Positions 1-58,963 of a stretch of DNA of 58,963 bases are shown here, piece after piece. The stretch covers positions 1 to 58,963 of the forward strand of contig JACQDB010000002.1 of assembly GCA_016201275.1 (NCBI GenBank), in the 5' to 3' direction. Position numbers and translations under genes: made by a program. The notes beneath the pieces are model-generated. The model ran no database searches. It was given only the letters and a program-made list of their open reading frames with translations, and was not told the origin of the DNA. This DNA is from Acidobacteriota bacterium (lineage in GTDB: Bacteria; Acidobacteriota; Blastocatellia; UBA7656). Every line of letters begins with the position of its first letter. Within the stretch, counting starts at the first letter, position 1.

Positions 1-89
1 ATAATTCTTGCCTTCACTTGACCTTTGTTCAAAAGTTCCGTCAAATATCTTTCGTCTGCTTCACTTAGCTTTAGATGTTGTTTTTTCAT
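1..89 (-). CDS. IS630-like transposase, N-terminal fragment (cut by window edge)
   Basis: Reading leftwards from an ATG at 87-89, the first 29 codons begin MKKQHLKLSEADERYL and continue into a helix-turn-helix-like segment (LTELLNKGQVKARI). This resembles the start of IS630-family transposases or their helix-turn-helix subunit. The rest lies outside the window, so neither the DDE domain nor the far inverted repeat can be checked. It is relevant because one of the short repeat families in the window (TTATAGCG ends, TA flanks) is of the type IS630/Tc1 enzymes mobilise. Family assignment rests on 29 residues only. Confidence 0.5.
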   Translation of the reverse strand, partial: MKKQHLKLSEADERYLTELLNKGQVKARI

Positions 90-417
90 ACATCTATAGA
101 AATGACTAAAACACTTGAAAATTTAGGTTCCGGTGTACTAGCTCTGCTTGATCGGCTGGGAATCCAAACCAAGCATTGTTGTAGGGATTTTTCGTAGCTC
201 AACGGGGCAACCGCTCCGATGAACCAAACCGTGTGCTTGACATCAACCGATGTGCTTGACATGATACACGAGGTTTTTACAGCCCTCATAAAATCAGTGG
301 CTTTTTTGGTAGCAATACATTCTCGCAAACTCCGAGTTGCCCCAAATTCGGAATACATTCTCTACCTATAATGCGAAGTTTTTCGGTAGCAAAAATAGAC
401 TTCAATGAGGAGATGAT
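90..417. other. Intergenic region with a 12-bp direct repeat
   Basis: No gene is supported here. The notable item is TGTGCTTGACAT, present at 232-243 and again at 251-262 (19-bp period). Each copy contains a TTGACA hexamer. It lies upstream of the gene starting at 418 and might be a doubled operator or promoter element, but no convincing -10 is placed for it. A purine-rich GAGGAG at about 407-412 is the ribosome binding site of the next gene. Confidence 0.4.
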
Positions 418-2370
418 ATGAAAACCCCACGAGTGTTTTTGATGCTGGTGATGCTGGCGGTTCTGGCAATTAGTTGGGAAGGCTCCGGGTTGGCCGCTGC
501 GGCGGACAATGATGGCCCGGTTGCCAATGCGCGACCTAGCAGTGCCGAAATCAACTGGCAACCCAAGCTTGACTATGCGGTGATCGTGCTGACGGTTTCG
601 ACCCCGGATGGCGAAGTCATACGCAAAGAGTTCGCTTCCGGCGTTGCGCCTTTCTTCAGAAATACTGATGAGAAAGGGCACCGCCTGGCCGATGGCAACT
701 ACCTGTATGAATTGCGCGTCGTGCCGTTTATCGCTGCGGCGGTGCGCGAAGCTCTGGCCAAAGCGCGTCAAGAAGGCCGCGACGAAGCGGTGGCGCGAGA
801 CCTGCGAAATCGCGGGCTGTTGGCGAAACAGGAGGTCGTGCAATCCGGCGCGTTTATGATTAGCGGCGGCGCTTTTGTGATGGGCAATGATGCCTCTGAG
901 TCGCAGCGGGTGGGCGCGAAGAAGCGCGCTGCGCCAGAGACCGACACGCTTGCCGCAAGTTCCGAATTTCACTCGTTCAGCAATCTGGCGCGTCCTATGT
1001 CAGCGCCCTTTTTGAAAGCTTCTCCTTATGCGGTCAGTCGCTCGGCCAATAGAGAAATTTCTGCGGCGGCAAACCTGCGCGCCATCGCCAGCCATGCTGC
1101 CGTGCGCTTTTTCGATCAGGTCATCCCCGATGATTTGATTGTGCAAGGCTCGACTTGTGTCGGCTTGGATTGCGTCAACAACGAATCGTTCGGCTTTGAC
1201 ACCATACGTCTGAAAGAGAACAACACGCGCATCAAATTCGACGACACTTCTGCCTCTGTAGGATTTCCTGCCAACGACTGGCAATTGACCGCTAACGATT
1301 CGGCAAGCGGCGGCTCGAGCAAATTTTCGATTGAAGATATTACCGGCGCGACCGTGCCGTTTACCATCACGGCAGGCGCGGCAACCAATTCGCTATTTGT
1401 AGATTCAACCGGACGGCTGGGGTTACGTACTTCTACGCCTGTGCTGGATATTCATGCGGCAACCAGCAACACTCCGGCGATGCGTTTGGAACAGAATGCT
1501 GCCGGCGGTTTTACGGCGCAGACCTGGGACATCGCGGGCAACGAAGCCAACTTCTTCGTCCGTGATGTGACGGGGGGGGCGCGTCTGCCGTTCCGCATCC
1601 GCCCCGGCGCGCCGACCTCCAGCCTAGACATCAACGCCAGTGGGCAAGTCGGCATCGGCACGGCTTCGCCTTCACAAAAGCTTCATGTTTTTGAGAATGC
1701 CGATGTGTTTACTTTTGGTCTGGTCGAAAATACCAGCAACACGACAGCGGCAGCGGCTTTCCTTAAAGTAAAAGCCACCACTTCCGAATTGGATATGCGC
1801 GCTCACGCCTCTGCCCGAATCATATCGCGATTCGGCGTGACCTTGGGTGGGTGGGGCGAAGTTTTGCAAACCGCAGGAAATGGGCTTGCTGTGGGAACGA
1901 TTGGAAACCTACCCTTGATTCTAGGCACTAACTCTTTAAACCGCGTTCATATTTTAGGAAATGGCAACATCGGCATTGGTGGACTGACTACGCCATCAAG
2001 TCCCCTGCAACATATTAGCGGCGCGAAACTAACAGTCGCTGGAGTTTGGACCGATGCCTCAAGCCGAGCGCTGAAGATGAATATCCGCAATCTCAGTTCA
2101 AGCGACGCCCTAAAGACGCTGGAAAAATTGAATCCGGTACAGTTTGAGTATAAAGCCGAGCCGGGTGAAAATTATGTTGGTTTTATTGCTGAGGATGTGC
2201 CGGAATTGGTCGCCACAAGCGACCGCAAATCGTTGAGTCCTATGGATGTGGTAGCGGTCTTGACCAAGGTGCTTCAAGAGCAGCAAAAGACCATCGCGGC
2301 ATTGCAACAAAAAGTTGCGCGACTCGAACACCACAAGGTAAAAGCTGTTCACCTTAAAACGAAACGCTGA
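418..2370 (+). CDS. Secreted protein with C-terminal peptidase S74 (intramolecular chaperone) domain
   Basis: 650 residues. A signal peptide (MKTPRVFLMLVMLAVL..., cleaved near residue 28) is followed by a beta-rich central part with repeated phrases of the type 'tlLDIHAATSNTPAMRLEQ' and 'GQVGIGTASPSQKLHV', typical of tail-fibre-like or trimeric surface proteins. The last about 100 residues (from DASSRALKMNIRNL) match the S74 domain, which helps fold a trimer and then cuts itself off with a Ser-Lys dyad; the SSRALK motif is the expected dyad region. The extreme C-terminus is a coiled coil (VLQEQQKTIAALQQKVARLE). A strong GAGGAG ribosome binding site precedes the ATG. No phage genes surround it, so a cell-surface role is inferred. 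Confidence 0.8.
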   Translation: MKTPRVFLMLVMLAVLAISWEGSGLAAAADNDGPVANARPSSAEINWQPKLDYAVIVLTVSTPDGEVIRKEFASGVAPFFRNTDEKGHRLADGNYLYELRVVPFIAAAVREALAKARQEGRDEAVARDLRNRGLLAKQEVVQSGAFMISGGAFVMGNDASESQRVGAKKRAAPETDTLAASSEFHSFSNLARPMSAPFLKASPYAVSRSANREISAAANLRAIASHAAVRFFDQVIPDDLIVQGSTCVGLDCVNNESFGFDTIRLKENNTRIKFDDTSASVGFPANDWQLTANDSASGGSSKFSIEDITGATVPFTITAGAATNSLFVDSTGRLGLRTSTPVLDIHAATSNTPAMRLEQNAAGGFTAQTWDIAGNEANFFVRDVTGGARLPFRIRPGAPTSSLDINASGQVGIGTASPSQKLHVFENADVFTFGLVENTSNTTAAAAFLKVKATTSELDMRAHASARIISRFGVTLGGWGEVLQTAGNGLAVGTIGNLPLILGTNSLNRVHILGNGNIGIGGLTTPSSPLQHISGAKLTVAGVWTDASSRALKMNIRNLSSSDALKTLEKLNPVQFEYKAEPGENYVGFIAEDVPELVATSDRKSLSPMDVVAVLTKVLQEQQKTIAALQQKVARLEHHKVKAVHLKTKR

Positions 2371-2410
2371 TTCACCTTCGGTGAAACAATGGTGCGCCAG
2401 CAAGTCAATC

Positions 2411-2488
2411 AAAAGGCAAGGAACGCAAAGGTCAGGTGATCTTTGCGTTCCTTGCCTTTTGTGAAGAGTCCTAAGACTCTTCACAAAA
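2411..2488. terminator. Two tandem perfect hairpins downstream of the S74 gene
   Basis: The first hairpin has 20-bp perfectly complementary arms (2411-2430 and 2441-2460) around a 10-nt loop. The second has 14-bp arms (TTTTGTGAAGAGTC and its complement, 2457-2470 and 2475-2488) around CTAA. The first arm ends in TTTT on the plus strand, and the arrangement suits a transcription terminator usable on both strands. The arms overlap by four bases, so the two structures may compete. Confidence 0.65.
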
Positions 2489-2551
2489 TCTTGTTGAGGA
2501 AAGCGTGTCATCTCCCCAAAGTACATTTTGTAGCGTGAGAAAGGACTACGT

Positions 2552-3187
2552 ATGTCTGTACATCTTTTGCAAACGAACGCTCTATTCTTACATATCCCCA
2601 AGACCGGAGGTACGTGGATCGAACAAGCGTTAAATGTCGCTGCAATTGAAAACGAGTACGCCAAAGCTATCGAGACCGTGACCTGGCGTCATTCGTTGAT
2701 GAGTCAATACACTGCAAAGCATGACTTCATCTTTACCTTTGTCAGACATCCATTGAGTTGGTACGAATCTTGGTGGAAATTTCAAACTTGGCTTGACTGG
2801 GTTGAACATGAACCGGGGGTGTGGCACCCGCAAAGAATTCTCAAACCCTGTGCCGCAAATGATTTTTCAGAATTCATACGCTTGTGTATAAAACATGAGC
2901 CTGCCTATGTGAGCCGTATGTATGAATGGTATATCGGCCCTCAAGGAGCCGAGTTTGTCAATTTTATTGGCTATTTTGAGCGACTTGTAGAGGATTTGGT
3001 GCGCGTGCTTAAACTTCTCTGCATAGATTTTGATGAAACCCTCTTACGCAATCAACCGTCCGCGAATGTAAGTGGCAAGCCATATGGAGAGCCGGTCTGG
3101 GATGAAGAGTTGAAAGCACAAATCCTGGCCTTGGAAGTTCCAGCCATCAGGCGATTTTATAACGATGAACAACTCGTAGTTTATTGA
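2552..3187 (+). CDS. Sulfotransferase family protein
   Basis: 211 residues. It has the two PAPS-binding signatures of the sulfotransferase family: the 5'-phosphosulfate loop near the N-terminus (FLHIPKTGGTWIEQAL, about residues 12-27) and the 3'-phosphate motif (FTFVRHPLSWYESWW, about 60-74). The usual reaction is transfer of sulfate from PAPS to a hydroxyl on a carbohydrate or other acceptor; the acceptor cannot be read from sequence. AAAGGA lies 6 nt before the ATG. It stands alone: tandem hairpins lie upstream and repeat DNA downstream. Base composition is slightly more AT-rich than neighbouring genes, hinting at transfer. Confidence 0.8.
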   Translation: MSVHLLQTNALFLHIPKTGGTWIEQALNVAAIENEYAKAIETVTWRHSLMSQYTAKHDFIFTFVRHPLSWYESWWKFQTWLDWVEHEPGVWHPQRILKPCAANDFSEFIRLCIKHEPAYVSRMYEWYIGPQGAEFVNFIGYFERLVEDLVRVLKLLCIDFDETLLRNQPSANVSGKPYGEPVWDEELKAQILALEVPAIRRFYNDEQLVVY

Positions 3188-3208
3188 AGAGTTGAGGGAT
3201 TACCCAGC

Positions 3209-3320
3209 CTAGAGCGGTTTGCATATGTGTGTACTGCTCCCCCCTATCGTTGAGCGGCAGTCTTCGACCGCTGCTCAACGGCTTTGAGGTTTCCGTAATC
3301 TCAAACCAAAACCGCTCTAG
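3209..3320. mobile_element. Small palindrome-ended element (MITE-like, 112 bp)
   Basis: The ends are exact inverted repeats (CTAGAGCGGTTT at 3209-3220, its complement at 3309-3320). Inside is an imperfect hairpin (3248-3280, CGTTGAGC... / ...GCTCAACG). It has no coding capacity. The architecture resembles a non-autonomous element, but no clear target duplication is visible and no second copy was found here. Confidence 0.45.
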
Positions 3321-3340
3321 TTGTGAGAGTTGAACGCTGT

Positions 3341-3523
3341 GCGGCTGTGCCGCTTTGATGTGCGGAGAGTCTCGGACTCTCCGGTAGGTTTGCCACACTC
3401 TTTTTGCGGCTGCGCCGCACCGGAGGCTGCGCCTCAGAAAAGCTTGGCGGCGCAGCCGCGAGAGTAGGAAGTGCAGCTTACGGAAAGGCGTAGCCTATCC
3501 GCACATCAAAGCGGCGCAGCCGC
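3341..3523. repeat. Inverted repeat, 26-bp arms
   Basis: Arms at 3341-3366 and 3498-3523 match in 25 of 26 positions and contain GCGGCTG(T/C)GCCGC plus TTTGATGTGCGGA. The DNA between them is itself rich in short GCGGC/GCCGC palindromes. It is non-coding and lies immediately upstream of the first 98-bp MITE copy, so the whole 3,200-3,650 stretch is repeat-filled. Confidence 0.6.
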
Positions 3524-3543
3524 AAGCACTGGCTGGGTAGTTA

Positions 3544-3641
3544 GAGCGTGTTGCATAAATAGATGTTTTGTCCAGATATTGTACATGACGGCCTAATCAT
3601 CCACAACATATGGGCGGTTGCTGGGATTCTGCGACACGCTC
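3544..3641. mobile_element. 98-bp MITE, copy 1
   Basis: The ends are inverted repeats (GAGCGTGTTGCA ... TGCGACACGCTC). TAGTTA flanks it on both sides (3538-3543 and 3642-3647), a 6-bp target duplication. The interior (TGTCCAGATATTG, CCACAACATATGGGC) is shared with copies at 13,014 and 14,346. It is too short to code for a transposase, so it must be moved by an enzyme supplied elsewhere. An apparent reading frame crossing it is not a gene. Confidence 0.8.
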
Positions 3642-3768
3642 TAGTTACCGAGCTAAAGCGTTTCTATACTATGAAGTCCAGAGGAATCACATTGACGCTG
3701 CTCTATGGGCATTGTTTAATTAACACGCCTATAACGCGCCCGACATCATTTCTATAACGGAGATTTTT

Positions 3769-5079
3769 ATGACTGCTCAAAACCAAGCGTCGCAAACTAC
3801 GACCGCCGAATTGCTCGCCAAACAGAAAGAGTATGGCTGGCCCTGCGCCACGCAATATTATGAACATCCTATCGCTCTCACTCACGGCGAAGGTATGCAC
3901 GTCTTTGACGCCGAGGGGCAGCGCTACCTGGATTGCTTCGGCGGCGTGTTGACCACTGCCGTCGGCCATGCTCGTCCCGAAGTCGTCAATGCCATCAGCG
4001 AACAGGTGGCGAAAATCGCGCACACCTCGACGCTTTATCTGAACGAACAGACGGTCAATCTCGCCGAGAAAATGGCGCAGCTTACGCCGGGCAGATTGAA
4101 AAAATCGTTCTTCACCAACAGCGGCACAGAGGCCGACGAAACCGCTATGGTGCTGGCGCGCATCTACACCGGCAACACCGAAATCATTGCCCTGCGCCAC
4201 GCCTATCACGGGCGCTCGGTGATGAATATGACGGCGACAGGGCATTCGACCTGGAAACACAGCAGCGTCTTGATGCCCGGCATCGTTCACGCCCACGCGC
4301 CCTATTGTTATCGTTGCCCGTTCAATTTGAAACCGGAATCGTGCGCGCTGGAATGCGCTACGGATGTCGAAGAGTTGATTCAAACTGCGACCTCCGGCAA
4401 AATCGCCGCCTTCATCGCCGAACCCATCATGGGCGTAGGCGGTTTCATCACCCCGCCTAAAGACTATTTCAAAGTCGTCACTGACATCGTGCGGCGTTAC
4501 GGCGGTATCTTCATCTGCGATGAAGTGCAGAGCGGTTGGGGACGCACCGGCGACAAATGGTGCGGCATAGAGCATTGGCAAGTTGAACCTGAAGTGATGA
4601 CCTTTGCCAAAGGCATGGCCAACGGCTCACCCGTAGGCTGCACCACGGCGATACCGGAAGTGGCGGACAAATATCCGGGGCTGACGTTTTCAACTTTCGG
4701 CGGCAATCCTGTGACTTCGGCGGCGGCCTTGGCGACCATTCGCGTCATCGAAGAAAATGATTTGCCGAACAACTGTCGCGTAGTTGGCGATTACCTTCGA
4801 GGCAAGCTCGATGAGTTGAAAGACAAATATGAAGTGATCGGCGAGGTGCGCGGCATGGGCTTGATGCAGGCGATTGAATGCGTCAAAGACCGCACCACCA
4901 AAGAGCCGCACCCGCAGGCGGTGTTGAAAGTTTTTGAAGAGACACGCAAGCGCGGCGTATTGATTGGCAAAGGCGGCTTGTACGGCAACATCATTCGTTT
5001 AGGAATGCCCATGATCGCTTCAACCGCAGACATTGACGAATTGGTGACGGCGCTGGATGCGGCATTTTCGGCGGCCTGA
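3769..5079 (+). CDS. Class III (PLP) aminotransferase, alanine-glyoxylate/beta-alanine type
   Basis: 436 residues, normal for class III aminotransferases. It contains the family's PLP region ICDEVQSGWGRTG, followed by a lysine-bearing segment TFAKGMANG (the Schiff-base lysine), and an early substrate-domain motif GGVLTTAVGHARPEV. The closest relatives by motif are AGXT2-like and 4-aminobutyrate/beta-alanine transaminases. These move an omega- or alpha-amino group to pyruvate or glyoxylate in the cytosol. A dihydropyrimidinase gene lies 2.8 kb downstream on the same strand, which would fit a role in pyrimidine breakdown (beta-alanine or 3-aminoisobutyrate), but the two are not in one operon. 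CGGAG lies 7 nt before the ATG. Substrate is uncertain. Confidence 0.82.
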   Translation: MTAQNQASQTTTAELLAKQKEYGWPCATQYYEHPIALTHGEGMHVFDAEGQRYLDCFGGVLTTAVGHARPEVVNAISEQVAKIAHTSTLYLNEQTVNLAEKMAQLTPGRLKKSFFTNSGTEADETAMVLARIYTGNTEIIALRHAYHGRSVMNMTATGHSTWKHSSVLMPGIVHAHAPYCYRCPFNLKPESCALECATDVEELIQTATSGKIAAFIAEPIMGVGGFITPPKDYFKVVTDIVRRYGGIFICDEVQSGWGRTGDKWCGIEHWQVEPEVMTFAKGMANGSPVGCTTAIPEVADKYPGLTFSTFGGNPVTSAAALATIRVIEENDLPNNCRVVGDYLRGKLDELKDKYEVIGEVRGMGLMQAIECVKDRTTKEPHPQAVLKVFEETRKRGVLIGKGGLYGNIIRLGMPMIASTADIDELVTALDAAFSAA

Positions 5080-5364
5080 TCCTGGGTCAAAGCTCTATCA
5101 CCGTCTTTCATAAGCACCGCATCACTTGAAAAGCGCGACTACGAAAAAAAGGAAAATCATTTCGACGAGTATTCATCAGCTACTTTGCCATTTTCTGCGT
5201 GCGGCACGCTTCGCCGCTTGAGGGCAAGCGTCAACTCGCAAAAAAGCCCGTCTTTATTGGGCGAAATCACCTTTTTCACTTTCTTAGTCGTGCCTTTGAG
5301 CTACCGACGGACGGGCCGTGGCGGCCTATCCGTTTTTCTCCACGGTCGCAACATCACCAAAAGC

Positions 5365-5648
5365 AGTAGTGGATCAATCGGGAGAGATAGAGTTTGGAGT
5401 TCCGCCTTCAGGCTAATGACATGAAGTGAAGCGGCATAGATGTAGCGCAGGCGGTCTAGCCGGCGGCGGGCTTGGTTGTAGAAGCGCACGAAATCCCAGT
5501 CTTAGCTTGCTGCTGTCCGCCGCAGACTAGACCGTCGGCGCTACAACTTAACGCCATTGGTCTGAAGGCGGTCTTGTTAGCGGCTGAAACAACCGCCTGA
5601 AGGCGGAACTCCAAACTTTTCTTTTCTCTCCTCCTTGACCCACTACCT
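5365..5648. mobile_element. Nested-palindrome element, about 284 bp
   Basis: Arms of 23 bp at 5391-5413 and 5595-5617 are perfect complements (AGTTTGGAGTTCCGCC...). Weaker complementarity continues outwards to about 5365 and 5648 (GTAGTGG(A/G)TCAA). Inside, a second pair (5441-5459 and 5527-5545, TGTAGCGC...GGTCTAG) forms an inner stem. There is no coding content. This looks like a non-autonomous element or a decayed relic. The rest of 5,080-5,720 holds nothing recognisable. Confidence 0.55.
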
Positions 5649-5720
5649 TTTTTTGAACCCTTTCACCGAAAAAACCTGCGATTTCATGTGAGCGTACAGA
5701 TTCACTTATCTCAAGGGGGC

Positions 5721-6419
5721 ATGATGACTGGTAAACTTAAACCGCTGCTCAACTGGCCTGTGGCACTTACGGTGATTTTATTAGCGGTGTCGGTCTTCGC
5801 ACAATCACCGCAGAGCGCCGCTGAATTCCTGAAACGCGGCATCGCGCATCAAGAACATCAACGCTTCGCTGAAGCCTTGAGTGATTTCAACAAAGCGATA
5901 GAACTTGACCCGCAACTTGCCGAAGCCTATTGCCAACGCGGCAAGGTGCAGCTTGACAAGCGCAAAGCCGACGCCGATTTTACCCAAGCCATTCAACTCA
6001 AACCTGATTACGCAGAGGCGTTTTATCAGCGCGGCTTGAATAAAGACTTGACCGACGAAGCCGCCGCGCTGCTTGATTACACCAGCGCCATCAAGCTCAA
6101 TCCGAACCTCGTTGCAGCTTATAGGACACGCGCTGTCATCTACCTGATTCGCGGCTTCAACCAACAGGCGATAGCCGACTACACCAAAGTGATTGAGCTA
6201 AGACCGCAGGAGGGTTCAAGCTATTATGTGCGCGGCACGGCTTATCTGGACACCGGCGATGCGGCGCGGGCAATTGTTGATTTAAGCAAAGCCATCGAAC
6301 TTGAGCCGACCTATTATTGGGCTTACCAACAACGCGCCAAAGCCTATCGCAAAACCGGCAAACTCAAATTGGCGCAAGCCGACGAAGCCAAAGCCGCACA
6401 GATCGGCGCGCCCAAATAA
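5721..6419 (+). CDS. Secreted TPR-repeat protein
   Basis: About 232 residues. A start at 5721 or 5724 is chosen because AAGGGGG lies directly upstream and the next residues form a signal peptide (KLKPLLNWPVALTVILLAVSVFAQS). The mature part is about five tetratricopeptide repeats with the usual spacing (AEFLKRGIAHQEHQRFAEAL, then repeated 'A..Y..RG.......A..D...AIEL.P'). TPR domains bind other proteins; the partner is unknown. A second secreted TPR protein starts 62 bp downstream on the same strand, so the two are probably co-transcribed. Confidence 0.8.
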   Translation: MMTGKLKPLLNWPVALTVILLAVSVFAQSPQSAAEFLKRGIAHQEHQRFAEALSDFNKAIELDPQLAEAYCQRGKVQLDKRKADADFTQAIQLKPDYAEAFYQRGLNKDLTDEAAALLDYTSAIKLNPNLVAAYRTRAVIYLIRGFNQQAIADYTKVIELRPQEGSSYYVRGTAYLDTGDAARAIVDLSKAIELEPTYYWAYQQRAKAYRKTGKLKLAQADEAKAAQIGAPK

Positions 6420-6481
6420 ACCTGCCTTGTTTAAGCGCTGTAGCCGCAAGGCGAAACGCAAATTTTTCGGAGAAGAAAATT

Positions 6482-7825
6482 ATGAAACTGGTGAAAATTT
6501 CTGTCGTGTGGATGATTCTGCTTGCGCTTTCGGGCCACGCCTGGGCGCAAGGGTTTGGTAAACCTGTGGATGATGGAGCCGGAGAATATGCCCGCAAACT
6601 TATTGAATTTCATCGGGCATCGGTCGCCAATCTGCTCAAGAAAGTAGATATTGAACCATTCGCGGTCAGTTTCTACGGCTGGCGCGCTTTGACCATCGTG
6701 CGGCTGCCCTTCAACAAATATGAAGGCACGCATTTGACCATCTGCCGTTTGGCGCTGTCGGTTTACGATAAAGAACTCGACGAGGTGTTGCAGACTTTGG
6801 CCACTCGTCCGACTTCGATGACGGATTTTGTAGAAGCCACGCCTGCCGAAAAATCCGCCGTGCAGAAATTCGTGGTGCAGAAATACGGCGGCAAATATCT
6901 GACCGGACTTAGCGCGATTACAGCAGGCGACAGCCAAGCCGCGCCGGAAAAAAAGGACGAAGGTGCGGCGTGGAAATATCGCCTCGGCGCTGTCTTGGGC
7001 GAACTCGCAGGCAGCGTCACCAAATGGTTTGTCTTTCCCAACAACGCGAAATACGATGAAGCGATTTCCGGCTACTTCGCCAGCCTCGATAAACTCATAC
7101 GGGAAGCGCCCAAGGATGCGCCGCCGGAACTGTTGACCAATCTGAAACAGCTTGCGGCTTTCGGCAGTAAAAAATTCTTTGCACCTGATGAACGCCAGCA
7201 AATCGGCGCGGCGCTCAAACAAACTTTGCCGACAACCATAGGCTTTGCCAAACCGCTGCCCAAAGCTCTTGAAGATTTCGCCAACGCCGTCGAAAAAGCA
7301 AATCCTGCGCCTGCGGCAACGAAACCCGCGCCGCCTGCGCTGACGGACACTGCCAAAGCCAAAGAGGTTGCCGCGCAGTATCGTCAAGAGGGCTTGGCGA
7401 AATACAACAGCAAAATGTATGACCCGGCGATAGACGATTTCAATCGCGCTCTGGCGCTTGACGCCGACAATCCGCAAATCTACGCCAATCGCGGCCAGGC
7501 GCTTCTGGAAAAAGGCGAAGTCGAGAAAGCCATTTTCGATTTTACGAAAGCTATCAATTTAGGCGGCGTCACTGCCGAAGACTATTATTATTTGAATGAA
7601 CGGGCGCGGGCCTATTACAAAAAAGGCGAGAAAGAGTTGGCGCTTGCCGATTTGAATATGGCGATTGCGCTCAACGCGAAAAACGCTTATGGCTATTATA
7701 TGCGCGGCTTCATCTACAAAAATCAGGGCAACGCGGCGCAGGCAAGAATTGATTTTCAAGCGGCGGTCAATCTCAATCCCAATTTTCAAGCGGCGAAGGA
7801 TGAATTGATAAAACTTGGAAAGTAA
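6482..7825 (+). CDS. Secreted protein with C-terminal TPR repeats
   Basis: 447 residues from the ATG at 6482, chosen because it starts a clear signal peptide (MKLVKISVVWMILLALSGHAWA) and has CGGAG upstream; a longer reading back to 6317 overlaps the preceding gene. The N-terminal about 320 residues do not resemble a family I can name. A Pro/Ala-rich linker near residue 280 leads to three or more TPR units (about 320-440). It is likely periplasmic or secreted and paired with the preceding TPR protein. Confidence 0.78.
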   Translation: MKLVKISVVWMILLALSGHAWAQGFGKPVDDGAGEYARKLIEFHRASVANLLKKVDIEPFAVSFYGWRALTIVRLPFNKYEGTHLTICRLALSVYDKELDEVLQTLATRPTSMTDFVEATPAEKSAVQKFVVQKYGGKYLTGLSAITAGDSQAAPEKKDEGAAWKYRLGAVLGELAGSVTKWFVFPNNAKYDEAISGYFASLDKLIREAPKDAPPELLTNLKQLAAFGSKKFFAPDERQQIGAALKQTLPTTIGFAKPLPKALEDFANAVEKANPAPAATKPAPPALTDTAKAKEVAAQYRQEGLAKYNSKMYDPAIDDFNRALALDADNPQIYANRGQALLEKGEVEKAIFDFTKAINLGGVTAEDYYYLNERARAYYKKGEKELALADLNMAIALNAKNAYGYYMRGFIYKNQGNAAQARIDFQAAVNLNPNFQAAKDELIKLGK

Positions 7826-7912
7826 TAAGGTAAGCACTTCATTGGAATGCTTCTCTATTTTGGCATAAGATAATTTGCCACAACGTGAAAACATTTCGAG
7901 AGGGCGATACTT

Positions 7913-9298
7913 ATGAAAACCTTAATCAAAAATGGCAACGTCGTAACCGCAACCGATAATTATTTTGCTGATGTGTTCATCGAAGACGACAAGGTTTCCG
8001 TCATCGGCGCGAGGCTCGACATCGAAGCCGATAAAGTTATAGACGCAGCAGGCAAGCTGGTCATCCCCGGCGGCATAGACCCGCACACGCACATGGAGTT
8101 GCCGTTTGGCGGCACCTCTTCATCCGACGATTTTCGCACCGGCACGATTGCCGCAGCGCACGGCGGCACTACCACGATTATTGATTTCGCGGTGCAAGCG
8201 CACGGCGAATCGTTGAAGCAAGCGGTTGATAATTGGCACGCGAAAGCCGAAGGCAAAACCGCTATAGATTATGGCTTTCATCTCATCACCACGGATTTGC
8301 CGGACGAGCGCGTGCCGGAGATGAAAGATTTAATCGGCGAAGGCATCAGCAGTTTCAAATTGTTCATGGCTTATCCGGGCGTTTTTCTGTCGGATGACGC
8401 GACCATCTATCGCGCCATGAAAGCGGCAGGCAAAGATGGCGGCTTGATTTGTATGCACGCCGAAAACGGCATCGTCATCAACGAGATCATCAAAAACGCA
8501 CTCGCTGAAGGCAAGACCGCGCCGAAATTTCACGCTCTGACGCGCCCGACGAAAGCCGAAGCTGAAGGCGTGCATCGCGCCATTGCGATTGCCGAAATGG
8601 CCGAAGCGCCCGTCTATATTGTTCATTTGAGTTGTTCCGATGCGCTTGACGAAGTGCGTGAAGCTCGCGATCTGGGCTTGCCTGCGTATGCCGAAACCTG
8701 CCCGCAGTATCTGTTTTTGGACTACACGCATTATGAGCAGGAAGGTTTCGAGGGCGCAAAGTTTGTGATGACGCCGCCGCTTAGAGAGAAGTGGAATCAG
8801 GAGAAGTTGTGGGCCGGACTTCGCACCGATGATTTGCAAGTCGTCTCGACCGACCATTGCCCTTTCTGTTTCAAAGAGCAGAAAGAATTAGGCTTGAATG
8901 ATTTCACCAAGATTCCCAACGGCGGCCCCGGCGTCGAACATCGCATGAGCTTGATTTATAACGGCGGCGTCGCTCAAGGTCGCATCAGCGTGAATCGTTT
9001 CGTCGAATTGACTTCGACAGCAGCGGCAAAAATCTTCGGCCTGTTCCCGCGCAAAGGCACGATAGCCGTAGGCTCTGATGCCGACATCGTTATCTTTGAC
9101 GCCAACGCAACGCAGACGCTTTCGGCTTCAACCCATCACATGAACGTGGACTATAGCTGTTATGAAGGCATGACCGTGCAGGGCGCGACGAAGACCGTTT
9201 TATCACGCGGTCGCGTGGTCATAGAAGAGGGCAAGTTTACCGGCAAAGCCGGAGACGGACAATTCTTAAAGCGCGGTACTTTCGGCGGCTGGTATTGA
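7913..9298 (+). CDS. hydA: Dihydropyrimidinase (D-hydantoinase)
   Basis: 461 residues, standard length. It opens the ring of dihydrouracil or dihydrothymine to the N-carbamoyl beta-amino acid in reductive pyrimidine breakdown. The metal-binding HTH (DPHTHMELPFGG, about residue 58), the carboxylated-lysine segment (SSFKLFMAYPG), later histidines (CMHAEN, YIVHLSC) and the aspartate of VSTDHCPF are all present, as expected for a binuclear zinc amidohydrolase. GAGAGGG precedes the ATG. No dihydropyrimidine dehydrogenase or beta-ureidopropionase is in the window. Hydantoinase or phenylhydantoinase activity is the main alternative. Confidence 0.9.
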   Translation: MKTLIKNGNVVTATDNYFADVFIEDDKVSVIGARLDIEADKVIDAAGKLVIPGGIDPHTHMELPFGGTSSSDDFRTGTIAAAHGGTTTIIDFAVQAHGESLKQAVDNWHAKAEGKTAIDYGFHLITTDLPDERVPEMKDLIGEGISSFKLFMAYPGVFLSDDATIYRAMKAAGKDGGLICMHAENGIVINEIIKNALAEGKTAPKFHALTRPTKAEAEGVHRAIAIAEMAEAPVYIVHLSCSDALDEVREARDLGLPAYAETCPQYLFLDYTHYEQEGFEGAKFVMTPPLREKWNQEKLWAGLRTDDLQVVSTDHCPFCFKEQKELGLNDFTKIPNGGPGVEHRMSLIYNGGVAQGRISVNRFVELTSTAAAKIFGLFPRKGTIAVGSDADIVIFDANATQTLSASTHHMNVDYSCYEGMTVQGATKTVLSRGRVVIEEGKFTGKAGDGQFLKRGTFGGWY

Positions 9299-9444
9299 GC
9301 AAGCCTATAACGGTGGCGTAGTCATACCGTCATGGTCTGTGGCTTGTCGCCCGATGATCGCCGCCATCAATTTGCCAAGACGGTGGTGCCGCAGCGGGCA
9401 GCCATTTGACTTGGCTACTCTACGGCAGAAATGAAAATGTGACT

Positions 9445-10443
9445 ATGGCCTTACAAGACTTTTCCCAACCCGCCGCCGAGTTGTCTTCAGCATCTGAAAA
9501 TCCCCTCGCCCGCTTCGTTGAGCGCCAGGGGGTACTGGTGCTTGATGGGGGGTTGGCTACGACTCTGGAAGCGCGCGGCTACGATTTGCGCGACGACCTG
9601 TGGTCAGCCAAGATACTGCTCGAAGCGCCGGAGGCCATCCGACAAGTGCATCTGGATTTTCTCGCTGCCGGGGCCGATTGCCTGATTACCTCGACTTATC
9701 AGGCCAGCCTTCCGGGGTTTCGCAAGCGCGGTTTGAGCGACCGCGAAGGCGTCGAATTGTTGCGCCTCTCGGTGCGCTTGGCGGTTGAAGCGCGCGATGC
9801 TTTTTGGCGCGACGCCGACAACCACAGTGGTCGTTTGCGACCCATCGTTGCCGCCAGCGTCGGCCCTTACGGCGCATTCTTGTCCGATGGCTCGGAGTAC
9901 ACTGGGCGCTACGATATTGATGATGAGGCGCTCTACGCCTTTCATAAAGAGCGTTGGGACATTCTCTGTGACAGCCCTGCGGAGTTGCTGGCTTGCGAGA
10001 CCATCCCTTGCCGACGCGAAGCCGGAGTGCTGATGCGCCTCTTGCAGGAAACGCCTGACCGTTGGGCTTGGATGAGTTTTAGTTGTCGTAACGACGTTGA
10101 AATCAGTGACGGAACCAAGCTGATTGAGGTGGCGCGGGACTGCGACACGCAGCCGCGAGTAGCGGCGGTGGGAATCAACTGCACGCCGCCGCAGTACATC
10201 GCGGCGTTGGTGCGGACGGCACACGCGGGAACTCAAAAGCCGATCATGGTTTATCCGAATGCCGGAGAGACCTACGACGCCGAGCGCATGACTTGGGAAG
10301 CCGCACCGCTGTCAACCGATTGGCGAACGCTGTCGAGTCAATGGGCTAAACTGGGCGCTGTGGCCATAGGAGGTTGTTGTCGGGTGAATCCCCAAGAAAT
10401 CGCCGCGATTCGTCAGCAGACCGTCAACCCGGCGCGACTTTAA
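9445..10443 (+). CDS. mmuM: Homocysteine S-methyltransferase
   Basis: 332 residues from the ATG at 9445; an upstream TTG at 9406 in the same frame is less likely because the family starts shortly before the VLDGGLATTLEARGYDL motif. It transfers a methyl group from S-methylmethionine (or SAM) to homocysteine to make methionine. The zinc-binding cysteines are visible as GINCTPP and the C-terminal GGCCRVNP. It stands alone, with no mmuP permease nearby. Confidence 0.88.
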   Translation: MALQDFSQPAAELSSASENPLARFVERQGVLVLDGGLATTLEARGYDLRDDLWSAKILLEAPEAIRQVHLDFLAAGADCLITSTYQASLPGFRKRGLSDREGVELLRLSVRLAVEARDAFWRDADNHSGRLRPIVAASVGPYGAFLSDGSEYTGRYDIDDEALYAFHKERWDILCDSPAELLACETIPCRREAGVLMRLLQETPDRWAWMSFSCRNDVEISDGTKLIEVARDCDTQPRVAAVGINCTPPQYIAALVRTAHAGTQKPIMVYPNAGETYDAERMTWEAAPLSTDWRTLSSQWAKLGAVAIGGCCRVNPQEIAAIRQQTVNPARL

Positions 10444-10639
10444 GAATGGTGAATGAAATAACCCGCAAGACTTGAGCGCTTTTCCCAGGCTTGGTGTGGG
10501 CGATCACCATAGGGTCATCCGCACCAGATTGCACTTTATTTCATCCACCTTCCTAACTCCCCTACGCTGTCGGCTAAGGCGACAGTCATTTCTTCGCGTT
10601 GACCCGTTACTCAAAAAGGCTCAAGCCGAAATCGTGTGC

Positions 10640-10678
10640 GGTATAAAAAACAAAAGGGGCGAAACCAGGTTCCGCCCC
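10640..10678 (-). terminator. Rho-independent terminator of the metzincin-like gene
   Basis: Read on the minus strand, a GGGGCGGAACC / GGTTTCGCCCC stem (11 bp, one mismatch, 1-nt spacer) at 10656-10678 is followed by TTTTGTTTTTTAT. This is a classic intrinsic terminator about 45 nt after the stop codon of the gene at 10723-11571. The rest of 10,444-10,722 shows nothing else. Confidence 0.8.
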
Positions 10679-10722
10679 ACAATCTGCTTCTTCCAGACTC
10701 GACAAACTTTTTTGCGCCCGCG

Positions 10723-11571
10723 TTAATTTTGTCGTTGTCGTCCGTTCTCGCCTTTGGGTTTTACGTCTTCCGGGTCCGCCCAGGTGACAAAGGTGAACAC
10801 CTTAAAGCCATTGCCGAAATCCAGTTCGTAAAGCATATTCCGACCATCAGGGGACTGATCAATTATTTTGCCCCACTGTCCGGGGCCTTTGAAATCTATG
10901 TCATTCATGGCCGGTGGTGCTTCGCCTTCGACGGTCAAATGCTCTTGCGTCAAACCAACCGTGGTGCTGCTGTCTAGATGCGAATAGATGGTCACCAGTT
11001 CATCGTAGTCGTGTTGATTGGGATGTTGGTTGGTGCTGGGATCATTCGTATAATCCATGCAGGTTCCAAGGTTGGGATTGGTGAAATTCACATCCTGATG
11101 ATCGAGGCCAAGCGTGTGGCCGACTTCCTGACAGGTCACCAAATTTCTCCAGGCCGGAGTGTTGTACTTCGCCTGGTCAAAATAGTAATCATTCAACTTC
11201 ACTGTGCCTTGCGTAATGTGGCTGCCGCTTACCCATACCTGAGCTACGCCCAGCCAACCGGTATTGCCATAGCGCGAGTTGCAGACTTCGACTCTGCCAT
11301 TTGTCGGGCGGCAATTTTTCGGCGTGGTGCCGCCGGCGACGATAGTCGTGTTCAAAACCGTTGACACCGTCCAATCCGATGAAGTGGTCGCCAGATAAGG
11401 GTCCCAAGTCGAGTTCACATTATCGCCCAGTTTCAAGTTGAAAGGGTTGCTCTGGCGCGCCCAGTGGTAGCCATTCCACGAGTGATTAGCAGACGTAATC
11501 AACGTAAAAGCGCTGAAGGTGAGCAAGATGAGTATCACAGCAAATGATGATCGGCGAAAAATTTTCGGCAT
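10723..11571 (-). CDS. Secreted metzincin-like protein with altered zinc motif
   Basis: 282 residues, with a signal peptide (MPKIFRRSSFAVILILLTFS...) and a good AAAGGAGA ribosome binding site. The middle contains CQEVGHTLGLDHQD (residues 147-160) followed by a Met-turn candidate TCMDY (Met172), the layout of matrixin-type metzincins (HExxHxxGxxH ... M). The first histidine of the motif is glutamine (Gln148), confirmed from the DNA codon CAG, while Glu149, His152 and His158 are kept. It may be a distinct sub-family with a modified zinc site, or inactive. Located at the cell exterior by its signal peptide. A terminator follows. Confidence 0.7.
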   Translation of the reverse strand: MPKIFRRSSFAVILILLTFSAFTLITSANHSWNGYHWARQSNPFNLKLGDNVNSTWDPYLATTSSDWTVSTVLNTTIVAGGTTPKNCRPTNGRVEVCNSRYGNTGWLGVAQVWVSGSHITQGTVKLNDYYFDQAKYNTPAWRNLVTCQEVGHTLGLDHQDVNFTNPNLGTCMDYTNDPSTNQHPNQHDYDELVTIYSHLDSSTTVGLTQEHLTVEGEAPPAMNDIDFKGPGQWGKIIDQSPDGRNMLYELDFGNGFKVFTFVTWADPEDVKPKGENGRQRQN

Positions 11572-11985
11572 AAAAATCTCCTTTCCAAATAACCAGCGTT
11601 GTCAAAAAATCCATCCGCGCATACGGACGGGTGACGTTCATTTCCTTGCTTCAGTTTCCTCCACCAGCCAACTGACCACTCACAAATAAGCAACCGGGAT
11701 GTTTTGAAATCGTCCCTTTGGTCGCCTACAAATATTCGGAGAAGTATTGCGAGGAAATGAATTTGGTGAAACCTCCGCCATACTATGCAAGGGGTGAGAA
11801 AATGTCAATGCGACGCCGTTGGCTCGACCGGTTCGCCTTCATCTGTCAGCCACAAGTGCAGGACGTTGCCCCCGGCATTGGCGGAGTTGATTCCGATGAA
11901 TTCGTCTGCAGGCTTGTGGTTCCTGTTGGCATTGCTGATAATGTGTGACCGTGAAAAGTGCTATGGAAGGCGACACCACAAGCTC
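11572..11985. other. Divergent intergenic region
   Basis: It separates two divergently transcribed genes (metzincin-like on minus, orphan envelope protein on plus). No RNA gene, repeat or confident promoter was recognised. Short open frames across it have no supporting features. Confidence 0.4.
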
Positions 11986-12744
11986 ATGAAAATCAAGCAA
12001 ACCTATGTGAAAAAATTTTTGCTCCTGCTGTTGTTGGCGTTTTGCAGTCTGGCGCTGCGCTGCGCCTCTAGCAACAAACTCGAATCCGGCGATGTCAATC
12101 AGGAAGACATCTATCAAGCGTACTTTGTCAGACGGGCGCAGGAGGCTGTAGAAATCAGAGCGACGTTTCGCTTGAAAGATAAATTCGGCGACACGCTGGC
12201 GCTCACCCATCCGAGTCACGTCACCGGCAATGATAAAGAGATGGTGCGCCGCGACGGGTTTATGAGCGGTGCCAATTACGTCGCGGACGCCAAAGCGTAT
12301 CAAGCCGCACATAAATTTGACTTCACCACCACCAAAGGCAAAACCTACACCAATGCCATCAACTTGGAGTCTATAGACTTCAGTGGCAATGCCGCGACCA
12401 CGCTCAGTAAAACCGCGCCATCGGTTTTATCGGTGACCCGCATCGTCAAAGAAGAGGGCGTCAAGGTGACGCTTTCGATCAAAGACGGCAAAGACCAGCA
12501 AGCTTATGCCGAGGTACATGGCAGCAGAGGCGTGGTCGGCTTTCGCAATTCCGTTTATTTCGATGACGCCAGGAAAGCCATCATCATCGAGCCGGATTTC
12601 CTCAAAGACTTTGCCGCCGGTGCGGTGACAATCACGTTGACAGCGCGCAAAGAAAAAACCGCCGAGCAGGCGACCGCTCGCGGCGGTGAACTGGTCATCG
12701 AATACGAGGCCAATCCGCTCACCGCAAACGTGAGCGGCAAGTAA
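11986..12744 (+). CDS. Putative membrane-anchored or secreted protein, unknown family
   Basis: 252 residues from the ATG at 11986, chosen because a signal sequence (KKFLLLLLLAFCSLAL) follows. A cysteine right after (LALRCASSN) could be a lipid-attachment site, although arginine at -1 is atypical. The mature part is soluble, alternating beta-rich and charged, and ends with a segment that reads like an Ig-like or beta-sandwich fold (VLSVTRIVKEEGVKVTLS...). No family recognised. Upstream reading to 11785 is not supported. Confidence 0.65.
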   Translation: MKIKQTYVKKFLLLLLLAFCSLALRCASSNKLESGDVNQEDIYQAYFVRRAQEAVEIRATFRLKDKFGDTLALTHPSHVTGNDKEMVRRDGFMSGANYVADAKAYQAAHKFDFTTTKGKTYTNAINLESIDFSGNAATTLSKTAPSVLSVTRIVKEEGVKVTLSIKDGKDQQAYAEVHGSRGVVGFRNSVYFDDARKAIIIEPDFLKDFAAGAVTITLTARKEKTAEQATARGGELVIEYEANPLTANVSGK

Positions 12745-12872
12745 GACCGCATTGCAAAACTGTAAAAGTAAGCACTACTTGAGAGGCGAGTTTTCGGCTA
12801 TATGCTTTAGCCGACCGCGATAATCGTATGACCAAACGTCACGGCCCAGTCATATTTGCCTCGCAGGGGTGT

Positions 12873-12955
12873 AGGAAATTAGCCAGTGCTACAGGCACTG
12901 GCATCAAGTTGGGCAAACGCTGCGCGCCTTGAAAGGGTGCAGGAGATAGATTGCC
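12873..12955. repeat. Interspersed repeat, copy 1 (AGGAAATT...CAGTGCTACAGGCACTGG)
   Basis: About 80 bp are alignable with the copy at 40,538: AGGAAATT, GTGCTACAGGCACTGG, ATCAA, GGCAAA, then GGGTGCAGGAGAT / GGGCGCAGGAGAT. The repeat contains its own short palindrome (AGTGCTACAGGCACT). It is non-coding. Together with the MITE that follows it fills most of 12,745-13,168. Confidence 0.6.
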
Positions 12956-13013
12956 GCCAGCCTACGGCGCGAAAATCCATAGACCGACAATTTTCCACCA
13001 AGCTGAGTAGTTG

Positions 13014-13112
13014 AAGGGTGTTGCATAAATGAATTGTTTTGTCCAGATATTGTGTGCGACTGTCTAACCTTCCACAACATATGGGCTGCTTCTGGAATTC
13101 TGCGACACGCTC
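13014..13112. mobile_element. 98-bp MITE, copy 2
   Basis: Same family as the copies at 3,544 and 14,346, with the interior TGTCCAGATATTG and CCACAACATATGGGCTGC. Flanks are TAGTTG (13008-13013) and TAGTTA (13113-13118), a 6-bp target duplication with one change. One terminal base is altered (A for G at the left end) and it is 1 bp longer, so this copy is slightly decayed. Confidence 0.78.
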
Positions 13113-13168
13113 TAGTTACGACCAAATTCTTTTTCCTAATCGTTCAGCAATAGCCGCACGCGCCTTTA

Positions 13169-14308
13169 TCAGCGGCGGCTTTTCTGCACCGCGACCTCCA
13201 GCAGTTCGCCTTTGGTCGAAAAAGAAAAGCGAATATTCAAATCCACGACTCTCCGTAGCTGACGTTCGATCTCTGGTATGGTCGCATAAATCATGCCGAC
13301 GGTTCCCGCTGGCACTTCATCGGTGGCAGAAGGTTCTACATAGTCTGTGTGTTCGATGCGTTGGGCCTCAAGAAGTTCTCGCACCCTTGGCAAACTGAGG
13401 CCGTGAACCATCTCACGATCCAGCCATTGTTTTATCTCCGTGAAGGTTGAACTGGAAGCATTTCTTTTTAACTTCAAGGCGGCAAATTTCTGTAAGCGTT
13501 TCCAGAGAATCGTCACGCTGCCATCTTCGTGGCGGCGCAGCACGCGAAACGCGACCACGGTGTTCGCGCCATCATAGCCCAAGCTGGCGAACCGCAGGCG
13601 ATAATACGGTTCATGCGGATGCACCACGAAGCCATCCTTCTGATAGATAATCGAGCGCAGCACATAAGTGGTATTGAGCTTGACGCTGACCACTGAACGA
13701 TAGACGAAACCATCAGCCTCAAGGCCGTGAGAACTCTTCTCCGCTAACTCGACCATCTCTGCATAGCGTTTGGGCGGCGCAAGGCGAAGCAAAAAATTGA
13801 CTCCGGCGGTGGTCTGGGTTAGCGCTTCAAGCGCTACATCGCCAAGGTCCAAGAAGAGGCCAAGAGCGTTGTTGGCGACTCCGGCAAGCAGGCGATTTTC
13901 TTCCAGACAGATTTCCGACCACGGCCCCAGCTTGTTGGTTTTCTCTGTGAACGAGTAATAGGCTCCGCCACCCAGTAGGGGCAAAATCATGTCGGTCGCT
14001 GCCTGTTCGACGGAGACCGTGCGCCCGGGTTCGTACTTGCCTTTCGGATGTAGACGAACAAGGCCGGTATTCTTCTGCTTCAGGAAGGCAGCAAACCGTT
14101 CCTGATCCTGCGGCAAAGGCGCGAGCAGGACTTTTTGCTCGTCGGTCAATTTGGTGTCGTAAAAATTTGGTCGCGTTCCGATCCAGTTCACTTCTCCACG
14201 CGGTTGTGGCGTGGGCATTCCCCAGGAACTCTGCCCATAAGCCAGCACGGAAAGAAGAACTATGGAAACGATTGCGCGCCAGGAATTGCATAGCCAAGGA
14301 CACAACAT
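13169..14308 (-). CDS. Secreted protein of unknown family
   Basis: 379 residues from an ATG at 14308; a TTG at 14314 has the better-spaced GAGG and is an alternative start. A hydrophobic stretch near the N-terminus (AIVSIVLLSVLAYGQ) acts as signal peptide. The mature protein has no motif I can name; it begins with a DEQK-rich segment and ends with ELLEAQRIEHTDYVE and a final beta-rich part. It is flanked on both sides by copies of the same MITE (13,014 and 14,346), so the gene sits between two repeats that could support recombination or deletion. Confidence 0.65.
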   Translation of the reverse strand: MLCPWLCNSWRAIVSIVLLSVLAYGQSSWGMPTPQPRGEVNWIGTRPNFYDTKLTDEQKVLLAPLPQDQERFAAFLKQKNTGLVRLHPKGKYEPGRTVSVEQAATDMILPLLGGGAYYSFTEKTNKLGPWSEICLEENRLLAGVANNALGLFLDLGDVALEALTQTTAGVNFLLRLAPPKRYAEMVELAEKSSHGLEADGFVYRSVVSVKLNTTYVLRSIIYQKDGFVVHPHEPYYRLRFASLGYDGANTVVAFRVLRRHEDGSVTILWKRLQKFAALKLKRNASSSTFTEIKQWLDREMVHGLSLPRVRELLEAQRIEHTDYVEPSATDEVPAGTVGMIYATIPEIERQLRRVVDLNIRFSFSTKGELLEVAVQKSRR

Positions 14309-14345
14309 TTTCAATGAAGCCTCACAGAAAAATAGAGTATAGATA

Positions 14346-14443
14346 GAGGGTGTCGCATAAATGAATGTTTTGTCCAGATATTGCGTGCGACTGTCTAACC
14401 TTCCACAACATATGGGCTGCTTCTGGAATTCTGCGACACACTC
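14346..14443. mobile_element. 98-bp MITE, copy 3
   Basis: Ends GAGGGTGTCGCA ... TGCGACACACTC. TAGATA lies directly outside both ends (14340-14345 and 14444-14449), a perfect 6-bp target duplication. The interior is almost identical to copy 2. It lies upstream of the secreted-protein gene that ends at 13,169. Confidence 0.82.
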
Positions 14444-14456
14444 TAGATAGAGACCT

Positions 14457-14487
14457 AGCAGGGAAAAGCACCCCTCTTTTCCCTGCT
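14457..14487 (-). terminator. Hairpin after the M20 amidohydrolase gene
   Basis: Perfect 12-bp arms (AGCAGGGAAAAG and complement, 14457-14468 and 14476-14487) around a 7-nt loop, located about 45 nt after the amidohydrolase stop codon in its direction of transcription. There is no long U-tract, so termination efficiency is uncertain. Confidence 0.5.
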
Positions 14488-14531
14488 GGTTTACGATAAA
14501 CCTTTTTCCCTTGCCTTCACCGCCTTGGCGT

Positions 14532-15836
14532 TCACTTCGCGTGGCGGTCTAAATAATCCAGCAGGACATTCGACATCAACTTCACGCCGATGACCAGCGC
14601 CTCTTCGTCGGCGTCGAATTCCGGGGTGTGAATCATCGCCGTAATGCCTCTGGCCTGATTGCCGACGCCCAGAAAGTAAAAGAAACCGGGAATAATTTTT
14701 TGATACTTGGAAAAATCTTCCGCGCCCATCTGCGGTTTCGGTGTGGTGATATTTTTGTCGCCCAGCAAACGCTTCATCGTCGGCAAGGTCTCTTCGACCA
14801 GTTTCGGGTCGTTGTAAGTCACCGGGTTTGGTTGCGCGAATTCCAGTTCCGCCGTCGCCCCGTATGCCGAGGTGATGCCGTCCAAAGTTTTCTTCATCAT
14901 GTCGTGAGCTTTGCTTCGCACCGCTTCGCTCAAAGTTCGCATTGTCCCTTCCATCACCACTTCATCGGCGATGATGTTGAAACGATTGCCGCCGTGTATG
15001 CTGCCAATGGTGATAACCAGAGGTTCTTGCGTATCTATGCGGCGGCTGCGAATGGTTTGCAAAGCCGAGACGCATTCGGCGGCGACCACTACGGCGTCTA
15101 TGCCGTCGTGCGGGTACGCGCCATGAACTTTTTTGCCATGCACTTTGATGTTGAACTTTTCCGATGAGGCCATTGCCGCGCCGGAATTGATGCCGATCTG
15201 TCCGACTTCAATGTTCGGCATGACGTGCAAACCGTAGATCGCCTGCGGTCGCGGATTTTCCAGACAACCTTCTTTTATCATTAAGCCCGCGCCGCCTTCT
15301 TCGCCTGCGGGTGCGCCTTCTTCGGCAGGTTGAAAGATAAATTTGATCGTGCCGCTGATTTGGTCGCGCCTCTTCGACAGGACTTCGGCCACGCCCAGTT
15401 CAATTGTCATATGCAGGTCGTGACCGCAGGCGTGTTTGACGCCTGGGTTCTGCGATTTATACGGCACATCTATATTTTCTTGAATCGGCAGCGCGTCCAT
15501 ATCAGCGCGCACGGCGACCACGGGGCCGGGCTTTGCACCTTTCAATAAAGCGACCACGCCATATTTGCCGATGTTGGTTTTGACTTCCAGACCGAGGGCG
15601 CGCAATTTTTCCGCGACGACTTTGGCGGTGCGCTCTTCGCGGTTCGACAACTCCGGGTGCATATGAAAATCGCGGCGTTGTTCGATGAGGTTCTGGCGTA
15701 ATGATTCACTCGCCTGAGCAATAGATTGGTCGCGTGATTGTAGAGTTGTGAGCGAATTTCGGGAAGCGGTTTTCTGCCCCGCAAAGGCAACCAGAGAGAA
15801 AGAGAGCAAGAGGACGAAGACCAGCGATTTTTTCAT
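14532..15836 (-). CDS. Secreted M20-family amidohydrolase
   Basis: 434 residues from an ATG at 15836 with CAGGAG upstream and a clear signal peptide (MKKSLVFVLLLSFSLVAFAG). M20D peptidases of this type (hippurate or indole-acetyl-amino-acid hydrolase-like) cut an acyl or aryl group from an amino acid using two metal ions. The metal ligands appear in HACGHDLHMT, in QPAEEGAP, and near the C-terminus in GAEDFS and IHTPEFD. The signal peptide puts it in the periplasm or outside. Substrate cannot be told. Confidence 0.85.
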   Translation of the reverse strand: MKKSLVFVLLLSFSLVAFAGQKTASRNSLTTLQSRDQSIAQASESLRQNLIEQRRDFHMHPELSNREERTAKVVAEKLRALGLEVKTNIGKYGVVALLKGAKPGPVVAVRADMDALPIQENIDVPYKSQNPGVKHACGHDLHMTIELGVAEVLSKRRDQISGTIKFIFQPAEEGAPAGEEGGAGLMIKEGCLENPRPQAIYGLHVMPNIEVGQIGINSGAAMASSEKFNIKVHGKKVHGAYPHDGIDAVVVAAECVSALQTIRSRRIDTQEPLVITIGSIHGGNRFNIIADEVVMEGTMRTLSEAVRSKAHDMMKKTLDGITSAYGATAELEFAQPNPVTYNDPKLVEETLPTMKRLLGDKNITTPKPQMGAEDFSKYQKIIPGFFYFLGVGNQARGITAMIHTPEFDADEEALVIGVKLMSNVLLDYLDRHAK

Positions 15837-15966
15837 GAAGAATCTCCTGAGCGAATAAAATGATGTTGACTGGTAAGCGAGGATATGAGTTTCGCCGTCA
15901 TCGGTCAAGTTCTTCGCTATGGACAAGAGACAAAGGAAGGCTCGGACCGATAGGTTATTGCGCCGA

Positions 15967-16188
15967 TTATCGGCGGCGCGAGAGTTTACCACACGGATAA
16001 ACATCAATAATCTCGTCTTTCATAAAGCGGCCTTTGGATTCCGCCGCCATCAATTCCTTATAGACTTTCGCTGGCACGTCCTCATAGATATAGGTTCCGC
16101 CGCTGTTAAAAACCACTTCCAGCGTGCGGGACTTGGCGTCATAACCAACGGCATGAATCATGCTTGATTCGACAGTTGTTAATTTCAT
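15967..16188 (-). CDS. KTSC domain protein
   Basis: 73 residues from an ATG at 16188. It matches the KTSC domain: an N-terminal beta strand with 'SSMIHAVGYDAKSRTLEV', then FNSGGTYIYEDVP, and a helix ending in AESKGRFM. Members are small proteins found alone or fused to lysyl-tRNA synthetase C-terminal regions; function is unclear. AAGG precedes the start. Confidence 0.8.
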   Translation of the reverse strand: MKLTTVESSMIHAVGYDAKSRTLEVVFNSGGTYIYEDVPAKVYKELMAAESKGRFMKDEIIDVYPCGKLSRRR

Positions 16189-16303
16189 AACCTTGCTCTC
16201 CTTCTGGTCGTTTCGGTGGAACAGCAAGACTACAATTCACGCTTGAGTTTTAGCAAACCAGCAGAGAACATCCACCTACAGGCATTGAGGCGGTAGAACT
16301 CTG

Positions 16304-16522
16304 ATGGCGATTCATAGCCGGAACCAACTGGAAAACACGCAAAAGAAAATCTTTGCTTTAGAACTTGCGCTTGAAGAGATGAAGCAAGAAGAATCACCAA
16401 AGGCTTATGCCGATTTGCCACAAGGCTTCATCGCGCAAATCGAACAGATGCGTAGTGAGATTGACGAGCATCTTGGGATCAAGATTGAACCAACCGAAGA
16501 GTATGAAGTGGTTTTGAAATAA
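16304..16522 (+). CDS. Small coiled-coil protein, unknown
   Basis: 72 residues, mostly helical (NTQKKIFALELALEEMKQEE), acidic C-terminus (EEYEVVLK). No family recognised. It ends 8 bp before the convergent dndE-ATPase gene ends at 16531, with no terminator between them. Small helical, acidic proteins next to defence genes are sometimes antitoxins, but no toxin partner is adjacent on this strand. Confidence 0.55.
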   Translation: MAIHSRNQLENTQKKIFALELALEEMKQEESPKAYADLPQGFIAQIEQMRSEIDEHLGIKIEPTEEYEVVLK

Positions 16523-16530
16523 CTGAAAAA

Positions 16531-18096
16531 TTATTGCTGAAAATCCCGCCAAAATTGCCGCAATTTCACATGACTGACCTTTTCCTGCTTGGTTTCCTCA
16601 AACGACTTTGACAAGGCTTCGCCTGATTTCAGATTTGCCACCTCGGAAACCAGAGTACGCGCCCGGTGAGCGGGAATGCCAAGCGCGCTCTGTAAAAATT
16701 TCGTCGCGTTGGCGCTTGATTGCAGAACAAAAATAAATTCCAGCATCTCGGCAAAATCAAATTCGCTTTGTTCATAATCATCCGGCGATTGCGATAGCAG
16801 AAACACTGACGCGCCTTTGCTGCGTATCTCGCGGATCAGTTTTTGTAGAACGCGATTGCGTTTCTTATCGCGCAGATAATGATGCGCTTCGTCTATGACG
16901 ATAATCGTTCGCATCGCCCGTGCGCCGTTGATTACTTCGCTATCCGGCATGGCCATCAATTCGCGGTGCAGAGCATCCAGAACCAGACACACGGTCAGTT
17001 CGCGCAGCACCGTCAATTCATGCAAATCAACAATGACGGTTTTATCCGTGAGCGTTGTCCATTGTTCTTCAAGATACGCGGGCGCGAAGATATTAAATTC
17101 GGTAATCTGCCGCATAATTTCCGTCAAGGTGTCTGGCTTGCGATTGTTGTTGGCATACGCGTCTTCTACTTCGCTTCGCACCGAATAGAAATCAGGGTAC
17201 GGCGGCTGATGTACACGACAGTTATCAAAGGCCAAACGAATGGCTTCATAAAGCATCTGTCCTTGAATAGAACCTAGATTTCGTTCCACATCGCGCACGG
17301 TGTCGGAAAATTCCTGTGCCGCCATCTTCACGGACATTTCGCTGGTGATGTTGACGCGGCTGAACGGATTGAATGGCAAGCTCTCCGTAGGCAGATGCAC
17401 AACGCGAGAGCGCGTCGCTTCAACGAAGGTTTCGTCGTTGGCAACATCACCTTTTGAATAGTCGAAAAAGATAAAGTTGACCTTGTAATCGGATTGTTGC
17501 CGCAGTTGAGCGAGAATATCTTTGACGAATTGCGTCTTGCCGCTGCCCGGTTTACCCGCGACCGCAAGATAATTATTGGTGCGGCGATTGAACTCAACTC
17601 GCACTGGCGCACCGGTCTTGGCGTCTTCGCCAAGCATCAGCGTCAGCAAACCGGAAAACGATGGAACGATTTCCGGCGCGGGCGGCGTTTCCAGTTTGCG
17701 TTGTTCCAAACCGGTCTGTGTCAATTCGATCAGGTAATCCACCCAATCATCGGTGCTTTTAAATGTCGCAGTGTCCTGGCGAATCAGGTTGAAGCCGTGA
17801 TCTACATGGGCTTTGAGAAGTTGCAGAAACTCATCGTCCGTAAGGGCGCGTTTATGGCGTTGCACAATGAGGGCGCGATACAGCGCCGCATAATCCGCTT
17901 CACCCGCGCTGAGAATTTGTTGCGTATCTATTGAGCGTCCGTCCGCCGGAAACGCATCAGGGCTTGGCAAATCGCCCGACAGCAACGAACGCCCGATGGC
18001 GATGCGAATCGGCACATAGTTGACGCGCACATCCCATACACGCTTGAGCGTGTCAACAATTTCCCAAGAGGTTTGCGAGGGTCGTATATCCGGCAT
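16531..18096 (-). CDS. dndE: DndE-like domain fused to HerA/VirB4-type ATPase
   Basis: 521 residues. Residues 1-110 resemble DndE (DUF1832): WDVRVNYVPIRIAIGRSLLS, later 'ILSAGEADYAALYRALIVQR' and KAHVDHGFNLI, i.e. the arginine/asparagine/leucine pattern and the closing H...G of that family. From about residue 170 it is a P-loop ATPase of the HerA/DUF87 kind: Walker A GKPGSGKT (181-188), Walker B IIVIDEAHH (398-406), IREIRSKG (421-428) and SQSPDDY (435-441). DndE binds nicked DNA in the phosphorothioation complex; HerA-like motors act on DNA ends or unwind it. The ribosome binding site is AGGAAACCTT just before the ATG. Last gene of the dnd island in transcription order. The fold assignment of the N-terminus is by eye and needs a profile search. 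Confidence 0.72.
   Translation of the reverse strand: MPDIRPSQTSWEIVDTLKRVWDVRVNYVPIRIAIGRSLLSGDLPSPDAFPADGRSIDTQQILSAGEADYAALYRALIVQRHKRALTDDEFLQLLKAHVDHGFNLIRQDTATFKSTDDWVDYLIELTQTGLEQRKLETPPAPEIVPSFSGLLTLMLGEDAKTGAPVRVEFNRRTNNYLAVAGKPGSGKTQFVKDILAQLRQQSDYKVNFIFFDYSKGDVANDETFVEATRSRVVHLPTESLPFNPFSRVNITSEMSVKMAAQEFSDTVRDVERNLGSIQGQMLYEAIRLAFDNCRVHQPPYPDFYSVRSEVEDAYANNNRKPDTLTEIMRQITEFNIFAPAYLEEQWTTLTDKTVIVDLHELTVLRELTVCLVLDALHRELMAMPDSEVINGARAMRTIIVIDEAHHYLRDKKRNRVLQKLIREIRSKGASVFLLSQSPDDYEQSEFDFAEMLEFIFVLQSSANATKFLQSALGIPAHRARTLVSEVANLKSGEALSKSFEETKQEKVSHVKLRQFWRDFQQ
18011..18096. repeat. 86-bp direct repeat, copy A (5' end of dndE-ATPase gene)
   Basis: These are the first 29 codons of the dndE-ATPase gene. 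The same 86 bp, with 9 differences, occur at 19,239-19,324 in the same orientation. Only one of the differences within the coding part changes the protein (Thr9 to Ser). Confidence 0.9.
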
Positions 18097-18169
18097 AAGG
18101 TTTCCTGTTCAATAAAACGTGACAGACAATTTTTTAGCTTGAGAGGATTTGTCATAACCTCGCGCCATG

Positions 18170-18616
18170 TTACAGCGACAATTCGTTTAATAACAGAATG
18201 CTGATTTCAGAGACCCGCTTGAGTGTGTTGTCATTGGTCAGCAATGCCTGGCAGCCCGTACCCAAGGCAATCGAAACTTGCAGAGCATCTGTGAGCGTTA
18301 AATTGTAACGCGCCCGTAATTCGGCAGCCTGCCTCGCGCTTTCCTGATTAATCGATGTGAAAATCGTATGGTTTCCATAAACAATGAGGTCTGAGAAATC
18401 CACCTGTAATTGAATCGCCCCTGAACGATAGGGTTCAACTAAACATTCCGCCAAGGTCACAGGCGAAGTTACAGCGGTGAGCAATCCTGAATCTATGTGG
18501 TCAAAAACCGTTTTGACGAGATCAATATAAGATGGATTTTTTTCGACGTAGTAAATGACGGGCGCGGTATCAAGAAATAGCTGAGTAATATTTTGTAAAG
18601 CGTCGGTGATCTTCAT
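18170..18616 (-). CDS. PIN-domain toxin (VapC-like ribonuclease)
   Basis: 148 residues. The PIN fold is indicated by an N-terminal LFLDTAPVIYYVE (acidic Asp of the metal site), a central TSPVTLAECLVEPY (Glu), and LTDALQVSIALGTGCQALLTND (two further Asp). VapC-type enzymes cut RNA, often tRNA or rRNA, unless held by the antitoxin. The matching antitoxin gene lies 11 bp upstream. The pair sits inside the dnd island, between the two copies of the dndE start. Confidence 0.82.
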   Translation of the reverse strand: MKITDALQNITQLFLDTAPVIYYVEKNPSYIDLVKTVFDHIDSGLLTAVTSPVTLAECLVEPYRSGAIQLQVDFSDLIVYGNHTIFTSINQESARQAAELRARYNLTLTDALQVSIALGTGCQALLTNDNTLKRVSEISILLLNELSL

Positions 18617-18627
18617 GAAAGCTGTCT

Positions 18628-18858
18628 CTAGCGAGTTTTATCGCTTTCGCGGCGGCTGCGCGATACCCAGTCTTGTGCATCTTCGCCGACCAGCGGATAG
18701 GGCGCAACGCCACAAATCTCTTTCCATTGACGGCGCGGCTTAGACGATGGATAGCGGCGACGCGCTCTGTCCGCAAGCAGGGCAATCAGTTGCAATTGCT
18801 CATCGGGCGAGAGTCTTTCGGATTGTTTGATTAACTCGTCGAGTAAATTCGCTGCCAT
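18628..18858 (-). CDS. Antitoxin of the PIN toxin
   Basis: 76 residues from an ATG at 18858 (GAGGGA upstream). Helical N-terminus LLDELIKQSERLSPDEQLQL and basic RARRRYPSSKPRRQW; the C-terminus EDAQDWVSRSRRES would wrap the toxin. This is the typical order of a VapBC-type operon, antitoxin first. It ends 11 bp before the toxin start. Confidence 0.72.
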   Translation of the reverse strand: MAANLLDELIKQSERLSPDEQLQLIALLADRARRRYPSSKPRRQWKEICGVAPYPLVGEDAQDWVSRSRRESDKTR

Positions 18859-18913
18859 GATGTTTCCCTCAATCGAATGACTATGTGATTCTTCGACATA
18901 CTCGAAATTCATT

Positions 18914-19205
18914 TCAACTTTGGATTGTATCGAGAGCAGAACGGCTTTGCCACTTCAATTCTCTTTTCAAATCATTCATCTCAACGACGAAAACATCTTC
19001 GTGTTGTCGCGCCAGTTCCAACAAAAAGTCTGTGCGGTCAAGCGCGGCCAATTCAGCAGCTTTTTCCTGAGAAATTTCGCCGCATTCATACCAGTGAATC
19101 GCTGTCGCAAGTCTTATCTCGCGCACAAACTCTTTGGGCGAACGTCGCAGAACCGAAAACGCTTCTTTCGACGATTTGCAAAGTGATCTCTTGCATCATC
19201 GCCAT
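18914..19205 (-). pseudogene. UPF0175 antitoxin gene with a frameshift
   Basis: From about 19205 the frame reads MAMMQEITLQIVE, and from about 19165 the neighbouring frame reads EAFSVLRRSPKEFVREIRLA followed by YECGEISQEKAAELAALDR, the full UPF0175 family pattern. Removing one T (A on the minus strand) from the TTT at 19167-19169 joins both parts into a normal protein of about 95 residues. As written the gene is broken, although a shorter GTG start (19126) leaves 70 codons. No PIN partner of the usual DUF3368 kind follows. A sequencing error in the run is the alternative. Confidence 0.7.
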
Positions 19206-19324
19206 AATGAGTAGGATTTTACTCCTGTCGTCGTCATTGGTACATAGTTGACGCGCACATCCCATACACGCTTGAGCGTATCAACAATTTCCCATGATGA
19301 TTGTGATGGTCGAATATCAGGCAT
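19196..19324 (-). pseudogene. Truncated duplicate of dndE-ATPase start
   Basis: Reads MPDIRPSQSSWEIVDTLKRV, then 9 more codons matching the intact gene, and then 13 unrelated codons before a stop at 19196-19198. The loss of similarity at codon 30 marks the boundary of the DNA that now separates the two copies. The residual frame overlaps the broken UPF0175 gene. Confidence 0.85.
19239..19324. repeat. 86-bp direct repeat, copy B
   Basis: Matches 18,011-18,096 in 77 of 86 positions, same orientation. Together the two copies bracket the block 18,097-19,238 that carries the PIN toxin, its antitoxin and the broken UPF0175 gene. Confidence 0.9.
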
Positions 19325-19336
19325 AATAGTGTCATC

Positions 19337-19672
19337 TCAAAGGTACTCAATATGATCGTTCATATCATCTGAGTCCAATACATCATAAATCAGTATTAAA
19401 GATTGCACCCATTCGCCAATTGAAAGACTATCAGGTTTGGCATAAGCAATTCCTGCGTGAGGAGTTCCTTGAGCAGACAAAGCGATGTAGTCCGAATCCA
19501 TCGTCACCATAACCCGACCTTGCTGTGCTGCGAAAGTCAATTGTTCGTCATCAGGAAACCCGTGCCTCCCAGCTTCGTGGGCTGTCAGAACATCAACCCC
19601 TCGCCTTCGCAAGCCATTGGCGACAGCATTTCGCATATGTTCATCAAAGTAAAATCTAACTTTCTCAGGCAC
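19337..19672 (-). CDS. DUF5615 PIN-like toxin
   Basis: 111 residues. Characteristic start VRFYFDEHMRNAVANGLRRR, the conserved HEAGRHGFPDDEQL and MVTMDSDY, as in DUF5615 (a PIN-like, Mut7-C-related fold). Such proteins are always paired with DUF433 proteins and are expected RNases held in check. The DUF433 gene upstream overlaps it by 8 bp, so translation is coupled. Confidence 0.85.
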   Translation of the reverse strand: MPEKVRFYFDEHMRNAVANGLRRRGVDVLTAHEAGRHGFPDDEQLTFAAQQGRVMVTMDSDYIALSAQGTPHAGIAYAKPDSLSIGEWVQSLILIYDVLDSDDMNDHIEYL

Positions 19673-19967
19673 GCGACAGGTCTTTCACTTTAGAAGGGTA
19701 TTGAGCGCGAAATTGCTCTGCGACTTCATCATTGCGCCTTATATCATCGCGAATTTCTTCGAGATGATCGTAGTAGTAAGCCAAAGCGATGTGAACATCA
19801 CTGAGTGTTAAGCCCGGAAACTGGAAGACAATTTCATCGGGTGTCATGCCTTGATGTTCATACCAGATCATGATATCCATAACCCGTATGCGACTTCCGG
19901 CAATGCAAGCCTTGCCACCGCAAATGCCTGGTGTTCTAGTTATCCGCTCCGTTATGACTTGTGCCAT
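19665..19967 (-). CDS. DUF433 antitoxin
   Basis: 100 residues. DUF433 pattern: ITRTPGICGGKACIAGSRIR, then a helix-turn-helix with MTPDEIVFQFPGLTLSDVHIALAYYYDH. It probably represses its own promoter and neutralises the DUF5615 partner. AGGTGG precedes the start. It lies directly downstream of dndB (20,030), so the pair may be read from the dnd transcript as well as its own promoter. Confidence 0.85.
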   Translation of the reverse strand: MAQVITERITRTPGICGGKACIAGSRIRVMDIMIWYEHQGMTPDEIVFQFPGLTLSDVHIALAYYYDHLEEIRDDIRRNDEVAEQFRAQYPSKVKDLSRA

Positions 19968-20029
19968 AAACCACCTTCTTTTTTGCCAGATTTTGTTTCA
20001 CTATATCATGAGTCTTGAGGTTTATATGG

Positions 20030-21259
20030 TCAGTTTATTCCTGTCAATCTTGAGTAATTTGCCCAATCATCCTCATCAAAATCTGTTTTTGTCTTAAACC
20101 CTAAATTTACTTCAATCGCATTTCGCAGAATAGTTCTCCCCTTCCCAGAGGCTTGAAAGAAATTATCTGCAAAGTCAATATGGCGTGCTTTTTCGAGGAA
20201 TGCACGGAAGAATTCTACTCTTATATCTTTCTTCTGCTCGAAATCTTTTAACAAAAGGCGAAGAATATCAAACAGAGCTTGGATTCCAACCGTCTTTTTT
20301 ATGTATGAATCTTTTGAAGCAGATGACCATAAAACTTCCTTAACAGCAATAAAGTAGTTCTTCACCGCTGTATATATGGCTTTATCGTTTGTTTGCAGAT
20401 ATAGCCTCCTTAAAGGTGTGCCATCATCTTCCAGGATTGAGCGATCACGACCTTCGTATATTTTTTTTGCGTACATCCTATCTCTGTCTTTTTGGGGATT
20501 AGCTGAAAAAAGTCTCATGATTCCATCAACAACAACTGCTGTTGAGACTTTCCAATCAATATCCAATTTTTCTTTAAAGAGCATTTCTTCGTTTTTTGCG
20601 GCAATCTTTATGCGTTGATAGAATGGGGAATCTTCTTCTGTGTTAAGTTTTCTCGACAAGAAAACAGCTGTTTTTTCAGGAGACCAAGATTGAGCAGGCT
20701 CTTCTTCAACATTAAAACCGAATAACTGATAGGCCAAGCTTTTATCAACCCTCTTCTGGTTGAAATTAATTGTGGCAAATATTTGAGCTTGATACGGATT
20801 GGGCAAATCAAAGTAAACAGCACAAAGTAATTCCATAGAAATATTTTTGGTTGCGTGAAGAAACCCGCGAAGGCGATGCTGCCCATCAATGATACTAGCG
20901 AGTTTATTACGTGTTGGAATAATCAAGCGAAGACAATCATCTCCATTATTCGTTTCCACTCTCCATCGAATAGCTTCGTCTTCAACTAACATTCCCGATG
21001 AATTGTAGTTAGCGGCAAGAATTACTGAATTTGGGAAGGCAGCTTCGGATGTTTCAATAAACCTAGCAATTTCGCGAAGCCTGACTATTTTTTCCTCTCG
21101 TTGTGAGCCACGTAGTTCTTCATCTTCCACACGAAAGGTGTCTGTGAAAGTCACTTGAAGAAGAATATCAGCACGGATTTTGGTGACATAAAAAACTCCC
21201 AAAGGTTGTTCAATCCTCAACGCTAGAGAACTGAAGGGAAATAAATCATTCTCGGTCAT
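20030..21259 (-). CDS. dndB: DndB, DGQHR-domain protein of the phosphorothioation system
   Basis: 409 residues. It has the DGQHR motif that names the family (IIDGQHRLRGF, 125-129) followed by YFDLPNPYQAQIFATINFNQ, the second DndB signature. DndB binds DNA and in studied systems represses dnd transcription and tunes where sulfur is placed. The gene is strikingly AT-rich compared with dndC, dndD and the housekeeping neighbours. It starts 9 bp after the membrane-protein gene, so the two are co-transcribed. Other DGQHR proteins occur in deazaguanine DNA-modification systems, but the presence of dndC and dndD makes DndB the better call. Confidence 0.85.
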   Translation of the reverse strand: MTENDLFPFSSLALRIEQPLGVFYVTKIRADILLQVTFTDTFRVEDEELRGSQREEKIVRLREIARFIETSEAAFPNSVILAANYNSSGMLVEDEAIRWRVETNNGDDCLRLIIPTRNKLASIIDGQHRLRGFLHATKNISMELLCAVYFDLPNPYQAQIFATINFNQKRVDKSLAYQLFGFNVEEEPAQSWSPEKTAVFLSRKLNTEEDSPFYQRIKIAAKNEEMLFKEKLDIDWKVSTAVVVDGIMRLFSANPQKDRDRMYAKKIYEGRDRSILEDDGTPLRRLYLQTNDKAIYTAVKNYFIAVKEVLWSSASKDSYIKKTVGIQALFDILRLLLKDFEQKKDIRVEFFRAFLEKARHIDFADNFFQASGKGRTILRNAIEVNLGFKTKTDFDEDDWANYSRLTGIN

Positions 21260-21268
21260 GGCGTATCC

Positions 21269-21838
21269 TCAGTGCTGAATTTCATCAAGATCACCCACTG
21301 GTTCTGGAATATTGTCTCCTATTGCAGCCCCAGGAGCAGGAAGAGGTTCATAAAATAATTCATTGGTAGAGTAAGCAACCCACCATAAAAACAGAGCTAA
21401 AAATGATCCTGTATATGAAGAATATTTTGCCCAATTCGGTAAAGATGTTATAAGGCTAAAAACAGCGAGCACCGTTCCTATAACCAAAATGAATAGAGCA
21501 AACATTCTAATGGAACGCTTCACAGATTCTCTCAAGTTTAGCTCGACAAAAGCTGTAGCAAGAACCGGCAAAAGATAGGTTGATAAAGATCGTGCTATAG
21601 ATAATTTGTCATCATCAGTTATAGGCTCTTTCAGGAATTTCGATAATGATATTAATACGCCAAGCCCACCAACTATTAGAATAATTGAGATAAAATAGAA
21701 AATGAATGAAGGTTGCCCAAAGGGTTGCTTTACTCTATGCGAAAGATCGGAAAAAAAATCTTTCCAATGTTGCGACATAAAAGTGAGTCTAGTTTTTTTC
21801 TTAGCTGAAACGGGATATTGTTCTTTGTGTGCAGACAT
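21269..21838 (-). CDS. Four-helix membrane protein in the dnd island, unknown family
   Basis: 189 residues. Hydrophobic stretches at about 45-65, 84-101 (weaker), 111-131 and 140-157 suggest four membrane passes, with basic N-terminus (SAKKKTRL) and an acidic, Pro-rich tail ending DLDEIQH. No motif recognised. A strong AGGAGG ribosome binding site precedes the ATG. It sits between dndD and dndB, is as AT-rich as dndB and is followed by it after 9 bp, so the two genes probably arrived and are expressed together. A membrane effector is possible but not shown. Confidence 0.75.
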   Translation of the reverse strand: MSAHKEQYPVSAKKKTRLTFMSQHWKDFFSDLSHRVKQPFGQPSFIFYFISIILIVGGLGVLISLSKFLKEPITDDDKLSIARSLSTYLLPVLATAFVELNLRESVKRSIRMFALFILVIGTVLAVFSLITSLPNWAKYSSYTGSFLALFLWWVAYSTNELFYEPLPAPGAAIGDNIPEPVGDLDEIQH

Positions 21839-21933
21839 GACGCATCCTCCTGAGCAATGAATGTATTACCATTTTTGAAAACAACTTGTTACCAATTCAA
21901 GGGAATTTATTTTTATTCTACAGTCTTTTCACT

Positions 21934-23952
21934 CTAAAAATATCCATCTTTCACTATTGAGTGTCGCTCTTTATCGCGGTGTTCGATGAGATAAGAACGT
22001 CCGATGTAGGGGCGCAAGAGTTCGACGTAGCGATGGTCAATCTCTTCGTCGGTTGACAGGATGATGACCTGTTCACTGGCGTGTGGGAAATAGTGCTTGG
22101 CGATGTTGGTGCGGTGTTCGCTATCCAAACGCGCAAACGGCGTGTCTATGATTATCGGCAACTCGATGTTTGAGGCTTGCGCCAAGCCCCATAACAAAGA
22201 GATTGCATAAATCTGTTTTTCGCCTGCCGACAGGCTGCGCTTTTCGCGGGTTCGTCCGCGAGAATCCTGCACCGTCACCTCAAAGGTTTCAGGGTTTATC
22301 TTTACTCGCCCGACGAAATCACTTTTACGGGCAAGGCGTTGATACATCTCCGTAGTCAGGTTTTCAAGTTCCTCCATCTTGCGATTCTGCAAAGCTCTTT
22401 CGTATCGCTCTATGGTTCCCAGCACTTTTCTGGCAAGCGTGACTCGTGCCCGGTCATAGTTTGCTGTCTTCAATTTCGCTTTGAGGTTTTCCATTTTCTC
22501 TTGGATGGATTTCAGTTCTCGCTCAAGGCGAGCATATTCATCATCCAATCTGCCCAACTCTCGGTTGAAGGTTTGTTTCTGGTCTTCGTTCTTTCGTCGT
22601 TGATCAAACATTCCACCAATATGCGAAGTGTCTTCGGGCAAGTTACGAAATTCTCGGCTGACTTCTTGAAGCCGTTTCGCAATGCGCTCTCTTTGTTTCA
22701 ACAACTCTCTGAGATTCCCCAGCGTTTGGGTAGAAACCTGATCAAGGGTATTGAGAATTAATCTTTCATCTTTGGGCGAAAGCTCGTGCAGAGATTCGTC
22801 CGCCGCGTCGTCGGGCTTAGGAATAAACAAGGCTTCCCATTCATCGGTCAATAGCTTGGCATAGAAGGTTCTTTGCATTGGAGTAATATCCGGCTTCGGA
22901 CGCGCAACCGTCATATCGAAAAAGACGCGCTGAACAATGCGTTCAAGCTGAGGATGTACACGAGTCCTTGACGCATCCCACTGACGAAGTTTCTCTTCTG
23001 CTTCTAACTGAGCGCGGAGTTCATCGGTTAATTTTCCGGCAACAGCGAATGGTAAAAACTCTCCAGCGACTTTCATTATTGCGTCATTGATGTTGCGCTT
23101 TTGAATTTCGAGTTCGCCAATCTCTCTTTGCAAATCGCTATGACTATCCGCGCCAACGCGGGCAACTCGACGAACCTCCTGTTCGAGCTGGTCATCGTCT
23201 CTTTGCAGCTTGCTTAATTCATATTCGATTTCTTCCCGTTGATCGCGGTTCTCGCGCATAAGGCGTTGAACACGCGCTTCGTCGGCTTCCAGTTGTTTGA
23301 GTTGATCGTCTGTTACTTTATCTGCTTCGCGGCGAATATCATCTGTGTGTTTATCAATGTCTCCGGTTAGTTTTGTATATACGCTGAGTCCGAGTAAATT
23401 GCGAATAGATTCTCGTAAGGTTTCGCGGTCATTCGTATCATCTGCGAGTTGTTGAATCTTCTCTCCATCAAAAAAGAAAAATCCAGCAATACCAACCGGT
23501 ATCGTGTCGTTAATGAAATCCTGCCAATGATCCTGATCTATTAATTGGAGCGGCTTGCCGTCCTTGATAATCGTGAAATCATCATCGGTATATTGCCCTC
23601 GTATTGAATGAAACCGCCAAGTGCGACGAACTTGAATTTGATGCGTTGCGCCCGGCAATTCAACATCATCAAAGACCAACTCAATCCACATCTCAGTTTC
23701 ATGGCGCTCATGAGCATTGTAGTTAAACCGTTTTAAAACAAATTCAGATGGCAATTCTCTTGGAGGTAAAAGTCCGCAGTTACGCTCACCGTAAAGACAC
23801 AACTTTACTGCATCAAGCAAGCTGGTCTTGCCAGAACCATTCATCGCGCCAATAAGAATGATGTTCTTTTGGTCGCCATTTACTTTTAGGTCTAAGGTTT
23901 GTGTGCCTTCAAAGGCGGAATAATTATGTAGAGCTATCTTCGACAGAAGCAT
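21934..23952 (-). CDS. dndD: DndD, SMC-like ATPase of the phosphorothioation system
   Basis: 672 residues. N-terminal Walker A GAMNGSGKTSLLDAVKL (35-51), a long central coiled coil (about 200-280 and 400-520), and a C-terminal ABC head with signature SLSAGEKQIYAISLL and Walker B/D-loop IIIDTPFARLDSEHR. DndD is the Rad50/SMC-like ATPase that prepares the DNA backbone for sulfur insertion. Its start overlaps the end of dndC by 29 bp, showing tight coupling. Confidence 0.92.
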   Translation of the reverse strand: MLLSKIALHNYSAFEGTQTLDLKVNGDQKNIILIGAMNGSGKTSLLDAVKLCLYGERNCGLLPPRELPSEFVLKRFNYNAHERHETEMWIELVFDDVELPGATHQIQVRRTWRFHSIRGQYTDDDFTIIKDGKPLQLIDQDHWQDFINDTIPVGIAGFFFFDGEKIQQLADDTNDRETLRESIRNLLGLSVYTKLTGDIDKHTDDIRREADKVTDDQLKQLEADEARVQRLMRENRDQREEIEYELSKLQRDDDQLEQEVRRVARVGADSHSDLQREIGELEIQKRNINDAIMKVAGEFLPFAVAGKLTDELRAQLEAEEKLRQWDASRTRVHPQLERIVQRVFFDMTVARPKPDITPMQRTFYAKLLTDEWEALFIPKPDDAADESLHELSPKDERLILNTLDQVSTQTLGNLRELLKQRERIAKRLQEVSREFRNLPEDTSHIGGMFDQRRKNEDQKQTFNRELGRLDDEYARLERELKSIQEKMENLKAKLKTANYDRARVTLARKVLGTIERYERALQNRKMEELENLTTEMYQRLARKSDFVGRVKINPETFEVTVQDSRGRTREKRSLSAGEKQIYAISLLWGLAQASNIELPIIIDTPFARLDSEHRTNIAKHYFPHASEQVIILSTDEEIDHRYVELLRPYIGRSYLIEHRDKERHSIVKDGYF

Positions 23953-25297
23953 CTTCGGGATTCCTCTTCAGATACTTTTTTAATGCCATATCAATATCTT
24001 GATACAATCCGTGCCGTCGCATCAGACCGCTTTTGTCTTTTTCGATCTGCACGAGTTGTTCGATTAATTCAGGCGGAACACCTTCTTCCGCGCAAATCTG
24101 CTCAAGCAGGTCGCGCTCTTCTTTGCGCCGTTTGACGATTTCATCTCTCACGACTAAAACCTCTTTGCCGAATACTTCTTTATAAATTTCCGCGACCACT
24201 GGCGCATCGTGGAAATCGTGATGCCATATCCACTGAATAGCGGATAACTCTTCATCGGAAATCAAACTCAATCCGGTCTCGCGTTGCACCGTCAGAAGCC
24301 TTTTCAATATCTCTGCGCGAGCATCTCTGGTGAAAGGCCCCATGCCTTCGCTTAAATCGCGCCGCCAAGTTTGGCGCATTGTCGCATCGTTGCGAATCTC
24401 GCGCAACCAGTCGCGCATATCCAGCATAGGTTCCATCCACGTCTCGCCCGTTTCAATCAAGCCTTCCATTGATTTGTCTTCATCAACAACCGTGCAAACC
24501 CAACAGCCGAAGCGGGAGTTGCCGCAACTCGGTGTGCTGGTGTCTATCACAAGCGGACATTCGCCGCCACTGGCGTTTCGATAGAGCGTGAATAATTTTC
24601 TATTGTCACCCTTCCAGGGCGATTTCACCGATAAGAGATAGGACCAGATGTCATTATCGGCAAGATTAGCAATCGGCGCAAACACATAAACACCCGGCAG
24701 CGAATGCCTTCTGAGTCGTTGCCCTTTGCGTTCATACAATTTCATGGACTGCGCCCGGTTTGAGCTTTCCGCTTTGCGTGTGCCTAACAGAATGATCGCC
24801 TCGCCATCATCCGTTACCTTTTTGATGTACTCATTGGTCGGGTTAATTTTCAGACGCTCGGTACACCAGCGAAAGAACCGATTGGGCGACGGATAGCCTT
24901 TACCTATCAGGTTGACCCAGAAGGAATCCGCCAGAGTGGGCGTGACTTTCACAACCTTCATAGGAAAATTCAGGCGTTCTCCGGCTATGCGAATTTTGTC
25001 GAGCGTGTCATCAATAAAGCGCACCACCGCAGGATTTTCAACCAGCGTATCATTGCAAAGAACGTGAACCTCTTTGTGTAATTCTTCTTTCGGTAACGAA
25101 GCCAAAGCGTAAAAGACCAGTTGCAGCAAAGTCGTGGAATCTTTGCCGCCGCTGAAACCGATAATCCACGGACGGTCATCCTCTTTGTATTGCAGAATGA
25201 TTTCCTGCGTAATCATTTTCAACGTATCAGCTAAAGAGCGCCCCGTATTTTCAGTTGCGGGTATAGCAGATGAGTCCAGAGAAATATTTGCAGCCAT
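23924..25297 (-). CDS. dndC: DndC, sulfurtransferase of the phosphorothioation system
   Basis: 457 residues. PP-loop SGGKDST (49-55) activates ATP, as in PAPS reductases. Cysteines at about 146 (FRWCTERLK), 258, 265 and 268 (SCGNSRFGCWVC) suit the iron-sulfur cluster known in DndC. It accepts sulfur from a cysteine desulfurase (DndA or a general IscS) and passes it to the DNA backbone with DndD and DndE. First gene of the island; the start has AAGGG upstream. The C-terminal 100 residues are a charged helical part (KRRKEERDLLEQICAEE). Confidence 0.93.
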   Translation of the reverse strand: MAANISLDSSAIPATENTGRSLADTLKMITQEIILQYKEDDRPWIIGFSGGKDSTTLLQLVFYALASLPKEELHKEVHVLCNDTLVENPAVVRFIDDTLDKIRIAGERLNFPMKVVKVTPTLADSFWVNLIGKGYPSPNRFFRWCTERLKINPTNEYIKKVTDDGEAIILLGTRKAESSNRAQSMKLYERKGQRLRRHSLPGVYVFAPIANLADNDIWSYLLSVKSPWKGDNRKLFTLYRNASGGECPLVIDTSTPSCGNSRFGCWVCTVVDEDKSMEGLIETGETWMEPMLDMRDWLREIRNDATMRQTWRRDLSEGMGPFTRDARAEILKRLLTVQRETGLSLISDEELSAIQWIWHHDFHDAPVVAEIYKEVFGKEVLVVRDEIVKRRKEERDLLEQICAEEGVPPELIEQLVQIEKDKSGLMRRHGLYQDIDMALKKYLKRNPEDASVEDSST

Positions 25298-25312
25298 CAG
25301 TCCCTTTCAACA

Positions 25313-25340
25313 AACATAGCAATGCACGAAAAACTTTCAA
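25313..25340 (-). promoter_or_regulatory. Possible promoter of the dnd island
   Basis: On the minus strand, TTGAAA (25335-25340) and TATGTT (25313-25318) are spaced by 16 bp, with the dndC ATG 16 bp downstream. The DNA is AT-rich. A related palindrome TTGAAAGTTTTTCAA lies at about 25,463-25,477 and shares the TTGAAAGTTTTTC string. No experimentally known DndB site is matched here. Confidence 0.4.
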
Positions 25341-25392
25341 AATGAAAATAGCTACTAAAGCAGGTTATAAAAACCAAGGCGAAGAAATGAAA

Positions 25393-25430
25393 GTAGCCCA
25401 CACAGAATTGATGTTCTCTGTGTGGGCTAC
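25393..25430. terminator. Hairpin between icd and the dnd island
   Basis: Perfect 14-bp arms (GTAGCCCACACAGA and complement) with a 10-nt loop, 68 bp after the icd stop codon. It probably ends icd transcription before the dnd promoter region. Confidence 0.6.
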
Positions 25431-25497
25431 ATCCTATCACAGGAAAATAAAAATGGAATACCCGATTGAAAGTTTTTCAACAGGAGTATCATCGCGC

Positions 25498-26883
25498 CTA
25501 CATATTTCCGATAATCGCCGAGGCGAATTCGCTGGTCTTCAATTTCGTAGCGCCTTCCATCTGGCGCTCTAAATCATACGTCACGCGCTTTTGCTGAATC
25601 GTTTTGGTCAAGCCACTGATAATCAATTCGCTCGCTTCGCGCCAGCCCATGTGGTCGAACATCATCACTCCCGATAACATCACCGATGACGGATTGATTA
25701 CGTCTTTATCGGCGTATTTCGGCGCGGTTCCATGCGTCGCTTCAAAGACCGCCGCGTTGTCGCCGATGTTGGCACCGGGAGCCATGCCTAAACCGCCGAC
25801 CTGTGCCGCCGCCGCATCGGAAAAATAATCGCCGTTGAGATTCGGCGTCGCTACCACATCATATTCATCGGGGCGCGTCAGAATTTGCTGGAAGATCGAA
25901 TCGGCGATGCGGTCTTTGATTAACAACTTCGATTTCCAAGCGCCGTTACCATGCGTTGCGCCAATCGCCGCGAGAATGTCGCCGACTTCCTGTACCACTT
26001 CGCCGCGCTGTTTTTCCGACATCTGCTCAAAGCCCGGCTCAATCATTCGCGCATTGGCTTCGGCACTGAGCGCATTGTTGCGGTCGTAGTTATCCAGTAT
26101 CCAGGTCTCGCGTTCGGTGACCGTGTCGTTGCGGAATTCGGCCTTAGCCAATTCATAGCCCCAATCGCGAAACGCGCCTTCGGTAAATTTCATGATGTTG
26201 CCTTTGTGCATCAAGGTCACCGACGGGCGTTTATATTCGAGCGCGTAATTGATGGCGCGGCGCACCAGGCGTTTGGTTCCCGTAGGCGAAATCGGTTTGA
26301 TGCCGATGCCGCTGTCGGTACGCACTTTGTAGCCGTACTTTTCATTGAGCAGAGAAATAATTTCCGTGGCGCGTTCGCTGCCCGAAGTGAACTCTACACC
26401 TGCGTAAACGTCTTCGGTGTTTTCGCGGAAGATGACGATATCCACTTTTTCGGGATGCTTGACCGGCGAAGGCACGCCATCGAAATAGCGCACCGGGCGC
26501 ACACAGGCGTAGAGGTCAAGCACCTGTCGGAGCGTGACGTTGAGCGAGCGTATGCCGCCGCCGACGGGTGTGGTCAGTGGCCCTTTGATGGCGACCACAT
26601 ATTCGGCTATGGCTTTGACGGAGTCATCCGTGAGCCATTGGCCGAACTGGTTGAAACATTTTTCCCCAGCGAAGATTTCGTACCAGACAATCTTGCGACT
26701 GCCGCCATAAGCCTTTTCGACTGCCGCATCAAAGACGCGCTGCGAGGCTTTCCAGATGTCACGCCCAGTGCCGTCGCCTTCGATGAACGGGATTACCGGA
26801 CGGTCGGGAACATTGAGCTTGTCACCCTCTACGGTAATCTTTTGACCCTCAGCGGGAACTTCTATACCATTGAAACTTGCCAT
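25498..26883 (-). CDS. icd: Isocitrate dehydrogenase (NADP type)
   Basis: 461 residues. It converts isocitrate to 2-oxoglutarate in the TCA cycle. Substrate loop [23 protein letters not shown] and metal/NADP region ([39 protein letters not shown]) are complete. AGGAGA precedes the ATG. It marks the housekeeping edge of the dnd island. The opposite strand also reads open here, but that is an artefact of codon use. Confidence 0.93.
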
Positions 26884-27206
26884 TAGAGTAAATCTCCTAT
26901 CGTTATATCAGTCATGCAGTATGAGCCGCGTCCGATTTGAAGGGCGCGCAAAGAGTGTCAATAATAATGGCTTTGGTTTAGAATCACAAATCTTGCAAAG
27001 CGAGTCTGGCGTCTGCTATCCGGTGTCCGGCGTCTGACATTTTCAGGCCGTGACGCTGATCGGCAAACATTCGTGTCAATGATTCCGGCGCAGAGGCTTT
27101 GATAAACGATTATTCCAACAACGCTGAAGTAATCTCCGGTGAGTAAACTTCAACGAGCGGAGGCCGGACCCCGGACACTGGACTTATAGACTTCGGTAAG
27201 GATTTT
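26884..27206. other. Divergent intergenic region (icd/accA)
   Basis: No gene or RNA was recognised. It carries degenerate copies of a short phrase (CTGGCGTCTG, TCCGGTGTCCGG) that also appear near 51,746 and 51,851, suggesting a worn interspersed repeat. The accA ribosome binding site TAAGGA lies at its right end. Confidence 0.35.
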
Positions 27207-28139
27207 ATGGCTGAAAAGAAAATGCAACTCGACCCCCGCGATAACGATTCGATGACCGATATACGGCGGCGCATACTGGAATCCGAAGAAGCGAATCTGA
27301 CCCTCGATACACATACGCCAAGCGTTTGGGAGCGCGTCAAGTTGGCGCGTCATAAAGACCGCCCCTACACGCTCGATTATGTCGAGTCGTTGTTCACAGA
27401 GTTTGTCGAAATTCATGGTGACCGGCGCTTTGGCGATGACCACGCGATGATTGCCGGGTTTGCCAAATTTCACGACCAGCCCTGCGTCATCATAGGGCAT
27501 CAGAAAGGCCGCACCACCAAGCAGCGCCAGTTTCGTAATTTCGGTCAGGCCAAACCCGAAGGCTATCGCAAGGCTTTGCGCTTAATGAAATTTGCCGAAA
27601 AATTCAACCGCCCGATCTTCACCTTCATAGACACGCAGGGCGCTTATCCAGGCATAGACGCCGAAGAGCGCGGCCAGGCCGAAGCCATCGCTTACAACCT
27701 GCGCGAAATGGCGCGGCTGCGTGTGCCGGTCATCGTCACGGTCATCGGCGAAGGCGGTTCGGGCGGGGCCTTGGCCATAGGCGTCGGCGATAAAATTTTG
27801 ATGCTGGAAAATTCATTCTATTCGGTGATCTCGCCCGAAGGCTGCGCTTCGATTTTGTGGCGCGATGCCTCGTTTGCTGAACAGGCGGCGCAGGCACTGA
27901 AATTGACGGCGCAAGATTTACTCGCTTTCGGTTTGATAGATAAAATCGTCCCGGAACCCAAAGGCGGCGCGCATACCGACGAAGGAAAGATGGCGGAAAT
28001 TTTGGATGCGGCGCTACAGGAAGCCTTGCAGGAAATCAGCCGCCTGAGCGACGCGGAGCGCGTCGAACGGCGCTACCAAAAATTCCGCGCTATGGGTGAA
28101 TTCGAAGAGCGTCACACGCAGGGAGTTGCTGGCAAGTAA
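27207..28139 (+). CDS. accA: Acetyl-CoA carboxylase, carboxyltransferase alpha subunit
   Basis: 310 residues, the usual length. It transfers the carboxyl group from biotin to acetyl-CoA to make malonyl-CoA, with AccD. Signatures include [36 protein letters not shown] and [17 protein letters not shown]. accD is not adjacent. TAAGGA ribosome binding site. Confidence 0.95.
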
Positions 28140-28159
28140 CCGTTTTGAGGCAGGCAATC

Positions 28160-28735
28160 ATGTCAACCGCATTTGAGCCGAGAGAGTTTCTTGTGAATGC
28201 CAGCCAGTATTATCAAATGGCTGAACTGGGTTTGTTTGAAGGCAAGCGCGTAGAACTGATAGAGGGAAGGATTATCGAAATGAGTCCTGCTGGAAGTAAA
28301 CACGCGACTGCCGTTATGTTGGCACAGGACGCCTCACAAAGAGCCTTCGGCAAACATTATTATGTGCGGGCGCAATGCCCTTTAGACTTGGGGCAGGCTT
28401 CTGTGCCGCAACCGGATATTGCGGTTGTCAAAGGTCACGTCAGAGATTTCACCAAAGCGCACCCCACCAGCGCTTTACTCGTCATCGAAGTGGCGGACAC
28501 CACCTTGAAATATGATCGCCGACAAAAAGCTAGTCTTTATGCGCGGGCTGGGATTCAGGAATATTGGATCATCAACCTGATCGGCAAACGAGTGGAGATT
28601 TATCGAAAGCCTGTGGAAAACCCGGCATTCCCCTTTGGCTTCTATTATGCCGAATCAAAAATTCTCACGGGTTTCGATTCCATCAAACCGCTGGCGGCAA
28701 AATCGGAGATTGCCGTAGCCGATTTGTTGCCATAA
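28160..28735 (+). CDS. Uma2-family putative nuclease (DUF820)
   Basis: 191 residues from the ATG at 28160 (GAGG upstream). Uma2 pattern: YYQMAELGLFEGKRVELIEG, the central PQPDIAVV (Asp), VIEVADTTLKYDRRQKASLYARAGIQEYWIINL. The fold is a PD-(D/E)XK-like nuclease core; these proteins are very abundant in cyanobacteria and Acidobacteria, function uncertain. It follows accA closely (20 bp). Confidence 0.85.
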   Translation: MSTAFEPREFLVNASQYYQMAELGLFEGKRVELIEGRIIEMSPAGSKHATAVMLAQDASQRAFGKHYYVRAQCPLDLGQASVPQPDIAVVKGHVRDFTKAHPTSALLVIEVADTTLKYDRRQKASLYARAGIQEYWIINLIGKRVEIYRKPVENPAFPFGFYYAESKILTGFDSIKPLAAKSEIAVADLLP

Positions 28736-28769
28736 ACCCATCAATAAAACTCACGACACGGAACCCCTC

Positions 28770-29405
28770 ATGATTGATTGCTTCATATTCGATTTCGATG
28801 GCACGCTGGTTCATTCCGCCCCTGCCTATCTGGAATCGTTTCGTCATTCGATTCGTCTGCACACCGGCGTAGAAGTTTCCGACGAAGAGTTCAAAAAATT
28901 CTGGCACATGAATCTGACGCCCGAAGACATATTGAAATATTACGGCGAAGAGATGCTTGAAGAGATGCTTGTCAGTTTCGATGAATATTATTATGACAAT
29001 CACGAACATCATGTGAATGCGTATGAAGGCATCGCCGAATTGCTCGAACAGTTGCGCGCGCAGGGCGTGATTTTAGGGCTGGTGTCGTTAAAGCCGGGAC
29101 GCGCCGGTGTCAAAGAACTGGCTTCGACCGGCTTGGGAAAATATTTCCGCTCGACGGTCTGGGGCGATGAGGTAGCCCAAGTCAAACCGCACCCGGAAGG
29201 CTTGCTGCGCGTCTTGAAAGAGTTGAAAGTCGCGCCCATCAATGCTCTGGTCATAGGCGACAGCGCTGCCGATATTTTGATGGGACAGGCGGCGCAAGTT
29301 CGCACCGCTGCCGCTCTCTGGGGCTTGCCGCATACCGAAAAGTTGCTTGCCACTGCACCCGACTTTGTGATTGACTCGCCTGCGGAACTCATCAAACTTT
29401 TATAA
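28770..29405 (+). CDS. HAD hydrolase (phosphoglycolate phosphatase-like)
   Basis: 211 residues. HAD motif I DFDGTLVHSAPA, motif II VSLKPG region and motif III/IV LVIGDSAADILMG. The cap helices are those of Gph/PGP-type phosphatases. Substrate could be phosphoglycolate or another small phosphate ester; not certain. Same strand as the Uma2 gene, 34 bp apart. Confidence 0.82.
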   Translation: MIDCFIFDFDGTLVHSAPAYLESFRHSIRLHTGVEVSDEEFKKFWHMNLTPEDILKYYGEEMLEEMLVSFDEYYYDNHEHHVNAYEGIAELLEQLRAQGVILGLVSLKPGRAGVKELASTGLGKYFRSTVWGDEVAQVKPHPEGLLRVLKELKVAPINALVIGDSAADILMGQAAQVRTAAALWGLPHTEKLLATAPDFVIDSPAELIKLL

Positions 29406-29603
29406 AAATAATCGAGCCGGTACGATTGTGAGCGGCGCGGTTTTTGTCATCGCCTTCATCAATGCTTGAGACGAATGCGGCAATAATGATCTGCGCGTGT
29501 CGAAAGCGGGCAGAGGCGAGGGGGTTGGCAATGTCGTTTTCCCCTCATCGGCGGAAGCATGATGAAGGTTCGTGTCGTTCAGCCGCGACGCGGCGTTTCG
29601 TTG

Positions 29604-29609
29604 TATAAT
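29604..29609 (+). promoter_or_regulatory. Possible -10 element upstream of the aldehyde dehydrogenase gene
   Basis: TTGTATAATG has a perfect TATAAT with an extended TG-like context, 122 bp before the aldehyde dehydrogenase ATG. No good -35 hexamer is seen at 17 bp. The rest of 29,406-29,731 contains nothing else recognisable. Confidence 0.35.
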
Positions 29610-29731
29610 GGGCGCGTTGGTTACTGGCCTGTGAAGGAGTTTCGCATAACGCATAAGGAAACTCTTTTCTACCTCGCTTCTTTATGTGAAAACGGTAGTG
29701 TCGAGCGGCGCTCGGCTACAGGAGAAAATTC

Positions 29732-31264
29732 ATGAATGCAAAATTATCGCCGACCGATGTGCACGCCTCGGAAATCATCTCGCGCAATCCCGCCACGCTG
29801 GAAGAACTCGCACGCTTCCCTGTCAGTTCCTCGACAGAGGTCAATGCCGCTGTCGCCAGAGCCAGAGCCGCGCAACCGCATTGGGCGGCGCTCTCGTATC
29901 GCAATCGCGCCCGCTATATTTTGAAAGCGCGACGGGCGCTTTACGACCGCCAGAACGAAATCATTCAGATGCTTTCCGACGAAACCGGCAAGCCGAATTT
30001 TGAAGCGCTCTCGACAGAGGTCTTTCCAACCTGCGATTTGATGAGCCATTTCGCCGCCAAGACTGAAACGATTCTGCGCGATGAAAAATTTTCTCTCGCC
30101 GTCTTTCGCAACAAACGCTCAATGATTACTTATGAACCGCTGGGCGTTGTCGCCGTCATCACGCCGTGGAATTTTCCCTTTGCGCTTTCGATGGGCGAAG
30201 TCGTGATGGCGTTGATGGCAGGCAACGCTGTGGTCTTGAAGCCTTCGGAATACACGCCTCTCGTCGGCGATTTCATACGCCGTCTGTTTGCCTGTGCAGG
30301 ATTTCCCGACGGCGTTCTCGAAGTTGTGCAGGGCGACGCCGAGACCGGCGCGGCTCTGGTGGACGCCAGCGTGGATAAAATTTTCTTCACCGGCTCGGTT
30401 CGCACCGGCAAACGCATCGCCGAAAGCGCCGCGAAACGCTTGTTGCCAGTGGTCTTGGAACTCGGCGGCAAAGACCCGATGATTGTCTGCGCGGATGCGC
30501 CTTTCGAGCGCACCGTGCGCGGCGCGGTGTGGGGCGCGTTTGCCAATTGCGGACAAATCTGTGCGTCGGTTGAACGCCTTTATGTTGATGAAAAAATCGC
30601 CGACCGTTTTATTCCCGCTGTTGTCGAAGAGGTGAAGCGTTTACGCTTGGGCGCGCCCGACGCCAATTTTTCTACCGATATGGGGCCGCTGGTGAATGAA
30701 AACCAATTGAATATCGTCACCGAACAGATTGCCGACGCCGTAGCCAAAGGCGCAAGCGTATTGACCGGCGGGCGCAGGCGCGAAGACCTCGGCGGCTACT
30801 TCTTCGAGCCTACGGTGCTGGTGGATGTGACCAACGACATGAAGGTGATGAACGAAGAGACCTTTGGGCCAGTGTTGCCGATCAAAATTTTCAAAGACGA
30901 AGACGAAGCGATACGTGAAGCCAACCGCACCAACTACGGTTTATTGGCATCGGTGTGGACAGGCGACAACGAACACGGTCGCCGTCTGGCGCGCCGCATA
31001 GAAGCCGGAACCGTTATCATCAACGACGCGGTTTATACCAACGGCGTAGCCCAGACGCCGTGGTTCGGCGTCAAAGAGAGCGGTCTAGGCACTACGCACG
31101 GCAAAGCCGGTATGTACGAATTCGTCCGCATGAAACACATCAACTGGGATATGTTTCCCATGAAGACCAATATATGGTGGTTCCCTTATACCGCAACTTG
31201 GTACGGCAGATTCAAGACGATTATGAAAATGCTTTACCGCTGGGGACTCAGGAAGATTGCTTGA
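29732..31264 (+). CDS. Aldehyde dehydrogenase family protein
   Basis: 510 residues. NAD(P)-dependent oxidation of an aldehyde to the acid. Proton acceptor Glu in VLELGGKDPM and catalytic Cys in FANCGQICAS are both present. A membrane-associated or fatty-aldehyde type is possible, judged by the C-terminal FPYTATWYGRFKTIMK. AGGAGA ribosome binding site. The stop codon TGATG overlaps the start of a broken brnT-like gene. Confidence 0.88.
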   Translation: MNAKLSPTDVHASEIISRNPATLEELARFPVSSSTEVNAAVARARAAQPHWAALSYRNRARYILKARRALYDRQNEIIQMLSDETGKPNFEALSTEVFPTCDLMSHFAAKTETILRDEKFSLAVFRNKRSMITYEPLGVVAVITPWNFPFALSMGEVVMALMAGNAVVLKPSEYTPLVGDFIRRLFACAGFPDGVLEVVQGDAETGAALVDASVDKIFFTGSVRTGKRIAESAAKRLLPVVLELGGKDPMIVCADAPFERTVRGAVWGAFANCGQICASVERLYVDEKIADRFIPAVVEEVKRLRLGAPDANFSTDMGPLVNENQLNIVTEQIADAVAKGASVLTGGRRREDLGGYFFEPTVLVDVTNDMKVMNEETFGPVLPIKIFKDEDEAIREANRTNYGLLASVWTGDNEHGRRLARRIEAGTVIINDAVYTNGVAQTPWFGVKESGLGTTHGKAGMYEFVRMKHINWDMFPMKTNIWWFPYTATWYGRFKTIMKMLYRWGLRKIA

Positions 31265-31448
31265 TGGCAATGGACATTCAATTTGAGTGGGATAAAAATA
31301 AAACTGCGGCAAACCTCAAAAAGCGCGGCGTAAGTTTTGCTGAAGCGAAAACCGTCTTTGATGATTTGCTGGCTTAGGTCTGTGATGATGAATTTCACTC
31401 TGAGCGAGAACCGCGAGAAATCGTCATCGGTCATTCCAACAGGAATCG
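31264..31448 (+). pseudogene. BrnT-like toxin gene with an in-frame stop
   Basis: Begins FEWDKNKTAANLKKRGVSF, the start of BrnT ribonuclease toxins, and reads to a TAG at 31375-31377. The same frame then goes on with DDEFHSEREPREIVIGHSNRNRR, the next BrnT block (Hs..E.R...IG.S..gR). After that the family's C-terminus is missing. So there is one nonsense codon and a truncation. No BrnA antitoxin follows. Confidence 0.7.
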
Positions 31449-31475
31449 AAGGGTATCGACAAAAAATAGATCGTT

Positions 31476-31943
31476 ATGCTTGACCTTTATGACGAACTCA
31501 AAGCTTTACTATCTGCTTTCAATACTCACAAGATTGAATATGCGCTGTGTGGAGGGTTGGCTATGGCTGTGCATGGTTGCTCGCGTGCGACGATTGATAT
31601 TGATTTATTGATTCGCAGCGAATCTTTAGAGGAAATCAAAGCCATTGCGCGAAGGTTCGGCTACACTATCGAAGCACTGCCTATGACCTTTTCAAAAGGC
31701 GCAGTGGAAATCCGCCGCCTCTCGAAGCTTGATGCAGATGCAGGCGATGTGTTGATACTTGATCTGCTTTTAGTCACGCCGCAAATTGAAAAGGTTTGGG
31801 ATTCTAGAACAGAGGCGGAATGGGAAGGCGGAAAAATCAAAGTGGTGTCGCGTGAAGGCTTGATTGCCTTGAAATCTTTTCGCAAGAGCAAGCAAGACCT
31901 CGCCGATATTGAATCTTTGCAAGAGGCTGAAGATGAAAGTTGA
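31476..31943 (+). CDS. Nucleotidyltransferase-fold protein (DUF6036/AbiEii-like)
   Basis: 155 residues. Motif YALCGGLAMAVHGCSRATIDIDLL is the nucleotidyltransferase GG...DxD core; the remainder (VVSREGLIALKSFRKSKQDLADI) is the usual helical end. Such proteins resemble AbiEii toxins and MNT-type antitoxins. The last codons overlap a small downstream gene (31,933), suggesting a two-gene unit. Confidence 0.78.
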   Translation: MLDLYDELKALLSAFNTHKIEYALCGGLAMAVHGCSRATIDIDLLIRSESLEEIKAIARRFGYTIEALPMTFSKGAVEIRRLSKLDADAGDVLILDLLLVTPQIEKVWDSRTEAEWEGGKIKVVSREGLIALKSFRKSKQDLADIESLQEAEDES

Positions 31944-32100
31944 TATGTCAGCAAAAGCTGTGACGATCAGGCTCAAGCGCGTTTCGCAGTTGCGCCGTTT
32001 GTGTCTGTCACTGGGCAAAGCGAAGCCTGTGGCAAACCCATCAGAAGAAAAAACCGATACCACAAAACCGACAACGCTTAATGACTCAACCAACCAATGA
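31933..32100 (+). CDS. Small protein coupled to the nucleotidyltransferase
   Basis: About 55 residues from ATG 31933, overlapping the end of the nucleotidyltransferase gene by 11 bp. Starts MKVDMSAKAVTIRLKRVSQL and ends in a Lys/Thr/Asn-rich tail. Unknown family. The overlap and a leucine/arginine-patterned helix support a real coupled gene. The permease gene starts inside its end (32,081). Confidence 0.6.
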   Translation: MKVDMSAKAVTIRLKRVSQLRRLCLSLGKAKPVANPSEEKTDTTKPTTLNDSTNQ

Positions 32101-33403
32101 CACGGGACTCGTCAGAGGCATTCGCCGCTGGGATTTAGTTGCAGTCGCCATCAATGGCATCATCGGCGCGGGCATCTTCGGGTTGCCGTCAAAAGTCTTT
32201 GCGCTGATCGGCGCGTACAGCATCGTCGCTTTTATCGCCTGCGCCTTGGTCGTGGCGCTGGTCATCCTGTGCTTTGCCGAAGTCGGCAGCCGCTTCAAAG
32301 ATTCCGGCGGCCCCTACCTCTACACGCGTCAGGCGTTCGGCTCGGTCGCCGGTTTTCAAGTCGGCTGGTTGATGTGGCTCGCTCGCCTGACTGCCTTTGC
32401 CGCCAATCTCAACCTGTTCGTGGACTACCTGTCTTACTTTCTGCCGACTTCGACCACGCCGGTCTGGCGCAACACCATTATCATCGCGGTTGTCCTGTTA
32501 CTGACCACGGTCAACGTCTTGGGCGTGCGCGATACGACGCGCCTCAGCAACCTCTTTACCGTAGGCAAACTGCTGCCCATGATTTTGTTCATTGCCGTAG
32601 GCATCTTTTTCATCTCGCCGCAGAATTTTTCATTTGCTGCGCCGCTCGCCTATAAAACTTTTTCGGCGTCTGTGCTGACCATGGTGTACGCATTTTCGGG
32701 TTTCGAGATGGCGGTCATTCCGGCAGGCGAAGTGCAAGACCCACAACGCAATCAGCCGATGGCTTTAATCACCGCGATTGTGGTCGTCGCCGTTTTATAC
32801 ATCTCCATTCAAGTGGTCTGCATCGGCACGCTGCCGGAGTTGGCGACTTCAACCAAGCCGGTTGCCGACGCGGGCAGTAAATTTTTAGGCCGAGCCGGAG
32901 GCGCGCTCATTACGGCGGGCGTCTTGGTTTCCATCATCGGCAATTTGAATGTCTTGATTCTGGCGGCCTCGCGTCTGGTCTTTGCGATGGGCGAACGCGG
33001 CGAGTTGCCGCAGGTGGTTGCCGCTACGCATAAAAAATTCCGCACTCCGCACATCGCCATTTTAGCGACCACCACGGTGATGCTGACCTTCACCTTGTGG
33101 AGTACGTTTTTGAAGCAGGTGAATTTGAGCGTGATCGCAAGGCTATTGGCTTATGCGGCAACCTGCGCGGCGTTGATGATGCTTCGCAGAAAACCCGATG
33201 CACCGGCGGCGATGTTCAAAACGCCTGCGGGCCTTGCGGTTTCAATCTTCACACTGGTTTTGATTGCGTGGTTATTGTCGAACGCGACTTGGCAGGATGC
33301 ACGCGATTCGGCTATCGCCGCCGCCCTCGGGCTAGTGATTTATTTCGCTTATCAATGGCCGCGACGCAACGACCATACACCAGAGAAAAGCCAATCAGTT
33401 TGA
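32081..33403 (+). CDS. APC-family amino acid permease
   Basis: 440 residues with about 12 hydrophobic segments. N-terminal GIRRWDLVAVAINGIIGAGI is the glycine-rich helix 1 of APC transporters; VYAFSGFEMAVIPAGEVQDP is the helix 6 region. Transports amino acids across the inner membrane. Substrate unknown. Confidence 0.87.
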   Translation: MTQPTNDTGLVRGIRRWDLVAVAINGIIGAGIFGLPSKVFALIGAYSIVAFIACALVVALVILCFAEVGSRFKDSGGPYLYTRQAFGSVAGFQVGWLMWLARLTAFAANLNLFVDYLSYFLPTSTTPVWRNTIIIAVVLLLTTVNVLGVRDTTRLSNLFTVGKLLPMILFIAVGIFFISPQNFSFAAPLAYKTFSASVLTMVYAFSGFEMAVIPAGEVQDPQRNQPMALITAIVVVAVLYISIQVVCIGTLPELATSTKPVADAGSKFLGRAGGALITAGVLVSIIGNLNVLILAASRLVFAMGERGELPQVVAATHKKFRTPHIAILATTTVMLTFTLWSTFLKQVNLSVIARLLAYAATCAALMMLRRKPDAPAAMFKTPAGLAVSIFTLVLIAWLLSNATWQDARDSAIAAALGLVIYFAYQWPRRNDHTPEKSQSV

Positions 33404-33559
33404 AGCAATTTGAAGCAATGTTTTTCGGGCGAAAACCCTTATGACGGTTTTCTCCGCTATTTCGTATGTGCTATTCTCAGCCGCGTTTTCAGCAAACTTA
33501 GCAAACGGATGGCGCGCAGGTCAGCAGCTTGCGATGGCGATTTTATCGGAGGTAGAACG

Positions 33560-35158
33560 GTGATTATTCCCTTAAACGAATACGATTTTTTGAAACGGGC
33601 GCTAGTCGTACACGCCGACAAAGAGGCCATCGTCAGCGGCGCTTTGCGCTTGACCTATCGCGAATTCGGCGAGCGCGTCTATCAATGGGCGAACCTGATG
33701 CGCGGCCTCGGCGTTGCTAAAGGCGACCGCGTAGCGATTCTCATGCCCAACAGTCATCGCATCCTCGAAGCCTTTTTTGGGGCCTCTATTTTGGGCGTCA
33801 TCTTGATGCCTTTGAACTTTCGTCTGCTGCCGGGCGATTTCGATTACATCCTCAATCACGGCGGCGCGAAAGTTTTACTCATCGAAGAAGAACTCGCCGC
33901 GCTTATCGAACCGATTCGCGGCAATTTGAAAACCATTGAACAGTTCATCGCCGCCAACGACGATGGCAAAACCGCAAGCGACGGCTGGCAGGATTACGAA
34001 ACTCTGCTCGGTGAAGCGGCAAAAAATGAACCGGCACTTGCTGACATTGATGAAAACGAAGCCTCGGCTTTGCTTTACACTTCGGGAACCACCGGCAAAC
34101 CCAAAGGCGTGATGCTGACGCATCGCAATCTCTACATGAACGCCATGAATTCCATTGTCGAATTCGGCATACGTGAAGACGATGTTTACCTGCACACCCT
34201 GGCGCAGTTTCATTGCAACGGCTGGGGCTTGCCCTATGCGGTGACCGGCATGGGCGCTACGCACGTCATCATACGCAAATTCGAGCCAGCGGAATTCTTC
34301 AACTTGGTCGCCGGCGAGCAGGTCACCTTTGCCTGTATGCCGCCGACCATGATTAACATGGCATTGAATTATCCGCTCGATGACGAGATGCTTGCCGCTC
34401 TGCCGAAAACGACGCGCATAGGCACCGCCGGGTCAGCGCCGCCTATGGCTTCGATTCAAGGGGCGCAGGAAAAATTCGGCTGGCGCGTTATTCAAATTTA
34501 CGGTCTCACGGAAACCTCGCCGTTTTTGACGGTCTCGAAAGTCAAACCGACGATGAAGGATTTGTCCGATGAAGAAAAACTCCGCGTACAGACCAAGACC
34601 GGCTATCCCATGCTTGGCGTTGACCTGCGCGTAGTGGACGACGAAGGCCGCGACGTTGCGCCCGACAGTGGTGCAGTCGGCGAAGTTCTGGCGCGCTCGA
34701 ATGTGGTGATGAAAGGCTATTGGCAACAACCCGAAGCAACCGACGCGGTGATTGTAGATGGCTGGTTTCACACCGGCGACATGGCTTTGCTTGACCGCGA
34801 AGGCTTCATCGAAGTGGTGGATCGCAAAAAAGACCTGATTATATCGGGCGGCGAAAATGTTTCGTCGCTGGAAGTCGAAGGCTTGTTGTACCAGCACCCT
34901 GCGGTCTTGGAAGCCGCCATCATCGCCGCGCCCGATGAACGCTGGGGCGAAGTCCCCGCTGCCATCGTGGTGTTGAAACCGGGCGCAGCGGTCACGGAAG
35001 CCGAGTTGATAGAGTTTTGCCGTGAGCATCTGGCGCACTACAAATGCCCGAAAAAGGTTGATTTTCTTGAGGTATTGCCGCGCACCGCCACCGGCAAGAT
35101 TCAAAAAAATCTGCTGCGTGATACCTTCTGGTCGGGGCAAACCAAGCGCGTCGGTTGA
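33560..35158 (+). CDS. Acyl-CoA synthetase (AMP-binding)
   Basis: 532 residues from a GTG at 33560 with GGAGG upstream; an earlier start in frame at 33410 would precede the family's N-terminus. ATP motif LLYTSGTTGKPKGVMLTH, A5 YGLTETSP, and hinge/C-terminal DLIISGGENVSSLEVE and PRTATGKIQKNLLR show a full-length fatty-acyl-CoA synthetase. Activates carboxylic acids to acyl-CoA. Substrate not clear. It is convergent with the next gene and ends at a long palindrome. Confidence 0.88.
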   Translation: MIIPLNEYDFLKRALVVHADKEAIVSGALRLTYREFGERVYQWANLMRGLGVAKGDRVAILMPNSHRILEAFFGASILGVILMPLNFRLLPGDFDYILNHGGAKVLLIEEELAALIEPIRGNLKTIEQFIAANDDGKTASDGWQDYETLLGEAAKNEPALADIDENEASALLYTSGTTGKPKGVMLTHRNLYMNAMNSIVEFGIREDDVYLHTLAQFHCNGWGLPYAVTGMGATHVIIRKFEPAEFFNLVAGEQVTFACMPPTMINMALNYPLDDEMLAALPKTTRIGTAGSAPPMASIQGAQEKFGWRVIQIYGLTETSPFLTVSKVKPTMKDLSDEEKLRVQTKTGYPMLGVDLRVVDDEGRDVAPDSGAVGEVLARSNVVMKGYWQQPEATDAVIVDGWFHTGDMALLDREGFIEVVDRKKDLIISGGENVSSLEVEGLLYQHPAVLEAAIIAAPDERWGEVPAAIVVLKPGAAVTEAELIEFCREHLAHYKCPKKVDFLEVLPRTATGKIQKNLLRDTFWSGQTKRVG

Positions 35159-35203
35159 CTACTAGGAAGGATGGGCGTGGTTTTTATCAGCGCCCTTTGG
35201 TTG

Positions 35204-35260
35204 AACTACGAGATGACGTGAAAGTGGCTACTGTAGCCACTTTCACGTCATCTCGTAGTT
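35204..35260. terminator. 28-bp perfect palindrome between convergent genes
   Basis: Left arm 35204-35231 and right arm 35233-35260 are perfect complements with one base in the middle (core GTGGCTAC-T-GTAGCCAC). It lies 46 bp after the acyl-CoA synthetase stop and 17 bp before the end of the convergent barrel protein gene. Likely a bidirectional terminator, or a small palindromic repeat using that niche. Confidence 0.65.
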
Positions 35261-35276
35261 TGGAGACCGAGGCCGT

Positions 35277-35951
35277 TTAGAAGCGCACCACGAATCCTCC
35301 CGAAATCAGCAAGTTGTGCTGGCGGTTATCAAGCGCGGGAAGATTGAAGCGCGGCGTGCCGGAATAGAAATCGCGCACTTCACCTCTCAAACTGAGAAAC
35401 GGGATGATCTTGATATCCACGCCGCCGCCGAAATCCACCGCGCCGCGATTGGTGCCTTTGGGGCCGGTATTCGGTTGGTTATCGCTACGGCTATCGCTTT
35501 CCGCGAAGCGCGCATAGCCGCCCCCGGCAAACACATAAGGCGACACCGAAGCTGCCGGTAGCAATTTCACTTTCAAACCTGGCGTGATAAAAATGGAAGC
35601 ATAGTTGCGCGGCGCTAAGACGTTTGAAGATTGCACCGTGGTGCTGGGCGTGGCGACAAATGGCACCTCGAAATAGAGCGCCGCTACTCGTGCGTTCACC
35701 AGGCGCTGCGCGTAATTCGCTTGATAGGTCAATCCGGTGCGAATCTTCAGCGAACCGGGAGTTGGCAGGCGGAAGGTTTGGTCGCTGGTGGACAAGCCGC
35801 CGAGCAGCAAACCGATTTCGCGTTTTTGCGCGATGCCTTGATGGACGTTGACCACCAACAGCGAAAACAGGGCTACCCCTATCATCAATAGCCCTCTGGT
35901 GAGACGCTGGCGCGACACAACCACCAGCCTAAAACCTAACATAGTCGTCAT
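35277..35951 (-). CDS. Outer-membrane beta-barrel protein
   Basis: 224 residues. A long N-terminal region with a hydrophobic signal helix (GLLMIGVALFSLLVV), then alternating amphipathic strands, ending in a C-terminal aromatic residue (LISGGFVVRF) as needed for barrel insertion. Family like OmpA/OprF or PorA-like small barrels. GGAGG ribosome binding site. Confidence 0.75.
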   Translation of the reverse strand: MTTMLGFRLVVVSRQRLTRGLLMIGVALFSLLVVNVHQGIAQKREIGLLLGGLSTSDQTFRLPTPGSLKIRTGLTYQANYAQRLVNARVAALYFEVPFVATPSTTVQSSNVLAPRNYASIFITPGLKVKLLPAASVSPYVFAGGGYARFAESDSRSDNQPNTGPKGTNRGAVDFGGGVDIKIIPFLSLRGEVRDFYSGTPRFNLPALDNRQHNLLISGGFVVRF

Positions 35952-36448
35952 AAATTTCCTCCGATTTATTCATTGAAACGATCAAGCTGAGCAGCTATCC
36001 CTAGCGCTTCGCCTGAACCATGAATCGGTGATGGAACGCGCTTTATTCCGCTCACCGAAAATTCTCGCACGGCGGATTCGCCCAAAATGCTTTCGCGTTT
36101 ACCAGGCGCTTGACGACTCTCGTGAGGCGTCCGCGCTGCTTGCGTTGCCGCGAACTTGGCGCACCACAAAATCATCGCGCTGCTGAGAAAAAAATTGCCA
36201 CGATAAATCCAAGCAAACGATGGGAAGGTTTCATGGCCAATCTCCTTTTAAAAGTTTGCCGAATAGTTTACGACGAATTACACGGTTTTGCACAATTGGA
36301 AAATCACTCATTTGGCAGGTTATTTCATCCACAAGCCTTACCGAGGTGGCAAGCTTGTTGCTCTTGCCCTTTTCCGCATTTGCTTTTTTCCCACTCGTGA
36401 TTATCATCTGTGAGCGCGAACTTCACGCCACGCATGTTTCTCTTTATC
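35952..36448. other. Intergenic region, no gene recognised
   Basis: About 500 bp between two divergent genes. No RNA gene, repeat or strong promoter was seen. A scattering of short frames have no family features. Confidence 0.4.
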
Positions 36449-37762
36449 ATGACGGACGAACTTCTCATCCTCAACGCTTCGCAACTGGTCACGCTCAAGG
36501 GCGCGGCGCGGCCTCGCGTGGGCGCAGAAATGCGCGACCTTGCCATCTTGGAAAACAGCGCGGTCTTGATACGCGATGGCTTGATAGTCGCTACAGGAGC
36601 CACTTCTGAGGTTGCCGCGCAAGCCGCTTCGCAGTGCCAAACCCTCGACGCCGCCAACCGTGTGGTGATGCCGGGGTTTGTTGACGCGCACACTCATGCG
36701 GTCTTTGCCGGCACTCGCGAAGACGAATACGAGATGCGCGCCGCCGGTTTCACTTATCAGGAGATTGCCGCTCGTGGCGGCGGCATACGCTCGACCGTCC
36801 GCAAAACTCGCGCCGCCAGCGCCGCGGAGTTGTTCGATATGGCGCTGCCGCGTGTGCGCTGGTTGTTGGAACACGGCACCACCACCATTGAAGCCAAGAG
36901 CGGTTACGGCTTGACGCTGGATGACGAATTGAAAATCCTCCGCGTCATTCAAAGCTTGAACCGCGACACGCCGCTCGAACTGGTGCCGACTTTTTTAGGG
37001 GCGCACGAAATCCCTGACGAATACCGCCGCAGCGATGACGCCGGCCAAGCGCGCACCGCTTATATTGATTTAGTAATTAGCGAGATGTTGCCGCGTGTGG
37101 CCAATGAACATCTGGCTGAATTTTGCGATGTGTTTTGCGAAGCGCACGTCTTCAATGTGCAAGAGTCGCGGCGCATTTTGAAGGCGGCCAAAGAACTCGG
37201 TTTCGGCCTGCGTTTTCATGCCGATCAGTTGAGCTTGGGCGGTGGCAGTCAACTCGCGGCAGAACTTCAGGCGACCACTGCAGACCACATCGAATGGATT
37301 GACGAAGCCGGCATAGCGGCTTTGCAGCGGGCCAAGGTCATCGCCGTTTTATTGCCCGGCGCGGTGTTCAATCTTGGCTTAACCAAATATGCGCCGGCCC
37401 GTCGCTTGATCGAAGCTGGCGTCGGCGTGGCACTGGCGACCGATTTCAACCCCGGCAGTTCGCCCACGCCATCCATGCAGATGGCGCTCTCCATCGCCTG
37501 CACGCAGATGCAGATGACTCCCGCCGAAGCCCTCACCGCCGCGACCATCAATGCCGCCTACAGCCTCAATCGCGGCGCACGGTTGGGGTCGCTAGAAAGC
37601 GGCAAGCAGGCCGATGTGGTGATTTTTGATTGTGCGGATTATCGGCAAATCCCTTATTTTTTCGGCATCAATCACGCCTTGACGGTGATTAAAAAAGGCC
37701 GCGTAGTGGTGACGCAAAAAAGCCTCGGCGAGAAACCCATAGAAAATTGCTATACCCGATAA
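36449..37762 (+). CDS. hutI: Imidazolonepropionase
   Basis: 437 residues from an ATG at 36449; no clear ribosome binding site, and a GTG at 36410 is possible. Third step of histidine breakdown: hydrolysis of imidazolonepropionate to formiminoglutamate. Metal His-x-His DAHTHAVFAGTR, FHADQLSLGGGSQLA, and ATDFNPGSSPTPSM are all diagnostic. hutH, hutU and hutG are not in the window. Confidence 0.92.
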   Translation: MTDELLILNASQLVTLKGAARPRVGAEMRDLAILENSAVLIRDGLIVATGATSEVAAQAASQCQTLDAANRVVMPGFVDAHTHAVFAGTREDEYEMRAAGFTYQEIAARGGGIRSTVRKTRAASAAELFDMALPRVRWLLEHGTTTIEAKSGYGLTLDDELKILRVIQSLNRDTPLELVPTFLGAHEIPDEYRRSDDAGQARTAYIDLVISEMLPRVANEHLAEFCDVFCEAHVFNVQESRRILKAAKELGFGLRFHADQLSLGGGSQLAAELQATTADHIEWIDEAGIAALQRAKVIAVLLPGAVFNLGLTKYAPARRLIEAGVGVALATDFNPGSSPTPSMQMALSIACTQMQMTPAEALTAATINAAYSLNRGARLGSLESGKQADVVIFDCADYRQIPYFFGINHALTVIKKGRVVVTQKSLGEKPIENCYTR

Positions 37763-37775
37763 GCGGTGTTATACT
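37747..37775 (+). promoter_or_regulatory. Candidate sigma70-like promoter of the RDD gene
   Basis: TTGCTA (37747-37752), 17-bp spacer, TATACT (37770-37775), ending 88 bp before the RDD protein start. The -35 hexamer overlaps the hutI stop region. Confidence 0.5.
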
Positions 37776-37863
37776 GCGCGGCATTCCATAGTCAGTGGCA
37801 GTAATATTTTCATCCGGGATCAGGTGGCAATTTTTTAGAAAGAAACTTTAAGGAGGAATCGCT

Positions 37864-38433
37864 ATGTCTTATGGAGGCAATCAACCCGGCGGAGGCTATC
37901 CGCCACCCGGAGGTTATCAACCTGGAGGCGGCTTTCCGCCCCCCCAACAACAGGGCGGCTATGGCGCACCGGCGCAGTATGCCGATATTGGCAAACGCTT
38001 TGTCGCGGCATTGCTCGATGGTCTGATCGTGAGTTTGGGTACGATACCAGGCGTCATTCTGATTTTCATCGGAATCGGATCAATGGCATCTCAGGCAGAT
38101 GCACATGGTCGTATCAGCGATGAGGCGGCGGGCGCAGGTTTGGGCATTGCCGGTCTGGGCTACGGACTCATTTTTCTTGGCTATCTCGGCGTCATGCTTT
38201 ACAACGTCTATCTGTTAGGGCGCGATGGTGCAACGCTGGGCAAACGCTGGATGAAAATTAGAGTCCTCGATCCACAGGGGCAACCAGTGGGATTCGGCAA
38301 AGCCTTTTTGCGCGAATTAGTCAAAGGCGCACTGGGAGGTATATGCGCCATCCTGTTGCTGTGGCCGTTGTGGGATCAGGAAAAACAGGGCTTGTGGGAT
38401 AAGGTATCCAGCACCCACGTCTATAATGCCTGA
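37864..38433 (+). CDS. RDD-family membrane protein
   Basis: 189 residues. Starts with a Gly/Pro/Gln-rich head (GGNQPGGGYPPPGGYQ), then the RDD signature (IGKRFVAALLDGLI) and three membrane segments, with GATLGKRWMKIRVLDPQG between. Function of RDD proteins is mostly unknown. An intrinsic terminator follows. Confidence 0.8.
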   Translation: MSYGGNQPGGGYPPPGGYQPGGGFPPPQQQGGYGAPAQYADIGKRFVAALLDGLIVSLGTIPGVILIFIGIGSMASQADAHGRISDEAAGAGLGIAGLGYGLIFLGYLGVMLYNVYLLGRDGATLGKRWMKIRVLDPQGQPVGFGKAFLRELVKGALGGICAILLLWPLWDQEKQGLWDKVSSTHVYNA

Positions 38434-38464
38434 TTCAACGACAGCTTGAATCTATCGAATCGGA

Positions 38465-38507
38465 ACGCACGCGGCGTAATGTCTATCTTCGCCGCGTGCG
38501 TTTTTTT
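38465..38507 (+). terminator. Rho-independent terminator of the RDD gene
   Basis: 12-bp GC-rich arms (ACGCACGCGGCG and its complement, 38465-38476 and 38490-38501) followed by a run of seven T. Located 32 bp after the RDD stop codon. Confidence 0.9.
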
Positions 38508-38544
38508 CTTGCCGCCGCAAGGGCATTCTGTGAAGGAGAAATCC

Positions 38545-38664
38545 TTATAGCGAATTTCATTTGCCTGCGACCCACAACACCTCGTTGAGAGGCGGTCTGT
38601 GACCGCCGCACGGCGGTCACAGACCGCCTCTCAACCAATCGCACACCTCTGCAAGCCGCTATAA
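38545..38664. mobile_element. TTATAGCG-ended MITE, copy 1 (120 bp)
   Basis: Ends TTATAGCG (38545-38552) and CGCTATAA (38657-38664). Inside is a 24-bp perfect hairpin (38584-38607/38612-38635, GTTGAGAGGCGG...). A second copy lies inverted at 50,448-50,544 with the same flanks (ATTTCATTTGCCT, CAACCAATCGC, CACCTCTGCAA). The TA at each end suggests TA target use, as in IS630/Tc1 relatives. Confidence 0.72.
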
Positions 38665-38838
38665 CGGGGAGCGCAAACCTCCCTGTATGCCTGATTGCGA
38701 ATCTCTGCGGACCGGGAAAATCGCACTTTCAGCCTGAACTTCATGCCATTAGCTTTCTGGTGATCTCTGACCGCCGCTCAACTGCATCAAGCTCTGTGGG
38801 TCTAGTTTTCCCTTCGGGGGATTGGAAAATCGTTCACT

Positions 38839-38853
38839 GGTTGACAATCAACC
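38839..38853. promoter_or_regulatory. Probable MarR operator at its own promoter
   Basis: Perfect 15-bp palindrome GGTTGA-CAA-TCAACC, 22 bp before the MarR gene start. The core TTGACAATCAAC recurs with one change (TTGACAGTCAAC) upstream of the pirin gene. Confidence 0.65.
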
Positions 38854-38875
38854 GGGAAACCATTAGAATCCTCCT

Positions 38876-39316
38876 GTGAAAAAACTGAAAGCGAAAATAC
38901 CAGCAAGCGATGCGGAACGCACTCTCATCCGCTTGATGCGCGTCGGCGATAAACTGTGGCGCGATTCGGACGAACGCTTCAGCCGCTGGCAGTTGATGGA
39001 CAATCATTACAACGTGCTGCGAATCCTCAACGGTGCCAGCGAACCGCTGTCGCAAGCCGAAATCGGTCGCCGTATGCTTTCGACCCGCGCTAATGTCACC
39101 AAATTGATAGACCTGCTCGAACAACGCCACTTGGTGAAGCGCTTGGCGTGCGGCGACCGCCGCAAAAAATTAATAGACATCACCGACAAGGGCAGCAAAT
39201 TTTTACAGGACACCGCCGCCGAAGTTTTAGGGTTTGCTGAAGCAGTGTTGAAACCCTTGAGCAAAACGGAGCAGAAGGCGCTTGCGGAAATGCTCGGCAA
39301 ACTATTGCACGAATAG
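38876..39316 (+). CDS. MarR-family transcriptional regulator
   Basis: 146 residues from a GTG. Winged helix: ALRILNGASEPLSQAEIGRR-like region (actual LRILNGASEPLSQAEIGRR), then STRANVTKLIDLLEQRHLVK (recognition helix and wing) and RRKKLIDITDKG. Such repressors bind palindromes and release them on binding a phenolic or oxidant ligand. It lies upstream of a pirin gene whose promoter has matching sites. No ribosome binding site is clear, so it may be weakly translated or leaderless. Confidence 0.85.
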   Translation: MKKLKAKIPASDAERTLIRLMRVGDKLWRDSDERFSRWQLMDNHYNVLRILNGASEPLSQAEIGRRMLSTRANVTKLIDLLEQRHLVKRLACGDRRKKLIDITDKGSKFLQDTAAEVLGFAEAVLKPLSKTEQKALAEMLGKLLHE

Positions 39317-39382
39317 CTGTCGCTTAAAAATTTTGGTAATGCGAACACCGTAAGGCTCGACCGGCGGCCAACTGCGCCGGTT

Positions 39383-39542
39383 TCGCTGCGTAGGCGCGAC
39401 TTGTCTATAGAAGGTAGCAAAGAATAAATTCCTTAGCTGCGTAAGCGCGACCCCTGCTTGCAATACCAGCAAATGTCGCGACTACGCAGCTAGAGAAATT
39501 CTCGTAGTCAATCTCTATAGACAGGTCGCGCCTACGCAGCGA
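39383..39542. repeat. Nested palindrome (160 bp)
   Basis: 29-bp arms at 39383-39411 and 39514-39542 (TCGCTGCGTAGGCGCGAC(T/C)TG...) match except for one base. Inside, TAGCTGCGTA(A/G) ... CTACGCAGCTA gives another stem. Non-coding and between the MarR and pirin genes. It may be a MITE-like element or a structured RNA; nothing more can be said. Confidence 0.55.
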
Positions 39543-39610
39543 CTCAACAGGTTCAATCGTACCTACTGTAGCCTTACTGTTTTCGCTCTACCAAAATTTT
39601 TACCTAAACT

Positions 39611-39639
39611 GTCAACTGATTGACAGTCAACTGTTTGAC
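39611..39639. promoter_or_regulatory. Overlapping MarR-like operators upstream of pirin
   Basis: GTCAACTGATTGAC (39611-39624), TTGACAGTCAAC (39620-39631) and GTCAACTGTTTGAC (39626-39639) overlap, giving four GTCAA/TTGAC half sites. The match to the MarR self-operator suggests joint control. It lies 29 bp before the pirin ATG. Confidence 0.68.
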
Positions 39640-39667
39640 GTTTTTCTGATAAAGGAGGCGCAAAATT

Positions 39668-40366
39668 ATGATTCAGACGATAAAAGCAAGTGACCGATTC
39701 CACGCCGATAATGGCTGGCTTTCCACTTATTGGCTGTTCAGTTTCGATTATTATTATGACCCGCACAATGTCGCGTTCGGCGCTCTGCGCGTCTTCAATG
39801 ACGATGTAATTCAAGCCGAGTCCGGCTTCGGTATGCACGGCCACAAGGATATGGAGATCGTCACCTATGTGCTGGACGGCGCTTTGACTCACAAAGACAG
39901 CACCGGCGGCGAAGGCCAGATTGCCGCTGGCGAAGTGCAACGCATGACGGCGGGTTCCGGCATACGTCATTCCGAATACAATCAATCGAAGGACACGCCG
40001 GTGCACCTGATGCAGATGTGGGTGTTGCCGAACCAGACCGGGCTGCAGCCGTCTTACGAGCAGCAACGCTTCACCAATGAAGACCGCACCGGCGTGTTGT
40101 TGCCGATTGCTTCTGGACAAGGCATCGGTAAGGCTCTGACCATCCATCAGGACGTGACATTTTACGTCGCCAGAATTCGCCCACAGGATAAACTGTCGCA
40201 CCAACTTGGCGCGAAGCGCAGAGCCTTTTTGTATGTCATTGACGGCGCGATAACGGTCAACGACGAGCGCTTCAGCAAAGGCGATCAGGGGCGCATTACC
40301 GCGACCGCGCAACTTGATTTTCAGGCCGACCAGCAGAGCGAAATCATCCTCATTGATTTGCCCTGA
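39668..40366 (+). CDS. Pirin-family protein (YhhW-like quercetinase)
   Basis: 232 residues, bicupin. Metal-binding HxH...E...H as HGHKDMEIVTYVLDG and SGIRHSEYN. YhhW-type pirins can oxidise quercetin and related compounds; the physiological role is unclear. AAGGAGG ribosome binding site. Shared operator with the MarR gene. Confidence 0.87.
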   Translation: MIQTIKASDRFHADNGWLSTYWLFSFDYYYDPHNVAFGALRVFNDDVIQAESGFGMHGHKDMEIVTYVLDGALTHKDSTGGEGQIAAGEVQRMTAGSGIRHSEYNQSKDTPVHLMQMWVLPNQTGLQPSYEQQRFTNEDRTGVLLPIASGQGIGKALTIHQDVTFYVARIRPQDKLSHQLGAKRRAFLYVIDGAITVNDERFSKGDQGRITATAQLDFQADQQSEIILIDLP

Positions 40367-40435
40367 GCCGTGGTCAAGCAATGGTCTTCACAGCCGAGCG
40401 CCGCACCGGATGCCCGCGACGCTCGGCTTTTTGTC

Positions 40436-40701
40436 TGCAACGGCTCAATCATCTTTGCCCCGGAGGATGGCAGCGACTCGCGCATTAAATACTCTCTGTC
40501 GCGCAACGGCTCAGGCGTCTTTGCCCCGAAGGGGGGCAGGAAATTCACCCGTGCTACAGGCACTGGAATCAAATCCGGCAAATTTTTCGCACCCTGAATG
40601 GGCGCAGGAGATTTTCTGTAGTAGGCTTTCCGGCGCTTCTTCAGAGCGCGGCTCTCAAGCCCTTGACGCTTTCCAGTGCCTGTAGCACTGGCGAATTTCC
40701 T
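40436..40701. repeat. Interspersed repeat, copy 2, with inverted arms
   Basis: 31-bp arms (40538-40568 and 40671-40701; AGGAAATTC...CAGGCACTGGAA) match except two bases. The left part aligns with 12,873-12,955 through GGGCGCAGGAGAT. Before it, a 30-bp phrase (GCAACGGCTCA..C.TCTTTGCCCCG) is duplicated at about 40,436 and 40,503. Non-coding. Confidence 0.6.
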
Positions 40702-40780
40702 ATGCGCCTCCGGCGCGTAAACCATAAGACAATTCACTTCGCAACCGCATTGTGTGGATACTGCTGTCTGGCGTATCGCT

Positions 40781-40811
40781 TTGGTCAAAAGGGAAAAGAA
40801 ATTTGTATAAT
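40781..40811 (+). promoter_or_regulatory. Candidate promoter of the aldo/keto reductase gene
   Basis: TTGGTC (40781-40786), 19-bp spacer, TATAAT (40806-40811) preceded by TTTG (extended -10). Transcription would start about 45 bp before the ATG. Confidence 0.5.
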
Positions 40812-40862
40812 CAACAGTCCATCAAACAGTCATGGAAATTCAATAGGTAAGGACAATCGCAA

Positions 40863-41834
40863 ATGAAATACAGAACCTTTGGCAGAACCAATTGGCAGGT
40901 CAGCGAAATCGGTTACGGGATGTGGGGCGTGGCCGGGTGGACTGGCTCGGACGATGAACAGACTTTGCAAGCGCTGCAACGCGCTGTTGATTTGGGCTGC
41001 AATTTTTTCGACACCGCGTGGGCCTATGGTGAAGGCCGCAGCGAAAATCTATTAGGCCAGATTATTCGCGCCAACCCCGATAAAAAACTTTACGCGGCCA
41101 CCAAGATTCCGCCGAAAAATCGTCAGTGGCCAAGCCGCCGCGACTTCACTCTCGATGAGGCTTTCCCGCCCGATTACATTGAAGAATATGTACACAGCAG
41201 TTTGAAAAATGCCAACCTAGAAAGCTTTGACCTCATGCAATTTCACGTATGGGAAGACCATTGGCTGGCCGATGACCGTTGGGCAAAAAAGTTGGACGAG
41301 TTGCGCCGCCAGGGTTTGATTCAAGCCACCGGCATCAGCATCAATCGCTGGGAACCTTGGAACGGCGTGCAGACGGTTCGCAGCGGTTTGATAGACGCCG
41401 TGCAAGTCATCTACAACATCTTTGACCAGAACCCCGAAGACGAATTGTTTCCGGTCTGCGAAGAGATGAAGGTCGCGGTGATTGCGCGTGTGCCTTTCGA
41501 TGAAGGGACGTTGACCGGAACCTTGACCACAGAGAGTCGTTGGCCGGAAGGCGATTGGCGCAATCTCTATTTCGTGCCGGACAATTTGATTCCCAGCGTC
41601 GAACGCGCCGAAGCTTTGCGTCCACTGATTCCGCAAGGCATGACGATGGCGGAAATGGCGCTGCGGTTTATTCTGAATAACCCTGCGGTCAGCACCATCA
41701 TTCCGGGCATGAGAAAAGTGCATCACGTTGACCAAAACATAGCAACCAGCGACGCCGGGCCGCTGCCGCAAGCGCTGCATGAAAAATTGCGCGGTCATCG
41801 TTGGGAGCGCCAGCCCAAGCCCTGGTCGCATTGA
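40863..41834 (+). CDS. Aldo/keto reductase
   Basis: 323 residues, TIM barrel. NADPH-dependent. Catalytic tetrad regions DTAWAYGEGRSE (Asp, Tyr), AATKIPPKN (Lys), and the later SFDLMQFHVWEDHW (His). Terminal part NPAVSTIIPGMRKVHHVDQN is typical. Substrate unknown. It ends at a hairpin shared with the convergent esterase gene. Confidence 0.87.
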   Translation: MKYRTFGRTNWQVSEIGYGMWGVAGWTGSDDEQTLQALQRAVDLGCNFFDTAWAYGEGRSENLLGQIIRANPDKKLYAATKIPPKNRQWPSRRDFTLDEAFPPDYIEEYVHSSLKNANLESFDLMQFHVWEDHWLADDRWAKKLDELRRQGLIQATGISINRWEPWNGVQTVRSGLIDAVQVIYNIFDQNPEDELFPVCEEMKVAVIARVPFDEGTLTGTLTTESRWPEGDWRNLYFVPDNLIPSVERAEALRPLIPQGMTMAEMALRFILNNPAVSTIIPGMRKVHHVDQNIATSDAGPLPQALHEKLRGHRWERQPKPWSH

Positions 41835-41858
41835 TAAACTGATTCACAAACGACTATC

Positions 41859-41893
41859 GAAACCCTGATGAATGAGCAATCCATCAGGGTTTC
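41859..41893. terminator. Bidirectional terminator between convergent genes
   Basis: 12-bp arms (GAAACCCTGATG at 41859-41870 and its complement at 41882-41893) around an 11-nt loop. The right arm overlaps the end of the convergent esterase gene. T/A-rich bases follow on the plus strand (TTCTTCTTC). Confidence 0.65.
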
Positions 41894-43281
41894 TTCTTCA
41901 AACCGTCAACGATTTTGTGAAACTCCGCATCGTCGCGCAGCCCGTTGAAGGCCTCGTTCTTCTCAATCATTGCCGCATCCGAGAAGCCTTTGGCAACGGC
42001 GGTTTTCAAAGCTTCGAGAGCTTTTCGCTGATCGCCGTTCAACGCATAGGCGCGAGCCAGAGAGAAAAAAATTCCACCGCCGTCGGCTCTGACCAGCGCC
42101 GCGAGTTCCAGATTGGTCGCCGCTGCGTGATAATTTTTCTCGAACATCAGCGCTTGCGCGCCCTCGAAACAATTGGCGAAAAAGGTAGAGAGCGCCCGCC
42201 GCGTCACCAAGCGCTCGCTGGAATTTTCTTTGCCATCGGCCTGCTTTTTCAAAATGGCAATCGAGCTTTTCAGTTGCGACAAGGTGACGGCGCGATTGTC
42301 CACCTCTTTGAGCGCTTCTTTCAGGGTCAACAACTCGCGGATGATTTTCATCTGCTGCTGATCTTCGTCGCGCTGTTGTTTGAAGGCAGCTTTGACCGCC
42401 TTGTTGTCGCGCAACTGCTGCGCCTGATTTTCAAACTCCGTGACCTCGCGCAAGCCTTTGAAATCCGCCGCTATCTCCGCATAAATCGCATAAGCTTGAT
42501 ACCACTGCTGCGCCGCTTGCAACGCTTTCGCCTGCGCCCTTCTCTTCTTCAACAAGTCATCAATCAACAATTCGTTTTTGGGCGCTCTGGCATTTTTCAT
42601 CGCCTGCAATTCCATCCACTCTATGGCCTCTACGCACAAGGCGCTTGAGGCCCAACGATGATCGCCATCAAAAATCACGAGGCGATGCGGGATATTGAAA
42701 TCGTCCAAGGCGCGGTCGAGGGTGCGGAGTTCCGGCATATTAAAATCTTCGCTGCCGATGGTGGCAAAAAAAGCGAAGGGAAGAGTTTTCGACGGCGCGA
42801 TGTTTTGATGAAAGCCCGCGCCGCAGGCAATCACTCCGGCGATGCCCTGCAAACTGTAGGCAACCGCAGAGGCAACGCGTGCGCCGCCGGAAAAACCTGT
42901 CGTGTAAACGCGGTGGTTGTCTATGGCAAAGCGTTCGTGCGTGTCGTTCCACAATGTCGAAACGATTTTATTCAAGTTGACGCCGGGGCCGTTGCGCGAA
43001 TCGTTCGAGCCGATGACGATGTAACCGTATTGTTCAGCCGCCTCTTTGAAGTGCTGCACCGGCAACAAGCCGCGTGCGCCGGGGTCAAAGCCGTAGAGGA
43101 TCGGCCATTTTTTTTGCGCCGTATAATGCGAAGGCAGATACAGCGCATAGCTTACACTGGCGTCGGCTTTGCAGGTGACGTTTTCGATGACCTGGCCTGC
43201 GGCGAATGCTGCGGATTGATGGCCGAAAATTGTCAGCGGCAAGAAGAGAAAAAAGATGGTAAACAGGAAAATTGGTTTCAT
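41884..43281 (-). CDS. Secreted esterase-like protein with C-terminal helical repeats
   Basis: 465 residues from an ATG at 43281, with a signal peptide (MKPIFLFTIFFLFLPLTIF). The N-terminal about 220 residues look like an alpha/beta hydrolase of the PHB-depolymerase/feruloyl esterase kind: ILYGFDPGARGLLPV and nucleophile elbow YTTGFSGGARVAS (G-F-S-G-G). The C-terminal half is helical and TPR-like (AATNLELAALVRADGG, AYALNGDQRKALEALKTAV). Probably cleaves polymers or esters outside the cell. It is a fusion of two modules. Confidence 0.75.
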   Translation of the reverse strand: MKPIFLFTIFFLFLPLTIFGHQSAAFAAGQVIENVTCKADASVSYALYLPSHYTAQKKWPILYGFDPGARGLLPVQHFKEAAEQYGYIVIGSNDSRNGPGVNLNKIVSTLWNDTHERFAIDNHRVYTTGFSGGARVASAVAYSLQGIAGVIACGAGFHQNIAPSKTLPFAFFATIGSEDFNMPELRTLDRALDDFNIPHRLVIFDGDHRWASSALCVEAIEWMELQAMKNARAPKNELLIDDLLKKRRAQAKALQAAQQWYQAYAIYAEIAADFKGLREVTEFENQAQQLRDNKAVKAAFKQQRDEDQQQMKIIRELLTLKEALKEVDNRAVTLSQLKSSIAILKKQADGKENSSERLVTRRALSTFFANCFEGAQALMFEKNYHAAATNLELAALVRADGGGIFFSLARAYALNGDQRKALEALKTAVAKGFSDAAMIEKNEAFNGLRDDAEFHKIVDGLKKKP

Positions 43282-43514
43282 GGTGTTTGAACATTTTGAC
43301 GCGGGTTTCCGGCACACGGCGTAGGCGAAGGGGTCTGCGGCGCAGTGTAAATTCCCAGCGGCTTGCAACGGATGCAGCGCATGAAAACGGATGACCCGCG
43401 AACCTCTGCACCATCCGCCGCATTTGCTGGGAATTCACCTTGGAATCGCCTACGACTCAGCCTTCGGCGAGATTTTCAAACCACACGTCCACGGTGAAAT
43501 TCAGGCTGGCGGAA

Positions 43515-44702
43515 TTATTTTACCTCAACGAGGTGGCGGTCTGCATGGTTATTGGCGTAAGGAGTGATGAGCGTCGAGTCGCGTTCGGTGGGTTGTTCGC
43601 GGCCTTGCGTATCACGGGCGCGAGCGGTGATTTCATAAACGCCTGCCATCGTCGGCGTCCACTCGAAAGACCACAAACGCCAAGCGAACGGCGCGTGATC
43701 TTCTCCAAGTTGTGCTTCAACCCAGCTTCTGCCGCGATTGAAACTCAATTCGACTTTGTTGATTTCGGCATCGCCGTTTGTCCATGCCGCGCCGACGATT
43801 TGCACGGGCGCAAGCGCCAGCGTTTGTTGATTCGTGGGGCGGGCGATTTGCGACTTGATACGCATTTCGTGAAGTTCGTTGCGAAAGATTTGGCCGTTGA
43901 TGCGCCGCGCTTCATAGTAGCGTTCGGTGTGATAAAAACCTTTGAAGACTTCGCGGCTGACGACGATTCGCTTCAACCACTTCACCGAATCCATTGCATA
44001 AAAGCCTGGAATCAAGGCACGCAAAGGGCCGCCGTGAATTGCCGGAAGTAATTCGTCATTCATCTTGAAGGCAAGCAAGGTATTTTGCTCGAGCGCTTTT
44101 TTTATCGGGATGCTACGTGCATAAGCAGGCACATTGATGCCACCGGCTTCAAGTTCCGCGCCACCGTCTGCGCCCGTGAGTATGATTTCGATGGCATCCG
44201 AGCGCAGGCCACAAGCTTCGAGCAATGCGCCCAATCTGACACCCGTCCAGCGCGCATTCGAGACGCCGCCCCAGCCTACGGGATTGCCTGAGCATTCGAG
44301 CGTAGCGATTTGTTGTTGAGATGGGAGGCGCAAAATTTCTTCCAGCGTAAAGCGGCGTGGGCGTTCGACTGCGCCGGTAATTTCCAGAGTCCAGCGCGAC
44401 GCTTCGATTTTCGGTATGCCGAAATGCGAACGCACAAAAAATTCCGCCGTAGGCGTCATCCAACTGTTGAGTGCGGCAAACAAAAAAGCGCGCGAGTGCG
44501 GCGCGTTCGCCATGGCCACTGGCGGCTGCTGCGCCAAGAGCAGCGCTTGCGGATTGCCGATTGCGGATTTCGGATTAGCGCCCAAAGATTTAAGCGAAAA
44601 GGCCAGCCCCGCAGGCAAGGCGGCAAGGCGCGCCAGAAACTCGCGGCGCGAGGTGTCGGATAATGAACTCGGGTCTTGGACAGGCGGTGAAGGAAACTTC
44701 AT
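43515..44702 (-). CDS. Sulfite-oxidase-like molybdopterin enzyme, Tat-exported
   Basis: 395 residues from an ATG at 44702. Twin-arginine signal (SRREFLARLAALPAGLAFS) followed by the molybdopterin domain: ATLECSGNPVGWGG carries the cysteine that binds molybdenum, then WTGVRLGALL, and the C-terminal dimer domain (PVQIVGAAWTNGDAEINKVE). Related to SorA/YedY-type sulfite oxidases. The haem subunit is not adjacent. The natural substrate may be sulfite or a protein methionine-sulfoxide, not certain. Confidence 0.85.
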   Translation of the reverse strand: MKFPSPPVQDPSSLSDTSRREFLARLAALPAGLAFSLKSLGANPKSAIGNPQALLLAQQPPVAMANAPHSRAFLFAALNSWMTPTAEFFVRSHFGIPKIEASRWTLEITGAVERPRRFTLEEILRLPSQQQIATLECSGNPVGWGGVSNARWTGVRLGALLEACGLRSDAIEIILTGADGGAELEAGGINVPAYARSIPIKKALEQNTLLAFKMNDELLPAIHGGPLRALIPGFYAMDSVKWLKRIVVSREVFKGFYHTERYYEARRINGQIFRNELHEMRIKSQIARPTNQQTLALAPVQIVGAAWTNGDAEINKVELSFNRGRSWVEAQLGEDHAPFAWRLWSFEWTPTMAGVYEITARARDTQGREQPTERDSTLITPYANNHADRHLVEVK

Positions 44703-44832
44703 ATCGTTTGCTTGCCAGATAGAAAATAAAAGCCGATTTGAATTTACCTCATCATCTGAGTACACTCAACAGCGCGCCGTGGCTATAATCATTGATTCAA
44801 TCGTCGCTGACGCGAAATCAATGGGTTCATCG

Positions 44833-44860
44833 TTAGTCCAGTCTTAAAAGACTGGGCTAA
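44833..44860. repeat. Short hairpin in a divergent intergenic region
   Basis: 13-bp arms (TTAGTCCAGTCTT, complement with one G/U-type change) with a 2-nt loop. It sits between divergent promoters, so it is not a terminator for either gene. Nothing else recognised in 44,703-45,016. Confidence 0.5.
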
Positions 44861-45016
44861 ATTCATAACGTCGCTACGCAACACACGGATGCAGGCGTTT
44901 TCGATCCAAGTATTGCTGTAGGCTTTTCATATTTAATTCACGGACTGTTTTCTATATCGCAATGAAATATCCGCCGACATCGGCAGAATGAATTTGAAAC
45001 ATCCGCGAGGTCATCC

Positions 45017-46723
45017 ATGAAAAAACTCCGATATACGCTACTCTTCATTGCCGTTTTCAGTTTTCTCTCGTTGCTCGTTGCGCCTTCGCACGGCATCGCG
45101 CAGGGACAACAACCGGCGACCGCGCCGACCGGCTTGCCGGTTAGCGCCAAGCTTGAACAGATGGTGCCGATGCGTGATGGTGTCAAACTCGCTACCAATA
45201 TTTTTTTGCCGCAAGGCAGCGGCCCCTTCCCTGTCGTCTTGCAGCGCACCCCTTATGGCAAGGACTCGTTCAGTCAAGGCGTCGCCGCATGGAATAAAGC
45301 CGGATTCGCTTATGTGGTGCAGGATTCACGCGGCAAAGGCAAGAGCGAGGGCGTCTATCATCCCTTTGTCGAAGACCCGCAGGATGGTTTCGACACCGTT
45401 GAATGGTTGGCCAAACAGAGTTGGTCAACCGGCAAAATCGGTATGTACGGGGCGTCGGCTATGGGCATAGCCGCGAACCTTGCCGCTATGGAAAACCCGC
45501 CGCACTTGACCGCCGCTTTTGTGATGGTGGCGCGGTCGAGCATCTATCATCAATCGGCGTTTATGGGCGGCGTGTTTCGCAAAGAGTTGAATGAAATCTG
45601 GCTCAAACGCCAAGGCGCAGTAGATGTTTTGCTGGAGACTTTCAAACACGCTGTTTATGACGGCGCGTATGACTCGAACGAAATGTCGAAACATTGGCAA
45701 CAGATTCACATACCCATGTACAACTACGGCGGCTGGTACGACATTTTTTCCGAAGGCAATATTCAAAACTTCCTCGGCCTGCAAAAGAATGGCGCGAAGG
45801 GCGCGGCAGGCAATCAGAAATTAATCTTAGGGCCGTGGGCGCACGGGCAAGTCGAAGAGGTGAAATATCCGGCCAACTCCAGCGTCGGAATATTCGGCGG
45901 CAAACTGTCCACCGACCTGGCGATTCGCTGGTTTGAATATTGGTTGAAAGGCCAGCAAAACGGCATCATGAACGAGCCGCCGGTTCGCTATTATGTGATG
46001 GGCGATGTGACCGATGCGAAAGCGCCGGGCAATGAATGGCGCACCGCCGCCAGTTGGCCGCCGCCAGCAAAAATCACTTCTTACTACTTGAGCGCTAATG
46101 GCGGCCTTGCTACGGCGCAACCACCAGAGGCGAACAGCAGCGACACCTATCAATACGATCCGAAGAATCCGGTGCCGACGATTGGCGGCGCAAATCTCAA
46201 CATTAAAAAAGGGCCTATGGATCAACGCGCCATTGGCGACCGCAAAGATGTGTTGAAGTATCAAACGCCGGTCTTGAGCGCGCCGCTTGAAGTGACGGGT
46301 AAAGTGAGCGTCGAATTGTTCGTCGAATCGGACGCCCCCGATACCGATTTCATGGCCAAGCTGGTTGATGTGTACCCGGACGGAACCGAGCGTCTGGTCT
46401 TGGATTCGGCCTTCCGTGTGCGCTTCCGCGAAGGCTTTAACAAAGAAGTTTTCATGAAAAAGGGTGAGGTTTATAAAATCACCATAGACCTCTGGAACAC
46501 CAGCTTGATTTTCAACAAAGGTCATCGCCTGGCCATTCACATCAGCAGTTCAAACGACCCGCGCTTTGACCCAAATCCCAATACCGGCAAGCCGCTGCGC
46601 GCCGATAGCGAAACCCGCGTAGCGACCAACACCATTCATCACAGCCGCGCTTATGCGTCGCGGGCGCTGTTGCCGATTGTGCCGATGGACAACAAGCGAC
46701 CCTTAGCCGCAATGACCAGATGA
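45017..46723 (+). CDS. CocE/NonD-family X-Pro dipeptidyl-peptidase-like hydrolase
   Basis: 568 residues. Signal peptide (YTLLFIAVFSFLSLLVA) and GAGG ribosome binding site. Serine hydrolase with an alpha/beta core: MRDGVKLATNIFLPQG, VVQDSRGKGKSEGVY, nucleophile GMYGASAMGIAAN, and the His in LGPWAHGQVEE. The C-terminal jelly-roll region (VSVELFVESDAPDTDFMAKL) is typical of CocE. Hydrolyses peptides, esters or acylated lactams; substrate unknown. Confidence 0.86.
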   Translation: MKKLRYTLLFIAVFSFLSLLVAPSHGIAQGQQPATAPTGLPVSAKLEQMVPMRDGVKLATNIFLPQGSGPFPVVLQRTPYGKDSFSQGVAAWNKAGFAYVVQDSRGKGKSEGVYHPFVEDPQDGFDTVEWLAKQSWSTGKIGMYGASAMGIAANLAAMENPPHLTAAFVMVARSSIYHQSAFMGGVFRKELNEIWLKRQGAVDVLLETFKHAVYDGAYDSNEMSKHWQQIHIPMYNYGGWYDIFSEGNIQNFLGLQKNGAKGAAGNQKLILGPWAHGQVEEVKYPANSSVGIFGGKLSTDLAIRWFEYWLKGQQNGIMNEPPVRYYVMGDVTDAKAPGNEWRTAASWPPPAKITSYYLSANGGLATAQPPEANSSDTYQYDPKNPVPTIGGANLNIKKGPMDQRAIGDRKDVLKYQTPVLSAPLEVTGKVSVELFVESDAPDTDFMAKLVDVYPDGTERLVLDSAFRVRFREGFNKEVFMKKGEVYKITIDLWNTSLIFNKGHRLAIHISSSNDPRFDPNPNTGKPLRADSETRVATNTIHHSRAYASRALLPIVPMDNKRPLAAMTR

Positions 46724-46770
46724 GGGCGGATTGGGTTGATGAATAAGCGCAACAGCAAAAAATCTCGCTC

Positions 46771-46826
46771 CGTTTAGAAGGGGACTCTGACCGCCCGGAC
46801 TCGCGGTCAGAGTCCCCTTCTAAACG
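46771..46826. repeat. Hairpin repeat (24-bp arms)
   Basis: Arms CGTTTAGAAGGGGACTCTG... (46771-46794) and complement (46803-46826) are perfect, loop CCGGACTC. It follows the CocE gene by 47 bp. The core GGGACTCTGACCGC resembles the arms at 38,584 and 49,527 (GCGGTCTSTGAYC), so these hairpins look like a dispersed family. Confidence 0.6.
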
Positions 46827-46906
46827 ATAAGTGATGCAGTATGATTGCCCGGAGGTGAAATTCATTTATGTTCAATGCGGGCGCTTTAACATTTCGGGAG
46901 TTTGCC

Positions 46907-48119
46907 ATGCGCGAGCCTCTGCCCTTAGCCACTATTCACAACGCGGTGTTGGAATTTTTGCGCGGACGCGATGATGCCGCAGTGTTTGGCGCGCAAGCGG
47001 TCAACGCTTATGTTGATGCACCGCGTATGGCTCAAGGTATAGATTTGCTGTCAACACGAGCGCCGGAGTTGGCGGCAGAATTACGCGACCATCTCAATCA
47101 TAAATTTCATATCGCCGTGCGGATCAGAGAAATTGGAGAAGGGCGTGGGTATCGCTTATCTCGACTTTGTACATTTTTCAGAGGCGAACCGAGCTTGCCA
47201 ATCCCCCCGATGGCAATCGGGGGATGGTTAAAGCCCAACCTACGCAACGCCGTGCAGCCTCAACTAATCCCCCCGACGGCAGTTGGGGGATAGTTAAAGT
47301 TCAGCCTACAAAACGCTGCCAACGAGAAACGAATCCCCCCAACGGCAGTTGGGGGATGCTTAAAGTCCAACCTTGCCCGAGGCTCAAGGCTGGACTTTAA
47401 GCATCCCCCAACTGCCGTTGGGGGGATTGCAAAAAAACTGTGCTTGCTGGGTGTGTAGGCTGGACTTTAAGCATCCCCCAACTGCCGTTGGGGGGATTCA
47501 GGCGAATGGCCAAACCGCTTCGGCTCTCCGTTGGGGGGATTCAGATGAATGGCCAAACCGCCTCGGCTCTCCGTTGGGGGATTCAGACGAATTGCCTAAC
47601 TGCCTCGGCTCGCAGTTGCTAGATTTTTCAGCGGCGCAGCAGCCCGATTTCATTGGCTTTTTCAGCACCTAGAATTATTGCCCCTCAGATTGTTGAGGTG
47701 AGGTTCAATCATTCCAAGCGCAAACCGCAACGTCAGCGCTTGATTGGTGTGGTTCAATTTGAAATTGTACAAAGTCGAGCTTATATCAGGTGCAGAAATC
47801 CGGCAATCGCCATTTGATTGACCTCAGACCAGTGGCAGCCTTGCCCTCCACGCGACGCATAGAAGAGGTTTTGGTCATTGCTCCGGCAGATTTGATTGCC
47901 GGTAAAGTGATCGCTTTTCATCAAAGGCGCGGCAAACCGAAAGCCGGAACTGATTGGCGTGACCTTGCTATGTTGCTGCTGGCTTTTCCTGATTTGAAAA
48001 ATGAAACGGGATTGGTTACGGAGCGCTTGAAAGCGGCAGGCGTCGAGCCGGCCATCTTTCAGGTATGGCGCGATTTGGTGGCGCAAGACATACAGCCCGA
48101 AACTGACGACGAATTTTGA
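46907..48119 (+). pseudogene. AbiEii-type nucleotidyltransferase gene split by a 620-bp element
   Basis: The 5' part (46,907-47,159, from ATG 46907 with GGGAG upstream) encodes GAQAVNAYVDAPRMAQGIDL and LRDHLNHKFHIAVRIREIG, ending GEGRGYRL. The 3' part (47,780-48,119) resumes with YQVQKSGNRHLIDLRPVAAL and EVLVIAPADLIAGKVIAFHQ. Removing 620 bp plus one CTTAT copy restores one frame: GGG-TAT-CGC-TTA-TAT-CAG. In the catalytic DxD the first Asp is Gly (QGIDLL), so activity may have been lost before or after the insertion. The ATG-less 3' part might still be made from a GTG at 47790. Confidence 0.82.
47160..47779. mobile_element. 620-bp non-coding element with 14-bp terminal inverted repeats
   Basis: Ends CTCGACTTTGTACA and its complement, flanked by CTTAT on both sides (47155-47159, 47780-47784), a 5-bp target duplication. 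The interior has about five palindromic units of the type AATCCCCCC..GGCAGTTGGGGGAT joined to GCTTAAAGTCCARCC: three forward (47200-47240, 47266-47306, 47332-47372) and two reverse (47388-47428, 47458-47498). Then come two complete and one partial 43-bp tandem units (GTTGGGGGGATTCAG...; 47487, 47530, 47573). No transposase, so it is a non-autonomous element carrying a nested array. Confidence 0.82.
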
Positions 48120-48214
48120 AAGTCCGGCTGAGTGATAAAAATCAATCTGAGCAAAGACCAATTCAATTGCTCACCGTTGTCGGTTTAAATCTTCTTCGCG
48201 TGTGGAAATCATCA

Positions 48215-49531
48215 ATGAAATCAATACGAATTCGCATCCTCCTCAATCTCGTCGCCGTGTGCTTGCTGGTATTTTTTGCCGCTAATGTTCAAGCGCGGGC
48301 GCAAGGCGTTTTCAAAGTTGGCACAGGCCGCCGCGACATCACGCCGCAAGAGCCTGTGCCGATGTGGGGCTACGGGGTGCGTCACGATATGTTGTCGCAA
48401 GGCACGCTCGACCGGTTATATGCAGTCGCTTTGGTCTTGCAGGTGGGCGAGAAAAAACTCGCCATCGTCGGCATGGATATGGGACGCGCCCCGGCTGAAC
48501 GCTCTTTGCAAATCATTCGCCAACGCCTCAAGGCCGAAGCCGGTATTGATTATTCGTTCATCGCCGGTTCGCATTCGCATCACACGCCGGTTGTGGAATT
48601 GAGCGATGAAGCAGGTAAAGGCAAAGGCCGCTTCGCTGCGTCGCTGCGTTACTACACACAGATGGAAGACGGCATCGTAGCGGCGGTGTTGGAAGCCAAC
48701 GCCAAACTTGTAGCGGCAAAGATGGCGACCGGCGCAGTGAAACTCGAAGGCTTCAATCGCAATCGTCATACGAAGCTTGAGCCGAAACCTTCCGATAAAG
48801 ATTTAGCGGTGATGCGTTTTGACGATATGAATGGCAAACCGCTGGCGATTCTTGTCAACTTCGCCGCGCACCCGACGACCATACCGGCTTTAACTTTGAA
48901 GTTTTCCGCCGATTACGTTGGCGCTATGAAAGCGGCTGTCGAAAAAGAGATGAACGCGACGACCATTTTCATGCAGGGTGCGTCGGGCGATCAATCAGTT
49001 AATGAAGGCGAAAACAAAGGCTATCAAGCGTTCGGCCAAGCGCTCGGACGCGAAGTGGTGAAACTCGCCGCATCGCTGAAAACCGAAGTCGTCGCCAAGC
49101 CTTCGCTCGCAGTCAAAGAAGAGCGCTTCACGTTTTCTTCGCGCGTGGATTTCAAAAATCCTCTAGTGATGGCGGCCTATCAAAAAGCCTTCTTCGCGGA
49201 ATTGATTCCGAATTTTGCCGATGAATATCAAGACGGGATTCGTCCGCGTTTGACGGTGGCGTTGTTGAATCAAGAGATTGCTTTGGTAGGCGCGTCGGGC
49301 GAATTCTTCAGCAATCATGCCATACGCCTCAAAGAGCGGACGCGCCTCAAACAGCTTTTCTTTTTCGGTTACGCCAACGGTTATCATCAATACTTTCCGA
49401 CCATCGAAGCGGTAGCCGAAGGCGGCTACGGCGCAGACAATGCTGTGTCACCGGTCGAAATCGGCGCAGGCGAAAAGTTAATGAATACGGCACTGGTGTG
49501 GATTTACCAGCTGCTCGGCAAAATAAAATGA
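48215..49531 (+). CDS. Neutral/alkaline ceramidase-like secreted protein
   Basis: 438 residues from ATG 48215 with a signal peptide (ILLNLVAVCLLVFFAANVQA). N-terminal domain of neutral ceramidases: GTGRRDITPQEPVPMWGYG, later SHSHHTPVVELS (metal His), GFNRNRHTK, NFAAHPTTIPAL. The usual C-terminal domain is shorter here. Members cleave amide bonds of sphingolipids or other substrates. It ends at a hairpin that covers its stop codon. Confidence 0.82.
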   Translation: MKSIRIRILLNLVAVCLLVFFAANVQARAQGVFKVGTGRRDITPQEPVPMWGYGVRHDMLSQGTLDRLYAVALVLQVGEKKLAIVGMDMGRAPAERSLQIIRQRLKAEAGIDYSFIAGSHSHHTPVVELSDEAGKGKGRFAASLRYYTQMEDGIVAAVLEANAKLVAAKMATGAVKLEGFNRNRHTKLEPKPSDKDLAVMRFDDMNGKPLAILVNFAAHPTTIPALTLKFSADYVGAMKAAVEKEMNATTIFMQGASGDQSVNEGENKGYQAFGQALGREVVKLAASLKTEVVAKPSLAVKEERFTFSSRVDFKNPLVMAAYQKAFFAELIPNFADEYQDGIRPRLTVALLNQEIALVGASGEFFSNHAIRLKERTRLKQLFFFGYANGYHQYFPTIEAVAEGGYGADNAVSPVEIGAGEKLMNTALVWIYQLLGKIK

Positions 49532-49600
49532 GCGCCGTTTAGAGGCGGTCTCTGACCACCGGAAGGCGCGATCAAAGACCGCCTCTAAACGGCGCTCATT
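49527..49600. terminator. Long hairpin between convergent genes, covering a stop codon
   Basis: 29-bp arms (49527-49555 and 49572-49600; AATGAGCGCCGTTTAGAGGC...) with a single mismatch. The left arm contains the ceramidase-like stop codon (49529-49531) and the right arm ends 25 bp before the convergent peroxiredoxin gene end. Likely a bidirectional terminator. Confidence 0.65.
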
Positions 49601-49624
49601 CTATAGGGTTTCGCCGCCGTTTGC

Positions 49625-50263
49625 TTACTCTTTGTTGGGTTGCGGAGTGACGCGCAGATATGGCTTGAGAGTTTTCCAGCCTTTCGGGAATTTCGCTTTC
49701 GCATCTTCATCCGAGAGCGCCGGAACGATGATCACATCGTCGCCTTCCTTCCAGTTCACCGGCGTTGCGACGCTGTAATTGGCAGTCAATTGCAGCGAGT
49801 CAATGACGCGCAGAATCTCGTCAAAGTTGCGCCCGGTGCTGGCCGGATAGGTAATCATCAATTTCACTTTTTTGTCCGGCCCGATGACATAGACCGAACG
49901 CACCGTGAAGGTGTCGTTGGCATTCGGGTGAATCATATCGTAGAGGTCGGAAACTTTGCGGTCGGCGTCGGCTATCACCGGAAAATTCAACGCCGTGCCT
50001 TGCGTCTCGGCGATGTCGCCGGCCCAAGCTTTGTGCGAATCCACCGGGTCAACACTCAAGCCAATAACCTTGACGTTGCGTTTATCGAATTCCGGTTTCA
50101 AGCGCGCCGCCGCGCCCAATTCCGTCGTGCATACCGGGGTAAAATCTTTCGGGTGTGAAAACAGAACTCCCCAACTGTCGCCAAGCCAGTCGTGAAAATG
50201 AATCGCTCCGTCGGTGGTTTCAGCGGTAAAATCGGGGGCGGTATCGCCTAATCTGATAGACAT
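49625..50263 (-). CDS. 1-Cys peroxiredoxin (Prx6 type)
   Basis: 212 residues. Starts MSIRLGDTAPDFTAET, catalytic HPKDFTPVCTTELG (peroxidatic Cys), and the Prx6 C-terminal extension (VNWKEGDDVIIVPALSDEDA). Reduces peroxides in the cytosol. AAAGGATG precedes the start; an ATG 9 bp earlier is possible. Confidence 0.9.
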   Translation of the reverse strand: MSIRLGDTAPDFTAETTDGAIHFHDWLGDSWGVLFSHPKDFTPVCTTELGAAARLKPEFDKRNVKVIGLSVDPVDSHKAWAGDIAETQGTALNFPVIADADRKVSDLYDMIHPNANDTFTVRSVYVIGPDKKVKLMITYPASTGRNFDEILRVIDSLQLTANYSVATPVNWKEGDDVIIVPALSDEDAKAKFPKGWKTLKPYLRVTPQPNKE

Positions 50264-50447
50264 AATTTTCATCCTTTCGTTAAAAAAAATCATTGGTTCA
50301 GCCGGACCTTGCGACTACAAAAGCCGCCGCCGGTTTGGTTTGGTAATCATAGCAGTTTTGCTTTCGGCTGCCAGCAAAAATCCTCGTCGCGGCACTACCA
50401 ATCAACCATCAAGGCCAGATGATCGGCAAAAAACCAAAAACATTTTC

Positions 50448-50544
50448 TTATAGCGGGTTGCAGAGGTGGCGATTGGTTGAGAAGCAGTCGGAGACTGCCT
50501 CTCAACCAGATATTGTAGTCGTAGGCAAATGAAATACGCTATAA
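50448..50544. mobile_element. TTATAGCG-ended MITE, copy 2 (97 bp)
   Basis: Inverted copy of the element at 38,545, with the same ends and flanking phrases. It lies between the peroxiredoxin start and the class V aminotransferase end. Its internal hairpin (GGTTGAGAAGCAGTC... ) is shorter and less perfect. Confidence 0.7.
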
Positions 50545-50599
50545 GGTAGAGCAATGGGCTGTGCATCAATACAACCCGCGTTGCAAGATCATCGAAAAA

Positions 50600-51724
50600 T
50601 TACTCTGGCAAGGCTGCGATCAGCGCGTCAATCTCTTCGTGGGTGTTGTAAAAATGCGGCGCGATTCGCAGCCTGCCGACGCGTGGCGCAGTGATAATAT
50701 TTTGCGCCAGCAGCAATTCATAAAGCGGTTTTGCGGGGTGTTGCGGGTGCGTGCAGGTGACGATGGCCGAAGTCTCGCCGACTTTTCTTGAACCGAAAAC
50801 CGCATAGCCTTTCGCGGTTAATTGCTGCGCCAGGTAATCGCTCAAACTCAAAATATGCGCTTCGATTTTACCCGCGCCGACCTCCAAAAATAATTCCAGC
50901 GCCGCGCCCAGGCCGTAAACCCCTGCGCTGTTCAAAGTGCCGCACTCGAACCGCAGCGCTCCCTCTCGATAATTCAAATCGTAATGCAAATGGTTGTCGG
51001 CATCGTTGACCGACATCCAGCCGACGACCGTTGGCTTGATGCGCGCCAAAATATTTTCGGAAACATACAACAAGGCGATGCCTTCCGGCCCCAGCAAATA
51101 TTTGTGCGAGTCCGCCGCCAACGCATCCACCGAATCCCGCACCACATCCAAGTGCAAACCGCCCAAGCCTTGAATCGCATCAATCATAAAAATCACTTGG
51201 CGTTGACGACAGAACTTTCCTATGGTCGCAAGGTCGGCGCGAAAGCCGCTGGAAAATTGTACCCAACTGAGACTGACGGCGCGTGTGCGTTCATCAATCA
51301 ATGAAATGACCTCTTCGGCATCAATGCGCCCGTCGCGTTCCTCGACCATCTTCATGACAATGCCGCGCTCTTCGACCAGACGCATCCACGGATAAATGTT
51401 GGCGGGAAATTCGACCTTCGAGACCACTACGTTATCGCCTGCGCGCCAGTCTATGCCGTTAGCGATTGCCGAAAGCGCCGCCGAAGTATTTTGCATAAAG
51501 GCGATTTCATGGGGCTTGGCGTTGACCAGTCGCGCCGCCGCTTGGCGCACGGCTTCAAAGCGGTCGCACCAGTCGAAATAATGCACCGAGCCGTTTTGCG
51601 TCACGTCATCAACCAGCCAGCGCATGGCCTCGCGCACACGGGTTGACAGCGGCGACACCGCCGCGTGATTGAAGTAGATATAATTTTCGGTGACCGGAAA
51701 GAGCGCACGAATTTCTTTATTCAT
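50600..51724 (-). CDS. Class V PLP aminotransferase
   Basis: 374 residues from ATG 51724 (GAGG upstream). Cysteine-desulfurase fold: YIYFNHAAVSPLSTRVREAM, SHKYLLGPEG with the PLP lysine, and VGRLRIAPHFYNTHEEID. The catalytic cysteine loop of IscS/SufS (near the C-terminal third) is not visible, so it is more like isopenicillin-N epimerase or another class V enzyme. Substrate unknown. Confidence 0.82.
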   Translation of the reverse strand: MNKEIRALFPVTENYIYFNHAAVSPLSTRVREAMRWLVDDVTQNGSVHYFDWCDRFEAVRQAAARLVNAKPHEIAFMQNTSAALSAIANGIDWRAGDNVVVSKVEFPANIYPWMRLVEERGIVMKMVEERDGRIDAEEVISLIDERTRAVSLSWVQFSSGFRADLATIGKFCRQRQVIFMIDAIQGLGGLHLDVVRDSVDALAADSHKYLLGPEGIALLYVSENILARIKPTVVGWMSVNDADNHLHYDLNYREGALRFECGTLNSAGVYGLGAALELFLEVGAGKIEAHILSLSDYLAQQLTAKGYAVFGSRKVGETSAIVTCTHPQHPAKPLYELLLAQNIITAPRVGRLRIAPHFYNTHEEIDALIAALPE

Positions 51725-51889
51725 AAAACCTCGCAGAAGCAGTCTATCGTCCTGAGTCCGGTGTCCGAAACCCACAGCGGCTTTCCTCAACGAACTGTTG
51801 CCTATTGGCGTCGGACAACCTGAAAGCAGAGACGCCGTCTGCAACTTCACGACACCGGACTCCAGACGCAAGACGCCAGACATCGAACT

Positions 51890-52990
51890 TCAGACTTCCG
51901 ATTCAATTTTGAAAACCGGAACGATTTCGCCAACGGTCAAGCCGCGATGATTGCTCACCACAGGCCGATGATAATTATGCAACTCGGCTTGTTGCGCGGC
52001 ATCGAGAACGCCGAGTTGAATCAGAGTTTCCAGCACTACTGTTCCTAAAGCTCGCGCTGCGCCATCGTGAATTTTTATGGCAAGGCCCAAGCCTTTGGGA
52101 AATTTATCGCAAGGCAAAACGCCGATGACATAGGTTGCTTCCGCGCCGATTTTGCACACCAATGCGCCACGCGCTGCGCGCATTAAAGCGGTGTCGAGTC
52201 GTCCCGTGCCGCCAACCATTTCCGGGTAAGCCATCATCGCTTTGACCAGGCGACTGGCAGCCTGCATCACCTCTGCCTCAAAGGCGATGCCTTGAAACTG
52301 GCTCTGGGAGCCGGTTTCAAGGTGTTGCGTAGCGGACGCCGTGAAACTGGCTAACCGGGCGAAGGCCAGAGCAAGCGCTCGAAGCGGCACCCCGAAAGTC
52401 GGCGCGCTGCATCCATCAATCGCTATAGGCAAAGCTTCGGGCAGGTCGCCAAGTTGGCGAAACCGCGCAAGAATCTCTTGTTGCAAGGGATGCGCTCTGG
52501 CGAGGTAATCATCGGTTGACCAGCCTCTATGCACACAGGTCGCCAGCATCCCTGTGTGTTTGCCCGAACAGTTGTTGTGCAGTTGGGTGAAAGCGCGGCC
52601 TTCGCATTGCAATTGCCGCGCTGCCTCTTCGTTATAAGGCGGATGCGCGCCACAACGCAAAGCGCTTTGGGTAAGTCCCAAGCGTTCGAGCAGCGCAGCA
52701 ACGGTTTCGGTGTGAAAGATTTCACCGCTATGCGAAGCGCACACGAGAGCCAATTCGCGTGCGCTGAAGTGGAAGCGATCCGCTGCGCCGCTCGTGATGA
52801 CAGGGATAGCTTGAATTGCTTTGATGGTCGAGCGCGTCGAGGTAAGCCAATCGGCATCGCCGAGTTGCGCGATGATGTGGCCATCGGGTTCGACCGCCAC
52901 AACTGCGCCGCTGTGGCGCGATTCAATAATCGCGCCTCTTTTCACTTCGACCAGCACGGCGGGAGACTGGGTTGATTGAGCCTCGTTCAT
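51890..52990 (-). CDS. Asparaginase (thermolabile, AnsA/ReAV type)
   Basis: 366 residues from ATG 52990. Pattern of pfam06089 asparaginases: GAIIESRHSGAVVAV, RSTIKAIQAIP, HNNCSGKHTGMLATC. Cleaves asparagine to aspartate and ammonia. The stop is 165 bp from the class V gene start. Ribosome binding site is weak. Confidence 0.85.
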   Translation of the reverse strand: MNEAQSTQSPAVLVEVKRGAIIESRHSGAVVAVEPDGHIIAQLGDADWLTSTRSTIKAIQAIPVITSGAADRFHFSARELALVCASHSGEIFHTETVAALLERLGLTQSALRCGAHPPYNEEAARQLQCEGRAFTQLHNNCSGKHTGMLATCVHRGWSTDDYLARAHPLQQEILARFRQLGDLPEALPIAIDGCSAPTFGVPLRALALAFARLASFTASATQHLETGSQSQFQGIAFEAEVMQAASRLVKAMMAYPEMVGGTGRLDTALMRAARGALVCKIGAEATYVIGVLPCDKFPKGLGLAIKIHDGAARALGTVVLETLIQLGVLDAAQQAELHNYHRPVVSNHRGLTVGEIVPVFKIESEV

Positions 52991-53111
52991 AGAATTATTT
53001 AATCTAGCGCAGGCTTGGGCAAACCACAATTCCCTTGGCCTTGAGCGAGCGGCAAAGATTGAGTAGATTAATGCGGTCATCAAAAGAATTTTTCCGAGGA
53101 GTTAATTGCCT

Positions 53112-53339
53112 ATGCCTATCTTTGAATATGTCTGCAACGATTGCGGCAAGAATTTTGAATTGCTGGTGCGCCAATCCACCATCATCGAATGTCCGGCGTG
53201 CAACAGCAAAACCTTAGAGAAGCAGTTATCGGTATTCGCCGCCACCAACGGCGAAACCGTATCGCGCAGAGATGTGCCGGTTGCTGCCTGCGGCAGTTGC
53301 GGCGACCCTAGAGGCCCCGGCGCTTGCTCGATGAATTGA
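53112..53339 (+). CDS. FmdB-type zinc-ribbon regulatory protein
   Basis: 75 residues from ATG 53112 (a TTG two codons earlier is possible). Zinc ribbon MPIFEYVCNDCGKNFELL and CPACNSKTLEK, with a second Cys pair at the C-terminus (ACGSCGDPRGPG). Family of small FmdB-like proteins, function unknown. Confidence 0.85.
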   Translation: MPIFEYVCNDCGKNFELLVRQSTIIECPACNSKTLEKQLSVFAATNGETVSRRDVPVAACGSCGDPRGPGACSMN

Positions 53340-53418
53340 ACCAGGGAAGTTCTGCGGCGTTTGATGGGGTGTTCCAGCTTGCCATGCAAAATTTTTTTCA
53401 GAAAGTACGAGGTGTGCG

Positions 53419-53859
53419 ATGCGAATGATCGGAGTAGTTTTTATCGTCACCGGCTGTTGGCTTGCAGGTTTTGCTCAACAACCGTCTGTCCAAACAACTG
53501 CGACTCCAGCGCAGGTAAACGAGCAAACCGTTTCTTCATCAACCAAAAATCAAACACTGCCCAAGCCAAATTTTCTTGACCCTGAACAATTGCGGCTTCG
53601 CCTTGCAGCATTCTGGTCTCAGCAAAATCAAACGAAACATCAGGCGCAAGGAATTGAGGTGGTGCCAGATTCGATGTTGGCAGTGAAGAAAGGTATAGTT
53701 TACGTCCTTTTTCCCGGCGCAATGCTGATCCCTATGACAGGAGGAGGAGCGAGCGGTTGCGTGCCGGGTAATTCCCGAAATGTTGGGCAAATCATCGTGA
53801 TAAACCCGCCCGTCAACTTCCCTCAATTGCCTGTCAAAGACTTGGCAAAGAAAAATTGA
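53419..53859 (+). CDS. Secreted protein of unknown function
   Basis: 146 residues; GAGG ribosome binding site and signal peptide (MIGVVFIVTGCWLAGFAQQP). Body is Gln/Thr-rich with no known motif. It is convergent with the ComEA-like gene, 25 bp apart, with no terminator in between. Confidence 0.7.
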   Translation: MRMIGVVFIVTGCWLAGFAQQPSVQTTATPAQVNEQTVSSSTKNQTLPKPNFLDPEQLRLRLAAFWSQQNQTKHQAQGIEVVPDSMLAVKKGIVYVLFPGAMLIPMTGGGASGCVPGNSRNVGQIIVINPPVNFPQLPVKDLAKKN

Positions 53860-53884
53860 ATGTCATTACCCAAGCCTCGCGCTC

Positions 53885-54199
53885 TCATTCGACACACACG
53901 AGGTCGGCCAGAGCGCGATACTTTTTTTCGCTGAAGCCGTCCAGGATGATTAACTCTTGCGGACGACGAAAGCCGCCGTGTCGGTTCCTGTAGGCAATAA
54001 TTTTTTGCGCCATCACCTCGCCAATTTCCGGCAGCGCTTGTAACTGTTCGGCGCTCGCCGTGTTCAAATTCACACAAGGGGCAATCCGGTTTTGATTCGG
54101 CGCACGAGATTCGACCGGCGCGTTGGTGTCTGGGCTTGCCTGATGACAAGCGACAAACCACAAAGCGGCAAGGGCAATGGCAAGTACAAAAATTTTCAT
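53885..54199 (-). CDS. ComEA-like helix-hairpin-helix lipoprotein
   Basis: 104 residues. Lipoprotein signal (LAALWFVACHQASPD; lipobox FVAC) followed by VNLNTASAEQLQALPEIGEVMAQKIIAYR, the ComEA helix-hairpin-helix. Binds DNA, possibly in the periplasm. Sits alone. Confidence 0.83.
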   Translation of the reverse strand: MKIFVLAIALAALWFVACHQASPDTNAPVESRAPNQNRIAPCVNLNTASAEQLQALPEIGEVMAQKIIAYRNRHGGFRRPQELIILDGFSEKKYRALADLVCVE

Positions 54200-54312
54200 G
54201 AGAAGAGGAAATCAACTTCGCCATAAAGACACGAAGGACACTGGATTTCACCACCTCTCTTCGTGTGCTTTGTGTTCTTCGCGGCGAAAGAATTTTGGCG
54301 CAACACCGAGCA

Positions 54313-55605
54313 TCAAACGCCGCCAAGCTCTAAGTGAAATTCATCATTCAATAATGAAATGCGCGGCTCGCGTTTGGCAAAAGCGAGTTGGGCGCGGCGC
54401 AGCGCCGGAAGGCCGTGAAGCCACGACTGGCAACCGTATTCGCTGCGCGTGAAGATGCGATGCAAACGCGGGTTCTCCTGCAAGATCGCGCCGTACTCTA
54501 CGGATTTGCGCGTCGTGCCATTGGTACGCATGGCGTTGATGAATTCCAGGCGGTCATCAAAGACCAGCAGGCGCGACGGCAAGCCGACGAGGGAATAATC
54601 GCGATGCGTTAACAGATTGGTCAAGGCCTCGGTTACTGCGCCGCAGGAATAATTGGCGCGGGCTGGAATTGGCTCCTGTAGCCCGTTTGGTGTCGCGTTG
54701 CGCGGCGGACGGGTTTCACGCAGATCAACATAGCGCTGCAAAAACGCGATGGCTTTGTCATAAATTGCTGTCAGGTTGCCGTTGATTTCGGCCTGTTCGA
54801 CGACCGGCGAAGCGACGTTGATGCCCGAATAGCGAATCATCACGACGCGGCTTTGGGGAATTACTTTCTGCACTTCGGGGCTACGCCCGAATAATAAAAA
54901 ACCCGCCAGGGTTGGCACAATCATCGCGCCGCAATCGGTCGCCAAACGCAAATCGCGCATCGCCTGTGGCGTAGGAAATCCGGCAGGCTCGCGGAAACTT
55001 TCGCCTTCCAACTCGCGCACATAAGTCCACACCAGCGCTTCGTCAACCTCTTCAATGCGTGCGCTCAACAACGGCAAATCTTCAAACGCGGCAACGCGGG
55101 AACGCGCAAACAGGGCGGCGATTTCATTGCCGTCGGCTTCGCGTTTGGTCGAACCTATGCGTATGAAATAGCGATTGTCGGGGGTGCGATGCGGCGCGCG
55201 ACGGTCATCCACCTGCATCACTACGATGCGTGCGCCGTTGTCGAAATAGACTTTATCGAGACGCGGCAACAACGCCGGTTTGATTTGCTGGCGGCAAATT
55301 TCGAGCAACTGTTCTTCGACTTGTTCAGGGTCGTCCAAGCCTTCGATGCGGCGCTGGTCGTTGACGCCGAACATAATTGCGCCGCCGCCGGAGTTGGCCA
55401 GAGCAACAATTTCAGCGGTAACTTTTTCAGTATTGACCAGACGAAGCTTGAATTCCAGATGCGTATCTTCGCCGCCTTTGATCAGGTTGAGTACGTCGGT
55501 GCGATCCAAGGAGCGCGAATAGCGGCTCATTAATTTCTGCTCGAATAAGTAGCGTTCGCTATCAGGAGAGCGTTTGGATTTGCTGAATTTTCTGCCGTGC
55601 GCCAT
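54313..55605 (-). CDS. AlbA_2/Schlafen-type ATP-binding regulator
   Basis: 430 residues from ATG 55605 (GGGGA upstream). N-terminal AlbA_2 domain: DTHLEFKLRLVNTEKVTAEI, ANSGGGAIMFGVNDQRRIEG. C-terminal half matches the HATPase/winged-helix region of putative transcriptional regulators (SCGAVTEALTNLLTHRDYSL). Role may be in defence or regulation. Confidence 0.8.
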   Translation of the reverse strand: MAHGRKFSKSKRSPDSERYLFEQKLMSRYSRSLDRTDVLNLIKGGEDTHLEFKLRLVNTEKVTAEIVALANSGGGAIMFGVNDQRRIEGLDDPEQVEEQLLEICRQQIKPALLPRLDKVYFDNGARIVVMQVDDRRAPHRTPDNRYFIRIGSTKREADGNEIAALFARSRVAAFEDLPLLSARIEEVDEALVWTYVRELEGESFREPAGFPTPQAMRDLRLATDCGAMIVPTLAGFLLFGRSPEVQKVIPQSRVVMIRYSGINVASPVVEQAEINGNLTAIYDKAIAFLQRYVDLRETRPPRNATPNGLQEPIPARANYSCGAVTEALTNLLTHRDYSLVGLPSRLLVFDDRLEFINAMRTNGTTRKSVEYGAILQENPRLHRIFTRSEYGCQSWLHGLPALRRAQLAFAKREPRISLLNDEFHLELGGV

Positions 55606-55802
55606 AGTTTCCCCACCGCTGATTTGATCTACGGGCAGATTCCACCGGTTGTTGGGATGATAGCATACCCGCCGGTTAAGAAGGCAAAAGGCAAAAGCCA
55701 AAAGCAAAAATATTTCGGAGATTTTTCGGTTGTGAGGAGTCGCGCAAGGCTCGTATAATCGGAAGCCAACGGGCAGACAACAAACGCTACAAACAGGACA
55801 TC

Positions 55803-56912
55803 ATGAGGTCGCTAACCGACACGCAGGTTTTCAATCGTGCCGACAACATTATCGCAGGCTGGTATTGGGCGATGCCGTCATCGGCGCTCAAGCGCGGCCA
55901 GGTCAAGCCGTTCAATTTTTTCGGCAGAGAATTGGCGATTTATCGTGGCGAAGATTTACAGGTTGTGGCGCTTGATGCCTACTGCCCGCACATGGGCGCG
56001 CACTTGGCAGAAGGCAACGTCGAGGGCAACGCGATTCGTTGCCGGTTTCATTATTGGAAGTACGACGCGCAGGGCAAGTGCATAGAAATTCCCTGTCAAG
56101 CCAACACCGCCGTTGTGCCGCCGCTTCGCCGTTGGCCGGTTGAAGAAAAGTTCGGCTTGATCTGGATTTGGGCGGGACGCGGGATGCCGCAACCCTTGCC
56201 GTTTGTGCCGGAACTCGAACATGAAGAATGCGAATCGCGGTTGGCAAATCGCTTTGTCAAAGCGTGTCATCCGCATGTGATGATGATTAATGCGATTGAC
56301 GCGCAGCACTTCAATTCGGTGCATCATCTGCCGGTCGCTCTGCAATTGGAGCCGACCGTCATCAACGATCACTGCATCAAGTTTACGAACACGACGCAAA
56401 TTCCGCGCACGTCCCTGCTGACCAAATTTCTTGGGCGCTTCTACAAAGCGGCGCTGACTTATACGCTCTGTTATTTTTTCGCCAGCACCGGCACGGTGAC
56501 GATAGGCCCGGATTTCCTGCACTTTCACCTTATGTTTGCCTTGCGTCCGACCGCAGAAGGCCACTCCATCGGGCAGACGATTTTATTGACGCGCCGGCGG
56601 CGGGGCGGGCTGGGCAAAGCTTGGAGCCGCGTGCTGTTGTGGTTGACGCGATTGGTTGGGGCGTATTTTGCCAAAGGCGACACGCGCATTTTCAAGACCA
56701 TCAAATTCAATTTTCGCACGCCGATCAAAGCCGATGCGCCGATTATTCGCTTCATTGAACACACGGAAAACCAAGCGACAATGGCGTGGGGCTTGCCTCT
56801 TGAAGAAGATGAAAAGCGTGTTAATCAAGAGGCAAGCCAAGGCGCGAATCCAGCTTTGACACGGAGTGCAAACGTCCGGGCATCAGCTTATCTGGAGCGT
56901 GAAGCAAAATGA
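55803..56912 (+). CDS. Rieske non-haem iron oxygenase
   Basis: 369 residues. Rieske centre: CPHMGAHLAEG (Cys, His) and CRFHYWKYDAQG (Cys, His). Catalytic iron ligands in NAIDAQHFNSVHH. Adds oxygen to an aromatic or steroid-like substrate with electrons from a separate reductase. First gene of a three-gene operon; its TGA overlaps the next ATG. Confidence 0.87.
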   Translation: MRSLTDTQVFNRADNIIAGWYWAMPSSALKRGQVKPFNFFGRELAIYRGEDLQVVALDAYCPHMGAHLAEGNVEGNAIRCRFHYWKYDAQGKCIEIPCQANTAVVPPLRRWPVEEKFGLIWIWAGRGMPQPLPFVPELEHEECESRLANRFVKACHPHVMMINAIDAQHFNSVHHLPVALQLEPTVINDHCIKFTNTTQIPRTSLLTKFLGRFYKAALTYTLCYFFASTGTVTIGPDFLHFHLMFALRPTAEGHSIGQTILLTRRRRGGLGKAWSRVLLWLTRLVGAYFAKGDTRIFKTIKFNFRTPIKADAPIIRFIEHTENQATMAWGLPLEEDEKRVNQEASQGANPALTRSANVRASAYLEREAK

Positions 56913-57727
56913 CGATTGAAAAATCTATGCCAACTCCGTCGCGCCCGGCGTCCAGATTGACGGCGAAAGTTGTGTCGGTGGCCGAGCTTTCGTATGAAGA
57001 CAAAGCGCGAATGTTGCAACTGATGCAGGCCTATTACGACAACGTGAGCCGTGAGCAATTCCTCACAGACCTCGCGAAAAAAAGCGACGTGATCTTGTTG
57101 ATTGATAAAAATCACGCGCAAATTCAAGGGTTTTCGACGCTCTTGTGTTTGCGCCTCCCCTGTGGCGAGAAAACCATTCGCGGCATTTTCAGCGGCGACA
57201 CCGTGGTGGATAAACAATATTGGGGGCAGCGCCTTTTGGGCAAAACCTTTTTACGTTTTCTCTTCAAAGAGAAGTTGCGCCATCCCTTCGAGCCGTTGTA
57301 CTGGCTGTTGATTTCCAAAGGCTATAAAACTTACTTGATGATGGCGAATAATTTTTCCGCCTACTATCCGCGTTTTGATAAACCAACGCCAGCCGACCAG
57401 CGCGCTTTGCTGAAGGCGTTTTATTCGACGTTATATCCGAACGATTACGATGCCGAGACCGGATTGATCAAACCGGCGGTGGGCGCTTATCAATTGAAGG
57501 TGGGCGTGGCGGCAATTTCAAGCGCCTTGCTTACCGCCAATCCGAAGGTCGCATTTTTTCAGCAAGTGAATCCCGATTGGCCAAAGGGCGCGGAGTTGGC
57601 TTGTCTGGCGCGCATGACGTTGTGGATGCCGCTTTATTATGCGCTGAAAGTTTTGCTCCTGGATAGAGTATTGAAGCCGCTTTCACGACTCGTGTTTTGG
57701 TTACCGAAAGAGAGAAAAAATGAATAG
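56909..57727 (+). CDS. Putative acyltransferase (GNAT-like), unknown
   Basis: 272 residues. Central GIFSGDTVVDKQYWGQRLLGKTF resembles the acetyl-CoA loop of GNAT proteins but the rest has no clear motif. The C-terminus is hydrophobic (MPLYYALKVLLLDRVLK). Overlaps the Rieske gene by 4 bp and the SDR gene by 8 bp, so all three are translated together. Confidence 0.65.
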   Translation: MTIEKSMPTPSRPASRLTAKVVSVAELSYEDKARMLQLMQAYYDNVSREQFLTDLAKKSDVILLIDKNHAQIQGFSTLLCLRLPCGEKTIRGIFSGDTVVDKQYWGQRLLGKTFLRFLFKEKLRHPFEPLYWLLISKGYKTYLMMANNFSAYYPRFDKPTPADQRALLKAFYSTLYPNDYDAETGLIKPAVGAYQLKVGVAAISSALLTANPKVAFFQQVNPDWPKGAELACLARMTLWMPLYYALKVLLLDRVLKPLSRLVFWLPKERKNE

Positions 57728-58592
57728 CAAAACGGTGTTGATTACCGGCACGTCTTCGGGATTCGGGCGCTTGTTGGTGCCGGAATTTCTGCGCGATGGC
57801 TGGACGGTGATTGCGACGTTGCGAGATGCCGAGCAACGCGCTGAAATTTTCAAACAGGAATTGGCCAGCGCTTCTGACCGCCTGTTTCTGTTTGCGCTTG
57901 ATGTGACGGATGAAAAAGATCGGCAGGCCGCCGCCGAATTTATTGACGAACATTTTGAAGGCCGCCTCGATTGTTTAATCAACAACGCCGGGTATGGGTT
58001 GTTCGGCGCAGCGGAAGACCTGGCCGAAGAACAGGTGCGCGAACAAATGGAAGTCAACTTTTTCGGCTTGGTGTTGCTGACGCAAAGATTGTTGCCGCCA
58101 ATCCGTCGAGCGCAGGGGCGCATCATCAACGTGTCTTCGGTGTTGGGCTATTCGGCTATGCCTCTGGCGTCGTTGTATTGCGCCAGCAAATTCGCTGTCG
58201 AAGGATTTTCCGAAAGCTTGTATCACGAATTGAAAGCGCACGGCGTACAAGTGGCGTTGGTTGAACCGGGCGGCTTTCGCACGAGTTTCATGGACAAACA
58301 GGCGTGGGGCGAATATAGCTTCGAGCCGACTTCGGCGTACCGCGAACAGACCGAAGCGTACCGTCGCTTTCGCGAAAAACGTACCACAGGGGAAGGCGTT
58401 TCGCCTGCGCCGGTAATCCAGGCCGTGATGCGGTTGGCGCAGACAAAGAAGATGCCTTTGCGCGTCCGCTGCGGCAAAGACGCCAAAGGTGTGTACGCCG
58501 CAAAGCGGTTGTTGCCGGAGCGCCTGCACACCGCGCTCTTTACCAAAGTCTATGACAAATTGTTTGCCCGGGTTGATGAGAAGAAAGCTTGA
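57720..58592 (+). CDS. Short-chain dehydrogenase/reductase
   Basis: 290 residues. Rossmann TGTSSGFGRLL, CLINNAGYGLFG, catalytic Ser/Tyr/Lys (NVSSVLG, YCASKFAVEGFS). NADPH type by the TGTSSG start. Acts with the Rieske enzyme and acyltransferase by operon logic; substrate unknown. Confidence 0.86.
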   Translation: MNSKTVLITGTSSGFGRLLVPEFLRDGWTVIATLRDAEQRAEIFKQELASASDRLFLFALDVTDEKDRQAAAEFIDEHFEGRLDCLINNAGYGLFGAAEDLAEEQVREQMEVNFFGLVLLTQRLLPPIRRAQGRIINVSSVLGYSAMPLASLYCASKFAVEGFSESLYHELKAHGVQVALVEPGGFRTSFMDKQAWGEYSFEPTSAYREQTEAYRRFREKRTTGEGVSPAPVIQAVMRLAQTKKMPLRVRCGKDAKGVYAAKRLLPERLHTALFTKVYDKLFARVDEKKA

Positions 58593-58843
58593 GGGTCAAC
58601 TACAGCGCATCGAAGGGGCAGGCGGCGCGTTCGCTGCAGTGTTTTTGAGAGTAGCAACAAGACGCGGATTCAACAACGAAGCGCAGCTTTGAGCAAAGCG
58701 AAGAATATGGACTCGAAGATTTGATAAACATGGCGTGGTGCGAGGCATTGGTTTCAGCGTTCTTTCATCAACGCAGGCGTTCATTGCCATGCTGAATTTA
58801 GCGCTTGGAATGTGGAGTTGAGCAGCAATTCTCAATATGAAAG

Positions 58844-58963
58844 TTATTCCAGTTGCAAACGATAGAGGGAAGCCATATGCCGGAACAATGCTGCCATCGA
58901 ATCAAAGACCAGAACTCGGAACACACTACGCAGCGTCGCCCACAGTTTGGCTTTGGTTTTCAG
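58844..58963 (-). CDS. C-terminal end of a CDS cut by the window edge
   Basis: 40 codons to a TAA at 58844-58846; reads LKTKAKLWATLRSVFRVLVF, then DSMAALFRHMASLYRLQLE. It could be the end of a transposase or a hydrophobic-helix protein, but too little is visible. 58,593-58,843 shows no other gene. Confidence 0.4.
   Translation of the reverse strand: MKTKAKLWATLRSVFRVLVFDSMAALFRHMASLYRLQLE

Follow-up and report, generated by a model that had tools for sequence, protein, structure and literature searches.

The window, i.e. the whole stretch of 58,963 nucleotides analysed here (contig JACQDB010000002.1 of the Acidobacteriota assembly GCA_016201275.1), contains three copies of a palindromic element, each found at the place and with the ends, GAG(C/G)GTGT(C/T)GCA, that had been reported in the preliminary description. 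Copy 1 is 98 bp long (3544..3641, plus strand), copy 2 is 99 bp long with one inserted T (13014..13112, plus strand), and copy 3 is again 98 bp long (14346..14443, plus strand). Identity is 96% between copies 2 and 3, compared with 84% for copies 1 and 2 and 82% for copies 1 and 3. The 6-bp direct repeats described around all three, to which no strand is assigned, are exact at copy 1 (TAGTTA at 3538..3543 and 3642..3647) and copy 3 (TAGATA at 14340..14345 and 14444..14449), but at copy 2 TAGTTG (13008..13013) matches TAGTTA (13113..13118) at only five of six positions. At copy 1, the left repeat doubles as the terminus of another, distinct intergenic repeat (GGCTGGGTAGTTA, 3531-3543). Between copies 2 and 3, outside the element, lies an open reading frame of 381 aa (13169..14314, minus strand), which has a TTG start, an N-terminus that appears hydrophobic by eye and no match in Pfam (E 0.001). 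One may speculate that it could be deleted by recombination between the two copies.

These copies belong to a family, as had been proposed, and the family is large. A two-part interior pattern occurs in at least 194 places of the 6.84-Mb genome, compared with none for the reversed control, and for the terminal pattern GAGNGTGTNGCA the counts are 210 and six, numbers well beyond chance. The listed copies are 94-99 bp long, typically 98 bp, and in 116 of the 122 sampled copies (the first-listed matches rather than a random draw, part of the unpaired terminal-pattern ends being left out) the alignment to the model extends at least from position 3 to position 96, the other six missing at most four of the 98 positions. 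In the consensus the outer 15 positions are perfectly complementary, forming terminal inverted repeats. With a mean pairwise identity of 82% among the sampled copies, the family looks old. Most copies are intergenic: 82 of the 98 with 600 bp on both sides overlap no ORF of 100 aa or more, whereas 67% of random windows from the same stretches fall inside one, when ORFs are assigned by a longest-ORF rule and not by a gene finder. Local hopping was rejected as a rule, as the 27 pairs less than 10 kb apart are no more alike than the others (identity 0.825 vs 0.820, a value reached by 1455 of 5000 random samples); the close pair of copies 2 and 3 in the window is an exception. The element has no match in plasmids, and its exact interior pattern is absent from viral contigs. 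Searching the literature for the interior motif and the two versions of the ends brought up nothing relevant, the titles listed being on mammalian biology, and among the matches listed by subject no publication title concerned such repeats in the class Blastocatellia.

An insertion sequence with the same ends exists in a relative. An intact 1.6-kb IS (L175) in another genome of the class, G013, carries GAGCGTGTCGCAGAA at both ends, and its 17-bp inverted repeat, TAGAGCGTGTCGCAGAA, flanks a 487-aa ORF. It was found through its protein, using as query a piece of a UBA7656 transposase that had been reached by the end-pattern search. In that search the exact left-17-base pattern occurred at 53 loci of the genome contigs, which does not exceed a rough chance expectation of about 120; of these, the two UBA7656 loci (L034 and L068), picked by organism, were followed. 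The L175 protein matches the NCBIfam models for ISNCY (NF033593, 4.7e-23, positions 50-442 of 444) and IS5 (NF033578, 3.9e-14) below their cut-offs. A second IS, L212, whose protein is 48% identical to that of L175 over 402 residues, likewise aligns with most of the ISNCY model; yet with 81.6 (L175) and 112.1 bits (L212) against a curated cut-off of 325 both are distant relatives, and by that rule not members, of ISNCY. Candidate D, D and E residues, assigned by eye in the alignment, are conserved between the two. L212 is flanked by TAACTA, followed by GAGCGTGTCGC, and its right end lies off its contig. A third, broken IS in UBA7656 (L034) carries GAGCGTGTCGCATAAATG and is 53% identical to L212 over 138 residues; in both L212 and L034 the shared end was seen at one side. 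UBA7656 also contains one copy of the small element, between TCATTA and TCATTA, which adjoins a repeat edge (TCATTAACACCGCGA) of the type that also flanks its broken IS.

The ISNCY model has 54 matches in 36 of 162 genomes. Among the 30 of these loci that were fetched, a perfect end is present in three: L212, L214 (the same IS as L175) and L228 (the same as L034); it is absent from the other 27, including L213, which ranks second among the model matches of the class. Only over its outer 15-18 bp is the small element similar to the IS; its conserved sub-terminal blocks, TGTCCAGATATTGT and ACAACATATGGG, were not found within the terminal 120 bases at the two ends of L175 and at the left end of L212. 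In the element's own assembly (98.7% complete) there is no protein match to the partner transposase, no match to NF033593 and none to PF05598, the last being a weak test as L175 itself reaches only E 0.031 there. Four genes of this genome match PF01609 (DDE_Tnp_1), and none of them has the ends of the element. Plasmids contain no match to the transposase. Both checks named in the preliminary description, a genome-wide search for the ends and a search for a full-length insertion sequence with matching inverted repeats, thus favour its reading of a MITE family. The insertion sequence, however, exists in a relative but was not found in the genome itself, and the 6-bp duplication expected around it is not exact, as L175 is flanked by TACATA and TAATTA, both of which are TANNTA sites.

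The flanks of the small element were compared in 121 of the 122 copies, one at the end of a stretch being dropped for too little flank; copy C108:17012 was counted as well, although a second 12-base end lies 16 bases beyond its left end and the flank on that side is thus no target site. An exact 6-bp match is present in 32 of the 121, compared with a mean of 5.5 and a maximum of 16 in 2000 shufflings, and a match of at least five of six in 62, so the flanking repeats do not vanish away from the window. No signal is seen for repeat lengths of 2-5 or 7-9. Over these copies the preference is TANNTA, and the TAG(T/A)TA deduced from the window is too narrow.

The exact extent of the target duplication is in doubt. 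Intact 6-bp duplications had been proposed for the whole family, and the number of exact repeats speaks for them; however, the TA next to the element is often kept where the outer dinucleotide of the target differs, and a strict 6-bp duplication is therefore not the whole story. Alternatively, the mobile unit may itself carry a terminal TA (TAGAGCG...CGCTCTA, 102 bp), with only NN, or NN and one TA, being duplicated and the 6-bp repeat mostly reflecting site preference. We regard this as possible, though rather unlikely. It would agree with the observation that, position by position, hardly any excess matching lies outside NN (80 vs 44.7 and 73 vs 39.7 at the two NN positions). Where NN matches (61 copies, 122 dinucleotide comparisons), 27 cases show a deviation of the outer dinucleotide with the proximal TA kept, seven show the reverse and six a shared deviation; the corresponding counts over all 121 copies are 73, 17 and six. 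It would also agree with the ends of repeat A, where nine copies have TCGTTA or GAGTTA at one flank and TAGTTAC at the other, compared with two exact copies and two more with another far side that also begins with TA. In the intact IS, moreover, the TA is part of the perfect inverted repeat. The shared deviations, on the other hand, are full 6-bp repeats (GAATTA, GAGTTA, TAACGA, TAGTTC and TCAATA in the genome itself, TCATTA in UBA7656), and the GAGTTA cases are without an empty counterpart, because the stretches sampled showed no empty GGCTGGGGAGTTAC end.

A palindrome of this kind could also be a structured RNA or a regulatory hairpin (a terminator, an mRNA stabiliser or a REP-like sequence) that is kept by selection, but this is very improbable. 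The element does fold into a long hairpin (-48 kcal/mol for the consensus; z is -2.6 in copy 1 and reaches -4.7 in a majority version made by hand), most copies are intergenic, and among 82 copies more lie in convergent (21) than in divergent (9) gene pairs. However, the fold of copy 3 is not clearly better than that of shuffles (z = -1.2), and across the 122 copies there is no covariation: pairing is 84.3% compared with 84.3% after shuffling, and double changes number 45 compared with 47.1 expected. RNAalifold gives no structure for this alignment, in which the conserved pairing with compensatory change of a structured RNA or REP is not seen, and positions 3000-15000 of the window have no Rfam match at the gathering score. 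Neither the flanking repeats nor an IS with identical ends would be explained. A hairpin without covariation therefore points to a DNA element, a MITE; with no Rfam RNA, no covariation and copies mostly outside ORFs, the possible objection that the unit might lie inside a longer conserved gene or RNA also falls away.

That the element spreads only as an invariant part of larger composite intergenic repeats is hardly credible: 34 of 121 copies do abut a repeat ending like GGCTGGGTAGTTA (by a loose pattern), and others lie against repeats that begin with TAACCTCGACTTTGTA or against a second element of 104 bp, but the neighbours vary between copies, those repeat ends are also found without the element, and copies with the exact repeats TAAATA, TATTTA, TAGATA and TAGCTA are listed without such neighbours.

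We consider it very probable that the element is a MITE, i.e. a non-coding, non-autonomous DNA transposon of 98 bp that was multiplied to about 200 copies by a DDE transposase supplied in trans. The transposase would act on the terminal repeats GAG(C/G)GTGTCGCA to give these copies, and on the evidence of the shared ends it probably belonged to the subclade of L175 and L212. The sub-terminal blocks are putative binding sites of this transposase, and the source IS may have been lost from the genome or be missing from its assembly. Several points stand against this reading: the lack of a matching transposase in the element's own assembly, the likeness to the IS at the outermost bases alone, the inexact flanks of L175, the missing perfect end in L213, and a central NN that is mismatched between the flanks in 60 of the 121 copies.

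ERIC, RUP and Correia elements insert at TA, and the lengths of ERIC and RUP put them in the same size class as this family; members of the ISDol1 group make duplications of 6-7 bp. The present element differs from ERIC, RUP and Correia in its ends and lies at TANNTA with a longer repeat. It resembles Correia in size class too, ERIC and Correia in high copy number, and RUP in its nesting with other repeats (the length and copy number of Correia, the copy number of ERIC and the nesting of RUP are taken from PMC10969869). Bacterial type II MITEs are non-autonomous IS derivatives that are like their parent only at the ends (PMC10969869). As in these, the element is shorter than 500 bp and non-coding, has terminal inverted repeats and flanking direct repeats, is multicopy, dispersed and mostly intergenic, occurs among and beside other small repeats, and has an autonomous relative with matching ends. 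In contrast to them, the family is very uniform in length (122 of 122 nearly full length in the sample), its repeats are TANNTA, and the candidate partner is found only in other genomes. The kind of element is thus already known, while the details of its site choice are unusual.

More tentatively, and with a probability that we judge low, the element could on excision take along a flanking TA from the donor site, a short overhang of two bases that must pair with the target within a staggered cut of six bases; nesting of the 104-bp element at CTAG sites would be part of the same picture. If true, the overhang would explain both the TANNTA targets and the survival of the proximal TA at targets without TA, as well as the minority of insertions with the target's own bases on both sides, i.e. 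a true 6-bp duplication. If the nesting part is true, a repeat beginning with TAG would create a CTAG site and thereby a landing place for the 104-bp element, an ordered nesting of two parasite families. An abundant MITE family is hereby documented in an acidobacterium, probably one of the class Blastocatellia, and its ends are tied to a specific, little-characterised transposase subclade. The 122 sampled copies are a natural data set on how an apparently six-base repeat is made, and they also bear on how one small element may create the target of another.

The three copies of the palindromic 98-bp element in the window (3544-3641, 13014-13112, which is 99 bp, and 14346-14443) lie where the preliminary description had placed them, and the ends, GAG(C/G)GTGT(C/T)GCA, as well as the interior are common to all three. 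The first is flanked by TAGTTA on both sides, the second by TAGTTG on the left and TAGTTA on the right, and the third by TAGATA on both sides. The first copy has a sulfotransferase-like gene on one side and a class-III aminotransferase gene on the other. The other two bracket one gene, as described earlier: a 381-aa ORF with no Pfam family is found between them, and an M20 peptidase gene lies beyond the third copy.

A genome-wide search for the ends, the check proposed earlier, reveals many copies. Across the window's own genome, 6.84 Mb in 162 contigs, matches to the terminal 12-mer pattern number 210 versus 6 for the reversed control, and those to a two-part interior pattern (at most 3 mismatches) 194 versus 0. 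We sampled 66 stretches around places listed for the interior pattern that were not already among the loci, and 14 around 12-mer ends without a partner among the matches listed. A profile from 31 copies, run on 382,975 bases of own-genome stretches (overlaps included), found 122 distinct copies, 116 of which cover model positions 3 to 96 or more, while the remaining 6 miss no more than 4 positions out of 98. Exact terminal 12-mers in these stretches belong to the 122 copies in 127 of 130 cases. Of the three strays, one is an additional end lying 16 bases beyond a full copy (C108:16996), one is truncated where its contig stops (C40:9652), and one, at C5:6836, lacks a TA flank and is surrounded by unrelated sequence. 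Relaxing the search added a single match, weak and partial (C93:59164-59211, E 0.15), and no longer version with the same ends is seen in the sampled stretches. Mean identity is 82% pairwise and 88.5% to the consensus. Among 39 genomes compared, own included, only two contain the element, the other being a UBA7656 assembly with a single copy at 77% identity. UBA7656 is assigned to Blastocatellia by NCBI, and since this assembly and the own genome share a family, both are probably members of that class.

The consensus is an imperfect palindrome with perfect pairing over the outer 15 positions. A conserved RNA hairpin was considered and rejected: pairing over the 122 copies is 84.3%, and also 84.3% with the 3' letters shuffled among copies, with 45 double changes versus 47.1 after shuffling. 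The two arms decay independently, as expected for a mobile element and not for a conserved hairpin. A longer conserved gene or RNA around the unit had been named as evidence against a MITE. No Rfam family reaches the gathering score in window 3000-15000, and 82 of 98 testable own-genome copies fall entirely outside ORFs of 100 aa or longer, with 10 inside one and 6 partially overlapping; for random windows, 1138/1699 (67%) are inside.

The flanking repeats persist in other copies. In 32 of the 121 copies whose flanks could be used, the left and right six-base flanks are identical; when right flanks are shuffled among copies, such matches average 5.45 and never exceed 16 (2000 shuffles). Length six gives z 9.4; lengths 2 to 5 and 7 to 9 give no signal over the 121 copies, and 10 and 11 only a weak one (z 2.0 and 2.4). 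The target preference is TANNTA, which replaces the TAG(T/A)TA read from three copies.

The excess matching is located in the two central positions (80 vs 44.7 expected, 73 vs 39.7). The four TA positions match near expectation, partly because they vary little. The 61 copies with a matching centre give 122 dinucleotide comparisons: TA is on both sides in 81, the outer target dinucleotide deviates while the element-touching one is still TA in 27, the reverse holds in 7, the deviation is common to both sides in 6, and both deviate differently in 1. The clearest case is the ends of a separate repeat: opposite TCGTTA or GAGTTA at the repeat, the far side reads TAGTTAC in 9 copies, repeats the six-mer exactly in 2 and shows a different sequence starting with TA in 2 more. 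Without the element, these ends read TAGTTAC (5) or TCGTTAC (4); no empty GAGTTAC end was seen among sampled own-genome stretches. Exact repeats of deviant six-mers also occur, e.g., TCATTA in UBA7656. We take six bases as the correct frame for the flanking repeat and conclude that the element-proximal TA is often brought by the element, or restored to TA. Of the proposed intact 6-bp duplications, the six-base frame holds, but strict duplication does not account for all cases.

Other repeats were also noted. A second palindromic element of 104 bp, with ends TATATGCGCGGCACACCAAGATTCGG or TATAGAGGCGGCACACC, is present at 38 places in the own genome, e.g., L026 (C38:58015-58118), L138 and L148, and is not seen in the window. 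It mostly sits at TA between C and G. By script, 16 of the 38 lie precisely at the base of one of the 98-bp copies, where a CTAG site arises because the end CTC meets a repeat beginning TAG; a 17th, on C73, was mispaired by the script and has its end next to the C73:72443 copy. Several long intergenic repeat types, found in window 3300-3543 and at many loci of the own genome, have ends like GTAAC(TA/GA/TC)CCCAGC(C/T) or TAACCTCGACTTTGTA and look like another, distinct mobile or palindromic repeat system. The first type is abutted by 34/121 copies of the 98-bp element (loose pattern). A cluster of direct and inverted repeats around AATCCCCCCGAYGGCARTYGGGGG (window 47196-47612, unit spacing 42-70 bp) resembles blocks located after TAACCTCGACTTTGTA ends at other places in the genome. 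In other contigs, CCCAGCC ends are likewise followed by blocks resembling a 107-bp repeat pair (window 12841-12947, the copy with AGCCAGTGCTACAGGCACTGG, and 40506-40612, 79% identical). A 91-bp direct repeat in the window (18008-18098 and 19236-19326) is 89% identical. In several contigs, 98-bp copies or ends lie a few hundred bases from the contig start, e.g., C66:99, C24:117 and C13:243, suggesting assembly breaks at repeat clusters.

A full-length insertion sequence with matching inverted repeats was found, although not in the own genome. At L034 in UBA7656, one of 53 loci from a separate end-pattern search, GAGCGTGTCGCATAAATG adjoins a broken transposase whose DUF772 match falls slightly under the cut-off (21.4 vs 23.1 bits). 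A piece of this transposase matches 4 of 396 genomes of the phylum, and the best match, L175 in G013, is a complete element of 1,634 bp with GAGCGTGTCGCAGAA at both ends and a 487-aa ORF that matches ISNCY- and IS5-type models at scores under their cut-offs. Its flanks, TACATA and TAATTA, are TANNTA sites without exact duplication. A third element, L212, from a model search of 162 genomes of the class, shows TAACTA and then GAGCGTGTCGC; its protein is 48% identical to that of L175 over 402 residues, and it is truncated at its contig end. In UBA7656, the insertion sequence and the small element share one type of neighbouring repeat edge, TCATTAACACCGCGA. At L176-L179, the other loci matched by the transposase piece, the gene is not flanked by the ends seen at L175, and L178 and L179 have different inverted repeats. 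ISNCY and DUF772 model searches of the own genome gave no match, and none of its 4 DDE_Tnp_1 matches carries the ends. The partner transposase type is therefore well supported, while the actual source is missing from the own assembly.

The 98-bp element shows the structural features of a bacterial MITE (reviewed in PMC10969869), and the ISNCY passages in PMC10132070 and PMC8147514 do not describe it. The novelty lies in the family and its unusual target signature; the element itself is of a known kind.
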